64,000 bases of DNA, from contig JAWQEG010000411.1 in assembly GCA_033782935.1 (NCBI GenBank), forward strand, positions 67,001 to 131,000, written 5' to 3'. This DNA comes from Petrolisthes cinctipes. Taxonomy: Eukaryota; Arthropoda; Malacostraca; Decapoda; Porcellanidae. Both the position numbers and the translations under genes were made by a program. The notes beneath the pieces were generated by a model. The model searched no databases. It had not been told where the DNA came from and was given only the letters and a program-made list of their open reading frames with translations. This document shows, in pieces, positions 1-64,000 of the stretch. Positions within the stretch are counted from its first letter, which is position 1. The number at the start of each line of letters is the position of its first letter.

Positions 1-3000
1 AAGTGCAGGCATCTTCAGAACCCGTTTATATCCCAAATTTAGGCTTAAAACACCCGAAAATTCGATATTTTTGGGTCCTAGAAGCGATCTGTACATGCCT
101 ACTCATTGCTAGAATATTTTCAAAATACAGGCCCAAAACATGATGAAAATCGATAATTTTAGTGACAAAAGTCGATTTGTGCATGCATCATCTGTACCCG
201 TTTATATCGCAAATTCTGGCTCAAAACACCCGAAAATTCGATATTTTGGATCCTAGAAGCGATCTGTACCTGGCTACTCAGTGGTAGAATATTTCCAATA
301 TATAGGCCCAAAACATGCAAAAAATCGATATTTTTGGTGCCCAAAGTCGATATGTGCATGCATCTTCTGTACCCGTTTATATCACAAATTCAGGCTTATA
401 ACACTCGAAAATTCAATATTTTTGGGTCGCAGAAGCGATCTGTACATGCATACTCAGTGCTAGAATATTTTCAATATACATTTCCAAAACATGATGGAAT
501 TCGATATTTTATGTATCCAAAGTCGATATGTGCAAGCATCATCTGTACCCGTTTATATCTCAAATTCAGGCTCAAAACACCCGAAAATTCGAAATTTTTG
601 GGTAACAGAAGCTATCTGTACATGCATACTCATTGCTAGAATATTTTTAAAATACAGGCCCAAAACATGATGGAAATCGATATTTTAGGTGCAAAAAGTC
701 GATATCTGCATTCACCTTCTGTACTCGTTTATATCACTAATTCAGGCTCAAAACACCCGAAAATTCGATATTTTTTGGTCCCAGAAGCGATCTGTACATG
801 CATAGTCAGTGCTAGAATATTTTCAAAATATGGGCACAAAACTTGCTAAAAATCGATATTTTTTGTTGTTCAAAGTCGATAAGTGCATGCATCTTCTATA
901 CGCGTTTATATCTCAAATTCAGGCTCAAAATACCCGAAAATTGGATATTTTTGGGTCCCAGAAACGATCTGCACATGCCTACTCAGTGCTAGAATATTTT
1001 CAAAATATAGGCCCAAAACATGCTTAAAATCGATATTTTTGGTGCCCAAAGTCGATATGTGCATGCATCTTCTGTACCCGTTTATATCCAAAATTCTGGC
1101 TCAAAACACCCAAAAATTCAATATTTTTGGGTACCAGAAGCTATCTGTACATCCATAGTCATTACTAGAATATTTTTTAAAACACAGGCCCAAAACATGC
1201 TTTAAATCGATAATTTAGGTGCAAAAATTCGATATGTGCATTTACCTTCTGTACCCGTTTATATCACAAATTCAGGCTCTAAACACCGGAAAATTCGATA
1301 TTTTTGTGTCCCAGAAGCGATCTGTACATGTATAGTCAGTGCTAGAATATTTTCAAAATATGGGCACAAAACTTGCTAAAAATTGATATTTTTGTTGACC
1401 AAATTCGATACGTGCATGCATCTTCTGTACGCGTTTATATCTCAAATTCAGGCTCAAAATAATCGAAAACTGGATATTTTTGGGTCCCAGAAGCAATCTG
1501 CACATGCCTACTCAGTGCTAGAATATTTTCAAAATATAGGCCTAAAACATGATAAAAATTGATATTTTTTGTGTCCGAAGTCGATAAGTGCAGGCATCTT
1601 CAGAACCCGTTTATATCCCAAATTTAGGCTTAAAACACCCGAAAATTCGATATTTTTGGGTCCTAGAAGCGATCTGTACATGCCTACTCATTGCTAGAAT
1701 ATTTTCAAAATACAGGCCCAAAACATGATGAAAATCGATAATTTTAGTGACAAAAGTCGATTTGTGCATGCATCATCTGTACCCGTTTATATCGCAAATT
1801 CTGGCTCAAAACACCCGAAAATTCGATATTTTGGATCCTAGAAGCGATCTGTACCTGGCTACTCAGTGGTAGAATATTTCCAATATATAGGCCCAAAACA
1901 TGCAAAAAATCGATATTTTTGGTGCCCAAAGTCGATATGTGCATGCATCTTCTGTACCCGTTTATATCACAAATTCAGGCTTATAACACTCGAAAATTCA
2001 ATATTTTTGGGTCGCAGAAGCGATCTGTACATGCATACTCAGTGCTAGAATATTTTCAATATACATTTCCAAAACATGATGGAATTCGATATTTTATGTA
2101 TCCAAAGTCGATATGTGCAAGCATCATCTGTACCCGTTTATATCTCAAATTCAGGCTCAAAACACCCGAAAATTCGAAATTTTTGGGTAACAGAAGCTAT
2201 CTGTACATGCATACTCATTGCTAGAATATTTTTAAAATACAGGCCCAAAACATGATGGAAATCGATATTTTAGGTGCAAAAAGTCGATATCTGCATTCAC
2301 CTTCTGTACTCGTTTATATCACTAATTCAGGCTCAAAACACCCGAAAATTCGATATTTTTTGGTCCCAGAAGCGATCTGTACATGCATAGTCAGTGCTAG
2401 AATATTTTCAAAATATGGGCACAAAACTTGCTAAAAATCGATATTTTTTGTTGTTCAAAGTCGATAAGTGCATGCATCTTCTATACGCGTTTATATCTCA
2501 AATTCAGGCTCAAAATACCCGAAAATTGGATATTTTTGGGTCCCAGAAACGATCTGCACATGCCTACTCAGTGCTAGAATATTTTCAAAATATAGGCCCA
2601 AAACATGCTTAAAATCGATATTTTTGGTGCCCAAAGTCGATATGTGCATGCATCTTCTGTACCCGTTTATATCCAAAATTCTGGCTCAAAACACCAGAAA
2701 ATTCAATATTTTTGGGTACCAGAAGCTATCTGTACATCCATAGTCATTACTAGAATATTTTTTAAAACACAGGCCCAAAACATGCTTTAAATCGATAATT
2801 TAGGTGCAAAAATTCGATATGTGCATTTACCTTCTGTACCCGTTTATATCACAAATTCAGGCTCTAAACACCGGAAAATTCGATATTTTTGTGTCCCAGA
2901 AGCGATCTGTACATGTATAGTCAGTGCTAGAATATTTTCAAAATATGGGCACAAAACGTGCTAAAAATTGATATTTTTGTTGACCAAATTCGATACGTGC

Positions 3001-6000
3001 ATGCATCTTCTGTACGCGTTTATATCTCAAATTCAGGCTCAAAATAATCGAAAACTGGATATTTTTGGGTCCCAGAAGCAATCTGCACATGCCTACTCAG
3101 TGCTAGAATATTTTCAAAATATAGGCCTAAAACATGATAAAAATTGATATTTTTTGTGTCCGAAGTCGATAAGTGCAGGCATCTTCAGAACCCGTTTATA
3201 TCCCAAATTTAGGCTTAAAACACCCGAAAATTCGATATTTTTGGGTCCTAGAAGCGATCTGTACATGCCTACTCATTGCTAGAATATTTTCAAAATACAG
3301 GCCCAAAACATGATGAAAATCGATAATTTTAGTGACAAAAGTCGATTTGTGCATGCATCATCTGTACCCGTTTATATCGCAAATTCTGGCTCAAAACACC
3401 CGAAAATTCGATATTTTGGATCCTAGAAGCGATCTGTACCTGGCTACTCAGTGGTAGAATATTTCCAATATATAGGCCCAAAACATGCAAAAAATCGATA
3501 TTTTTGGTGCCCAAAGTCGATATGTGCATGCATCTTCTGTACCCGTTTATATCACAAATTCAGGCTTATAACACTCGAAAATTCAATATTTTTGGGTCGC
3601 AGAAGCGATCTGTACATGCATACTCAGTGCTAGAATATTTTCAATATACATTTCCAAAACATGATGGAATTCGATATTTTATGTATCCAAAGTCGATATG
3701 TGCAAGCATCATCTGTACCCGTTTATATCTCAAATTCAGGCTCAAAACACCCGAAAATTCGAAATTTTTGGGTAACAGAAGCTATCTGTACATGCATACT
3801 CATTGCTAGAATATTTTTAAAATACAGGCCCAAAACATGATGGAAATCGATATTTTAGGTGCAAAAAGTCGATATCTGCATTCACCTTCTGTACTCGTTT
3901 ATATCACTAATTCAGGCTCAAAACACCCGAAAATTCGATATTTTTTGGTCCCAGAAGCGATCTGTACATGCATAGTCAGTGCTAGAATATTTTCAAAATA
4001 TGGGCACAAAACTTGCTAAAAATCGATATTTTTTGTTGTTCAAAGTCGATAAGTGCATGCATCTTCTATACGCGTTTATATCTCAAATTCAGGCTCAAAA
4101 TACCCGAAAATTGGATATTTTTGGGTCCCAGAAACGATCTGCACATGCCTACTCAGTGCTAGAATATTTTCAAAATATAGGCCCAAAACATGCTTAAAAT
4201 CGATATTTTTGGTGCCCAAAGTCGATATGTGCATGCATCTTCTGTACCCGTTTATATCCAAAATTCTGGCTCAAAACACCCGAAAATTCAATATTTTTGG
4301 GTACCAGAAGCTATCTGTACATCCATAGTCATTACTAGAATATTTTTTAAAACACAGGCCCAAAACATGCTTTAAATCGATAATTTAGGTGCAAAAATTC
4401 GATATGTGCATTTACCTTCTGTACCCGTTTATATCACAAATTCAGGCTCTAAACACCGGAAAATTCGATATTTTTGTGTCCCAGAAGCGATCTGTACATG
4501 TATAGTCAGTGCTAGAATATTTTCAAAATATGGGCACAAAACGTGCTAAAAATTGATATTTTTGTTGGCCAAATTCGATACGTGCATGCATCTTCTGTAC
4601 GCGTTTATATCTCAAATTCAGGCTCAAAATAATCGAAAACTGGATATTTTTGGGTCCAAGAAGCAATCTGCACATGCCTACTCAGTGCTAGAATATTTTC
4701 AAAATATAGGCCTAAAACATGATAAAAATTGATATTTTTTGTGTCCGAAGTCGATAAGTGCAGGCATCTTCAGAACCCGTTTATATCCCAAATTTAGGCT
4801 TAAAACACCCGAAAATTCGATATTTTTGGGTCCTAGAAGCGATCTGTACATGCCTACTCATTGCTAGAATATTTTCAAAATACAGGCCCAAAACATGATG
4901 AAAATCGATAATTTTAGTGACAAAAGTCGATTTGTGCATGCATCATCTGTACCCGTTTATATCGCAAATTCTGGCTCAAAACCCCCGAAAATTCGATATT
5001 TTGGATCCTAGAAGCGATCTGTACCTGGCTACTCAGTGGTAGAATATTTCCAATATATAGGCCCAAAACATGCAAAAAATCGATATTTTTGGTGCCCAAA
5101 GTCGATATGTGCATGCATCTTCTGTACCCGTTTATATCACAAATTCAGGCTTATAACACTCGAAAATTCAATATTTTTGGGTCGCAGAAGCGATCTGTAC
5201 ATGCATACTCAGTGCTAGAATATTTTCAATATACATTTCCAAAACATGATGGAATTCGATATTTTATGTATCCAAAGTCGATATGTGCAAGCATCATCTG
5301 TACCCGTTTATATCTCAAATTCAGGCTCAAAACACCCGAAAATTCGAAATTTTTGGGTAACAGAAGCTATCTGTACATGCATACTCATTGCTAGAATATT
5401 TTTAAAATACAGGCCCAAAACATGATGGAAATCGATATTTTAGGTGCAAAAAGTCGATATCTGCATTCACCTTCTGTACTCGTTTATATCACTAATTCAG
5501 GCTCAAAACACCCGAAAATTCGATATTTTTTGGTCCCAGAAGCGATCTGTACATGCATAGTCAGTGCTAGAATATTTTCAAAATATGGGCACAAAACTTG
5601 CTAAAAATCGATATTTTTTGTTGTTCAAAGTCGATAAGTGCATGCATCTTCTATACGCGTTTATATCTCAAATTCAGGCTCAAAATACCCGAAAATTGGA
5701 TATTTTTGGGTCCCAGAAACGATCTGCACATGCCTACTCAGTGCTAGAATATTTTCAAAATATAGGCCCAAAACATGCTTAAAATCGATATTTTTGGTGC
5801 CCAAAGTCGATATGTGCATGCATCTTCTGTACCCGTTTATATCCAAAATTCTGGCTCAAAACACCCGAAAATTCAATATTTTTGGGTACCAGAAGCTATC
5901 TGTACATCCATAGTCATTACTAGAATATTTTTTAAAACACAGGCCCAAAACATGCTTTAAATCGATAATTTAGGTACAAAAATTCGATATGTGCATTTAC

Positions 6001-9000
6001 CTTCTGTACCCGTTTATATCACAAATTCAGGCTCTAAACACCGGAAAATTCGATATTTTTGTGTCCCAGAAGCGATCTGTACATGTATAGTCAGTGCTAG
6101 AATATTTTCAAAATATGGGCACAAAACTTGCTAAAAATTGATATTTTTGTTGACCAAATTCGATACGTGCATGCATCTTCTGTACGCGTTTATATCTCAA
6201 ATTCAGGCTCAAAATACCCGAAAACTGGATATTTTTGGGTCCCAGAAGCAATCTGCACATGTCTACTCAGTGCTAGAATATTTTCAAAATATAGGCCCAA
6301 AACATGATAAAAATTGATATTTTTTGTGTCCGAAGTCGATAAGTGCAGGCATCTTCAGAACCCGTTTATATCCCAAATTTAGGCTTAAAACACCCGAAAA
6401 TTCGATATTTTTGGGTCCTAGAAGCGATCTGTACATGCCTACTCATTGCTAGAATATTTTCAAAATACAGGCCCAAAACATGATGAAAATCGATAATTTT
6501 AGTGACAAAAGTCGATTTGTGCATGCATCATCTGTACCCGTTTATATCGCAAATTCTGGCTCAAAACACCCGAAAATTCGATATTTTGGATCCTAGAAGC
6601 GATCTGTACCTGGCTACTCAGTGGTAGAATATTTCCAATATATAGGCCCAAAACATGCAAAAAATCGATATTTTTGGTGCCCAAAGTCGATATGTGCATG
6701 CATCTTCTGTACCCGTTTATATCACAAATTCAGGCTTATAACACTCGAAAATTCAATATTTTTGGGTCGCAGAAGCGATCTGTACATGCATACTCAGTGC
6801 TAGAATATTTTCAATATACATTTCCAAAACATGATGGAATTCGATATTTTATGTATCCAAAGTCGATATGTGCAAGCATCATCTGTACCCGTTTATATCT
6901 CAAATTCAGGCTCAAAACACCCGAAAATTCGAAATTTTTGGGTAACAGAAGCTATCTGTACATGCATACTCATTGCTAGAATATTTTTAAAATACAGGCC
7001 CAAAACATGATGGAAATCGATATTTTAGGTGCAAAAAGTCGATATCTGCATTCACCTTCTGTACTCGTTTATATCACTAATTCAGGCTCAAAACACCCGA
7101 AAATTCGATATTTTTTGGTCCCAGAAGCGATCTGTACATGCATAGTCAGTGCTAGAATATTTTCAAAATATGGGCACAAAACTTGCTAAAAATCGATATT
7201 TTTTGTTGTTCAAAGTCGATAAGTGCATGCATCTTCTATACGCGTTTATATCTCAAATTCAGGCTCAAAATACCCGAAAATTGGATATTTTTGGGTCCCA
7301 GAAACGATCTGCACATGCCTACTCAGTGCTAGAATATTTTCAAAATATAGGCCCAAAACATGCTTAAAATCGATATTTTTGGTGCCCAAAGTCGATATGT
7401 GCATGCATCTTCTGTACCCGTTTATATCCAAAATTCTGGCTCAAAACACCAGAAAATTCAATATTTTTGGGTACCAGAAGCTATCTGTACATCCATAGTC
7501 ATTACTAGAATATTTTTTAAAACACAGGCCCAAAACATGCTTTAAATCGATAATTTAGGTGCAAAAATTCGATATGTGCATTTACCTTCTGTACCCGTTT
7601 ATATCACAAATTCAGGCTCTAAACACCGGAAAATTCGATATTTTTGTGTTCCAGAAGCGATCTGTACATGTATAGTCAGTGCTAGAATATTTTCAAAATA
7701 TGGGCACAAAACTTGCTAAAAATTGATATTTTTGTTGACCAAATTCGATACGTGCATGCATCTTCTGTACGCGTTTATATATCAAATTCAGGCTCAAAAT
7801 ACCCGAAAACTGGATATTTTTGGGTCCCAGAAGCAATCTGCACATGCCTACTCAGTGCTAGAATATTTTCAAAATATAGGCCTAAAACATGATAAAAATT
7901 GATATTTTTTGTGTCCGAAGTCGATAAGTGCAGGCATCTTCAGAACCCGTTTATATCCCAAATTTAGGCTTAAAACACCCGAAAATTCGATATTTTTGGG
8001 TCCTAGAAGCGATCTGTACATGCCTACTCATTGCTAGAATATTTTCAAAATACAGGCCCAAAACATGATGAAAATCGATAATTTTAGTGACAAAAGTCGA
8101 TTTGTGCATGCATCATCTGTACCCGTTTATATCGCAAATTCTGGCTCAAAACACCCGAAAATTCGATATTTTGGATCCTAGAAGCGATCTGTACCTGGCT
8201 ACTCAGTGGTAGAATATTTCCAATATATAGGCCCAAAACATGCAAAAAATCGATATTTTTGGTGCCCAAAGTCGATATGTGCATGCATCTTCTGTACCCG
8301 TTTATATCACAAATTCAGGCTTATAACACTCGAAAATTCAATATTTTTGGGTCGCAGAAGCGATCTGTACATGCATACTCAGTGCTAGAATATTTTCAAT
8401 ATACATTTCCAAAACATGATGGAATTCGATATTTTATGTATCCAAAGTCGATATGTGCAAGCATCATCTGTACCCGTTTATATCTCAAATTCAGGCTCAA
8501 AACACCCGAAAATTCGAAATTTTTGGGTAACAGAAGCTATCTGTACATGCATACTCATTGCTAGAATATTTTTAAAATTCAGGCCCAAAACATGATGGAA
8601 ATCGATATTTTAGGTGCAAAAAGTCGATATCTGCATTCACCTTCTGTACTCGTTTATATCACTAATTCAGGCTCAAAACACCCGAAAATTCGATATTTTT
8701 TGGTCCCAGAAGCGATCTGAACATGCATAGTCAGTGCTAGAATATTTTCAAAATATGGGCACAAAACTTGCTAAAAATCGATATTTTTTGTTGTTCAAAG
8801 TCGATAAGTGCATGCATCTTCTATACGCGTTTATATCTCAAATTCAGGCTCAAAATACCCGAAAATTGGATATTTTTGGGTCCCAGAAACGATCTGCACA
8901 TGCCTACTCAGTGCTAGAATATTTTCAAAATATAGGCCCAAAACATGCTTAAAATCGATATTTTTGGTGCCCAAAGTCGATATGTGCATGCATCTTCTGT

Positions 9001-9510
9001 ACCCGTTTATATCCAAAATTCTGGCTCAAAACACCCGAAAATTCAATATTTTTGGGTACCAGAAGCTATCTGTACATCCATAGTCATTACTAGAATATTT
9101 TTTAAAACACAGGCCCAAAACATGCTTTAAATCGATAATTTAGGTGCAAAAATTCGATATGTGCATTTACCTTCTGTACCCGTTTATATCACAAATTCAG
9201 GCTCTAAACACCGGAAAATTCGATATTTTTGTGTCCCAGAAGCGATCTGTACATGTATAGTCAGTGCTAGAATATTTTCAAAATATGGGCACAAAACTTG
9301 CTAAAAATTGATATTTTTGTTGACCAAATTCGATACGTGCATGCATCTTCTGTACGCGTTTATATCTCAAATTCAGGCTCAAAATACCCGAAAACTGGAT
9401 ATTTTTGGGTCCCAGAAGCAATCTGCACATGCCTAGTCAGTGCTAGAATATTTTCAAAATATAGGCCTAAAACATGATAAAAATTGATATTTTTTGTGTC
9501 CGAAGTCGAT
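1..9510. repeat. satellite array: six copies of a nine-monomer, 1,585-bp higher-order repeat
   Basis: The same sequence recurs every 1,585 bp (units start at 1, 1586, 3171, 4756, 6341 and 7926) with only scattered single-base changes. Inside a unit, a motif built on CCCGTTTATATC recurs near 24, 199, 375, 550, 726, 902, 1078, 1255 and 1431. That makes nine related but distinct monomers of about 176 bp. Each monomer also carries ATCGAT, TGCATGCA-like and CTAGAATATTTTCAAAATA segments. High identity between units with lower identity between monomers is the definition of a higher-order repeat, as in primate alpha satellite. Monomer length is close to one nucleosome repeat. The array enters from beyond the left window edge. 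A centromeric or pericentromeric role is inference. Frames of 60-100 codons occur on both strands but follow the repeat and are not taken as genes. Confidence 0.97.
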
Positions 9511-10391
9511 AAGTGCAGGCATCTTCAGAACCCGTTTATATCCCAAATTTAGGCTTAAAACACCCGAAAATTCGATATTTTTGGGTCCTAGAAGCGATCT
9601 GTACATGCCTACTCATTGCTAGAATATTTTCAAAATACAGGCCCAAAACATGATGAAAATCGATAATTTTAGTGACAAAAGTCGATTTGTGCATGCATCA
9701 TCTGTACCCGTTTATATCTCAAATTCAGGCTCAAAATACCCGAAAATTGGATATTTTTGGGTCCCAGAAACGATCTGCACATGCCTACTCAGTGCTAGAA
9801 TATTTTCAAAATATAGGCCCAAAACATGCTTAAAATCGATATTTTTGGTGCCCAAAGTCGATATGTGCATGCATCTTCTGTACCCGTTTATATCCAAAAT
9901 TCTGGCTCAAAACACCCGAAAATTCAATATTTTTGGGTACCAGAAGCTATCTGTACATCCATAGTCATTACTAGAATATTTTTTAAAACACAGGCCCAAA
10001 ACATGCTTTAAATCGATAATTTAGGTGCAAAAATTCGATATGTGCATTTACCTTCTGTACCCGTTTATATCACAAATTCAGGCTCTAAACACCGGAAAAT
10101 TCGATATTTTTGTGTCCCAGAAGCGATCTGTACATGTATAGTCAGTGCTAGAATATTTTCAAAATATGGGCACAAAACTTGCTAAAAATTGATATTTTTG
10201 TTGACCAAATTCGATACGTGCATGCATCTTCTGTACGCGTTTATATCTCAAATTCAGGCTCAAAATACCCGAAAACTGGATATTTTTGGGTCCCAGAAGC
10301 AATCTGCACATGCCTACTCAGTGCTAGAATATTTTCAAAATATAGGCCTAAAACATGATAAAAATTGATATTTTTTGTGTCCGAAGTCGAT
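9511..10391. repeat. shortened HOR unit of five monomers (881 bp)
   Basis: This unit starts in phase with the array. Near 9705-9720 it jumps from monomer 2 to the matching point of monomer 6, losing 704 bp, which is four monomers. The switch lies in the conserved CCCGTTTATATC segment, so the junction is seamless. After it the sequence follows the 1,585-bp unit to its end. This is the product expected from unequal exchange between out-of-register monomers. Confidence 0.93.
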
Positions 10392-11445
10392 AAGTGCAGG
10401 CATCTTCAGAACCCGTTTATATCCCAAATTTAGGCTTAAAACACCCGAAAATTCGATATTTTTGGGTCCTAGAAGCGATCTGTACATGCCTACTCATTGC
10501 TAGAATATTTTCAAAATACAGGCCCAAAACATGATGAAAATCGATAATTTTAGTGACAAAAGTCGATTTGTGCATGCATCATCTGTACCCGTTTATATCG
10601 CAAATTCTGGCTCAAAACACCCGAAAATTCGATATTTTGGATCCTAGAAGCGATCTGTACCTGGCTACTCAGTGGTAGAATATTTCCAATATATAGGCCC
10701 AAAACATGCAAAAAATCGATATTTTTGGTGCCCAAAGTCGATATGTGCATGCATCTTCTGTACCCGTTTATATCACAAATTCAGGCTTATAACACTCGAA
10801 AATTCAATATTTTTGGGTCGCAGAAGCGATCTGTACATGCATACTCAGTGCTAGAATATTTTCAATATACATTTCCAAAACATGATGGAATTCGATATTT
10901 TATGTATCCAAAGTCGATATGTGCAAGCATCATCTGTACCCGTTTATATCTCAAATTCAGGCTCAAAACACCCGAAAATTCGATATTTTTGGGTCCTAGA
11001 AGCGATCTGTACATGCCTACTCATTGCTAGAATATTTTCAAAATACAGGCCCAAAACATGATGAAAATCGATAATTTTAGTGACAAAAGTCGATTTGTGC
11101 ATGCATCATCTGTACCCGTTTATATCGCAAATTCTGGCTCAAAACACCCGAAAATTCGATATTTTGGATCCTAGAAGCGATCTGTACCTGGCTACTCAGT
11201 GGTAGAATATTTCCAATATATAGGCCCAAAACATGCAAAAAATCGATATTTTTGGTGCCCAAAGTCGATATGTGCATGCATCTTCTGTACCCGTTTATAT
11301 CACAAATTCAGGCTTATAACACTCGAAAATTCAATATTTTTGGGTCGCAGAAGCGATCTGTACATGCATACTCAGTGCTAGAATATTTTCAATATACATT
11401 TCCAAAACATGATGGAATTCGATATTTTATGTATCCAAAGTCGAT
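10392..11445. repeat. two tandem three-monomer units (527 bp each)
   Basis: Starts at 10392, 10919 and 11446 are 527 bp apart. Each 527-bp unit holds the first three monomers of the HOR, then returns to the HOR start through a hybrid fourth monomer. The normal GAAATTTTTGGGTAACAG stretch is replaced by GATATTTTTGGGTCCTAG. The third start continues into a long unit. This is a local expansion by three monomers. Confidence 0.92.
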
Positions 11446-14400
11446 ATGTGCAAGCATCATCTGTACCCGTTTATATCTCAAATTCAGGCTCAAAACACCC
11501 GAAAATTCGATATTTTTGGGTCCTAGAAGCGATCTGTACATGCCTACTCATTGCTAGAATATTTTCAAAATACAGGCCCAAAACATGATGAAAATCGATG
11601 ATTTTAGTGACAAAAGTCGATTTGTGCATGCATCATATGTACCCGTTTATATCGCAAATTCTGGCTCAAAACACCCGAAAATTCGATATTTTGGATCCTA
11701 GAAGCGATCTGTACCTGGCTACTCAGTGGTAGAATATTTCCAATATATAGGCCCAAAACATGCAAAAAATCGATATTTTTGGTGCCCAAAGTCGATATGT
11801 GCATGCATCTTCTGTACCCGTTTATATCACAAATTCAGGCTTATAACACTCGAAAATTCAATATTTTTGGGTCGCAGAAGCGATCTGTACATGCATACTC
11901 AGTGCTAGAATATTTTCAATATACATTTCCAAAACATGATGGAATTCGATATTTTATGTATCCAAAGTCGATATGTGCAAGCATCATCTGTACCCGTTTA
12001 TATCTCAAATTCAGGCTCAAAACACCCGAAAATTCGAAATTTTTGGGTAACAGAAGCTATCTGTACATGCATACTCATTGCTAGAATATTTTTAAAATAC
12101 AGGCCCAAAACATGATGGAAATCGATATTTTAGGTGCAAAAAGTCGATATCTGCATTCACCTTCTGTACTCGTTTATATCACTAATTCAGGCTCAAAACA
12201 CCCGAAAATTCGATATTTTTTGGTCCCAGAAGCGATCTGTACATGCATAGTCAGTGCTAGAATATTTTCAAAATATGGGCACAAAACTTGCTAAAAATCG
12301 ATATTTTTTGTTGTTCAAAGTCGATAAGTGCATGCATCTTCTATACGCGTTTATATCTCAAATTCAGGCTCAAAATACCCGAAAATTGGATATTTTTGGG
12401 TCCCAGAAACGATCTGCACATGCCTACTCAGTGCTAGAATATTTTCAAAATATAGGCCCAAAACATGCTTAAAATCGATATTTTTGGTGCCCAAAGTCGA
12501 TATGTGCATGCATCTTCTGTACCCGTTTATATCCAAAATTCTGGCTCAAAACACCCGAAAATTCAATATTTTTGGGTACCAGAAGCTATCTGTACATCCA
12601 TAGTCATTACTAGAATATTTTTTAAAACACAGGCCCAAAACATGCTTTAAATCGATAATTTAGGTGCAAAAATTCGATATGTGCATTTACCTTCTGTACC
12701 CGTTTATATCACAAATTCAGGCTCTAAACACCGGAAAATTCGATATTTTTGTGTCCCAGAAGCGATCTGTACATGTATAGTCAGTGCTAGAATATTTTCA
12801 AAATATGGGCACAAAACTTGCTAAAAATTGATATTTTTGTTGACCAAATTCGATACGTGCATGCATCTTCTGTACGCGTTTATATCTCAAATTCAGGCTC
12901 AAAATACCCGAAAACTGGATATTTTTGGGTCCCAGAAGCAATCTGCACATGCCTACTCAGTGCTAGAATATTTTCAAAATATAGGCCCAAAACATGCCTA
13001 AAATCGATATTTTTGGTGCCCAAAGTCGATATGTGCATGCATCTTCTGTACCCGTTTATATCCAAAATTCTGGCTCAAAACACCCGAAAATTCAATATTT
13101 TTGGGTCCCAGAAGCGATCTGTACATGCATAGTCAGTGCTAGAATATTTTCAAAATATGGGCACAAAACTTGCTAAAAATCGATATTTTTTGTTGTTCAA
13201 AGTCGATAAGTGCATGCATCTTCTATACGCGTTTATATCTCAAATTCAGGCTGAAAATACCCGAAAATGGGATATTTTTGGGTCCCAGAAACGATCTGCA
13301 CATGCCTACTCAGTGCTAGAATATTTTCAAAATATAGGCCTAAAACATGCTTAAAATCGATATTTTTGGTGCCCAAAGTCGATATGTGCATGCATATTCT
13401 GTACCCGTTTATATCCAAAATTCTGGCTCAAAACACCCGAAAATTCAATATTTTTGGTTCCCTGAAGCGATCTGTACATTCATACTCAGTGCTAGAATAT
13501 TTTCAAAATATAGGCCTAAAACATGATAAAAATTGATATTTTTTGTGTCCGAAGTCGATAAGTGCAGGCATCTTCAGAACCCGTTTATATCACAAATTCA
13601 GGCTTATAACACTCGAAAATTCGATATTTTTGGGTCCTAGAAGCGATCTGTACATGCCTACTCATTGCTAGAATATTTTCAAAATACAGGCCCAAAACAT
13701 GATGAAAATCGATAATTTTAGTGACAAAAGTCGATTTGTGCATGCATCATCTGTACCCGTTTATATCGCAAATTCTGGCTCAAAACACCGGAAAATTCGA
13801 TATTTTGGATCCTAGAAGCGATCTGTACCTGGCTACTCAGTGGTAGAATATTTCCAATATATAGGCCCAAAACATGCAAAAAATCGATATTTTTGGTGCC
13901 CAAAGTCGATATGTGCATGCATCTTCTGTACCCGTTTATATCACAAATTCAGGCTTATAACACTCGAAAATTCAATATTTTTGGGTCGCAGAAGCGATCT
14001 GTACATGCATACTCAGTGCTAGAATATTTTCAATATACATTTCCAAAACATGATGGAATTCGATAGTTTATGTATCCAAAGTCGATATGTGCAAGCATCA
14101 TCTGTACCCGTTTATATCGCAAATTCTGGCTCAAAACACCCGAAAATTCGAAATTTTTGGGTAAGAGAAGCTATCTGTACATGCATACTCATTGCTAGAA
14201 TATTTTTAAAATACAGGCCCAAAACATGATGGAAATGGATATTTTAGGTGCAAAAAGTCGATATCTGCATTCACCTTCTGTACTCGTTTATATCACTAAT
14301 TCAGGCTCAAAACACCCGAAAATTCGATATTTTTTGGTCCCAGAAGCGATCTGTACATGCATAGTCAGTGCTAGAATATTTTCAAAATATAGGCCCAAAA

Positions 14401-16121
14401 CATGCTTAAAATCGATATTTTTTGTTGTTCAAAGTCGATAAGTGCATGCATCTTCTATACGCGTTTATATCTCAAATTCAGGCTCAAAATACCCGAAAAT
14501 TGGATATTTTTGGGTCCCAGAAACGATCTGCACATGCCTACTCAGTGCTAGAATATTTTCAAAATATAGGCCCAAAACATGCTTAAAATCGATATTTTTG
14601 GTGCCCAAAGTCGATATGTGCATGCATCTTCTGTACCCGTTTATATCCAAAATTCTGGCTCAAAACACCAGAAAATTCAATATTTTTGGGTACCAGAAGC
14701 TATCTGTACATCCATAGTCATTACTAGAATATTTTTTAAAACACAGGCCCAAAACATGCTTTAAATCGATAATTTAGGTGCAAAAATTCGATATGTGCAT
14801 TTACCTTCTGTACCCGTTTATATCACAAATTCAGGCTCTAAACACCGGAAAATTCGATATTTTTGTGTCCCAGAAGCGATCTGTACATGTATAGTCAGTG
14901 CTAGAATATTTTCAAAATATGGGCACAAAACTTGCTAAAAATTGATATTTTTGTTGACCAAATTCGATACGTGCATGCATCTTCTGTACGCGTTTATATC
15001 TCAAATTCAGGCTCAAAATACCCGAAAACTGGATATTTTTGGGTCCCAGAAGCAATCTGCACATGCCTACTCAGTGCTAGAATATTTTCAAAATATAGGC
15101 CCAAAACATGCCTAAAATCGATATTTTTGATGCCCAAAGTCGATATGTGCATGCATCTTCTGTACCCGTTTATATCCAAAATTCTGGCTCAAAACACCCG
15201 AAAATTCAATATTTTTGGGTCCCAGAAGCGATCTGTACATGCATAGTCAGTGCTAGAATATTTTCAAAATATGGGCACAAAACTTGCTAAAAATCGATAT
15301 TTTTTGTTGTTCAAAGTCGATAAGTGCATGCATCTTCTATACGCGTTTATATCTCAAATTCAGGCTGAAAATACCCGAAAATTGGATATTTTTGGGTCCC
15401 AGAAGCGATCTGCACATGCCTACTCAGTGCTAGAATATTTTCAAAATATAGGCCCAAAACATGCTTAAAATCGATATTTTTGGTGCCCAAAGTCGATATG
15501 TGCATGCATATTCTGTATCCGTTTATATCCAAAATTCTGGCTCAAAACACCCCAAAATTCAATATTTTTGGGTACCAGAAGCTATCTGTACATCCATAGT
15601 CATTGCTAGAATATTTTTTAAAACACAGGCCCAAAATATGATTGAAATCGATATTTTAGGTGCAAACATTCGATATTTGCATTTACCTTCTGTACCCGTT
15701 TATATCACAAATTCAGGCTCTAAACACCGGAAAATTCGATATTTTTGTGTCCCAGAAGCGATCTGTACATGTATAGTCAGTGCTAGAATATTTTCAAAAT
15801 ATGGGCACAAAACTTGCTAAAAATCGATATTTTTGTTGACCAAATTCGATACGTGCATGCATCTTCTGTACGCGTTTATATCTCAAATTCAGGCTCAAAA
15901 TACCCGAAAACTGGATATTTTTGGGTCCCAGAAGCAATCTGCACATGCCTACTCAGTGCTAGAATATTTTCAAAATATAGGCCCAAAACATGCCTAAAAT
16001 CGATATTTTTGGTGCCCAAAGTCGATATGTGCATGCATCTTCTGTACCCGTTTATATCCAAAATTCTGGCTCAAAACACCCGAAAATTAAATATTTTTGG
16101 GTCCCAGAAGCGATCTGTACA
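11446..16121. repeat. satellite edge: twelve-monomer HOR register (2,114 bp) and hybrid monomers
   Basis: From 11446 the nine-monomer unit runs to about 12985, then three extra monomers follow before the HOR start recurs at 13560. Matching points 12818/14932, 12994/15108 and 13136/15250 are all 2,114 bp apart, i.e. twelve monomers. The second copy holds register to about 15560 and then drifts. The block ends at 16121, where the long-TIR element begins. These monomers differ more from the consensus than those before 9510, for example substitutions near 14065, 14163 and 14237. Confidence 0.88.
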
Positions 16122-16610
16122 CCCAGAAGTAAATATTTCTAGGCAGGGATGGGCCCTTACTACCCCTACCCCAGGCAGTAGTTACGGGGTGGGGGGTTTC
16201 TCTCCATTCCTCCCCGATATCCATCCCACTGGAGAGACTAAACGAGGGTGGAGGGAGTAAACTAGCGCCTCCAGTCCACCTTTCGCCCTCTACCCCACAC
16301 AAGAGCCGAACTCCGATTCAAAACACTGTAGCTTCACGAGTTCTGAAATGAATACCTTCTCAGTGAGGTTAAAAGTCTGTAGTTAATTATAAATATATAA
16401 ATGCATAAAGAAGGTATTATTTTCATGTAAATCTCAACTATTTTCAGTGTATCTGTAGCACACACACACACACTTTTGATAATATCTAATTAATGGCTGC
16501 TAATGCCTCAGGATTAATTTAAGAGTAAATATAAATATCATGAGCTTTTGTAGTTATATTTTTAATCCTTGAACCTACCCACAAAATTCGTATTCAGTGT
16601 TACGGCCGTA
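16122..16610 (+). repeat. left terminal inverted repeat of the 6.25-kb element
   Basis: Pairs with 21861-22371 in reverse complement. It begins CCCAGAAG, includes a C-rich stretch (CCCTTACTACCCCTACCCC) and a short CA tract at 16456-16471. Identity is high in the first ~350 bp and lower towards GTGTTACGG near 16600, where similarity ends. Confidence 0.9.
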
Positions 16611-16954
16611 GTTTTAAGCGCTATCTTCAGATGACGAATGTCTTCGAGCCCTTGTCCCACCACTCTATCACCTCCCTCGTGCTACTGGCGGCATATGACC
16701 CTGAATGTTGCGTCACCGGTAGTATTGAGGTCCAGCCGCATCCCTGAACAATTAATAATTCCTGTCTCTCTCTCTCTCTCTCTACTATAACTGCAATCAA
16801 TAAGAAGCAATATTGCTTAAGGCTATTAATGATACTAATGTATTTGTTTTATATTTTCTCAGTGAAGAATTATTTCAATTTATTTGGTTTGAGAATATTA
16901 ACGTGACACTAATAGCCTATACGGGAAATATGTTTCTTTAAATAATACTACCCG
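16611..16954. other. unassigned interior, with a decayed dispersed-repeat segment
   Basis: No gene is visible. At about 16640-16735 the text (CCCTTGTCCCACC, GGCATATGACCCTG) resembles segments at 28750-28810 and 61545-61610, so it is probably a decayed copy of the same dispersed family. A short CT run lies at 16764-16783. Confidence 0.5.
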
Positions 16955-17126
16955 TTTTTGGATGCACTTCCGCGCATAAAAAAAAACGCTATAATGCTAT
17001 TGTTTTTGGATGTGCTTGTGCGCATCCAAAAATATGATAATGCCTTATGTATTTGGATGCGCTTGCGAGCATCCAAAAAATAACACTTAAATGCCACGTT
17101 TTTTACTGCGATGGCGCGCATCCAAA
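16955..17126. repeat. four regularly spaced imperfect palindromes (GGATGCGC...GCGCATCC type)
   Basis: Four hairpin-capable segments lie about 45-50 bp apart at 16955-16981, 17003-17032, 17052-17078 and 17101-17126. The best two have TTTTTGGATG / CATCCAAAAA or TTTGGATG / CATCCAAA arms around a short GC-rich centre. The first and last have one degenerate arm. They may be subterminal binding sites of a transposon or simply a decayed local repeat. Confidence 0.65.
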
Positions 17127-17139
17127 AACACCTTTTTCG

Positions 17140-17325
17140 TCCTCGCGGCGCCGGACGACCTCGCAGGTCAACGGGACAAAGCCTAAAACATTCGCGTTGA
17201 AAAGCTGTATACGCGTGCCAAGTTTGGTCGCGATCGGACCAGCGGTTCGGCCAAACACTTGTGACATAGCCAGCCAGCCAGCCAGCCAGATACGACCTCT
17301 TCCTTTATTAGTATAGATTATATTA
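17140..17325 (+). mobile_element. degenerate non-LTR retrotransposon-like 3' tail
   Basis: GC-rich text ending CCAAGTTTGGTCGCGATCGG, then a (CCAG)n run at about 17268-17288 and a CTTTATTAGTATAGATTA end. This resembles the 3' ends of RTE-like repeats common in arthropod genomes, whose tails read 'the precursor for one side's phrase: acceptable identity in AAGTTT-GATCGG, short tetranucleotide run, TTAGTATAGAT'. It has no coding part. Family assignment is from memory and tentative. Confidence 0.35.
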
Positions 17326-17811
17326 TAGCCATGTTCACATTTTAAAGCATAGCCTTTACTGACTTCCGGTAAACTATTTATAATTATAACAAGGACTACC
17401 TTCAGGCCCTGTTGGTCTTTATGGCACTCAAGGCAGACACTTTTAATGGTTGTTAATAGTATGGGACAAGAAGTGCATTAGGCATGGGACTGTTAAAGGA
17501 TTTATTAATATTGGTTCAAGCAGTACCCATATAAAATTTATTGCATTGAAGATAATTAGATATACTGATAAATACACAATGCATATATAATTCATGTTTC
17601 ATTTATGTAATTACAAATAAATAACTTTTGGTTGTATCTTTAATTACATACATGCTTTTATCGCTATGTAAACACACAAGCAAATCAACCTAATATTATT
17701 CTAGCAAAACTTATATAACAAGAATTTTTGGCTCAATAAATGGTTTTATTTACACAAATATTATACACCTAACAATGCATATTCCTCATACATTATGAAA
17801 AAAAAAACATC
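17326..17811. other. AT-rich unassigned stretch downstream of the Tc1-like gene
   Basis: No open frame of note and no recognised repeat. The last ~110 bp lie just 3' of the minus-strand Tc1-like gene and include an AATAAA on the minus strand in the reverse complement of GGTTTTATTTACAC. They may be its 3' untranslated region. Confidence 0.4.
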
Positions 17812-19513
17812 CTAATATCTTGTCCACCCTCCTCCACCTTCTATTACCTCTTCCAATCGATTCTGCATCTAATCAACAAGCTTGCTGCATATGTCAGGAG
17901 TCACTCTAATCCCCTCCCATACTTCCCTTATTTTTCTCTCTACAGCATCTCTGGTCTTCTCCTCTATCCCCCACTCATTTACCATTATTCCCCACAGGTT
18001 TTCGATGGGGTTGCAGTCACAACCCTTTGATGGCCAATCAATTACTACAAATTCTGGGTGGCGTGCAAACCAATCTCTTACAATTCTGCTAGTATGTATT
18101 GGTGATCTGTCGTGTACGAAATATATTGGGTCAGGATCAGGAATGGCATACGCCCTAACCGAAGGTAACAGTGACGTTTCTAGGATGTTTATATACTCCA
18201 AGCTATTCAGCTGACCGTCAATTGCCACCAACTCACCTACGCCGCCATACCACATCCATCCGTGCACGGAGACAGATACTCTTCCACTTCTTGTTTTTTC
18301 GCATATGTGTTCTCGCTTGTAGCGCGTGTTTCGGGGACGCCAACACACGCGCTCAGACGATGCCACAGACGTAAAGGTCTTTTCGTCCGTGAATATCACC
18401 TTCCTCGAGAAGTCGATGCCATGATGAATATTTTCTTGGGCGAATCTTAATCGTCCTTCTCTGTTAACCCCTCCGGGACGGGCCAAGAATGGAAATACGT
18501 TCTGTGGTTCTGGGCACAATACTAACTTTTACCCTGCCTGTCCGGGTATTTCCCGGATAATCACTCTACTTCTCTTACTCCCTACGTCTAAACTACAATA
18601 CTGAACAACCTAAATTTGATTGTGTACTCACCATCAACTCCTCCTCTTTCCATTAAAACCAACCCCAGCTCTCTAGGACACTCCATTGCCGAGAAATCAA
18701 GTGAGGAATGGAGGTCACTTTTCCCGTGAGAGCGAGGCTGCGTTCGCTTTGTGAGCGTGGCTGTGACTCAATCTAGCTGGTTGCATCCGCGGAGTGGAGG
18801 TTACAAGAGAGGGTGCGCCCGGCAGCGCGGTAGGATACACCGAATCGAACGAGCCCGTATTTTCTTCACTACGCCCAGCCATTGTCACGGTCAAGCACAC
18901 ACTGATTGAATGTGGGGATGAAAAGGTCTGGTGGTGAAGTATAGCCAGATCAAAAAAAATCCTGACAAATTTGGCGTTTTTCCCCATAAATTACCAAAAG
19001 CGGGATTTCCCGCTGCCCGGACTCTGTCGACAGAGCGGGATTTCCTGCTGCCCGGCCTCTGTCGACCGAGCGGGAAATCCCGCTGCCCGGACTCTGGGGG
19101 TTAACTTCCGTTAACGTTTCTTTTACAGCTGGCACATAACAGTCTAGCCCGCCTTCTCTTATGTGTCGTCTTGTCGTAGAGGGATGACATTGCAAGTCCA
19201 GCTGTCGTGTGAGCTCAGTAGCACTTGATTTCGGGCAAGCTCTTATTTCCTCCATTATTCTGCCATCTTGCTCTGCCGAAAGGACTCGTGGACGACCCGA
19301 CCTTGGTCTCGTCTTCACGTGCCCCTCCCTTTCGAACCGATGCAACCACAACTGTGCAGTTGCTCTGGAAATACCCATCTGACGTGCTACTTCAGAGACA
19401 GAATGTCCAGCTTCTCGTAAGCCAACCATCATACCCCTGCGTGCTATGACCTCTGGTCTGTTGGCCCATGTGCGTGGATTATGAAGTTGGCGAGCACGTC
19501 CCCGTCCACCCAT
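17812..19513 (-). pseudogene. Tc1-like transposase gene, split by a 633-bp insert and with a late stop
   Basis: Cut-and-paste transposase of the Tc1/mariner superfamily. The start chosen is the ATG at 19511-19513 (protein begins MGGRGRARQL). The N-terminal part holds a helix-turn-helix (EVARQMGISRATAQLWLHRF) and a GRPR linker. The second piece holds the DDE core: FTDEKTF (first Asp), FVHDRSPIHTS (second Asp) and NPIENLW (Glu), with 35 residues between the last two acidic residues. The usual SPDL before NPIE is replaced by GCDC. The frame is interrupted at the codons for Val-Asn by the insert 18468-19100 with its duplicated TTAA. A TAG at 17867-17869 cuts off the last ~18 codons, which otherwise end GGGWTRY and a stop at 17812. 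Without the insert the length is 354 codons, normal for Tc1 proteins. Clearly inactive now. Confidence 0.9.
18468..19100. mobile_element. 633-bp TTAA-flanked insert (piggyBac-type non-autonomous element)
   Basis: Flanked by TTAA at 18464-18467 and 19101-19104, with termini CCCC...GGGG. It interrupts a coding sequence whose reading resumes exactly after one TTAA, so the boundaries are secure. TTAA targets with CCC/GGG ends are characteristic of piggyBac; Kolobok also uses TTAA. The right end has about 2.8 copies of a 35-bp tandem unit (18999-19095) containing CGGGATTTCCCGCTGCCCGG. No transposase is encoded. Terminal similarity beyond the first few bases is weak. Confidence 0.82.
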
Positions 19514-20568
19514 GTCTGAAATAAAAACAAGCCAACTTAAAATATAGCCACAATCGCCGATGCCGGGGTGCATATTTTCTAAGTTTGTACGCATTTCTCC
19601 ACACCCGTTCCAACACCTAGGTTAGGTTTGGTTAGATTAGGTCAGGTTAGGGTGGGTTTCTATAGTCATCCTTATATGGGTAAAATGAGCTGGGAAGGAC
19701 ACAGACTATTTCAAAGAATGTCCAATGGTTACTTTTATCTCTAAAGTCTAAGCGTTATTTTTATTTATTTTACTAGCCACCACTTGCCCAATTCGTGGGC
19801 TCGTGGGCCGCGCCCCTCCATACAAGCATGTGGTGAGGTCTCTCCCTCTTTCTCTCTTATATCAGCTTCCAGCCCCATATATTGCTATGACCTTGATTTT
19901 TGCAATTCCTAAACACTAAATATTGTTTCCGTTATTTTTATTCTGGTGATAGAATCAAGTAATATATATTCAAATCAATTATGCAATATTTTAACCCATA
20001 ATGATCTGTTTTTTATTGATTTTTATTTTTTATTATTATTATTATTATTATTATTTTTTTTTTTATGAAAGCACCAAGCATTTTAATATTCCGAATAGGC
20101 CTAACTTAAAGAACGAAATCATATTGCACACAACCATGGGGATTCAAATACATGCCATTTTAAAGTTCATACCACAGAACTACACGCACATAGCCACACA
20201 CACTCGTCACTCAGGGTGGCCGGAGTGACTGGGACCGGAAGAACGAGTGGCCGGAGTGACTAATTTGTTTCCTACTTCATGACACACACCAAACATCTTC
20301 AGTTTTAAGTGGTGGCATTACGTTAGAAGAGAAACAACACACTTGCCACCACAACTTCACTCTTCCCTAAAAATTTCATTTTGAATGTGGCAGACGAACC
20401 ACATTAATAAAACCATACAATAATCTGAACAAACACAGTAGGGTTTTCCACTTTCGCCGAACACATAAGAAATAGACAATAATTGTAAAAAGAGAAATAT
20501 TTCAAAGAAATTAATAGAATAACGAGCAGAAAGACAAGACTAACACGATAAAAATACTATGGTATATT

Positions 20569-20571
<3 letters not shown>
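19514..20571. other. intergenic part of the long-TIR element; shared segment and ATT run
   Basis: No supported gene. The stretch 19567-19745 (GTGCATATTTTC..., TTAGGTTTGGTTAGATTAGG, GTAAAATGAGCTGGGAA, ATGGTTACTTTTAT) has a diverged relative at 62427-62585 and is probably the 5' region of the Tc1-like family. A (TTA)n run lies at about 20030-20055. A CGAGTGGCCGGAGTGAC phrase is partly repeated at 20213-20262. Confidence 0.5.

Positions 20572-20650
<79 letters not shown>
20572..20650. repeat. (GA)n microsatellite
   Basis: About 39 uninterrupted GA units, typical of crustacean genomes. Length is likely polymorphic. Confidence 0.98.
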
Positions 20651-20654
<4 letters not shown>

Positions 20655-21860
20655 TCAGTGTTGTCTCTCGTTTCTTACCTGATTCCTTCTTGCTTGGTGT
20701 GCGCCCCTTCTTTCGACGACTACCGGTATCTCCACTTCGTTAAGGGTCTTCAAGGGCTAGAATAATAGAAAAAGTGGACAATAAGAAATTTATCAAGAAT
20801 GGTAATGAAAGTATTAAATAGTTATTAACATATATTGTCATTAATAATACTCATTCATATAATTCACATCTTCACTATCCACCACCTTAATAAACATTCT
20901 AGGATGACTACAACAATAGACATATCTAGGTAAAGATCTCTAAAATTTTTCACCTTCAAGTCGTATCCATCTGTATACAATTTGTCAGCCCTTCGTTCAG
21001 CAACACGCAGACAAATATCACATTTACAAAAGGACTATATCATTAATTATCCAGTGCCGCTGTCACAATAATGACACCTGTTTTTCAAATCTGAGACTTC
21101 AATCCAAGTTGTTTTTATTAGCCAGTCTGAGTCATTTCAGTTATCTGGAATATCAGATTTAAGGGGATTGGGTAGTGAGAAGTTAAGCTGCGACCTGTGT
21201 TCAGGTTGAGATAGAAGACATTAATTAAGGGAGTGTAAAGTGAACGGTTTGCGGGTTTTGTGTAATTAATTGACATATCGTTGATCAGAAGTGTTAAGTA
21301 TTGCTTTGGCGCATCTACGAGGTTATCATTTGCTTAGTCTGATAAATATCAGATGTTTACAGAAGCTTATAGAGTCACAGGGTTAACCTTAAATTATAGC
21401 CTACATTATAGAAATTAACAGAAAGTACGGACACATAAAACACTATATTGTAGGGTGTCCCTAAAGTCTGTAGTATTTAGTTATACTTATACTAGCCATG
21501 TGTCCACACTTGAATTTTTAACACTAATAACTGCAAAAGTTATCCTTTGCATGCATACACACTTTCACTTAAATAAGGGAACACACAAGCTCAGAATCTT
21601 ACCTTTATGAGTGCTGATAGCGAAGTTATGTTGGTCTTGCCGTGCCGTAACGAAATCACCTTCTTTGAAGCTCCGAATCATGTTCCGAAGATTTAAAATG
21701 CTCGCATGAAACGATGTTAGTTTATGCGGTATATAGTTATATGAAATATGAATATACATTTTTTCTAAGATTAGGGAAATCATTGTTGTGTGGCTATTAT
21801 CTGAGTCGAGGATATATTAAATTTACCCACAATATTCTTGTAAGATAGAGCTTAATAGTT
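20651..21860. other. unassigned interior with a possible orphan exon
   Basis: Minus strand 20756-20679 is a 78-bp open segment bounded by a good acceptor (a T-rich tract then TCTAG at 20757-20762) and donor (CAG/GTAAG at 20678-20674). It could be a 26-codon phase-0 exon (PLKTLNEVEIPVVVERRGAH...). A second minus-strand frame at 21783-21605 ends at an AAAG/GTAAGA donor, but the phases of the two do not join. No homology is recognised. Otherwise nothing is seen. Confidence 0.25.
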
Positions 21861-22002
21861 GAAACCGTAACACGTAATAACAGTTTTGTGGGTAGGTGCA
21901 AGGAGTAGAAATATTACTAGAAAAACTCAGAATATTTATACTAACACTTAAATCCAACCTGAGGCATTACTGTAGTAGCAGCCTTTAATTAAATACAATC
22001 AA

Positions 22003-22035
<33 letters not shown>

Positions 22036-22371
22036 ACAGATACACTGAAAATAGTTGAGATTTACATGAAAATAATACCTTCTTTATGCATTTATATATT
22101 TATAATTAACTACAGACTTTTAACCTCACTGAGAAGGTATTCATTTCAGAACTCGTGAAGCTACAGTGTTTTGAATCGGAGTTCGCCTCTTGTGTGGGGT
22201 AGGGGGGCGAAAAGTGGACTGGAGGCGCTAGTTTACTCCCTCCACTCTCGTTTAGTCTCTCCAGTGGGATGGATATCGGGGAGGAATGGAGAGAAACCCC
22301 CCGCCCCGTAACTACTGCCTGGGGTAGGGGTAGTAAGGGCCCATCCCTGCCTAGAAATTTTAACTTCTGGG
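21861..22371 (-). repeat. right terminal inverted repeat of the 6.25-kb element
   Basis: Reverse complement of the left arm. Its GT tract (about 22005-22032) is longer than the CA tract of the left arm, showing slippage since the arms were identical. The outer end reads CTTCTGGG next to the duplicated TGTACA. Confidence 0.9.
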
Positions 22372-25300
22372 TGTACATGCATAGTCAGTACTAGAATATT
22401 TTCAAAATATGGGCACAAAACTTGCTAAAAATCGATATTTTTTGTGTCCAAAGTCCAAATTCAGGCTCAAAACACCCGAAAATTCAATATTTTGGATCCT
22501 AGAAGCGATCTGTACATGGCTACTCAGTGGTAGAATATTTCCAATACATATGCCCAAAACATGCTAAAAATCGATATTTTTGGTGCCTAAAGTCGATATG
22601 TGTATGCATCTTCTGTACCCGTTTATATCACAAATTCAGGCTTATAAAACCCGAAAATTCAATATTTTTGGGTCCCAGAAGCGATCTGTACATGCATACT
22701 CAGTGCTAGAATATTTTCAAAATACAGTCCTAAAACATAATGGAAATCGATATTTTAGGTGCCCAAAGTCGATATGTGCATACATCATCTGTACTCATTT
22801 ATATCTCAAATTCAGACTCAAAACACCAGAAAATTCGATATTTTTATGACCCAGAAGCGATCTGTACATGCATAGACAATGCTAGAATATTTTCAAGAAA
22901 TTTGCACAAAACTTGCTAAAAAATTATATTTTTATTGACCAAAGTCGATATGTGCATACATCTTCAAAACCCGTTTATATCCAAAATTCAGGCTCAAAAC
23001 TCCCGAAAATTCAATATTTTTGGGTCCCAAAAGCGATCTGTACCTGCATAGACACTGCTAGAATATTTTCAAAATACAGTCCGAAAACATGATGGAAATC
23101 GATATTTTAGGTGCCCAAAGTCGATATGTGCATGCATCATCTGTACTCATTTATATCTCAAATTCAGACTCAAAACACCAGAAAATTCGATATTTTTGGG
23201 ACCGAGAAGCGATCTGTACATGCATAGACAGTGCTAGAATATTTTCAAGAAATGGGCACAAAACTTGCTAAAAATTTATATTTTTATTGACCAAAGTCGA
23301 TATGTGCATACATTTTCAAAACCCGTTTATATCCAAAATTCTGGTTCAAAACTCCCAAAAATTCAATATTTGGGGTCCCAGAAGCGATCTGTACATGCAT
23401 AATCACTGCTAGAATATTTTCAAAATACAGTCCCAAAACATGATGGAAATCGATATTTTTTGTGCTTAAAGTCGATATAAGCATGCTTCATCTGAACTTA
23501 TTTATATCTCAAATTCAGACACAAAACACTCGAAAATTTTATATTTTTGGGTCCCAGAAGCGATCTGTGCATGCATTCTCAGTGCTAGAATATTCTCAAA
23601 ATATAGGCCTAAAACATGCTAAAAATTTAAATTTTTTGTGCCCAAAGTCGATATGTGTATGCATCTTCTGTACCCGTTTATATCTCAAATTCAGGCTCGA
23701 ATCTCCCGAAAATCCGAAATTTTTGGGTACCAGAAGCTATCTGTACATGCATACTCATTGCTAGAATATTTTTAAAATACAGGCCGAACATATGATGGGA
23801 ATCAATATTTTAGGTGCCCAAAGTCAATATGTGCATGCATCTTCTGTACATGTTTATATCTCAAATTCAGGCTCAAAACAACAGAAAATTCGATATTTTT
23901 GGGACCCAGAAGCGATCTGTACATGCATAGTCAGTGCTAGAATATTTTCAAAATACAGGCCCAAAACATGCTGAAAATCGATATTTTTTAGTTCCCAAAG
24001 TCGATATGTGCATGCATGTTCTGTACCCGTTTATATCCCAAATTCAGGCTCAAAACACCCGAAAATTCGATATTTTTGGGTCCTAGAAGCGATCTGCACA
24101 TGCCTACTCATTGCTAGAATATTTTTTATATACAGACCAAAAACATGAGGGAAATCGATATTTTAGGTGCAGAAAGTCGATATGTGCATGCACCTTCTGT
24201 ACATGTTTATATCACAAATTCAGGTTCAAAACACCCGAAAATTCGATATTTTTGGGTAGCAGAGGCTATCTGTACATGCATACTCATTGCTGGAATATTT
24301 TTAAAATACAGGCCCAAGACATGATGGAAATCGATATTTTATATGCAAAACGTCGATATGTGCATGCACCTTCTGTACCCGTTTTTATCACAAATTCAGG
24401 CTCAAAACACCCCAAAATTCGATATTTTTGGGTCCCAGAAGCGATCTGCACATGCCTACTCAGTGCTAAAATATTTTCAAAATATAGGACCTAAACATGC
24501 TTTTAATCGATATTTTTGGTGCCCAAAGTCGATATGTGCATACATCTTCAAAACCCGTTTATATCCAAAATTCTGGCTCAAAACTCCCGAAAATTCAATA
24601 TTTTTGGGTCCCAGAAGCGATCTGTACCTGCATAGATACTGCTAGAATATTTTTAAAGTACAGGCCGAAGACATGATGGAAATCGATATTTTATGTGCAA
24701 AAAGTCGATATGTGCATGCACCTTCTGTACCCGTTTATATCACAAATTCAGGCTCAAAACACCTGAAAATTCGATATTTTTGGGTCCCAGAAGCGATCTG
24801 CACATGCCTACTCAGTGCTAGAATATTTTCAAAATATAGGACCAAAACATGCTTTAAATCGATATGTTTGGTGCCCAAAGTCGATATGTGCATACATCTT
24901 CAAAACCCGTTTATATCCAAAATTCTGGCTCAAAACACCAGAAAATTCGATATTTTTGGGACCCAGAAGCGATCTGTACATGCATAGACAGTGCTAGAAT
25001 ATTTTCAAGAAATGGGCACAAAACATGATGGAAATCGATATTTTAGGTGCCCAAAGTCGATATGTGCATGCATCATCTGAACTCATTTATATCTCAAATT
25101 CAGACTCAAAACACCAGAAAATTTTATATTTTTGGGTCCCAGAAGCGATCTGTGCATGCATAGTCAGTGCTAGAATATTCTCAAAATATAGACCTAAGAC
25201 ATGCTAAAAATTTAAATTTTTTGTGCCTAAAGTCGATATGTGTATGCATCTTCTGTACCCGTTTATATCTCAAATTCAGGCTCGAATCTCCCGAAAATCC

Positions 25301-25514
25301 GAATTTTTTGGGTACCAGAAGCTATCTGTACATGAATACTCATTGCTAGAATATTTTTAAAATACAGGCCGAACATATGATGGGAATCGATATTTTAGGT
25401 GCCCAAAGTCAATATGTGCATGCATCTTCTGTACATGTTTATATCTCAAATTCAGGCTCAAAACAACAGAAAATTCGATATTTTTGGGACCCAGAAGCGA
25501 TCTGTACATGCATA
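22372..25514. repeat. satellite block 2, diverged monomers
   Basis: About 18 monomers of the same ~176-bp family resume directly after the long-TIR element at the duplicated TGTACA. The 1,585-bp HOR is absent. Monomers carry variants not seen before 16121, such as TCTGAACTCATTTATATC and CAAGAAATGGGCAC. One monomer is shortened near 22455 (TCCAAAGTCCAAATTCAGG). The block ends at the TA target of the next element. Confidence 0.95.
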
Positions 25515-25539
25515 CACTGTTAGAAAAAACCGTTTTTTT

Positions 25540-25735
25540 ACATAACAATGTCCGTTTTTCTGAACGGAGAATATGCTGCTAATGTAATTTGCTGTCTTTA
25601 ATCCGTATTTGTACGGAGAATGAATGTCATGTACAATTTACTGGTTTTTATCCGTATTTGTTACGGAGAACACTGAAGAATTTATGTAATATTACGGATA
25701 ATATCCCGTTATTTTACGGATCCTTAAATGTAAAG
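25540..25735. repeat. left subterminal CCGT/ACGG palindrome cluster
   Basis: At least four inverted CCGTN(5-9)ACGG-type blocks occur in the first 220 bp of the 4.4-kb element: around 25551-25567, 25599-25617, 25649-25668 and 25703-25722. Mirror-image blocks lie at about 29770-29935 near the other end. Clusters like this are commonly transposase-binding sites; function here is inferred. Confidence 0.6.
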
Positions 25736-26062
25736 CAGTTTGAAGGTTATACTCCGTAGACCAGGGACAGCATTATGCACTATTTTTTTTCATTCAATAA
25801 TCAACAGATCAATATTTTGCTCTTTATATATTGTCAGAATTGTGTCATTTTGTATGCTACACATGAGTATAGGTAAAGGAATTGTGCAAAAACTACGTAA
25901 ATGCTACATTTAATATTATGCTTTAATCACAATGTATAGCAGTTTGTGGCAACGTTTGCTCGGTAAGTTGCCAGTGTTGTCTATTATTATCGACATGCGG
26001 ATTCTACCATAGACGTGTCTTCTGTGATTCTGAGCAAGTTATATCACAGAAATAAGCTGCTA

Positions 26063-26090
26063 TGAAGACAATAGGACGTAAATGGTGAGT
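26063..26090 (+). other. possible upstream exon end with splice donor
   Basis: ATGAAGACAATAGGACG... runs into a strong donor (AAATG/GTGAGTAC at ~26091). It could be the 3' end of a 5' exon spliced to the acceptor at 27837 just before the predicted start codon. No cDNA evidence is available. Confidence 0.25.
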
Positions 26091-27839
26091 ACACTTTAAA
26101 ATTTATGTTTGTATACATGTTCATAAGTTTCGCTTCGTACACCACGCATAGTGCACTTCGTCTGTTTGTTTTTGTTTGGTTGTATTAAGTACACGATGTA
26201 CGATAGTACCCTCTGAAATAGGATAATTTTGCCTATATTGAAAATGCATGTATTATGAATTACAACTAAAGATAGGCTAAGAGTGAATAAAATACGAAAT
26301 AAGGTATGGGAAGATTTGCAGAACACGGTGGAAGATAGGGTATGATAAGACCAAACACAGGTATCTTGAGTGAGGGGAATACTTACAAAAACAAGATGTG
26401 TGTACAGTATATGTATATACCATGAAATATAATTAAAGTATAGTAATGGTATTTTACACTAAATGACAGAAATGGTGCTTAGGTTTTGCAAAATATATAT
26501 TTGTAAAATAATCTTGGCAAGAATACGATAATTTAGGCACCGTTGTACGATAACCCCAGATTCCAGAATTTCCATCCCTGTTTCCCGCACTTTTGCCTGC
26601 AGCCGCCACTAAGCAGCGCCCTCAACTAATTACTTTTGAATTTAGTGACTCAAGCCAGGCTGATTACTTTATTCTCCCAGCACAGCTGCACATAACTTCC
26701 GAAGGCCTTCACCCAGTACTGCATTGTATGTATAGTGGATGAGTTTTCCCTATCTTGTAGGTATTATCATAACGTAACGTTACATAATTATAACCATTGG
26801 TGATTAGACATTATAGTCCGAAACAAGGCCTTTCAAGGGTTTTAGCGCTCTTTTGGACCCGAGTCAGTCCTACATTCTTCCTGTCTTACGTCTCATAATA
26901 ATCCCTGTGGCCGACTTTAAACAGTCAGTTTAAAGTTTAGGCCTATACTGATCACAAACACACACACACAGTAGGAGACAAAAGTCCTGTCAATATGGAC
27001 TCAAAGTATTCATGTGCATTATGTATGTATTAATGTATGTTGCTTTACCATACTGTACAGTAATACAAATAAAACTTGCATGGTAAGGTTGATGAAAGTT
27101 TGGCCTTGGAAAACTAGGCCTAATCCTCCTTTTCTGTTTCTGTTGCATGATTTTGCATCTGAGCATGAATATCCATTATGATTAGTAAATCTTCCATGGA
27201 TAGTGCATTAATTTTTTCTATACTTTTACTGTATGGTAGTGGTAAGGAGCATAGATGCAGTACTTAAGATGATGATACTGGTATATCCATAGATAGGCTA
27301 TGCCAACTGGTATAATCATCTATAACTTAATTATCACTCCAGTTTAGAAGTACAGTACTGTACTGTAGTTACCAATAGATTGCATATCCCAAAATGTAGT
27401 TATAATATTACACGATATAGAGTACAGTACTAGTTATTGTACTGCTTTTTCTTTTCCTATACTGTAGTGTCAGCAGATGAAAGACCATTCTCTGTGTTTT
27501 TGTATGAAACTGTTTATGTAAGTGGATATGTTCTTGCCCTGGCAGGAGTATCATAATCATTGTATGTGATGAGTGGTGTTTATGGCAAGCCCAGAAGGTG
27601 ACAGTGGGCAGCTATAAGAGGATTTTTATCATTTTGAGAGTCACCTCATTACATTAATAAATAAAAATTCCTTGGAATTTATTTTCAGTAAGAGTATATG
27701 AGGGTTTACAGTAATACTGTAGCCCACCATTAATTGGAAGGCAGATGAAAGTTTACTTCATAGTAAGAGCTATAATTTACATTAGTAGAAAAGCATTGTT
27801 TATTAAAAATCTTTAATCTTACTTTCTTGGATTCCAGCA

Positions 27840-28613
27840 ATGGAAGAAATAAAGAAGAGCTTACTGGCAGTGCTGCCAGACCTTGACTCAGCCCTTCTAA
27901 ATGAAGTGGTTGATCATCTAGTTAAGGAAGTAGGGGTAAAAGTGCCTGAGGACTTCAAATTCATAGATTATGATGATCTTCCAATGTTAAAACCCATACA
28001 ACATAGAAAATATCTGGATAATTTAAAAAAAGGTAGGTTGACTATAATACAGTATATAATGACTGCATTGTACTACGGGATATTTGTGGTACTGTGCGTT
28101 GTGGAGTTGAGGTTTACATGGGTAAAATTGAAGTTTGGGAAGGAAATGTTGGTGTATTTTATGCAGAGTTAGCACTAAACAATGGCTGTTTTTCAGTTTT
28201 ATGCACCTGTGTATTGCAGTAGTAATTTTGCATTGCATTTATTTCCTATATTCTATAATATATAGTGACATAAAAGTAGAAAATCTAGTTCTAAGAGATA
28301 TGATAAGGGAAAGGCCAAGAAAATAAATGAAAGAGGGATTGGATTAGTCGGAGTGAAGTGTCAGATAGAGTGTTTACTATGGCAGTTATGATTATATGGT
28401 CAAACTTATTGTGCTGAAAGTTTGAGTTTGTGTTCTCTTTCAGATTTGTTGATGGTGCATAGTTTGGAAGAATCACAACTGCATTATAATGTAATACCAA
28501 ATGTTTGCATTGCAGGTGTTTTGTTGGCATCAACCCTGACAAGGGAACAAAGGCAGAAAAGAAGAAAAATCGTGCACATCACACACCAGTGCACCCCAAG
28601 GTCCTTGGCCTAA
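27840..28613 (+). CDS. predicted two-exon gene of the 4.4-kb element, SAM-like N-terminus
   Basis: Exon 1 (27840-28032) starts with an ATG placed two bases after a good acceptor (TTGGATTCCAG) and ends at an AAAAG/GTAGGT donor. Exon 2 (28444-28613) follows a TTCTCTTTCAG acceptor. The phases match (1 + 2) and the spliced frame is 120 codons. The first ~60 residues (LLAVLPDLDSALLNEVVDHL, then EDFKFIDYDDLPMLKPIQ) form a helical pattern like SAM-type domains: a DL/LP..IQ..K signature near the end of an acidic helix bundle. The C-terminal part is basic (REQRQKRRK). The second exon has an alternative frame from an acceptor at 28517 that also stays open for 43 codons, so the exact splice is uncertain. 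As the only gene in the transposon it may be an accessory or DNA-binding protein, or a captured host fragment. I do not recognise the family. Confidence 0.4.
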
Positions 28614-28699
28614 TTAATACATTTGCAGACCTTCAGTGGAGAAGGTAGATTAAGAAAGGCACTCTGCAAAAATGTATTGTAGGCAGTACTTAAGTGATT

Positions 28700-28853
28700 T
28701 TGGCGACCTTTCGTTGCCTAGCCGAATCCTTTCCTTTTCTTTCCTTTGTGCTTGCTGTCCCACCTCTCTTTCACTTTCTCTTGGTGGCATATGACCCTGG
28801 CTGTTGAGCCACCATCAATTTATCAATCCTAATCTAATCTAATACAAAAGACA
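28700..28853 (+). mobile_element. dispersed retroposon 3' end with (TCTAA)n tail
   Basis: Contains CTTGCTGTCCCACCTCT, GGCATATGACCCTGGCTGTTG and a terminal ATCTAATCTAATCTAAT. A closely similar segment at 61425-61645 ends in (TCAA)n, and a decayed one lies near 16640-16735. Shared 3' text with short tandem tails is typical of a LINE or SINE family. No coding part is seen. Confidence 0.6.
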
Positions 28854-29075
28854 AGGTGAGTGTGTTGAACAAATATTGTAACTAATTGTACAATTGTTTC
28901 ATGGAGATTATTTTAGTTGCATATATACTTGTTATTTTTTCATTGATACTCCATAATTATGTCTTTGTGATAAAGTTACTTGATAAGCTTAAATATTTGA
29001 GGAATTAGTTATATTTTTGTATTGTACAGTAGTTAAGCTTATGATTAAGGTTTGCTTAAGGATATGATAACTCTA

Positions 29076-29117
<42 letters not shown>

Positions 29118-29760
29118 TTTCATTGATACTGCTGGCTATAATTTTGCTGCATTGTGTTAAGGTTAAGATTAATAAGGTTTGCTTAAGGATATAATTAGTG
29201 TATACTTTTTATTTTTTATACCTGCTGAATTTATTTTTGCTGTATTGTAGTTAAGCTTAAGATTAAGGTTTGCTTAACGTTCTGATTACTCGAGTGAATA
29301 CTTTTTTTTCATTGTTATCTCATATGTCTTGTATGGATTGTGTAAAGTTACTTATTAAGCAGCCACAAATACTTGTTAACTAGAATTGCAAATCCATAAT
29401 GTTTTGTATGCGGGAAAAAAGGATAATTTGTGTTTGTATAGATATTGTAAAAGATTTTCAAAAGCACTTTATGCCCATGTCATTAAAGGAATAAATGAAA
29501 TTTACCATATTTTAGGCCTATACTCTTAATCCTGTATGCAAAGTAGGTGTCCAGTATTCTAAAGAGTGTGTGTCCATGTACTGTAGAGTGTTGTGTGTGT
29601 AGTGTAGTGTCTGTTGGAGGAGTCCATAGGTGACAGACACTGTACTGCCGACCATACTACAAATCCTGTCACCAGATTAGGGTGACTATTTAGGGTGGGG
29701 TTCAACGGAGATTTATAGTCTAAATAACAGTACTCAATAATTTTCACGGAAAAATTCAAG
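28854..29760. other. AT-rich interior of the 4.4-kb element
   Basis: No supported gene. A phrase with TTAAGGTTTGCTTAAGGAT recurs imperfectly at about 29035-29070, 29155-29195 and 29235-29280, spaced ~100-120 bp, each followed by a T-rich run, so this is an old short tandem duplication. An (AT)n run lies at 29080-29109. Confidence 0.5.
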
Positions 29761-29951
29761 TAAAGCAATTAACGGATACCCGTATATATGACGGACAAAG
29801 TTATACAGAAAGGTTTACGGATACCCGTTAGATATACGGACAAATTAATGTAACTCGTTTTTACTGGCATCCGTTATTTTTACGGAGAAAAGTTGGCAGC
29901 CGTTGCTGCCAGTAAAATCTCCGTAATTTTACGGGAAAATTTTTAACAGTG

Positions 29952-32900
29952 TAGTCAGTGCTAGAATATTTTCAAAATACAGGCCAAAAACATGATGGAA
30001 ATCGATATTTTAGGTGAAGAAAGTCGATATGTGCATGCACCTTCTGTACATGTTTATATCACAAATTCAGGTTCAAAACACCCCAAAATTCGATATTTTT
30101 GGGTCCCAGAAGCGATCTGTCCATGCATAGTCAGTGCTAGAATATTTTCAAAATACAGGCCCAAAACATGCTAAAAATCGATATTTTTAGTGCTCAAAGT
30201 CGATATGTGCATGCATCTTCTGTACCCGTTTATATCCCAAATTCAGGCTCAAAACACCCGAAAATTCGATATTTTTGGGTAGCAGAGGCTATCTGTACAT
30301 GCATACTCATTGCTAGAATATTTTTAAAATACAGGCCCAAGACATGATGGAAATCGATATTTTATGTGCAAAAAGTCGATATGCGCATGCACCTTCTGTA
30401 CCCGTTTATATCACAAATTCAGGCTCAAAACACCCGAAAATTCGATATTTTTGGGTCCCAGAAGCGATCTGTACCTGCATAGACACTGCTAGAATATTTT
30501 CAAAATACAGTCCCAAAACATGATGGAAATCGATATTTTATGTGCCCAAAGTCGATATGTGTATGCATCTTCTGTACCCGTTTATATCCCAAATTCAGGC
30601 TCAAAACACCAGAAAATTCGATATTTTTGGGACCCAGAAGCGATCTGTACATGCATAGACAGTACTAGAATATTTTCAAGAAATGGGCACAAAACATGAT
30701 GGAAATCGATATTTTAGGTGCCCAAAGTCGATATGTGCATGCATGCATCATCTGAACTCATTTATATATCAAATTCAGACTCAAAACACCAGCAAATTTT
30801 ATATTTTTGGGTCCCAGAAGCGATCTGTGCATGCATTCTCAGTGCTAGAATATTCTCAAAAAATAGGCCTAAAAACTTGCTAAAAATTTATATTTTTTGT
30901 GCCCAAAGTCGATATGTGTATGCATCTTCTGTACCCGTTTATATCTCAAATTCAGGCTCGAATCACCCGAAAATCCGAAATTTTTGGGTACCAGAAGCTA
31001 TCTGTACATGCATACTCATTGCTAGAATATTTTTAAAATACAGGCCGAACATATGATGGGAATCGATATTTTAGGTGCCCAAAGTCAATATGTGCATGCA
31101 TCTTCTGTACATGTTTATATCTCAAATTCAGGCTCAAAACAACAGAAAATTCGACATTTTTGGGACCTAGTTGCGATCTGTACATGCATAGTCAGTGTTA
31201 GAATATTTTCAAAATACAGGCCCAAAACATGCTGAAAATCGATATTTTTTAGTTCCCAAAGTCGATATGTGCATGCATGTTCTGTACCCGTTTATATCCC
31301 AAATTCAGGCTCATAACACCCGAAAATTCGATATTTTTGGGTCCTAGATGCGATCTGCACATGCCTACTCATTGCTAGAATATTTTTTATATACAGGCCA
31401 AAAACATGATGGAAATCGATATTTTAGGTGCAGAAAGTCGATATGTGCATGCACCTTCTGTACATGTTTATATCACAAATTCAGGTTCAAAACACCCCAA
31501 AATTCGATATTTTTGGGTCCCAGAAGCGATCTGTCCATGCATAGTCAGTGCTAGAATATTTTCAAAATACAGGCCCAAAACATGCTAAAAATCGATATTT
31601 TTAGTGCTCAAAGTCGATATGTGCATGCATCTTCTGTACCCGTTTATATCCCAAATTCAGGCTCAAAACACCCGAAAATTCTATATTTTTGGGTACCAGA
31701 GGCTATCTGTACATGCATACTCATTGCTAGAATATTTTTAAAATACAGGCCCAAGATATGATGGAAATCGATATTTTATGTGCAAAAAGTCGATAAGTGC
31801 ATGCACCTTCTGTACCCGTTTTTATCACAAATTCAGGCTCAAAACACCCGAAAATTCGATATTTTTGGGTCCCAGAAGCGATCTGCACATGCCTACTCAG
31901 TGCTAGAATATTTTCAAAATATAGGACCTAAACATGCTTTAAATCGATATTGTTGGTGCCCAAAGTCGATATGTGCATACATCTTCAAAACCCGTTTATA
32001 TCCAAAATTCTGGCTCAAAACTCCCGAAAATTCAATATTTTTGGGTCCCAGAAGCGATCTGTACCTGCATAGACACTGCTAGAATATTTTTAAAATACAG
32101 GCCCAAGACATGATGGAAATCGATATTTTAAGTGCAAAAAGTCGATATGTGCATGCACCTTCTGTACCCGTTTATATCACAAATTCAGGCTCAAAACACC
32201 CGAAAATTCGATATTTTTGGGTCCCAGAAGCGATCTATACATGCCTACTCAGTGCTAGAATATTTTCAAAATATAGGACCAAAACATGCTTTAAATCGAT
32301 ATTTTTGGTGCCCAAAGTCGATATGTGCATACATCTTCAAAACCCGTTTATATCCAAAATTCTGGCTCAAAACTCCCGAAAATTCAATAATTTTGTGTCC
32401 TAGAAGCGATCTGTATCTGCATAGACACTGCTAGAATATTTTCAAAATACAGTCCCAAAACATGATGGAAATCGATATTTTAGGTGCCCAAAGTCGTTAT
32501 GTGCATGCATCATCTGTACCAGTTTATATCCCAAATTCAGGCTCAAAACACCAGAAAATTCGATATTTTTGGGACCCAGAAGCGATCTGTACATGCATAG
32601 ACAGTGCTAGAATATTTTCAAGAAATGGGCACAAAACATGATGGAAATCGATATTTTAGGTGCCCAAAGTCGATATGTGCATGCATCATCTGAACTCATT
32701 TATATCTCAAATTCAGACTCAAAACACCAGCAAATTTTATATTTTTGGGTCCCAGAAGCGATCTGTGCATGCATTCTCAGTGCTAGAATATTCTCAAAAA
32801 ATAGGCCTAAAACATGCTAAAAATTTATATTTTTTGTGCCCAAAGTCGATATGTGTATGCATCTTCTGTACCCGTTTATATCCTAAATTCAGGCTCAAAA

Positions 32901-34975
32901 CACCCGAAAATTCGATATTTTTGGGTACCAGAGGCTATCTGTACATGCATACTCATTGCTAGAATATTTTTAAAATACAGGCCCAAAACATGATGGAAAT
33001 CGATATTTTATGTGCAAAAAGTCGATATGTGCATGGACCTTCTGTACCCGTTTATATCACAAATTCAGGCTCAAAACACCCCAAAATTCGATATTTTTGG
33101 GTCCTAGAAGCGATCTGCACATGCCTACTCAGTGCTAGAATATTTTCAAAATATAGGACCAAAACATGCTTTAAATCGATATTTTTGGTGCCCAAAGTCG
33201 ATATGTGCATACATCTTCAAAACCCGTTTATATCCAAAATTCTGGCTCAAAACTCCCGAAAATTTTATATTTTTGGGTCCCAGAAGCGATCTGTGCATGC
33301 ATTCTCAGTGCTAGAATATTCTCAAAATATAGGGCTAAAACATGCTAAAAAATTATATTTTTTGTGCCCAAAGTCGATATGTGTATGCATCTTCTGTACC
33401 CGTTTATATCTCAAATTCAGGCTCGAATCACCCGAAAATCCGAAATTTTTGGGTACCAGAAGCTATTTGTACATGCATACTCATTGCTAGAATATTTTTA
33501 ATATACAGGCCGAACATATGATGGGAATCGATATTTTAGGTGCCCAAAGTCAATATGTGCATGCATCTTCTGTACATGTTTATATCTCAAATTCAGGCTC
33601 AAAACAACAGAAAATTCGATATTTTTGGGACCCAGAAGCGATCTGTACATGCATAGTCAGTGCTAGAATATTTTCAAAATACAGGCCCAAAACATGCTGA
33701 AAATCGATATTTTTTAGTTCCCAAAGTCGATATGTGCATGCATGTTCTGTACCCGTTTATATCCCAAATTCAGGCTCAAAACACCCGAAAATTCGATATT
33801 TTTGGGTCCTAGAAGCGATCTGCACATGCCTACTCATTGCTAGAATATTTTTTATATACAGGCCAAAAACATGCTCAAAATCGATATTTTAGGTGCAGAA
33901 AGTCGATATGTGCATGCACCTTCTGTACATGTTTATATCACAAATTCAGGTTCAAAAAACCCCAAAATTCGATATTTTTGGGTCCCAGAAGCGATCTGTC
34001 CATGCATAGTCAGTGCTAGAATATTATCAAAATACAGGCCCAAAACATGCTAAAAATCGATATTTTTAGTGCTCAAAGTCGATATGTGCATGCATCTTCT
34101 GTACCCGTTTATATCCCAAATTCAGGCTCAAAACACCCGAAAATTCGATATTTTTGGGTCCCAGATGCAATCTGTACATGGATACTCAATGCTAGAATAT
34201 TTTCAAGATATAGGGCCAAAACATGATGAAAATCGATAATTTTAGTGACAAAAGTCGATTTGTGCATGCAACATCTGTACCCGTTTATATCCCAAATTCT
34301 GGCTCAAAACATCCGAAAATTCAATATTTTTGGGTCCCAGAAGCGATCTGTACATGCATAGTCAGTGCTAGAATATTTTCAAAATATAGGTCTAAAACAT
34401 GCTAAAAAATTATATTTTTGGTGCCCAAAGTCGACATGTGTATGCATCTTCTGTACCCGTTTATATCTCAAATTCAGGCTCGAAACACCAGAAAATTCGA
34501 AATTTTTGAGTACCAGAAGCTATCTGTACATGCATACTCATTGCTAGAATATTTTTAAATTACAGGCCCAAAACATAATGGAAATCTATATTTTAGGTAC
34601 ACAAAGTCGATATGTGCATGCATCTTCGGTACCCGTTTATATCCCAAATTCTGGCTCAAAACACCCGAAAATTCTATATTTTTGGGACCCAGAAGCAATC
34701 TGTACATGCATACTCAGTGCTAGAATATTTTCAAAATACAGGCCCAATACATGAATGAAATCGATATTATAGGTGCCCAAACTCGATATGTGCATGCATC
34801 TTCTGTACCCGTTTATATCTTAAATTCAGGCTCAAAACACCGGAAAATTCAATATTTTTGTGTCCCAGGAGCGATCTGTACATGCATAGACTGTGCTAGA
34901 ATATTTTCAAAATACAGGTCCAAAACATGATGGAAATCACTCTTTTAGGTGCAACAAATCGATGGTTGTAAGTTG
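29952..34975. repeat. satellite block 3, diverged monomers and array end
   Basis: About 28 monomers of the ~176-bp family. Long stretches are shared with block 2 and within the block: the monomer series around 31053-31560 matches that at 33518-34020 (2,465 bp apart, 14 monomers) and that at 23792-24250. A short (TGCA)n expansion lies at 30740. Identity falls towards the right and the last recognisable monomer fades at about 34975 (ATGGAAATCACTCTTTTAGG). The satellite then stops, apart from one stray piece at 44880. Confidence 0.93.
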
Positions 34976-35164
34976 TGCCATTTTTGTTATATTCTATTGG
35001 TATGCCTTCCCATATTACTTCTTTTATCATTTGAGCTAGGGGGTTCAGGGTAAACCTTGCTTGGTTTGTCCAAATGTTCCACACTTTTCGCACTTATTTT
35101 GCTTTTCAGTTTCTGCACCCTCAAAAAATGGCCACCATTAGTCTGCTCTTATCTCTATAAGTTC

Positions 35165-36390
35165 AAGTTTAAGTTGTGGGTCCCGCAAGGCGCCGCTCAT
35201 GGGCAGAATAAAATGGGGGGGATTTAAGGATCCAGGGGAGGATTAGGAAGGGGGTTAGGATATGGGTGGATTGGGTCAGGGACTGCGGAGGGTTGAGGAT
35301 TAGGATTGGGGAGGTAATGATTGGTGATCCTATTTCTAAACGTGTCACGAGTGGGGCTATTAACTACGTGAGATGGGAGATGATTCCACTCTTGGATGCT
35401 GCGGGGAAAGAATGATTGCCTAAATATATCAGTGCTTGTCTGGTATGTATGGTATTTTAAGTTGTGGCTGCCTCTAGTGGATCGTATACTTGTAGGGTGT
35501 AGATATGTGTCTTTGTCTATGTCAACTAACTTGTTTGTGATTTGGTATATCATCTGTTGTCTTCGTGTTGCCAATGGGTCTAGTTTTGTGTCTTGTTTAA
35601 GCAAAGTGACTGATGTAGCGTGTCTGTAATCACGTCTGGTCCATCTTGCAGCTTTGTTTTGTATGGATTATAATTTATTGATATTAGTGTAAGTGTGTGG
35701 GTCCCAGACGGTGTCGCAATACTCTAAGTGTGGTCGAACGAATGTGTTATAAGCAATAATTTTGATGTCTGTGTTACACTTACTGAGGTTCCTGCGCAAG
35801 AACCCCAGGACCCTACTAGCATTGGCCCTAATGCTATCCATGTGTGTGTTCCACCTCATGTCCGCTGAGATGTGCACGCCCAAGTATTTGTGGGAAGTGA
35901 TTGTGTTGAGGTTGGTGTTGTGTAGCTGGTATGTATGTGGAATGGGATTATGGGCTCGGGTAAAACGGATGTCTGGTCTAAATGTAATCTGCCACTTGGC
36001 TTCCCAGTCTTCAAGTGCAGTTAGGCCGTCCTGTAGTCGAAGGCAGTCATTCCTATCTTTTATTGGTCTGTAGACTAAGCTATTGTCTGCAAAAAGTCAA
36101 GTGGTAGAGGAAAGTGAGAGTGAGAGGTCATTAATGTATAAAAGGAAGAGAATGTGTCCCAGGACAGTGCCCTGGGGTAGCCCAGAGGTCACAGGAACAG
36201 GTGGAGACTGACTACCGTCAAGAACTACGCGTAGCTTTCTGCTAGTCAAGAACGTTCTGATCCAGTAAAGAAGTTATCCCTGTATGCCATAGAATTCTAA
36301 CTTGTGTAGTAGTCTTTGTCGAAGGCTTTGGCAAAGTCTAATATGATTTGTGCAATACATGAAATTTCGCAGTCACCTGCATGCTGTACA
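35165..36390 (-). pseudogene. LINE (CR1/Jockey-like) RT C-terminal half and 3' end, degenerate
   Basis: Read on the minus strand, a decayed reverse transcriptase: LDFAKAFDK (motif A), [14 protein letters not shown] (motif B), FADN in place of FADD (motif C), then KYLGVHISADMRWNTHM, a YCDTVWDP segment and the C-terminal tail TRGSHNLKYH...FFPRSIQEWNHLPSHVV. Stops and shifts break the frame, for example near 36285, 36095 and 35668. The 5' half is missing. A second copy of the same 3' part lies at 42030-42611. The assignment rests on the RT motifs and the very typical tail. Confidence 0.82.
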
Positions 36391-36479
36391 AAACTCTTGT
36401 GTAAATTGAGTAGAGAGTTGGTGAAACTATACCCCCATGAGGCACTAAACTATAGAAATATATGTCTAGAATATGAGTT

Positions 36480-37050
36480 TATTTTTTATCTTCATATTTT
36501 ACCCTTCGGTCGTCTAGATAATCACATGATATTTTTTCAATATGCTCAGGTAACAACCCCAGTTGTAATAATATGCATTTCAGGCCTGCATGCCAGACTT
36601 TATCAAAAACCTTGGAAACATTACTTTCCCGCCTCTAAGTACTGAGTATAATACAGGATATTCCAGACTTCCAATGATCTTCCAAGATGACCACCATTTC
36701 ACCAGGCTGCCCTGGTAGACCATCAACCAACTCCATTCAGTAATTTACTAAAAAAGAATATACACCTTTCCTCTCCAGTTCCGTATAGAGCTCAGTGGGT
36801 TTTATGGAGATTCTTCCAGTAAAAACTCAAGGACCTTTTTATAATTTTCGTGGTCAAAGTCCTCATTTTCCTCCTCCGATATTGTAAAAATGCTTTCCCA
36901 TATAGCTGTAAATCTTTGTTGATTTTCTTTACCATCATACAGTATATTTCATTTATGTTTTTATTGCTTCCATCTGTTATATATGGAGAAGAAATGTTTG
37001 TAGTGCCTCTCATTCTCTTTATCGGATCCCAGAAGTCTTGGGGGTTCCAG
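36480..37050 (-). pseudogene. LINE RT fragment, degenerate
   Basis: On the minus strand the text includes DFWDPIKRMRGTTNIS...YITDG, the segment that precedes the RT palm in LINE ORF2 proteins, and further on VFDKVWHAGLK, matching motif A of the LINE at 39983-41089 (AFDTVWHEGLK). Several stops lie between. Probably a decayed relative of that LINE. Confidence 0.55.
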
Positions 37051-37359
37051 TAATTATCTACTATACAGTATATACATTACATGTTATTTTCTAATGATTT
37101 TATCTGCAGTCGTTTTTGTATGTTGAGTAAAATTTGTAGGGAAATTTGGACAAGTATATAATTTTCGTAAAATCTATACAAACCTTTGCCGACATCATTA
37201 TTGTTTTGTAATAAAATTTGTATCGTGCAGAATTGTGTTTTGCAATTAGATTTATTGCTAGTTATTCTTTGTTAGGAGATCACTATCAGAAGCACAGGAT
37301 TTTGACCAATCCAGGAGAAGCAAGCGGGGCTAGTGGTCCCTCTTGATCTTCTCGCTCAA

Positions 37360-37367
37360 TATAAATA
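37360..37367 (+). promoter_or_regulatory. TATA box of histone H2B
   Basis: TATAAATA lies 53 bp before the H2B start codon, a normal spacing for replication-dependent histone genes, which have short leaders. It indicates that the gene was a genuine replication-type copy rather than a retrocopy. Confidence 0.7.
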
Positions 37368-37419
37368 TGAAAACGTGGGGAGAAAATTTCGGTTCGACTA
37401 CCAACTAAACTAGGAAGAC

Positions 37420-37791
37420 ATGCCACCTAAGACTTCTGGAAAGGCTGCCAAGAAGGCTGGCAAGGCCTAGAAGGCCATTGCTAAAGGAGACAAGAAAAAG
37501 AAGCGCAAGAGGAAGGAAAGTTACAGCATCTACATTTACAAGGTACTGAAGCAGGTCCACCCTGACACTGGTGTTTCCTCTAAGGCAATGTCGATCATGA
37601 ACTCTTTCGTGAACGACATCTTTGAGAGAATCGCCGCCGAGGCCTCTCGCCTGGCACACTACAACAAGCGGTCCACCATCACCAGTCGGGAGATTCAGAC
37701 TGCCGTCAGGCTCCTGCTCCCCGGTGAGCTTGCCAAGCACGCCGTGTCTGAGGGCACCAAGGCTGTCACCAAGTACACCTCCTCCAAATAA
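37420..37791 (+). pseudogene. H2B: histone H2B with an in-frame TAG at codon 17
   Basis: Core histone H2B, which pairs with H2A in the nucleosome. The reading from ATG 37420 to TAA 37789-37791 is 123 codons, the usual arthropod length. It has the basic tail (MPPKTSGKAAKKAGKA), the histone fold ([38 protein letters not shown]) and the C-terminal helix ending AVTKYTSSK. Codon 17 (37468-37470) is TAG where related proteins have Gln (CAG), a single C-to-T change. The rest is intact and nearly consensus, so the lesion is recent, or a sequencing or assembly error. Promoter TATA and a 3' stem-loop are present. No intron. H2A lies 1.2 kb away on the other strand, convergent. Translation could restart at the Met at 37588, but that would lack the tail and the first part of the fold. 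Confidence 0.9.
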
Positions 37792-37827
37792 AGTGGTGCA
37801 CTCTCCAGAATCATTTGGTCAACAATC

Positions 37828-37844
37828 GGCTCCTGTTAGGAGCC
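37828..37844 (+). terminator. histone-type 3' stem-loop of H2B
   Basis: GGCTCCTGTTAGGAGCC begins 36 bp after the stop codon: a 6-bp stem GGCTCC/GGAGCC with a 5-base loop. The usual metazoan signal has a 4-base loop closed by U-A, so this one is one base longer and closed by C-G. Confidence 0.7.
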
Positions 37845-38895
37845 ACAACATTTTAGACTTAAGGGAACTGTTATGGACAATATGTAATTGAGTGTGGCCA
37901 TGCATTGATGCTGGCTATCTTTTTTGTGGTGTTATGTCAGACGAGCTTTGTAGGTGTCGAGGTGCGGTAGACGAAGTAGAAACAAAGTATGGAAGGTACC
38001 TCATTGCCATCGAAACGGATCGGACTCTTTTTAGGAGAGACTGCCTATCCTCAATGATAATTTTGTAGTTCCTCCTTTTATTTTTCCTAGGTTAGTGACA
38101 GTAGAGGAGGGGTGGGCCGCATTGGATAAATAAATGAACAGAGACGGTGTGTGCACGTGTAGGAATATGTGTGTGTGTGTGTAAGGATAAGCGTAAGAGT
38201 GGGGTTTGGCGTGTATACAAGATGGTTTATTTGTGTAAGTATTAATGTGCTTGTATTTAAGTGAGGTTTTGTGTGTATGTATAAATTGATTTGTGCTTAA
38301 GAGTGTTAGTATGTTGGGCTTTCGTAGCCACACTTACTACAGATTTAATAAGGCTTAATTTCCTCGAATGAATAAGCCCATATTTATCATTACCTTTGCT
38401 CTGGAATAGAATGTCGACATGCACGTCTATATACCTATTGCCTATTAATATACACAACACCTTCATATTTCATACACACTAGCTATTTCTTTATTGTAGT
38501 GCATAATCTTTATTTCAACCTAATTCATTACATTCACAAAAACCTTCACCTATCACATGCACTACTTATGTAATATCGTGCATATTATTTCGACGCAAAT
38601 CACTCCCACTCGCATCTACAGGAATTTTGCAAGACACACATTTGGGCGCAGAATGGTAAAACCTTTATCGTTGCACCCACAATTCAATCGTGGTAAATAT
38701 TAACACCGACCCTTCTTTTTCAGTTAATCTGTAATGTTCTAACTACAGATCTGTACAGTCGGCTGCTAAGCCTTAACTAACCAGACTCGTACAAGAAGAG
38801 CTGAGTGAGAAGACAACTATTGTCGCTGAGCTTACATGAAAGCCCAAGTCAATAAATAGCTTGTCTATTATCCAACTCTTTGTGAAGGCAAGTGT
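37845..38895. other. spacer between the convergent histone genes
   Basis: No gene found. The centre (about 38150-38310) is GT-rich on +, with short (TG)n runs. An open minus-strand frame there (LNTL, HTHK repeats) is a low-complexity artefact. No further histone gene is present. Confidence 0.6.
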
Positions 38896-38912
38896 GGCTC
38901 CATAAAGGAGCC
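38896..38912 (-). terminator. histone-type 3' stem-loop of H2A
   Basis: On the minus strand GGCTCCTTTATGGAGCC lies 55 bp after the H2A stop: stem GGCTCC/GGAGCC with loop TTTAT. It has the same stem and the same 5-base loop as the H2B signal at 37828-37844, which makes chance unlikely. Confidence 0.72.
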
Positions 38913-38967
38913 GGATCTATAAGTTGGGAAGAGGAGGAAAGGAGGCTTCAGGGGACAGAGAGCAACC

Positions 38968-39339
38968 TTACTTCTTTTCTGTCTTCTTGGGCAGCAAGAC
39001 AGCCTGGATATTAGGTAGAACGCCACCCTGAGCACTGGTAACGTCAGACAGGAGCTTGTTGAGCTCCTCGTCATTGCGGATGGCCAGCTGCAAGTGACGG
39101 GGGATGATACGACTCTTCTTGTTGTCTCGGGCAGCATTGCCTGCCAGTTCCAACACCTCAACAGCAAGGTACTCCATGACGGCAGCCAAATAGACTGGAG
39201 CTCCGGCACCGACGCGTTCAGCGTAGTTGCCCTTACGTAGCAGTCGGTGGATTCTACCCACGGGGAATTGAAGTCCAGCCCTGCTTGAACGGGACTTTGA
39301 CTTTCCCTTCAATTTGCCGCCCTTGCCGCGTCCTGACAT
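38968..39339 (-). CDS. H2A: histone H2A
   Basis: Core histone H2A, partner of H2B. The frame is intact, 123 residues, starting [20 protein letters not shown] and ending [10 protein letters not shown]. It includes the [17 protein letters not shown] helix, the acidic patch ([24 protein letters not shown]) and the conserved C-terminal GGVLPNIQ. The start at 39339 is chosen because MSGRGK is the universal H2A N-terminus; the frame extends 13 codons further upstream. Compared with the near-invariant animal sequence it has V in LAVEVLE (normally A), S in KKSRI (T), D in LLSDVT (G) and S in VTSAQG (I). Four changes in so conserved a protein suggest relaxed constraint, or a diverged gene copy. No clear TATA at the expected distance; CTATATGA lies only ~15 bp from the start codon. 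Its 3' stem-loop is at 38896-38912. Confidence 0.93.
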
Positions 39340-39982
39340 GGTAACTGAGTCATATAGCGGTCTGTCGAAGATCAACACAAGTGAAATTTCTTCTTCTTGT
39401 AAAGTAGTAAAGGTGGGGGAAAGAAGGTTGGGGATAGAGAAAGAGCAAGCAAGAGGAAGTGAGTTTTAATGGGAGAAAAAGAGCCGAGGCTTAACTCAGC
39501 ATGCGTTGGTAGGTTGTTGGAAAAGGAAGTGGGTAGTGGACAGCTGCAATTAGGAAGGAGGTTGTAGGCATGGGAAGGTGGAGTGTGGCGGCAAGGACGG
39601 ACGGGTAGGAGGAGTGGTCTGGTGGTGTGTGTTGAGGTGTTGGACTGCGAGATAGAAATGGCCAAAGTGAAGAGGAATAAGTATGAATGAAATTAATAGA
39701 GGGATGGAAACAAATACGGAGTCATTGATGGAGCCAGTGGGATGAGGGAAGGGTTTAGAGTAGGGAGTGAGCAGGCGTGTGGGAAGGATGGATTGGGGTT
39801 GTTGATTAGTGTGGGTTATGTGAGGCAGTGCGAGCATCAGTGCGTGTGTGTCTTGCTCTCCTCACTGCCTCCCTGAGTGATGAAATATGTCAGTCAATCC
39901 GGGAAGATTTAGGGACAGCTGGTGTTTATTGTTCGTGTTTTGAATGTTTAAATGGTTGTCTGCAGAATGGCGTGTTTGTGTT
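39340..39982. other. purine-rich spacer between H2A and a LINE fragment
   Basis: No gene supported. The plus strand is G/A-rich (GGGGGAAAGAAGG, GAGGAGTGG), which leaves long but compositionally biased frames on the minus strand. It could include the 3' untranslated region of the minus-strand LINE that follows. Confidence 0.45.
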
Positions 39983-41089
39983 TTATCTGTAGGTGTAAGT
40001 AGGGGTGGGTGGTGGCCTGGAATCTTCATGGAAAAGGTTTGCGTACTGTCTTCTAGGTGGAGTTATGGCGTTGAGTTTGTCAATGCAGTGTTGTAAGCCG
40101 TCTGTGAGTTTGTTTATTTGTTTGTCTGAAAGGTGGTGTAGGTAAGTGTTGACTGGTGGCATGTTTGTGAGTGCGTGTAGTGATTCATTTGTGGCGAAGT
40201 CCTGCCAGTGTATTTTATGTGCCCTTCTGAGAGCCCTATTCTGAATAATTTGTAGTGTTTTCTTGTGTGTGATGGCAGTGAGTGATAATGAGAGGGCTGA
40301 ATATGAGATGAGAGAGCGTATGAGTGTTTTGTATAGGTGTAATTTTGTTTTGGTGTCTGTGTTGTAGAATCTTTGTAACCTGCCCAACTGTAGTTTTGCT
40401 TTGGCAGCGATGCTTATTGCGTGTTTGTGCATGCGAATGTGATTGTCGATGTTTAGCCCCAGTACGGTGCAAGTATTTGAGGTTGGGATGGGAGTACGGA
40501 TGTTGTCATGGGAGGGGAGGGTAAAAGGGCGCGGAACTTGAGGTTTAATATCAAAGAATGTTAGTTGGGATTTGGTTGGATTAGTCCGAACACGCCAGTG
40601 TAACTCCCACTGTGAGACACTGTCGAGCTCTCTCTGTGTCTTGGTTGTCAGGGCATCAAGCGTGCCTGCCCTAGTCACGTGAGTTACGTCATCTGCGTAT
40701 TGTATTGTGAGTGAGTCAGCGTGGATCGGATCGGGCATGTCATTTGTGTAAAGGATGTAGAGAGTGGGAGATAGGACTGAGCCCTGAGGCACACCTGCTC
40801 GCAGTGGAAAATATTCCGAGAAATTATTTTTTAATTTAATTTGCATAAATCTGTTATCAAGAAAATTACAGAGGAGTTTCTGAATTAATATAGGGAAGTT
40901 AAATTGCGTGCAGATTTTGTACTTCAGGCCCTCGTGCCATACTGTGTCAAAAGCCTTCTCTGCGTCTTTGGTCACAAGTGCAATTTTGAAAGATGGAGGT
41001 GTATGTTTGTTTATGTGTATGTAATTGGTGATAATATTTAGTGCTTGTTGTGTGGAGCGGTAGGGTCTGAAGCCAAATTGTTTTCAGTC
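39983..41089 (-). pseudogene. LINE reverse transcriptase fragment, 5'-truncated
   Basis: The minus-strand frame is open from about 41089 to a stop at 39983. It starts FGFRPYRSTQQALNIITNYI, then carries DAEKAFDTVWHEGL (motif A), AGVPQGSVLSPTLYILYTND (motif B) and QYADDVTHV (motif C, catalytic YADD). A helical C-terminal region (LIRSLISYSALSLSLTAI, IIQNRALRRAHKIHW) follows, ending in a Pro/Thr-rich stretch. The catalytic aspartates are present. A TGA in the same frame just upstream of 41089 and the loss of endonuclease and the RT fingers show it is a truncated copy. Clade is uncertain; Jockey-like by the C-terminus. Confidence 0.88.
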
Positions 41090-41159
41090 AGTCGGACGGT
41101 GTCTCGTGATCCTCTTGCTCCATAGAAAGAAACAACTTAGCCTTTGTAATATTTCTTTC

Positions 41160-41930
41160 AGTTTTTGTGAAATATTTTTTTATTTATGAAGTACATCAAT
41201 CTGACAAAGATAATGAGCTAAATGATGGAGTAGCAATAGCTATGCAAAAAAAACATTAAATACAAAATTATAGATAACTTTACTCAAGAGGTTATTACAG
41301 CTGTCAAAATTGATACTACAATTGGAGAAATAATTATAGCAACAATCTACCTACCACCATGACGACCTTACCTTTCAGCAAACGACTTTTTTTATGAATA
41401 GTAAACTTCAACAGACCAACATACATATTAGACATATGATGTTTGGACATAATTGTCACAACAATGTAGGAAACACTATTATTATATGCATTAATGAACA
41501 CAGGAGAAATTATCAACTTCAGTATTCAAAACTTTTGTTGGACACAGGAACATGACAACTCTAGACAGAGTATTTAGCAACAACAAAGCAGCACTAAATC
41601 ACTATTTAAAACAAGTGATAATGTCCCAGTAATAATGATACTGTCTACAAGTCCAATCCAGATACCAATTAAAGATAGATTTCTGATGAGCAAGGCAGAT
41701 TGAGTTGGCTTTAATAATGATTTAGATACATTAAAAGAAATAAAATTAGATAATAAAAATATCGTAGAAATTGATACAGAAATTGAAAACTTTCATAAAT
41801 CCTTAATCAAAGCAATGAACAGTAATATTCCCAAATCACAATACAAAACTCTCCCGCACTTAAATATACCAGAAAATATCAGATACTGTCCATACAAACA
41901 CAATTAAATTATATATACAGGGATATGTGG
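41160..41930 (+). pseudogene. LINE endonuclease-domain remnant
   Basis: Pieces in shifting frames on + read GVAIAMQK, VITAVKIDTTIGEIIIATIY (then LPP), DNVPVIM and IENFHKSLIKAMNSNIPKSQ. These are landmarks of the apurinic-type endonuclease and the following linker in LINE ORF2 proteins. Many stops. It ends close to 41930 before unrelated sequence. Confidence 0.55.
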
Positions 41931-42029
41931 GAGGCATCTATAGTGGACAGACGTGTCTGAAACGCGGAGCTCCGTGTACATTCTCGTCAAACGGGCAGTA
42001 AACTGTTATTTCCTACTTGATAATTGAAT

Positions 42030-42611
42030 AGTTCAAGTTATGGGTCGCTCAGAGGGCCGCTCATGGGCAGCATAATATGCGGGGGATTTAAGGATCCAGG
42101 GGAGGATTAGGATGAGGGTGGACTGGGTCAGGGACTGTGGATTGAGGATTAGGATTGGGGAGGTAATGATTGGTGATCCTGTTTCTAGACGTGTCAAGAG
42201 TGGGGCTGCTAACTACGTGAGATGGGAGATGATTCCACTCTTGGATGCTGCGGGGAAAGAATGAGTGCCTCATTATATCAGTGCTTGTCTGGTATGTAGG
42301 CCTATGGTATTTTAAGTTATGGCTGCCTCTAGTGGATCGTATACTTGTAGGGTGTAGATATGTGTCTTTGTCTATGTTAACTAACTTGTTTGTGATTTTG
42401 TATATCATCTGTTGTCTGTCTATCTGTCTTCGCGCTGCCAATGGGTCTAGTTTTGTGTCTTGTTTAAGCAAAGTGACTGATGTAGTGTGTCTGCAATCAC
42501 GTCTGGCCCATCTTGCAGTTTTGTTTTGTATGGACTCTAATTTATTGGTATTTTTGTAAGTGTGTGGGTCCCAGACGGTGTCGCAGTACTCTAAGTGTGG
42601 CCGGACGAGAT
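42030..42611 (-). pseudogene. second copy of the CR1/Jockey-like LINE 3' end, 5'-truncated
   Basis: The same 3' region as at 35165-35930, including TVWDPHTYKNTNKLESIQNK, LLKQDTKLDPLAARR, TRGSHNLKYH and FFPRSIQEWNHLPSHVV. Here the last ~180 codons are open in one frame. A GATAGACAGACAG-type insertion lengthens the segment near 42415-42430 relative to the first copy. 5' truncation at ~42611 is typical of target-primed reverse transcription. The 3' end shares GCCGCTCATGGGCAG and CCCAYAACTTGAAC with the other copy. Confidence 0.85.
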
Positions 42612-43310
42612 GCAAAATAGCTGTGAACATGATATGACGGAGGCAGGAAAGTGTGTGCGATGTGTATCGATTTTGTATAATCGTGTTTTTAAAGAGGAAT
42701 ATGAGGCAGTGTATCCTGTAATTAAAAAGGAAATAATTGTGAAAGATCATGCACCATGGTTTAATGCTGAGATATCACGAGCTAAGGCAGAGAAGATGAA
42801 AAAATAAAGAACTTAGTGTAGACTACGCACTGATATTGCTAGAAGAGATTATCAACATGCAAAGAGAGAAGAAAAAAGACTCATAGTACGGAGACAGCGG
42901 AAAGTCAAAGAGGCCAGGTCAGATATGAGTAAACTATATCTCATACTCAATAATTTAACTGGTAATAAAAAGAAGCCAATGTTGCCTGAAGGATATCCTG
43001 ATGAAGTACTTGCAAACAAATTCTTAGATTTCTTTGACAATAAAATAGCAACTATAGTGGAAAGCTTTCCAGGAAGTGGTTTGAATGTGATGCATAGACA
43101 TACTCAAATGTCTGAGAGCAAATTACTTTGCTTTCAAAACATCGGTATGGCCAAGATGAAAGAAATTGTACAACGAGTGAAATTAACTCATTGCGATAAT
43201 GATCCGTTACCTGTATCGGATGTTATAACGAGTAACAATGTAGACGACATTTTTAAAGTGTTCCTGCAAATTATTGTATTATATTTTAATCATTTATTTA
43301 CTTAGAAAGA
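42612..43310 (+). pseudogene. LINE ORF2 linker fragment
   Basis: Reads VIKKEIIVKDHAPWFNAEIS then, after a stop and shift at 42805, RTDIARRDYQHAKREEKR, MSKLYLILNNLTGNKKKPML and FLDFFDNKIATIVESFPGSG. This is the characteristic region between endonuclease and RT in CR1-like LINEs (PWF..EI, R.DY..AK, LLG.KK, FF..KI). RT itself is missing. It abuts the minus-strand LINE end at 42611. Confidence 0.65.
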
Positions 43311-43404
43311 CAGGAAACTCCTGATTGAACACACACACACACACACACACACACACATTTACGCACTCATAATGAAAATACATCATACTGGACAACAGTC
43401 AGTG

Positions 43405-44358
43405 GAATGTAGGAATAAATGGCACTGGAAAAAATGTCACAGATATAAATGGCACCAGAAAAAATGGCACAGGAAAATATGGCACATTTTTCAGCATAGG
43501 AAAAAATGGCACACTTTTCAGCATTTACAGTAATTACAGGTATGAATTGGGTTTCGAATATTTCGCCATCATGAAACAACACTAACAATCGGAACCCTTC
43601 TTTCTAACATTTCGTCATCATGAAACATCCTGCAACACAAGACCCAAGACACTTATGAGGAACTTTTCAAGGCAGTTCTTGAGAAATGTGCATAATACCA
43701 CATGTATCCAGACCCTTCAACTGTTATGTTTGACTTGGAACAAACAACTCTACAACCCATCACAACAGTTCTCGGAACAGAAGTTGTCATTCGTTGTTGT
43801 TTGTACCATCTGACACAGTCATCATGGAGGAAAATACAAGAGCTACTGTAGGGCTGGCAGCTGTCTACAAGGAAAATGAGGAAATAAAGTTGTTCTGTGG
43901 TATGGTAGACAGCTTAGCTTTTCTTCCTCTCGAGGGTGTTTCTGCTGGCATGAATTTTCTCAAAAACAACACACCAGAGGGCATGGGGAGCCTTTTGTCA
44001 TCTACTTCGATCTGACGTATTGTACAGCCATGGGTGATAGTGGTGGACCAGGGTCCAAATTATGTTGGAGAGCAACTAAGCTGAGTTCGAATAAGTGAGT
44101 TTTCCAAACCATTCTCAACGTGGAAAGAGGTTTGGAAGACTCACTTTTTCGAACTCTGTTCAGTTTCTCTCCAACACTCCTTGTACCCTGGTCCAGCACT
44201 CTCAGCCATGGCTGTACGTATCGGGCACTTATCAAAATGTAAAGACATTAAATGTTAACACATTTTAGTTGAGTCTACTGTGCCATTTTTTCCTATGCTG
44301 AAAAAATGTGCCATAATTTCCTGTGCCATTCTTTCTAGTGCCATTTTTTCCGTCTACC
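43405..44358 (+). mobile_element. MULE-type DNA transposon, 954 bp, decayed transposase
   Basis: Flanked by a 9-bp duplication CAGTCAGTG (43396-43404 and 44359-44367), the size typical of Mutator-like elements. The ends are inverted repeats in which an AAAATGGCAC motif recurs (five times at the left in 43420-43520, four at the right in 44280-44350). The interior (43650-44020) reads in shifting frames KTQDTYEELFKAVLEKC, TVMFDLEQTTLQPI, a CCLYHLTQSSWRKIQEL segment, then GLAAVYKENEEIKLFCGMVD and PEG. This is the MULE transposase core, with D..E and the C-x2-H. Frames are broken and the N-terminal part is lost, so it is non-autonomous. Confidence 0.85.
44023..44219. mobile_element. fold-back hairpin element inside the MULE
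   Basis: The left arm GTACAGCCATGGGTGATAG... and right arm ...CTCTCAGCCATGGCTGTAC pair through ~90 bp with scattered mismatches (GTTGGAGAG..AACT, TTCCAAACC/AGGTTTGGAA). The centre is a short CATTCTCAACGTGGAAAG. CGTAT occurs at both flanks. Likely a fold-back MITE that inserted into the MULE transposase. Confidence 0.7.
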
Positions 44359-44367
44359 CAGTCAGTG

Positions 44368-44633
44368 TTTGCTCCAACCGCCATTGCTCTGTCAGGTCAA
44401 CAAGGTCTGTCTCTCTCTCTCTCTCTTAGTTATCAGTTTGACCTAGTCATTTATTCCTCCCATCTTTATTTATTGAATTATATCTGTTGTGTCCTTTTCA
44501 CATTCCATTTTGTTCATTGCAAGATCGACTATTGTTTTGTATAGCAAAGTCTATGACAGACACACACACTCACCTGCCTTATCCCTCTACCCGGCTGTAG
44601 ACCTGTCCATGCAATCTTTCTATCGCACCTTGC

Positions 44634-44685
<52 letters not shown>

Positions 44686-44879
44686 CGGTAGAAAACTATA
44701 GTGTAATGACAATGGTGGTGGGAGTAAAGAGGAAAAAACTAAGAATGTGTGATAGATATCACTAGAGGTTAGTAAGGAAATAGAAACATAGTAGTAGTGT
44801 ACAAGTTCCTGGGCTCAACCAGGTTGCTACCATGTTTATTTTAATTTTCAAGCTTAATATTCTCTTTCTTTTTCTTGAT
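44368..44879. other. unassigned DNA with CT microsatellites
   Basis: Contains a short CT run at 44408-44428 and a (CT)n tract at 44637-44681. No gene and no other recognised repeat. Confidence 0.6.
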
Positions 44880-45014
44880 AGCATAGTCGGTGCTAGTATA
44901 TTTTCAAAATATAGGCCCAAAACATGCTAAAAATCGATATTTTTGTGCCCAAAGTCAATATGTGCATGCATCTTCAGTACCCGTTTATATCTCAAATTCA
45001 GGCACAAAACACCC
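44880..45014. repeat. isolated satellite monomer fragment
   Basis: About 135 bp of the 176-bp satellite (GCATAGTCGGTGCTAGTATA..., AAAATCGATATTTTTGTGCC, CCCGTTTATATCTCAAATTC) lies 10 kb away from the array end. It is cut at 45015 by the 5' LTR of the retroelement, after CAAAACACCC. Confidence 0.93.
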
Positions 45015-45525
45015 TGTTCCGGTTAAACCTACATTTAAGGCTACTTATAATCACTTATACTCACTTACAAGAGTGATGCCATGAAATTGCTAACGTAGGC
45101 TTGGATACAAGACCCTAGCTCACTGTGGGAACCATTAAAACGTTAGCAGATAGTGACGTCATAGGTCCAAGCGACACCCTGTTCCCGCTCCTTCAGCCTC
45201 AGTTAGCTATTGATAACCATACACTGAACAGGTTACCTTAGCATATAATCTCTCTATAAAATTAGCAATCAAGTCTAACTTAACCTAAACATAATTGTGA
45301 AACTGTACTCACTCAGGTTATCAATAAATTGTGTAAACTACAGAAGCTTGCTAAGTCTCCTACACCATATAGTTATAGAAAACCATATAATTAAAATCAA
45401 ACTCCGAAGAGACTAATAAGACTACAAAGACTATAAAAAGACAAAGACCACAACCAGTCGCCAGCCACCACGTTCAACTATGATCACATGTCTGGAGTAA
45501 GTAAGGTCTTTCTTGCCCCAGAACA
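45015..45525 (+). repeat. 5' LTR of the gypsy element (511 bp)
   Basis: Begins TGTTC and ends GAACA, the short inverted TG...CA termini of LTRs, and starts exactly where the satellite fragment is cut. Followed at 45527 by TGGTGAACAGCGGTGTGG, the expected place for a tRNA primer-binding site; the matching tRNA was not identified. A TATAAA-like signal could be TATAAAAAG at 45432-45440. Confidence 0.75.
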
Positions 45526-45690
45526 TTTGGTGAACAGCGGTGTGGATACGAAATAAATGGTGTAAAACAAAGGAGAAATACAACAGTTAAAAAGCAAGTG
45601 ATAACCGAGAAAGAAACACAAAATAATAAAAGGGTTAAAAAAGAGAAACAATAGAGAAGTGAAGTTCAGTGAAGACGAGTGAAGAGAGAA

Positions 45691-45741
<51 letters not shown>

Positions 45742-46384
45742 GAAAGTGTCTGAGCAGCTAACTCAGCATTTCACAACTCAAAACAAAACTCTAGCCTCTC
45801 CTGAGCTCACTGTAGCAGACAGTGGTGACATCATCGAACTTACCACATCACACACGGAGGGGTTATTACGTCACCGCTCTACTCATCACTCACCAGCTAC
45901 CCCATACCACACTTCATTCACAAGGAAGGACGTGGGCGTGGTCTGGTACGACATCACTACACCACTATACCTTCTATACTCAATCATGCAGTATAGCTGA
46001 GGGAAGTGATTAACTTCAAACTTCATCTAGACGGGATTATTAAAAACTCAACGAAGTGCAACCATACGACTCGGAAGGACGTAGGCTTGGTAATGGTACC
46101 ACTTCGGGACTACACTGAAGTACTGGAATACAATCAAATTAATTATCAATGCCACAACAACGATCCATGGTCAGTAGCTAGGTACATATAATTATATATT
46201 ACAAATATATAACACAATCCTAACATCATCACATTAGGATATAATATTATATGTAAACGTATTAACAATATATTTCCTCATTACACATTCTATGTATTCA
46301 TAATTGTGGGTATTATATGCGTACGCCTTCACGTATATAAAAAGAAGAGTGTCCTTTGTTATTCTTCAAGCAGAGTGACAGGTA
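45526..46384 (+). other. gypsy leader region with (GA)n tract
   Basis: Between LTR and gag. Holds a (GA)n microsatellite at 45692-45737 and two similar segments (AAGGACGTGGGCGTGGT at 45926, GAAGGACGTAGGCTTGGT at 46076), suggesting an internal duplication. Short frames here may be the decayed first part of gag. Confidence 0.5.
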
Positions 46385-47059
46385 ATGAATGAGAGAAAAT
46401 ACGGTACCACACTGGATTCACTTCGTAAACTTGAACATAGTTTATCAATATTTGAAAGTAGTGAAAGTTTAGTCGATGCAACAGAAATCACTAATTTAAG
46501 CGTAAGTACTATAGAAAGTGTAAGTTCTCCCTTGAGTAAAAATATTCTTGCACTAGATTTAGACATAAAAGAAGACAGAGTAACAACTAATACTCCTTCT
46601 CTTACTAGATCTACCTCACTAACTGACTTGTTTGCTAGTGGTACCAGTAACATTTCACCCAGTAAAACTCGCTCAGGACGTACTTACTCTACGGCTTTCC
46701 CTACTAACACTTCATCATACACAATAGCTGTGATCACTGACACAAACACTCACCCAAGCACTTCACAAACACAACACACTACAAACTTCACACCACAGAG
46801 CGCGAAAAAGAAGCCTTATTGTAAAATCTGTAGAAAATATGGACACAGCCCAGATAAGTGTTACTTTAATAAGAATAATCGCTCAAACGCCAAAAGTAAG
46901 GATAATAGTAAGGGAGTAAGTGACAGTGACAACAAGCCAAGTAATAAGTTCTGCATTATTCATAACAGTGTAACACATAACACAGATGAATGTAGAGTAA
47001 CGTTGAATGCCAGAAATGAAGTAAATAACAGACGTGCAAATACAGGTGACGATGTTTAA
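46385..47059 (+). CDS. gypsy gag C-terminal part with CCHC zinc knuckle
   Basis: Structural protein of the retroelement particle; the knuckle binds its RNA. 224 codons, open. Ser/Thr-rich N-terminal half (low-complexity linker, residues ~30-140), then a basic stretch and C146-KIC149-RKYGH154-SPDKC159, matching CX2CX4HX4C. A second Cys/His cluster follows (CIIHNSVTHNTDEC). The start codon at 46385 is the first in frame; the major homology part of gag is not recognised, so the frame may be a 3' fragment. It ends at TAA 47057-47059, immediately inside a 21-base A run. Confidence 0.75.
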   Translation: MNERKYGTTLDSLRKLEHSLSIFESSESLVDATEITNLSVSTIESVSSPLSKNILALDLDIKEDRVTTNTPSLTRSTSLTDLFASGTSNISPSKTRSGRTYSTAFPTNTSSYTIAVITDTNTHPSTSQTQHTTNFTPQSAKKKPYCKICRKYGHSPDKCYFNKNNRSNAKSKDNSKGVSDSDNKPSNKFCIIHNSVTHNTDECRVTLNARNEVNNRRANTGDDV

Positions 47060-47078
47060 AAAAAAAAAAAAAAAAAAA
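47058..47078 (+). other. A21 homopolymer at the gag/pol boundary
   Basis: Twenty-one A residues overlap the gag stop codon, and the protease frame opens directly after it in a different phase. Such a run may allow slippage between the frames, but it may equally be decay. Confidence 0.6.
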
Positions 47079-47079
47079 C

Positions 47080-47643
47080 TTCAAATTAATCGCACCTAAT
47101 CAAATAAATATACTTGTTGCTGCTTTGGGTAAAGTGGATGTACTTTCACTTCCTTGTAACATTGGGAATACAAATATCTCATTAGCTGTGGATACAGGAG
47201 CTTGTGTCTCCTTACTTTCTGAAATAACACTTAAACGGCTTTTAGAAGGAAACCCGCAGGAACGATGGACTCTCCAACCATCAGATTTAAATTTAACTGC
47301 CTTGTCTGGTAGTAAATTAATCATTAAAGGAATGATACAATTTCCTATTACACTTTCACAAACTAGTCCAAAACTAAAATGCATCTTTTATATCTGTGAA
47401 AATTTCAGTTTACAAACTGATGGCCTCTTGGGTTTAAAAGAATTGACAGAGCATAACCTTGACATTGCAATCTCACTCCAGTCAATTATCTTTCAAGGGC
47501 GCGTGTACCCATGTTGTCCTCTGAGTCAGCAGCGGTGCACAGCTGTAGGCTTGGGGACAAGGGTCAGTGACTCACAGACTAGACTGGCAGGCACTGTCAA
47601 AAGTACGGTACATATCATACGGCTATCATACAGGTGCAAGTGA
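47080..47643 (+). pseudogene. gypsy protease-coding segment
   Basis: Aspartic protease that cleaves the gag-pol polyprotein. The catalytic motif is LAVDTGACVSLL (DTGA), followed by the usual flap region; LLGLKELTEHNLDI matches the ILG..L...LDI motif near the end of retropepsins. The frame is open from 47080, after the A run, in a different phase from gag. The last ~40 codons (CPLSQQRCTAVGLG...) are unlike pol and end in a stop at 47641-47643, so the link to RT is broken. Confidence 0.75.
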
Positions 47644-48344
47644 AAGGTGGTAATAACTATGAAGGAAATCAAATTATATCCTTAAGTGAAACATCTAAAA
47701 TAAATAATGTCGGTATGGAATCCATATTCTCTCTGATACAAAAAGACAACTTCATCGAAGCTCTAATTTTTAACAAGGTTGATCTGGCAGTGAACATTAA
47801 ACCAGGTACTTACATAGGTGACTTTCTTGTGTTTCTTAAACCCATACAAGTGGAAAAAGAATCTCCTCCCTTAGCCAACATACACATTGTAATGAATTAC
47901 AACTTAGGCAAACTACTAAGGAATTATGTGAGTATGTAAAAGTAAATAATTTTCCTTCACATCGCACACAGCTTTTACACACATTAGAAAATCACAGGTC
48001 GGCTATTGCCTTACCTGGTGAGCGGTTGGGGAAAACAACACTAGTTAAACATCACATAAAATTAACTGACACAGATCCAGTATATGTGAAAGCTTACAGA
48101 TTACCTCATAGTCAGAGACAAATAATGAATAAAATGGTGGATGATATGTCAGCAGAAGGAATCATTGAATCTTCGAACAGTCCTTATAACAGCCCATTAT
48201 TCTTAGTGACTAAGAAAACAGGTGATTTCCGTCCTGTTATTGATTTTAGGAAGATAAATGAGAAAACTGTCAAGGATAGGTACCCATTACCTGTACTTAA
48301 AGATATCCTCATGGAGATTGGGGAAAATAACGGAGTCTTTACTA
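47634..48344 (+). pseudogene. gypsy protease-RT linker and RT N-terminal part
   Basis: A first piece (47634-47939) is open and ends at a TAA. The coding trace continues in another frame through FPSHRTQLLHTLENHRSAIA and LGKTTLVKHHIKLTD into RT fingers: AYRLPHSQRQ, ...EGIIESSNSPYNSPLFLVTK, then KTGDFRPVIDFRKINEKTV and DRYPLPVLKDILMEIG. Reading stops matching RT at 48344, where a MITE begins. At least one frameshift (47939-48025). Confidence 0.82.
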
Positions 48345-48994
48345 TAGTCCTTTTGAAATATACTGAGCGCGGAGGCTTTGGCTGTTGGGACGTTTCTCCC
48401 TCCCGCAATGCTGTCAAATCAGACCAATACACTTCACTCACTCTCTCATATCAGCTATTTACTAATGCTAAATTAATCTAAATTACTGCGTATACATTTA
48501 CTTCACTACTAAGGCCATGTAGGTATATGAAATTATCATTCACTTCTCATATTAACAATGATAATATATATATATGTGGATGACAACACTGGACAGAATA
48601 TTCTTCCGACGTTGCCAGTGCACATAGAGGGTGAGTGTACTCAGGTATAAGTGTATAAGCTCCACCTGTCAACTCAGGTCACTACCATCACTTTTCCCCT
48701 GGCTGCCACTCAAGATGGAGCAGCACCTCTGCTACTCGCTATCCTGTTTTACATAGTAGAGAAAGAGAGAACATATTTATAATGTAAATAAGTACTTTTT
48801 AGAAGAGAAAGCAAATAGAGAACCTATAACTGCACCATCACGAGCAGTGGTGGTGAGGAATAAAAGTCGAAACAAACGAAAAATTATGTTATATCCTCAG
48901 AAAAGTGTCGCATTTATAATACAACATAATGTGTCAACAGAAAAGGAAATATTTACTTTTATGTTTTTTTGTTAACGGCAAGCGATATATAGGC

Positions 48995-49050
<56 letters not shown>

Positions 49051-49194
49051 AGGCGGTGGGTTAGTGAGGGCTGGCTGTCATTTTTAATGAGGATCTAGTC
49101 CCATAATTGTCCAGAAGAGATCTGGCAACATAGCAGTCAGGTAAATCTCGGAAGTGGCCAACGCCTCAGCACTCAGTATATTTCAAAAAGATTA
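48345..49194. mobile_element. 850-bp MITE in the gypsy RT, TA target
   Basis: The ends are inverted repeats sharing TTTTGAAATATACTGAG after a TARTCY lead, and are flanked by TA (48343-48344 and 49195-49196). RT coding stops at the left TA and resumes in frame at the right TA, which fixes the boundaries. TA duplication suggests Tc1/mariner mobilisation. The interior has no transposase. It holds an AT run (48560) and a (GA)n microsatellite (48998-49048). Confidence 0.88.
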
Positions 49195-50954
49195 TAGTCT
49201 TGACCTAATTAGTGGTTATTGGCAAGTAGAATTAGATGACCAATCCAAACCTATTACAGCTTTTATCACCCCAAATGGTCATTGGCAATTTATAAGAATG
49301 CCCTTTGGATTATCCAATGCCCCCTTAACATTCCAAAGGATGATAAATACTATTTTCAGCGACATAACTCTAGATGTTGTTGCTTACTTAGATGACTTAA
49401 TTATTGTCAGCCCTGATGTCAATTCACACCTACAAAAACTAGACAGAATCTTACAACGACTGCAGGATGTTGGATTAAAGGTTAAACTGTTAAAATGTAC
49501 ATTCCTTAAAGCTGAAATAAAATTTTTGGGTCATAAAGTAAATAGTAAAGGAATTCACACTTTGGATTCCAAGATTAAAGCAGTAAAGGAATTCCCTCAA
49601 CCTACTACAGTAAAGCAAATAAGGAGTTTCCTTGGATTATGTTCATACTACAGGTCATTCATAATGAATTTTGCTAAAATAGCCAGCCCACTAACAAGAC
49701 TCCTAAAGAAAAATATCGAATTTAAGTGGTCACAAACAGAGCAAGACAGTTTTGATCAATTAAAACTTAAGCTTACAACTGCTCCAATTTTAAGTTATCC
49801 AAACTATAATCTCCCATTTTTTCTCTGTACTGACGCATCACAGGATGGTCTAGGCGCAGTGCTTATGCAACATTCCACTGAGGGTCGTTGCAAGGTTTGT
49901 GCATATGCCAGTCGTGTTGTGAACGATGCAGAGAAGAAATATAGCGTCATGAACCTAGAGGCTATGGCGGTAGATTGGGCCTTAAAGACCTTCAGGGAAA
50001 TAATTCTGGGGTATCCTATCACCATATATACAGATCATCAACTTGTGTGTGGTCTCTTCCATGGTAAAAATTTGACAGGTCAGTTAGCCAGATGGTATCT
50101 AACAATTTCAGAATTTCAACCTACAATTATATATCTTCCTGGGCGTTTCAATAGAGTTGCAGATGCTTTATCTCATAATGTATCAGCTGCTGCTGTTATT
50201 CCCACTTATAGTGATGTAGACTTCAATGTGAAACTTGTTAAGACTGAACAAAAGAAAGACAAATTTTGGTCACGGGTCATTTATGCTTTGGTTTCAGGTG
50301 ACGAGACAAACCTACCAGAGTTACCAATCCCACTAACACAGTCTGATGTAATAGATGACACTTTGTTCAGGAAGCTTGAGAAACAAACTAACATTTCTTC
50401 ACAAGTGGTAGTCCCTGATACATTAATTAAGACTGTACTAACACTTAAGCATAATCATCCACAAGCCGAACATCCGGGAAGAGATCGCTGTATAGCGGAA
50501 ACTAGACAAAAATATTATTGGTTCACTCTCCGCGCAGATGTGGAGAAACATATCAAGAATTGTGAATCATGTCTTGCTCATAAAGGTAATACAATGGGCC
50601 CAGCCCCTATGTTAATTTACCCAATACCTGAAAAACCATGGGATGTTGTTGGTATAGATATTCTAAGCTTACCAATGAGTCATCAAGGCTCCAAATATTG
50701 CCTTGTATGTGTAGGCCATCTCACGTTATGTAGTCATTACTCCTTTGCAGACAAAAACAGCAGTAGAGGTTGCAAACAAACTTGTAACAAATTTACTTTG
50801 CCAGTACACCACTCCTAAGGTGATACTAACAGACAATGGTAAAGAATTTACTAATAATCAATATCATATAAAACAAACTTTTATTACAGCATATCATCCA
50901 GCCAGCAACGGTCTCACAGAAAGAGCAAATCGTAAAATACTTGAAGTTTTGTGA
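49195..50954 (+). pseudogene. gypsy RT C-terminal part, RNase H and integrase, damaged
   Basis: RT resumes with LDLISGYWQVELDD (motif A), FGLSNAPLTFQRMI, then VAYLDDLIIVS (catalytic YLDD) and KFLGHKVNSKGI, SFLGLCSYYRSFI. RNase H follows (FFLCTDASQDGLGAVL, NLEAMAVDWAL, YTDHQ, GRFNRVADALSH). The integrase zinc finger H-x-H...C-x2-C is intact (HNHPQAEHPG, CESCLAHKG), and the core has GIDILSLP. The long frame ends at 50818. A shift at ~50745 moves coding to another frame (KVILTDNGKEFTNNQY), which has lost ~20-30 residues before ITAYHPASNGLTERANRK and stops at 50954. Confidence 0.9.
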
Positions 50955-51424
50955 CATGTGGCTAATCCTATGCAAGGATCATGGGAAGACTGGATATCCT
51001 TTACAGCTTATACTTATCTGACGTGGAATATTATTACCCCATCATTGGATCAATTCTAACTGAGTCAAGTATCTTATTAAATATTCCTTTTAAGTAAAAA
51101 ACGTCATTTAATATTTGGGAATTACGACCTTTTCCAATTAGAGTAAATAATACCCTGCTGGTTGTTGACAAGTCACGTCAGTACATAGTCGCATCTGAGG
51201 ATTATACTGCCATAGACACCTGTCTCACCTCGTACTTACACTTGTATGTATGTCCTGCGTATATGTTTACCATCAGTTTAACAAACAAGGCACAGTGTGA
51301 AATTTCATTCATAATTCCTGAATCAACTCTCCCAACATCTTACTGTACTTTCAAAACTGTAAGTAATAATACTTCCTACCATGAGCACTTCGGTACTAAC
51401 CACTACTACTATTTCCATGGAATG
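50955..51424 (+). pseudogene. integrase C-terminal remnant and possible env-like remnant
   Basis: 50955-51060 still reads like the end of the integrase core (PMQGSWEDWISFTAYTYLT). After a break, the segment near 51120-51425 reads RPFPIRVNNTLLVVDKSRQY, DTCLTSYLHLYVCPA, then QCEISFIIPESTLPTSYC: spaced cysteines and a YVC..CEI pattern recalling the C-terminal half of env-like fusion proteins of some gypsy-group elements. It is short, has no transmembrane segment in what remains, and the match is by pattern only. Confidence 0.35.
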
Positions 51425-51846
51425 GAAGTGCTCCATTGGCGTAGCTTTCAAATTCCGCCTTTAACTCTCAGGTCCGGCCATTACACAGTTTTACCCCTAT
51501 GTAGGATCAATTTCAGGGGTCTGGCAAATCAACAGACCAACTTAACAACGTGGTAGTGTGTAAGAGGCCGAACGGACAAGGCTGACGCAGGAACCATGGC
51601 ACACACCGACCATGCCCACCACTTTGCACCAATGTAATAATCCCAATCAATCAAGCAAGGAAGAATCAAATCAACCAGGTAAGTCAGACCCAGAAATTGA
51701 TCCACTTAAATTCTAGTCGTACTCACGGGGAATCGAACCCCGGACCAGAGAAATCTCAGGCGGTAACTCTACCGGGTAAGCCAAAGAAGTACTCCATTGG
51801 CGTAGCTTTCAAATTCCGCCTTTAACTCTCAGGTCCGGCCATTACA
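51425..51846 (-). mobile_element. tRNA-derived SINE segment between 61-bp direct repeats
   Basis: On the minus strand 51785-51720 reads TTGGCTTACCCGGTAGAGTT...GGGGTTCGATTCCCC: a tRNA-like head with A-box and B-box elements of an RNA polymerase III promoter. A unique body follows towards 51550. The 61-bp sequence 51425-51485 recurs at 51786-51846 with one mismatch and brackets the SINE. That is longer than a usual target duplication, so a local tandem duplication or recombination is likely. Confidence 0.7.
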
Positions 51847-52589
51847 AATGAGGTGTTTCTTGTGCTAGGGAATAAACTATCAAAATATAATACAATGTCT
51901 TTCTCTCATTTGACTTCCATTTCCATTGTTTTTCATAATGTTCACACAATTATATAATAAATATATATAACCCTTCGTCGAAACTCACGCGTCTAAACTC
52001 TGAGTTCACACCTGAGACGAAAGGAAAGAAACCTTGACAACGCTGACAGATCATGGATATGGAGATGATAAAGGCTTGGGACGAGAATGACCGGTATAGA
52101 GGTTGCCAGTACGTTAATTTTTAGTCGGCGAACTTTCTTGGCTACTGTACACCATACCTAGGTACACTCACCAGTACTGCCCCATGGTACAGAGCCGAAG
52201 TAATGTTCTGTCCTACATCCAGCCAGTGGGCCAGTTTTCCGAACCATTTCAGGCTCAAACAACGAAGCACCAGATTGAATTTCGAATTCAGATCAAGAGA
52301 CAGCGCACGGTGATGAAGGAATGATTGGACACAGGGATGCCAGTGAACTCCTAGATGGTTTGATCAGTTGCATTGTGATGCATTCTACCAAGGAGAACGA
52401 GCTAATGTAAAAGGACATGGGACAGTGAGCCCAACGGTATCATGCATAAGGCTTATTTTCGGTTTTCTTCTTTGGCATAATGTTGTGATTCATTTTCTAC
52501 CTTCGATACATTAAGATACTATTTGAACAAATCATCCTGGAGTTTCCTGGCATCACAGGGTGGATATCATGTAGCCAAAATTTTGCAGC
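51847..52589. other. unassigned stretch
   Basis: No gene supported. It may include the decayed 5' part of the Harbinger-type element that follows. Confidence 0.4.
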
Positions 52590-53183
52590 ATGGCTGATTA
52601 TAACCACCACATTCAAGAACTGGAGAAGATAGCGGATTGGGAAGAGGTGAACAGAAGGCGACACGCAAGTTTGTTGAGAGATCAGATCCGGTTGCTCTGT
52701 ACTGTAACAAAGAATTCTTGGCGAGGTACAGGCTTTAAACTGGCCAGGGAGTGCACATGATTCACGTATATTCAATGAGTCTAGACTTTGTGAAGCATTA
52801 GAAGAAGGCAGATACCATGGCTATTTGCTCGGTGACAGTAGATATGTTTGTCGGTCATGGCTGCTAACACCGCACCTAACACCCCAAACAGAAAAGAAAG
52901 ATTGTATAATACCGCTCACGTTAAAATAAATGTTTTTGAAAGAGCTTTTGGGGATTTAAAAAGACGTTTCGCTGTCTTGTCCATCTCAGTCTGAACAAAG
53001 TTGCCTAATACTAAGAACATCATTGTTGTGTGTGCAGTCCTCCATAATATTGCAATCCTGAACAGACTCCCCTTGAGTGATGAAACTGAGGATGAGCCAC
53101 CAGTTGTTCCTCAGGACATTAGGGAAGACCACAATCATCGTGGTTATGTCCGTCAAGCGGGAATTGTAGAAAGATTCTTTTAA
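52590..53183 (+). pseudogene. PIF/Harbinger transposase remnant (HARBI1-like)
   Basis: DDE transposase of the PIF/Harbinger superfamily. The N-terminal bit is MADYNHHIQELEKIADWEEV. The core reads VQALNWPGSAHDSRIFNESR (HDS..F), then YHGYLLGDSRY (second Asp), WLLTPHLTPQT, then after a frameshift near 52905 FERAFGDLKRRFAVL (catalytic Glu region). A second break follows, then the C-terminus CAVLHNIAI...RQAGIVERFF with a stop at 53183. Typical proteins are ~350 residues; about half remains. No TIRs or TWA duplication found. Confidence 0.85.
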
Positions 53184-53205
53184 ATGTGTGAAGAATTGCA
53201 AGTAG

Positions 53206-54402
53206 CTTCTGGCTAGCACAGTGGTAGAGTACACAGCTGCAGTTTCTGAGGTCCAGCGTTTGGTCCATACTCGGGACACTAATAATCTTTCACCGATGCC
53301 AGAGGTTACTACCACTGTGAGTAGGGCAGTGATTTTCAACTGGTGTGACGCTACACACTAGTGTAGCGAAGCAACCTTAGGTGTGCCGTGGGAAATTTAA
53401 GCCATGGGACAATTTTTGAGCCACACTACTTACTAATTCCTATAAAAGTCATGAGAGCTGGACATGTAGATAGCAGGTGTGGATTAACTAAAATAAGGGT
53501 GAGGTCAGGTAGATTAAGACAGCCATGAAACCCACCCTCATTTGCTTACCTACATACACACATACAAACACACACACACATGCATAAAAGAACAGTGGCA
53601 AAGAAAAAACACTCATTTCCAAGTTTAGTTTAACATATTTCACACCAACAGGTGCACACTGCCACCATCTTCAATGGTCAAAATGTAATTTTCATCTGCC
53701 AGTGTGGATTTTATTTCGTCATTAACAATTACACCAGTGTAATTCCTCCAGCTCATGTAGCCTAAATAAAATTGTAGTACTGTCGTGTACTTTATACATT
53801 TTAAAATTAGTTCGTGTTAGTTATATTTTATTAATTTTTTTCATGTTCTATTAGATATGGATAGATTTATTATAAAGAAACCCAAGTTAGAAAATTATGA
53901 TGGTGAACGAAGTGTGGCTGACACTCGTTCTGGTAGGAAGGCACTTCAGACCGGCAGTGTCACTTTCTAAACAGTTGTGTGCCAATATAAGGAATAGTAC
54001 TTGTGTGTGTGTGTTGGATTTATCTCATCTGGAGAAGAAGAACTATGTCCCATGTGTGTTAGTTGTGGCGAGAAATTAGCAAACCAGGCTATGGTTTCAA
54101 GTAAACTTAAAAGACACCTTCAAACAAAGCACTCTCATTTATGTGAGACACCAGTAGAATATTTTAAAAGACTTGTTCAAATCCTATGCAAGAAAATAGT
54201 TTAAATATTGGTGGTGTGCCGCAAACATTTTTGTGCCAAGTGAAGTGTGCCGTGAGATGAAAAAGGTTGAAACACACTGGAGTAAGGGGTAGGGGGTTTG
54301 AGTCGGCTATCTGAAGACTTCCTGCTTACACAGCCATAGCCAAAGTTGACTTGGGTCTCACATGGGTGGAGAGGTCCCTGGGCCACTAATCATCTTTGTG
54401 AT

Positions 54403-54434
<32 letters not shown>
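53206..54434 (+). mobile_element. tRNA-derived SINE split by a hAT element
   Basis: Head at 53209 (TGGCTAGCACAGTGGTAGAG, A-box) with a decayed B-box (GCGTTTGGTCC). The body continues GAGGTTACTACCACTGT to 53326, is interrupted by the hAT element, and resumes at 54280-54402 (CTTCCTGCTTACACAGCC, GGGTCTCACATGGG), ending in a (TAA)n tail at 54403-54434. Confidence 0.7.
53327..54279 (+). mobile_element. hAT-superfamily element, 953 bp, with BED-finger gene remnant
   Basis: Ends CAGTGATTTTCAAC... and ...GGTTGAAACACACTG (hAT-type CAGTG inverted repeats). They are flanked by 8-bp duplications GAGTAGGG (53319-53326) and GAGTAAGG (54280-54287), differing at one base. Both ends also carry GGTGTGCCGTG-type text. 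The interior encodes a BED-type zinc-finger remnant of a ZBED-like transposase: MDRFIIKKPK at 53857, then in another frame CVSCGEKLANQAMVSSKLKR and HLQTKH (C-x2-C...H-x4-H), then PVEYFKRL. The catalytic domain is absent, so it is an internally deleted derivative. Confidence 0.87.
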
Positions 54435-57400
54435 TAACGGTTTATTGATAAATGCAGCCCTAAGGCTGAAAATATACATAGAGACAATGATCAACAGTGA
54501 TGAATGATGAGTAGCACACAGATTCCCCACAACAACTCATTTATACATAGAAAGCAAAATAGAATTTATTGTGAATCTATACACCTGAGTGTATACATAA
54601 ATATATACATAATACAAAATATATTTGATGTAAGGATTCCTGTACAAATTTTTTTTATGTAAGAAGCACAAAATATATGATATATAATTCCTACGTATGA
54701 ATTCTTTAACGATAGCACAAATTTATGAATTTAAAATCTTAACAATAGTTGGAATGGTTCTGTTCTTATAACGGTTTGTCCGGGGAGCTTTGATTGGGAT
54801 GAGGCAGTTGTGGTGACGAACAGCCCTAAGAAGGGGTGGGGCATCGTTTGGCAGGAAGTGGCGATGTCTTGGGTGGTTCAAGAGCTTTGTAGCGAATTGT
54901 TGGAGCTGGAGTTTGTGGAGGTCTGATATGGTGGGGATGTTTACTTGAATAATTGCATCTTGGTAGTTTGTGTAGTTTGCTCCAAGAATGATCCTCAGTG
55001 CTCTTTTTTGGACTTTCTCAAGTTTTCGTTTCTGTGTCAAGTTAAGTGATGAGGACCATACGGGAGAAGCATAGCAAAGCTTGGGTAGGATGAATGTATT
55101 ATAAAGATGTGTCATGTCGCTGGATGGAACTCCAAGTTTCTTTAGTGTTCTTAGTATGTGTAACCTATATGATGATAATTGAACTGTGGTGTTGACATGA
55201 AGGTCCCATTGTAACTTATCTTGAAGTAGAATGCCTTGTAGTTTAGTGGAGTGAACTACTTGGAGTGTATGGTTGCCTAGCTTGAGTACTGGTGGAAGGA
55301 TGGGGTTTGTGGTTAGGTTAAAATGCATAACAATGGTTTTATTCTTATTGATAGTGACGTGGTTCTCTTGGGTCCAGGTGAGTAGGGCATCAATATTTGA
55401 TTGAAGGTTGCTATAGTCCGGGGAAATATTACTGATGGGTGTGGCTGTGGTCGAATCATCGACATATTTCCAGCAGAGTTGTGTATCTTTAAGAGCATCG
55501 TTGATTAGCATTAAAAAACAAAGTGGACCCATACGTGTGCCCTGAGGCACACCACAAGTAAGGGTTTGGAAATTGGAGGTTTTACTCTGGAATCTGACGG
55601 ACTGTTGGCGGTTGTGGAGAAAGCCAGCAAACCAGGAGAATAAACATTCCCTAAGGCCAAGTTTAACTGCTTTGGTAATAATTGTTGTGTGATCTACTAA
55701 GTCAAATGCCTTGGTGAAATCAATGAAGACTGCTATTGCTGAGGTACTACGTTTATCTAGGTTTTTGTGAACAAAATCAAGAAAGTTGATGAGGTAGTGA
55801 CTGGTGGAAGATGATTTTACATTACAATATTGGTTAGGGTCTAGCTGGTTATATATGTCGGCGTATGTCCATTCTGCGGCAAAGCTTTCATAAATAAGGC
55901 TTGGTATGGGTGTTATAGCGATGGGACGTAGTTTACTGAGAGACTTTGGGTTGGTTGATTTAGGGATTGGGGTGATATATGAGCGTTTCCATCCTGTTGG
56001 ACACATGGATTGTTGAAACGAAGCATTTATGATTGAAGTAAGGGGTAAGGCAAGTTCCGGTGCGAATTCTTTATAGAGCCGAATTGGTAGATCTAATGGA
56101 GTGGAAGAACGTTTGAGCTTCAGCTGTTGGAGACAACGGCAAACTTGGTACTCGTACACAACTGGTGGAGGGGCAGGTGCCGGAAGATATGCCGGGAGTG
56201 TGTTGTGGTTAAGTTTGGGTAGTTGTTGGCATATTGTTGAAAAGTGGTTGTTAATTGTCTCTGTTGCTTCACTACTGGACAAATGATTTACACAGGGGAA
56301 GGTGGAGGGACGGTTTCTTAGACCGCATAATTCTTGTACTTTGCTGAACCAGTCACTAATATTTGTGTGCTTGAGGTGTTGAAGTTTATTTGGATAGTAT
56401 GACCTTTTTACAGTCTTTATTTCTCGAATCACTTTATTGCGAAGGGATTTATAGAGGGCGTTATTATTGGTACTGAATGCTTGGTTACGTTGATGAATGA
56501 GGCGTTTGATACGGTTAGTCATCCATGGGATATCTGATGGGTGAAGTTGGACAGATTTTTCTGGGAAAAAATGCAAGTAAGTTTCATTTATGGTAGAAAG
56601 GTAGTTTTCCCATTTGAGATGGACATCCTGAATAGTGGTAACCTCAATCCAAGGGTATCGGACAATCCATTCCCCTAACTGCCGTATGGCTGAGTCGGTT
56701 AGGGGTCTGTACGTAATTGTTTTGTTTCTCTGTTGGTGAGCATAAGTTGGTTTGGGCAACCATAAAATAGAAGAATGGGTGCTGCGCCCAAAAGGTGGTA
56801 AAATACTGGAGGGTTGATAATGGTCAGGCATGTCAGTTAATATTAGATCCAATATATTGTTGTTGTGTATGGGAAAGTTTACTACTTTGCTTAGTTGGAG
56901 TTGAGTTTGGAGGTCAGTGGTATTTATTTCGTTAAAATCACCACATATAATAAGTTTGGAACATGGATACCTGAGTTTGAGAAGATCTGATGTGTCAATT
57001 AGATGTTGCAGTAGTTGATCACGTGCCTGGGATCTTGGTGGATGGTAGATAACACAACAAAGTTCACTGCGGCAGAAGAAGGCAACACCACCACCTCGTC
57101 TTTCGGTGCGTAAGTGATGAAAAAAGTCATAGTTGGGTATATTGATTGTTTCTGGTGTGATTTGCCAGGCTTCTGTAATGGCTAGAATATCTGGTGAGGT
57201 GGCAATTAACACAGTGGTAACTTCGTCTAGCTTGTTTGATAATGAGGTAACATTAGAAAGTAGGACAGATGGAAGGTTGTACCATATTCTTGGAATTTCG
57301 AAATGAATGGGTGGTTTTCTAGTGACTGGTTTGGCCGGCTTCGGTTTCACTTTTAAAACACTGATCTTACGGTTAAAATTACGGCCTCCCTTGTTGCCAC

Positions 57401-57599
57401 GGGCATGGAAAATGTTCACTGATTTAAGTTTTTCTATCACTGTAGGGTATGGGTAGCCGTTTCCTTTTCTGAGTTGGAATAAATCTCGCTGGGTGCACTT
57501 GATCAGCGTTGTGATGGGTTGCTGGGAGGACTGAAGTGATGCCGCTTGTGTTGACATTGTTGGAACTATGGGGGTAACCACTTGGGTAATCACAAACAA
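54403..57599 (-). mobile_element. LINE, nearly complete ORF2 with 3' UTR and (TTA)n tail
   Basis: Minus-strand element: ORF2 57599-54723, a 3' untranslated region 54722-54435 with an AATAAA (CAATAAACCG) just before the tail, and a (TTA)n tail shared with the SINE end at 54403-54434. ORF1 and the 5' end are not recognised upstream of 57599. Confidence 0.8.
54723..57599 (-). CDS. LINE ORF2 protein: endonuclease and reverse transcriptase, 958 aa
   Basis: Enzyme that nicks the target and copies LINE RNA into it. One uninterrupted frame. Endonuclease: LLSNVTSLSNKLDE at ~113-126 (N), LAITEAW 139-145 (E), IICGDFNE 217-224 (D, N) and GRSTHSSILW 271-280 (SxH). The segment between FFCRSEL (~180) and CVIYHPP is too short: about 30 residues of the endonuclease core are missing, so cleavage activity is doubtful. 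RT: TPIPKS ~543, RPIAI ~558, AVFIDFTKAFD 623-633 (motif A), GVPQGTRMGPL 683-693 (motif B) and WKYVDDST 710-717 (catalytic YVDD). The C-terminus has KLCYASPVW and KRALRIILG. The KYVDD and GTRMGP signatures fit the CR1/L2-like group. The ATG at 57599 is preceded by no recognised ORF1, and the first ~100 residues resemble no known domain, so the true start may be lower. Confidence 0.9.
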   Translation of the reverse strand: MFVITQVVTPIVPTMSTQAASLQSSQQPITTLIKCTQRDLFQLRKGNGYPYPTVIEKLKSVNIFHARGNKGGRNFNRKISVLKVKPKPAKPVTRKPPIHFEIPRIWYNLPSVLLSNVTSLSNKLDEVTTVLIATSPDILAITEAWQITPETINIPNYDFFHHLRTERRGGGVAFFCRSELCCVIYHPPRSQARDQLLQHLIDTSDLLKLRYPCSKLIICGDFNEINTTDLQTQLQLSKVVNFPIHNNNILDLILTDMPDHYQPSSILPPFGRSTHSSILWLPKPTYAHQQRNKTITYRPLTDSAIRQLGEWIVRYPWIEVTTIQDVHLKWENYLSTINETYLHFFPEKSVQLHPSDIPWMTNRIKRLIHQRNQAFSTNNNALYKSLRNKVIREIKTVKRSYYPNKLQHLKHTNISDWFSKVQELCGLRNRPSTFPCVNHLSSSEATETINNHFSTICQQLPKLNHNTLPAYLPAPAPPPVVYEYQVCRCLQQLKLKRSSTPLDLPIRLYKEFAPELALPLTSIINASFQQSMCPTGWKRSYITPIPKSTNPKSLSKLRPIAITPIPSLIYESFAAEWTYADIYNQLDPNQYCNVKSSSTSHYLINFLDFVHKNLDKRSTSAIAVFIDFTKAFDLVDHTTIITKAVKLGLRECLFSWFAGFLHNRQQSVRFQSKTSNFQTLTCGVPQGTRMGPLCFLMLINDALKDTQLCWKYVDDSTTATPISNISPDYSNLQSNIDALLTWTQENHVTINKNKTIVMHFNLTTNPILPPVLKLGNHTLQVVHSTKLQGILLQDKLQWDLHVNTTVQLSSYRLHILRTLKKLGVPSSDMTHLYNTFILPKLCYASPVWSSSLNLTQKRKLEKVQKRALRIILGANYTNYQDAIIQVNIPTISDLHKLQLQQFATKLLNHPRHRHFLPNDAPPLLRAVRHHNCLIPIKAPRTNRYKNRTIPTIVKILNS

Positions 57600-57818
57600 G
57601 GCAATAACAGTCGACGTTATTTTCAGTAGTCTTCCTTGTAATATTTAGCAGATTCTTGTAATTATGTAGCTATACAAAGGTGCCATGGAGATTCCTGTGT
57701 GCTGTAGTCGTGAGTGCAGTGCGGTAGAAGTAGGCTAGGGTGTGAGGGTGTTGCTGCAGATTATCCTTCACCGTCACCACAAGGATTCCCAAACCAAAGC
57801 AGAGGTAACGCTAGTGTG
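57600..57818. other. unassigned, 5' flank of the LINE
   Basis: No feature recognised. It may contain the decayed 5' end of the LINE. Confidence 0.4.
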
Positions 57819-57937
57819 GTTATATGGAAAGGGCTTCGCCGCAGGCCCTAGTCATGACGTCATGACATCTGTGCATGCGCGAGTTCTCTCCTTCCTTTCA
57901 ATAATTTTCCCTAGCTTCCATTGGCAGTGGTGGCTGG

Positions 57938-58003
57938 TGGTGTGGTTGGTATGACTATGGCGTCAGGTGGTTAGGGTCCTGGGTTCAATCCCAGCAGGGA
58001 TAG
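57938..58003 (+). repeat. tRNA-like sequence (SINE head or decayed tRNA)
   Basis: Contains TGGTTGGTATGAC (D-arm/A-box-like) and CCTGGGTTCAATCCCAGC, a perfect T-arm/B-box. The acceptor stem does not close and the anticodon arm is not clear, so it is not called a tRNA gene. Confidence 0.45.
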
Positions 58004-58045
58004 TATCATTTTTACACAAACTATTTTTTTACTATTTTCACAGTT

Positions 58046-58245
58046 CCCGGTAGTCTACCCCTAGTTAGGTCCCGGTAGTCTGCCCCCAGTTAGGTCCTGG
58101 TAGTCTGCCCCCAGTTAGGTCCCGGTAGTCTTCCCCCAGTTAGGTCCCAGTAGTCTGCCCCCAGTTAGGTCCCGGTAGTCTGCCCCCAGTTAGGTCCCTG
58201 TAGTCAGCCCTCAGTTTGGTCCCGGTAGTCTGCCCCTAGTTAGGT
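58046..58245. repeat. 25-bp tandem repeat, eight copies
   Basis: Unit CCCGGTAGTCTGCCCCCAGT + TAGGT, repeated eight times without spacers and with few substitutions, then running into a TTAGG series. It is a minisatellite inside the 502-bp element. Confidence 0.95.
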
Positions 58246-58259
58246 TAGGTTAGGTTAGG
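58240..58259 (+). repeat. (TTAGG)4 interstitial telomere-type repeat
   Basis: Four perfect TTAGG units, the arthropod telomere repeat, continuous with the last 25-bp unit, which itself ends TTAGGT. It could have arisen by slippage of that unit end rather than from a telomere. Confidence 0.85.
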
Positions 58260-58336
58260 TAGGTTTTGTTTTGTTAGGGAATAACTTTGTCATGACGTCA
58301 TGACTAGCGCCTGCGGCGAAGCCCTCCCGTTATATG

Positions 58337-58891
58337 TGTGTGTTCTTGTAGTGTGGTTATGTGTGTGTGTTCTTGTTGTGTGTATGTATATCATCTTGTA
58401 GTGTGGTTATGTGTGTTCTTGTTGTGTGTATGTGTTTTCTTGTAGTGTGGTTATATGTGTGTGTTCTTGTAGTGTGGTTATATGTGTGTGTTCTTGTTGT
58501 GTGGTTATATGTGTGTGTTCTTGTTGTGTGTATGTGTTTTCTTGTCATGTGTATATGTGTTTTCTTGTTGTGTGTATGTGTTTTCTTGTCGTTTGTATAT
58601 GTGTTTTCTTGTGTGTATGTGTTTTCTTGTGTGTATATGTGTTTTCTAGTGTGTATGTGTTTTCTTGTCGTGTGGTTATGTGTGTTCTTGTCGTGTGTAT
58701 ATGTGTTCTTGTTGTGTGTATGTATATCATCTTGTAGTGTGGTTTTATGTGTGTATATGTATCTTTTTTACTGTGTATATGTGTGTTCTTGTCGTGTGTA
58801 TATGTATCATCATGTGGTGCGGTTTTATGTGTGTTCTTGTGTGTGTATATGTATCATCTTGTAGTGTGGTTTTATGTATGTTCTTGTGTGT
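58337..58891. repeat. GT-rich degenerate tandem repeat
   Basis: About 550 bp built from TGTGTGTTCTTGT, GTGTGGTTATATG and TGTGTATATGTGTTTTC blocks in irregular order. Frames on both strands (Cys/Val-rich on +, His/Thr-rich on -) are products of the repeat. Confidence 0.93.
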
Positions 58892-60056
58892 TGTTACGGA
58901 CGGAGGTAGAGATACGGAGCAGTAATAGTCACTAGACTAGACTTACCCCAAAGTTAGCTATCAACAGAATAAAATAGCACTGGGTGGCAGGTATCTGACT
59001 ATTAAAGTTATGAATTATAAGTAAAAGTACAAACCCAGCCTATATGAAAGAATGCTAACACAACCCAAAGAGACCGTCCATACATATAACCAGGTTCGGA
59101 TACAATGAATAAAAGATGATAGAGAAACTATATTAATATATATAATATATATTAACAAATAAGAACAAACACAAAGACAAACAATAAACACTGAAAGAAT
59201 TAGTAAATGAAATAAGGATTTCCAACTAAGACAGAACGTGAGACAGAGTTCCCAGAATATATAATGCACTTGCAATAATCACTCAATAACTCACTACCAC
59301 TGTGTAATCACTTCAATAACACAGACTCTAGGCACACGTAAACACATAATTAATCTATCAATAATAATAGTAAGTTAGCACTTCACTGGCACATATAATA
59401 AATACACTTCAATGCATCACAACACACATGTAATAATAGTAATAATAGTAATAATATGAGAGTGACCCTATGTTACTGTGAGAAGAATATAGAAGAAAAT
59501 ACAAAATTGTACTTATCAAACGTTGCGAGTCTCCATCCGAATCTCAATACACCCACACACTTACAAAACCCAAACTGAGTCGACCCTGTCCCACTGGTAA
59601 CTGAGCTACAGCCTCAACCCCTCGCCTTATATTCCATTGGCTAAACAAAGGGTACACTGTTAGCATCACAAAGACAAGCAAGCGTGTCTCCGAATTGTTC
59701 CTTTAACACCGACTTAAGCACACACATCACTCCTACGTTCCCTCCCAAGAAACTATTGGAAGTCAATAGGAATAAAATCGGAGAGTTTATCACAGAACGC
59801 AGCTGCGAGAGGGGGAGTGACGGCGTACGAATCCAGCGAACCTAGCTGGCCAAGGCACGCTCACCCTTCTGACAAGAATACTTAAAGAAAATGGAATAAT
59901 TAAATAATCTAGCTTCGCACACACTAGATAAGATAGCGACGCACACAACAGATCCGGGTGCGAGCTTGTACTACCCTCTCACTCCTTCTCTCACAGTCGC
60001 TGTCAAAAATGGATAGTAAAACTAACAAAATAATAATTATTCAGGCACGCGTAACA
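58892..60056 (-). repeat. LTR of a second Ty3/gypsy element (1,165 bp)
   Basis: On the minus strand it begins TGTTACG and ends CGTAACA, perfect short inverted termini. It is preceded by a polypurine tract (GGTGGGGGCG, plus-strand 60057-60066) and the end of pol, so it is the 3' LTR. The outer end abuts the GT-rich repeat. Confidence 0.82.
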
Positions 60057-60148
60057 CGCCCCCACCAAAGAATGAGTTTTCCTCTGGAAAATTCGTTCTT
60101 AGGTGTACAAAAGTTATGTACAACATGCAAAAATCAAAATAAAAACAT

Positions 60149-60382
60149 TTAACTTCTAGATAGACAATCGGCTATCACATTATCAACACCTCTTATATAA
60201 CGTAAATCTAGGTGATACTGTTGGGGGAACAAACTCCATCGGGTAAGCCTTTGGTTCTTGGCCCCCAAACTGTTCAAGTACTTCAAAGGGTGGTGGTCAG
60301 TGTACACCCTAAGCATTGGTCCAAATGCAGGTACAGTCTGTTACAGTTCCGACTGGGCCACCCAGTATCGAGAGATCGTAGA
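60149..60382 (-). pseudogene. gypsy pol (RNase H end) remnant
   Basis: On the minus strand: VYTDHHPLKYLNSLGAKNQR, LTRWSLFPQQYHLDLRYIRG and VDNVIADCLSRS. This is the conserved end of the Ty3/gypsy RNase H domain (TDH.PL...N, ..RL.RW, DN..AD.LSR). It is broken by a stop near 60345 and cut at ~60382, so integrase is absent: the pol trace runs straight to the polypurine tract after ~90 bp. Confidence 0.8.
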
Positions 60383-60867
60383 TGTGGCAGCAGTGTGTGT
60401 GTGTGTGTGTGTACTCTCCCTCTGTAGTGAACATGACTCTGCCTCAAAGTTCATTCCATAGATGGCGCTGTGTAGTTGTGGAAGGAATGTGGACTGCAGG
60501 GTTGAAGTTTCGGGAAACATCTATGCTCGTGCCAATGAGTCATGAGCTCTCAGGCAGAGTGGTTGAGGAATGCTATTATGGAAATTTAACAACTATATTA
60601 CACAATGAGCAGGTGAAGCTAAGGTAAAGTTGTTCGTAGCCTGAACAGAGAATATTTTTTCTAAATGCATTTCATGTTTAGCATGCAACATTGCATTGTT
60701 TTCTTGTTTTTCTACCAACTCGAGCAGATCGAACAGATAGGTTGTTTGCTTTGGCCATCATATTTTGGTAAGCATTATTTGATGTTCACCTCTGATTTTG
60801 TATTTTATTTGTAAGTCACGTTACAGTGTATTACATGCATAGTAAAATTCCTTCATTACTAAATACT

Positions 60868-60944
<77 letters not shown>

Positions 60945-61420
60945 TCTCTCTCTCTCTCTAACTCAAATAAACACTATCTTATCTTATCCAGTCTATTTAG
61001 TTATGAAATCGTATGGATATTTAGGACCAATTCCACAGTTGTTCGTTGTAGTTTGTTAGCGCCCAAACGAAAGAATCTAAACTGTGTAAATGACTTTTGA
61101 CTGATTTATTGGATTAATCTGATGAGTAAAGTTTACAGATATTATAATAATACTAGTGCTTGATAGTTTTGGTGAATAGGTATACTCAGCTTTTGGGAAA
61201 TAACGAAGGCTTACGAGTGTGTTTGGGGAGGAATCTGACAAACAAAATGACTATGTGGGACCAGCCCTGACTCCTTGACATTCTACGTTAAACAAATAAG
61301 TGTCGAAATATGTGATCTTTTTGCCAATGATAGATTCTTCTTCACCTCCTTCTAAATTCTTCACTTTTCTTATCCTGTTCTTTCTTCACCTTTCCCTCAT
61401 CTCCACCTCTTCTCCCTTTC
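60383..61420. other. unassigned DNA with a (CT)n microsatellite
   Basis: Holds a short GT run at 60391-60412 and a long CT microsatellite at 60868-60959 with one A interruption. No supported gene. Confidence 0.6.
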
Positions 61421-61424
61421 TCCT

Positions 61425-61645
61425 TTAGACCCCGTAGGGAGGTATTGCTTGTAGTGATATCGGCAATACTTTAAGGGTATTGGCGCCCCTTCGGCCCCAG
61501 CCAATCTCTTTCAGTTATTCAACTGTCTCTTTTCTTTCTATTTCCTTCCTGCTTGCTGTCCCACCTCTTCTATCACCTTCTTCTGGCGCTATATGATCTC
61601 GATGTTGCAGCGCCAAAAATCAATCAATCAATCAATCAATTTGCC
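61425..61645 (+). mobile_element. dispersed retroposon 3' end with (TCAA)n tail
   Basis: GACCCCGTAGGGAGGTATTG... then CTTGCTGTCCCACCTCTTCT, GCGCTATATGATCTCGATGT and a (TCAA)5 tail at 61617-61640. Same family as 28700-28853, which ends in (TCTAA)n. It is the longest copy in the window. Confidence 0.65.
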
Positions 61646-61763
61646 AATGATAATGAACTGGCATTGATTGTTAAATTAACTGGGTTATGTTTATTTAGAA
61701 GCCACACCTGAATGGGGAAGAGGGATCACTCCCAGCGACCAAAAGTGTGTTTAACCTCCTAAT

Positions 61764-61956
61764 AGATTACCCCGATTTTTGCTAATTAACCTTTTGTAGT
61801 GAAAAATAGTGTGTGCATAACAGTAGGTGTTTTACCAAATTTGCACATCGTTCACATAATGATTGATTTATTCCAGAGATAACGGTGTGTGGCTGTGGGG
61901 AAGAGAAGGGCGAAGTTTCGGAAAGTAGGTGGGCAAGGTGAAGTTCACTGGAAGGC
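61764..61956 (+). repeat. inverted copy of a Tc1-like element segment (left arm)
   Basis: Matches the reverse complement of 63053-63254: CTAATAGATTACCCC, ACCAAATTTGCACA, ATTCCAGAGATAACGGTGTG and GGGCGAAGT...GTGGGCAAGGTGAA. The two arms are ~1.1 kb apart. Confidence 0.85.
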
Positions 61957-62820
61957 ACCGGTTGAGCACACGGATACGTAGGGTCATTACTTTAGCTAGG
62001 AATGTAGTTTGCCAGTCAGTATTTGATGAGCGTTTCAGAGTAACGACTCCTTATAATGATAAAATCCTAAAGATTTTTATTACTTTGTTTATTGTATCAC
62101 CCGTTACCATAAATCCTACGAATTATGAAATTACTCCGAAACTATCCCTCTCGCATATTCTGTGTATCTTTTTCTCGAATCATCAAGTAATGAATGGATA
62201 ACGTTAGCTACACAAATTAAAGAAGAATGTGTCTAAATTGACATTACCGATATCATGCTGTATGTGTAATAATCCTAAAGAAAATTAGCTCCTAGTAAAA
62301 GTCAGACAGAACAAGTGATTAAACCAAGATTTACTTGCATTATAAAGAAATATGAAATATTCGCGTCCGTGCCCGAGATCACATCTTAAAACACGCTACA
62401 CACTCAGAGGGACCCCTATTCGGAGGCATATTTTTCAAGTCTGACCTGGTCAATGCAATCCGTTCAGTTAGGTTAGATTAAGTATGGTTGGGTTGAAATG
62501 CAGTCAAGTAGGTAAAATGAGCTGGGAAAGACCATGAGACTATTTAAAAAATTTCCTATGGTTACTTTTATTCCTATATGTTAGGAGCAATTTTCCTTCA
62601 TTTTGTCCCAGCACTTCTTGCTCTCCAGCCAAATTCGAGAAATATGCTAACCAGCTGTAAAATCGGCGGTTGAACCCTCGTTGGCCGGGAGAAAGATAAA
62701 ACTCTGGTTATTCTCTACTTTCGTCATCTTACAGGTTCATAATTTCAATAGACAGGAACACTCTATAAATGTAAATAGGCAAAGTAGGAGTTATACAATC
62801 CTTGACAACCCAACAACATT
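61957..62820. other. unassigned stretch between the inverted arms
   Basis: No supported gene. 62427-62585 is related to 19567-19745 (GTTAGGTTAGATTAAG, GTAAAATGAGCTGGGAAAG, ATGGTTACTTTTATTCC). Confidence 0.5.
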
Positions 62821-63090
62821 AATTTAAACAAAATATTTTTTTATTTACATTGACAATTAATATCCAGTCCAGCCACCTTCCTTCTCTATGACGGCACGCA
62901 GTCTATCGGGCACAGAGGCCACAATGCGTCGAATTTGTTAGGTTTGTTGCGGAACATCTCCCACTGAGCCTGGGTATGAGCCATTAGTACCTCCGGTCTC
63001 CGCTCCACTATCTCTGGCTCCCAGCAGTTGACCATATTAGCCCACACGTTCTCTATGGGGTTCCAATGAAGTTCACCTTGCCCACCTAGG
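62821..63090 (-). pseudogene. Tc1-like transposase C-terminal fragment
   Basis: On the minus strand: GELHWNPIENVWANMVNCW (the catalytic Glu of the third DDE residue lies in NPIEN), RPEVLMAHTQAQWEMFRNKP, then after a shift DRLRAVIEKEGGWTGY and a stop near 62862. The GGW-aromatic end matches that of the copy at 17812 (GGGWTRY). The text upstream of HWNPIEN is not transposase but continues into the inverted arm, so the core is lost. Confidence 0.8.
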
Positions 63091-63249
63091 CTACTTTCTG
63101 AGACTTCGCCCTTCTCTTCTCCACAGCCACACACCGTTATCTCTGGAATAAATCCATCATTCTGTGAACGGTGTGCAAATTTGGTAGATCACCTACTACT
63201 ATGCACACATTAATATGTCTATTAGCAAAACTTGGGGTAATCTATTAGT

Positions 63250-63254
<5 letters not shown>
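63053..63254 (-). repeat. inverted copy (right arm)
   Basis: Reverse complement of 61764-61956. It ends at 63252 directly against the poly-T of the LINE that follows. Confidence 0.85.
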
Positions 63255-63285
<31 letters not shown>

Positions 63286-64000
63286 CATTGCGCCGTAGCG
63301 TCAGTCAATAGGCAGACAACAGTACACAAGGGTAAGCGGGACTCACGAGAACCCAATGACCACATACACACACAAGCACACACACATGCGCACACACACT
63401 CACATCACGAAAACATAACAGAATGAAGCACAAGCATACAGACAAATATTTATATCATGACCTACTTAAATCCACCAAAACGAGGGTGGCGCACCAGAAG
63501 TTCCTCCAGAACCTGATGGTTCAGCAGGTGTCGACAAACCACATCAAGTGGCAGGCCCTGGGGCAGCAAGTGTCGAACAGTGGGGCAGGCTAGGCAATAG
63601 TGCTCTATAGTGTTAGCACGAGGCGCTCGACACAAGCGACACTCAGTGAAGGGAGGCTCACCCTGCATCCCAGCAACCTGCCACGGTGGCCGGTAGCCAA
63701 GCCTCAAACGAGCAGAGACTACATTGTGCCTCCGAACCATGAGGCCTCGACGACGGTAGGAATATTTGTGATGGCAGACAGACTCGTAATGGGTGATGGA
63801 GATGCTGAAGGGCCTCTCTGCATCCCTGCGTCGCCGTACAGGGAGGAGAGCGGCGGAGCGGACTTTAGAGAGGTAACATGTCAGGGAGAGAGGACGTCCA
63901 GCACCACGAGGAGGCAGATGGCAGGCTTCCTTTGCGAGTCTGTCAACTGTACCATTGTGACGTAAACCTACATGGGATGGCACCCATAAAAATTTGACAG
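63253..64000 (-). mobile_element. 3' end of a LINE with poly(A) tail, running off the window
   Basis: 29 T residues on + (63253-63281) are the poly(A) tail of a minus-strand retrotransposon. A 180-bp 3' untranslated region follows (CA-rich near 63360-63400), then the end of ORF2. Confidence 0.85.
63462..64000 (-). CDS. LINE ORF2 C-terminus: RNase H end and zinc-finger tail, partial
   Basis: Open from the window edge to a stop at 63462. It starts KFLWVPSHVGLRHNGTVDRL then AKEAC, the last motif of RNase H (W.PSHVG..GN..D.LAK.A), with HNG in place of GNE. Further on are RLRLGYRPPWQV and CRLCRAPRANTIEHYCLACP, the CC..H.C finger common at the end of LINE proteins with RNase H. The N-terminal part lies beyond 64000, so integrity cannot be judged. 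RNase H removes the RNA template after copying. Confidence 0.88.
   Translation of the reverse strand, partial: VKFLWVPSHVGLRHNGTVDRLAKEACHLPPRGAGRPLSLTCYLSKVRSAALLPVRRRRDAERPFSISITHYESVCHHKYSYRRRGLMVRRHNVVSARLRLGYRPPWQVAGMQGEPPFTECRLCRAPRANTIEHYCLACPTVRHLLPQGLPLDVVCRHLLNHQVLEELLVRHPRFGGFK

What the first reader, a model, noticed from the sequence alone, without database searches (positions are those of the whole stretch)
1..9510. Nine-monomer higher-order repeat of a 176-bp satellite
Six near-identical 1,585-bp units each hold nine distinct ~176-bp monomers. HOR organisation like that of primate alpha satellite is rarely documented in arthropods and often marks functional centromeres. Monomer length and AT content fit nucleosome phasing. 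This is the best candidate for an undescribed system in the window.
Basis: partly seen in the sequence, partly recalled or inferred. Interest (0 to 1): 0.9.

Follow-up and report, generated by a model that had tools for sequence, protein, structure and literature searches.

The report
Telomere-side private higher-order satellite repeat
In a likely crustacean genome, a nine-part DNA repeat beside a telomere-repeat array was found at only one place in the assembly and likely arose by unequal crossing-over, while its 176-base building block also fills megabase-scale arrays that would be better centromere candidates.

Summary
In detail: window 1-9510 holds six 1,585-bp units of nine distinct ~176-bp monomers. 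Successive units differ by 3-9 bp; monomers within a unit are 79-92% identical. The array starts left of the window and runs to ~16,121, with more blocks of the family at 22,372-25,526 and 29,949-34,963.

The centromere reading is not supported for this repeat. Contig C410 begins with 5 kb of N, then 5,550 bp of perfect (TAACC)n; satellite starts 180 bp further in. A 65-bp sequence diagnostic for the nine-mer has 16 exact matches in the 1.48-Gb assembly, all at C410:38,446-77,370. The unit carries a hybrid monomer, pointing to unequal crossing-over from an older 12- or 10-mer.

The 176-bp family is abundant: one 30-base core occurs 256,560 times. Samples find it at 18 of 20 points over ~1.7 Mb of C410 and 29 of 31 over ~1.4 Mb of C411, in two oppositely oriented arms meeting head to head. 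Those cores, 0.6-0.8 Mb from the contig starts, are the better centromere candidates. CENP-A could not be tested, and pericentromeric and subtelomeric heterochromatin cannot yet be told apart.

The parts
1..9512 (+). Six 1,585-bp units of the nine-monomer HOR (classes N-O-P-H-L-J-Q-K-S); monomers start at 3, 179, 354 ... 9337
9513..11974 (+). Rearranged HOR stretch: N, then J-Q-K-S-N-O-P, then two extra N-O-P triplets
   Evidence: monomer classes
11975..14088 (+). A 12-monomer form H-L-J-Q-K-J-R-J-M-N-O-P (2,114 bp), a likely parent form of the nine-mer
14089..16121 (+). Partial 12-mer-type copy and the right edge of the block, cut by an inserted element
16122..22371 (.). 6.25-kb element with terminal inverted repeats inserted in the satellite, flanked by TGTACA on both sides
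22372..25526 (+). 176-bp satellite block without the nine-mer (other monomer classes)
25527..29948 (.). 4.4-kb stretch between satellite blocks, read as an insertion
29949..34963 (+). Last large 176-bp satellite block of the telomere-side region

Best explanation
The feature is a nine-monomer higher-order repeat of a 176-bp satellite, found at one telomere-side locus of this assembly, that likely arose there by unequal crossing-over and is likely not the centromere itself. Shown: the repeat, the single locus of its diagnostic sequence, its hybrid monomers, the telomere-repeat array outside it, the elements that interrupt it, and megabase arrays of the same family farther in. Inferred: a 12-mer (or 10-mer) lost monomers when J and M paired out of register, giving hybrid monomer S. 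The shortened nine-mer then spread along ~39 kb (which includes an 8.6-kb insertion) by further unequal exchange or gene conversion, while transposable elements landed in the block. Also inferred: the block is a distal outlier of the chromosome-end satellite, whose ~1.2-Mb minus-strand core would be the better candidate for (peri)centromeric chromatin. No sequence-specific function of the nine-mer is needed; its order would simply record local homogenisation.
For: Perfect (TAACC)n at C410:5001-10550, oriented as at a left chromosome end, with satellite from 10,731. Six satellite blocks (63.6 kb) between 10.7 and 102 kb, interrupted five times: two LTR-flanked insertions, one with TTAA edges, one with inverted ends and TGTACA on both sides, and one that looks inverted-ended by eye only. 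S differs from J (K-J-R context) only after column 130 and from M only before column 97: 0 misfits of 23; R is a Q/L hybrid, 0 misfits of 31; 0 of 3,000 shuffles reach either. The 65-bp S-diagnostic sequence: 16 exact hits, all at C410:38,446-77,370, control 0. The general 30-mer: 256,560 hits, control 0. Family present at 18 of 20 sampled points of C410 0.80-2.52 Mb. Minus-arm monomers (46 in three samples) are more alike (0.90-0.91) than plus-arm (32) or C409 (50) monomers (0.84-0.87, no lag structure).
Against: The 5 kb outside the telomere array reads N, so it is not proven terminal; TTAGG-array boundaries occur 1,262 times in the assembly. The 65-bp search was exact, so diverged nine-mer copies elsewhere would be missed (two of the 18 local S monomers are missed too). 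Core arrays show HOR-like periods as well: 1,168 bp at 0.95 Mb (ungapped identity 0.82) and, weakly, 2,895 and 4,756 bp on C3 (0.56 and 0.54), so HOR order is not unique to the telomere side. With J in the R-J-M context the S hybrid fits worse (4 misfits of 28; 2 of 3,000 shuffles reach it). No chromatin data.
Confidence: 0.68

Rival explanations
1. The nine-mer array in the window is the functional centromere of this chromosome, sitting very close to the telomere as in a telocentric chromosome.
For: Real HOR with near-identical units; AT-rich, nucleosome-like periodicity; HOR order marks active centromeres in primates (recalled).
Against: Exact nine-mer S sequence only at this locus; the telomere-side blocks total ~64 kb and are interrupted five times while megabase arrays of the same family lie further in; no CENP-B box in 181 kb, though none need be expected outside mammals (recalled).
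Confidence: 0.06
2. The 176-bp and 62-bp arrays are purely subtelomeric heterochromatin; the centromeres lie elsewhere and use other DNA.
For: C411 runs telomere repeats, 62-bp satellite, 176-bp satellite, then other DNA; C410 has the same order farther in, after its telomere-side blocks. C406 has 62-bp satellite at 100 kb before its long 176-bp array, but also 176-bp satellite at 5 and 12 kb.
Against: C3 carries the family at 1.32-1.39 Mb after five readable non-satellite samples, though its distance from a chromosome end is unknown; the family is very abundant, as dominant centromeric satellites often are. Not excluded.
Confidence: 0.3
3. The nine-mer tandem count is an assembly artefact (collapse or false expansion).
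For: Four units at window -15140 to -10385 are identical; no reads were available.
Against: Other units differ by 1-9 bp, variants (12-mer, extra N-O-P) are interleaved, and the LTR-flanked insertion at C410 ~39.0-47.5 kb falls where one P monomer of the unit is expected. Copy number may still be wrong.
Confidence: 0.06

Closest known systems
Primate alpha-satellite higher-order repeats (features recalled)
   Same: ~170-bp AT-rich monomers, ordered multi-monomer units nearly identical between copies, hybrid monomers from unequal crossing-over, more homogeneous core and less ordered flank
   Different: The nine-mer sits on the telomere side at one locus, not in the core; no CENP-B box; the monomer is a dimer of ~88-bp halves; common ancestry neither tested nor claimed
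Crayfish satellites PlSAT3-411 and PlSAT75-664 (Pontastacus leptodactylus; passages read in PMC7859515)
   Same: Crustacean satellite family with an HOR-like derivative; PlSAT3-411 is (peri)centromeric by FISH on all chromosomes
   Different: There the unit is one 411-bp monomer plus four ~70-bp pieces; here nine full monomers. The same passage says regular HORs in beetles are usually dimeric, but also that complex HORs are known in insects and several vertebrates
Tribolium major/minor satellites with macro-dyad symmetries (abstract and passages read in PMC13081366)
   Same: Dominant satellite in megabase regions, adjoining subarrays in opposite orientation, a second satellite beside the main one
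   Different: The longest annotated Tribolium madens dyads are 75 kb; here the two arms are ~1.26 and ~0.46 Mb (C410) and ~1.1 and ~0.3 Mb (C411), by sampling. That paper says such dyads were documented only in Tribolium

Membership tests
Higher-order repeat satellite | Diverged monomers inside a unit, near-identical units, fixed order | tested here: met
   Within-unit 79-92%; 13 units 0-9 bp apart, lag-9 121 of 192 against a shuffle maximum of 36
Higher-order repeat satellite | Signature of unequal crossing-over | tested here: met
   S = J/M (0 misfits of 23 with J of the 12-mer, 1 of 25 with J of the 10-mer) and R = Q/L (0 of 31) hybrids
Primate alpha satellite | CENP-B box in monomers (a feature of some alpha-satellite classes; motif recalled) | tested here: not met
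   0 matches to TTCGNNNNANNCGGG on either strand of the 181 kb; best consensus match has 2 mismatches
Primate alpha satellite | Sequence homology to alpha satellite | not tested
   No alpha-satellite sequence was compared
Functional centromere (the nine-mer) | CENP-A chromatin and kinetochore | not testable with these tools
   No chromatin data
Functional centromere (the nine-mer) | Main homogenised array of the chromosome | tested here: not met
   Megabase arrays of the same family, without exact S sequence, lie further in
Subtelomeric satellite | Lies between the terminal telomere array and the chromosome interior | tested here: inconclusive
   5,550 bp (TAACC)n then satellite, but 5 kb of N outside and 1,262 TTAGG-array boundaries in the assembly
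Tribolium-type macro-dyad | Long satellite subarrays in opposite orientation, directly abutting | tested here: met
   C410 switch at 2,064,634-2,064,681; C411 at ~1,727,448; no spacer. Arms known by sampling, not read through
Tribolium-type macro-dyad | Conserved inversion site | tested here: inconclusive
   The C410 junction 20-mer occurs also in C555 and C1072 (context unread, chance within the satellite not excluded); the C411 breakpoint is at a different monomer position

The most novel reading that the evidence does not exclude
This crustacean's chromosomes end in telocentric centromeres built as megabase head-to-head satellite dyads: telomere, 62-bp satellite, a ~1.2-Mb homogenised minus arm, a ~0.4-Mb monomeric plus arm, then the chromosome arm. 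The strand switch would mark the core/flank border, and private higher-order repeats such as the window's nine-mer would bud off on the telomere side.
Probability: 0.3. Interest if true: 0.8.

Novelty: new variant of a known kind. Interest (0 to 1): 0.55.

Why it matters
In the papers I saw, arthropod higher-order repeats are mostly dimeric or built from mixed pieces, and crustacean centromere DNA is known only from FISH of a few satellites. Here the likely birth of one higher-order repeat can be read from its hybrid monomers at a single locus. The megabase inverted arms of the same satellite near telomere repeats, if general, would make crustacean centromere organisation testable with one FISH probe and one CENP-A profile.

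Tried and rejected
Considered and rejected: centromere at the window's nine-mer (diagnostic sequence only at one locus); foldback assembly artefact at the C410 strand switch (the arms are only ~88% identical there, the family's usual level); known RNA families in the window (0 hits at gathering threshold).

Genome share: 14 of 128 sampled monomers carry the 30-mer, and 26 hits fall in 43,018 bp of sampled satellite, which would scale to 413 or 424 Mb. The samples come from few contigs, and the 30-mer is denser in part of C3, so I keep only the floor of about 45 Mb (3%), which assumes at most one 30-mer per monomer.

Full report
OBSERVATION. Window = G000:C410:67001-131000, a 2.63-Mb contig of a 1.484-Gb assembly in 9,385 contigs. 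The nine-mer is real: 1,585-bp shift identity 0.9965; six units fill 1-9510, successive ones 3-9 bp apart. Over C410:10.7-102 kb I cut 355 full monomers from 369 profile hits. At 5% average linkage they fall in 72 clusters, 30 of them with more than one member (singletons kept as '.'). The nine classes H-L-J-Q-K-S-N-O-P average 85% identity between classes and 98.8% within. Fifteen full nine-mers lie in the main block. The 13 of these taken for unit comparison (followed by another H) are all 1,585 bp and 0-9 bp apart. The 176-bp monomer splits into two halves 74% identical: alignment score 39 at the best of 88 rotations, against a maximum of 12 in 500 unrotated shuffles.

POSITION. C410 begins with 5,000 N, then (TAACC)n at 5001-10550 without a mismatch, 180 bp of other sequence, then satellite from 10,731. 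Six blocks (63.6 kb) follow to 102 kb. They are separated by an LTR-flanked insertion (16.4-24.2 kb, LTRs 97.3%), a 0.64-kb element with TTAA edges, a second LTR-flanked insertion (39.0-47.5 kb, LTRs 99.7%), a 6.25-kb inverted-repeat element (window 16122-22371, TGTACA on both sides) and a 4.4-kb stretch with inverted-looking ends. Against a simple telomere reading: TTAGG-array boundaries occur 638 + 624 times in the assembly. By my hand count of the places listed there (only the first ~100), 21 contigs have one within 60 kb of their start: 18 on the strand expected of a left end, 2 on the other, 1 on both (p = 0.0004 for 18 of 20).

HOW THE NINE-MER AROSE. A 12-mer (H-L-J-Q-K-J-R-J-M-N-O-P, two full copies) and a 10-mer (H-L-J-Q-K-J-M-N-O-P, two) lie in the same block or the neighbouring one. 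S matches J of the 12-mer (K-J-R context) up to a switch in columns 97-130 and M after it: 0 misfits of 23. With J of the 10-mer (K-J-M) there is 1 misfit of 25, and with J in the R-J-M context 4 of 28, which 2 of 3,000 shuffles reach. R is a Q/L hybrid, 0 of 31. The best of 3,000 shuffles had 3 misfits for the K-J-R and K-J-M tests and 5 for R. A two-parent model also improves the fit of other classes by a few percent, so only S and R are claimed. A deletion by out-of-register exchange is the likely origin; which parent was used is not settled. The 65-bp J/M fusion has 16 exact matches in the assembly, all at C410:38,446-77,370; 18 S monomers are there by class.

THE FAMILY ELSEWHERE. The fetch from genomes samples, scored by nhmmer. 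C410: none in 131-181 kb and in 3 of 3 samples at 220-300 kb; 176-bp family at 350 (plus) and 400 kb (minus); a 62-bp satellite in 5 of 8 samples at 450-780 kb; 176-bp family at 18 of 20 distinct points from 0.80 to 2.52 Mb (misses at 2.04 and 2.10 Mb; a further 7.5-kb gap at 2,069,517-2,076,990); none at 2.54, 2.57 and 2.62 Mb. In that span orientation is minus up to 2,064,634-2,064,681 and plus after it, with no spacer; the arms are ~88% alike there. C411: nearly unbroken telomere repeats 1-13,820, 62-bp satellite in the rest of that fetched piece and at 8 of 8 points from 20 to 500 kb, 176-bp family at 29 of 31 points from 0.60 to 2.0 Mb, minus up to ~1,727,448 and plus after it, none at 2.1, 2.2 and 2.28 Mb. 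C406: start N, minus at 5, 12, 500, 1000, 1500, 2000, 2600 and 2900 kb, 62-bp satellite at 100 kb, none at the end. C409: plus from 1.8 to 400 kb, none at 550, 620 and 665 kb. C413: plus at 300 kb, none at its start. C3: none in five readable samples to 1.31 Mb (one more was N), family from 1.324 Mb. No satellite was seen in the few samples of C1, C2, C405, C407, C408, C412, C414, C415 and C9385 (some N). An exact 30-mer occurs 124,660 + 131,900 times; the reversed control 0. The C410 minus arm is the more homogeneous (0.90-0.91 within samples; lag-5 identity 0.97 at 0.95 Mb); the plus arm and C409 are flat at 0.84-0.87. The C410 junction 20-mer occurs in two more contigs, whose context I could not read; the C411 breakpoint differs.

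READING. Most likely the window shows a telomere-side outlier of an abundant satellite, in which one unequal exchange made a nine-mer that then spread locally. The megabase arms are the centromere candidates by analogy with a homogenised core and a monomeric flank; that is inference. Purely subtelomeric heterochromatin remains the main rival.

LITERATURE. PMC13081366 (abstract and passages): Tribolium satellites form macro-dyads, the longest annotated 75 kb, stated as documented only in that genus. PMC7859515 (passages): crayfish (peri)centromeric satellite with an HOR derivative; beetle HORs usually dimeric; complex HORs known in insects and vertebrates. PMC13130569 (passages): crayfish satellitomes. 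PMC10454600 (passages): decapod repeats. PMC13427858 (passages): only cites the Tribolium work. The inversion known in a human chromosome 1 alpha-satellite array is recalled, from no call.

Sample counts for C410 were recounted to 18 of 20 and C411 given as 29 of 31; edge marks of the insertions and the weak C3 periods were stated more exactly.

Noticed in passing
C410:2,064,634-2,064,681 and C411:~1,727,448: Megabase satellite arms switch strand head to head inside the satellite, once per main array as sampled, with different breakpoints on the two contigs.
   Followed up: yes
C411:13,822 to at least 500,000; C410 450-780 kb; C406 100 kb: A second satellite of 62 bp lies on the telomere side of the long 176-bp arrays, on opposite strands in C411 and C410/C406.
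   Followed up: partly
window 16122-22371: 6.25-kb element with ~0.5-kb inverted ends (58 of the first 60 bases match) and TGTACA on both sides. It contains transposase pieces (DDE_3 and helix-turn-helix ORFs at 17869-18519 and 18950-19594) split by a ~0.64-kb TTAA-flanked element.
   Followed up: partly
C410:10588-10729 and window 20466-20607: The 180 bp between telomere repeats and satellite includes a 142-bp piece 95.8% identical, inverted, to the inside of the window's 6.25-kb element.
   Followed up: partly
window 37500-39378: Histone H2A ORF (minus strand, Pfam match) beside H2B-like motifs on the plus strand, about 2.5-4 kb from the last large satellite block.
   Followed up: partly
window 54723-57599 and 49154-50818: A 958-aa open non-LTR element (endonuclease and reverse transcriptase), 52-54% identical to Oratosquilla proteins, and a gypsy-like reverse transcriptase/RNase H ORF.
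   Followed up: partly
window 44881-45014: A two-hit scrap of the 176-bp satellite outside the blocks.
   Followed up: no
whole assembly: 1,262 boundaries of TTAGG arrays of 30 bp or more, many inside contigs: interstitial telomere repeats are common.
   Followed up: no
C3:1,324,194-1,387,818: Another array of the family, with recurring spacings (2,895 and 4,756 bp, ungapped identity only 0.56 and 0.54), after five readable non-satellite samples over 1.3 Mb.
   Followed up: partly
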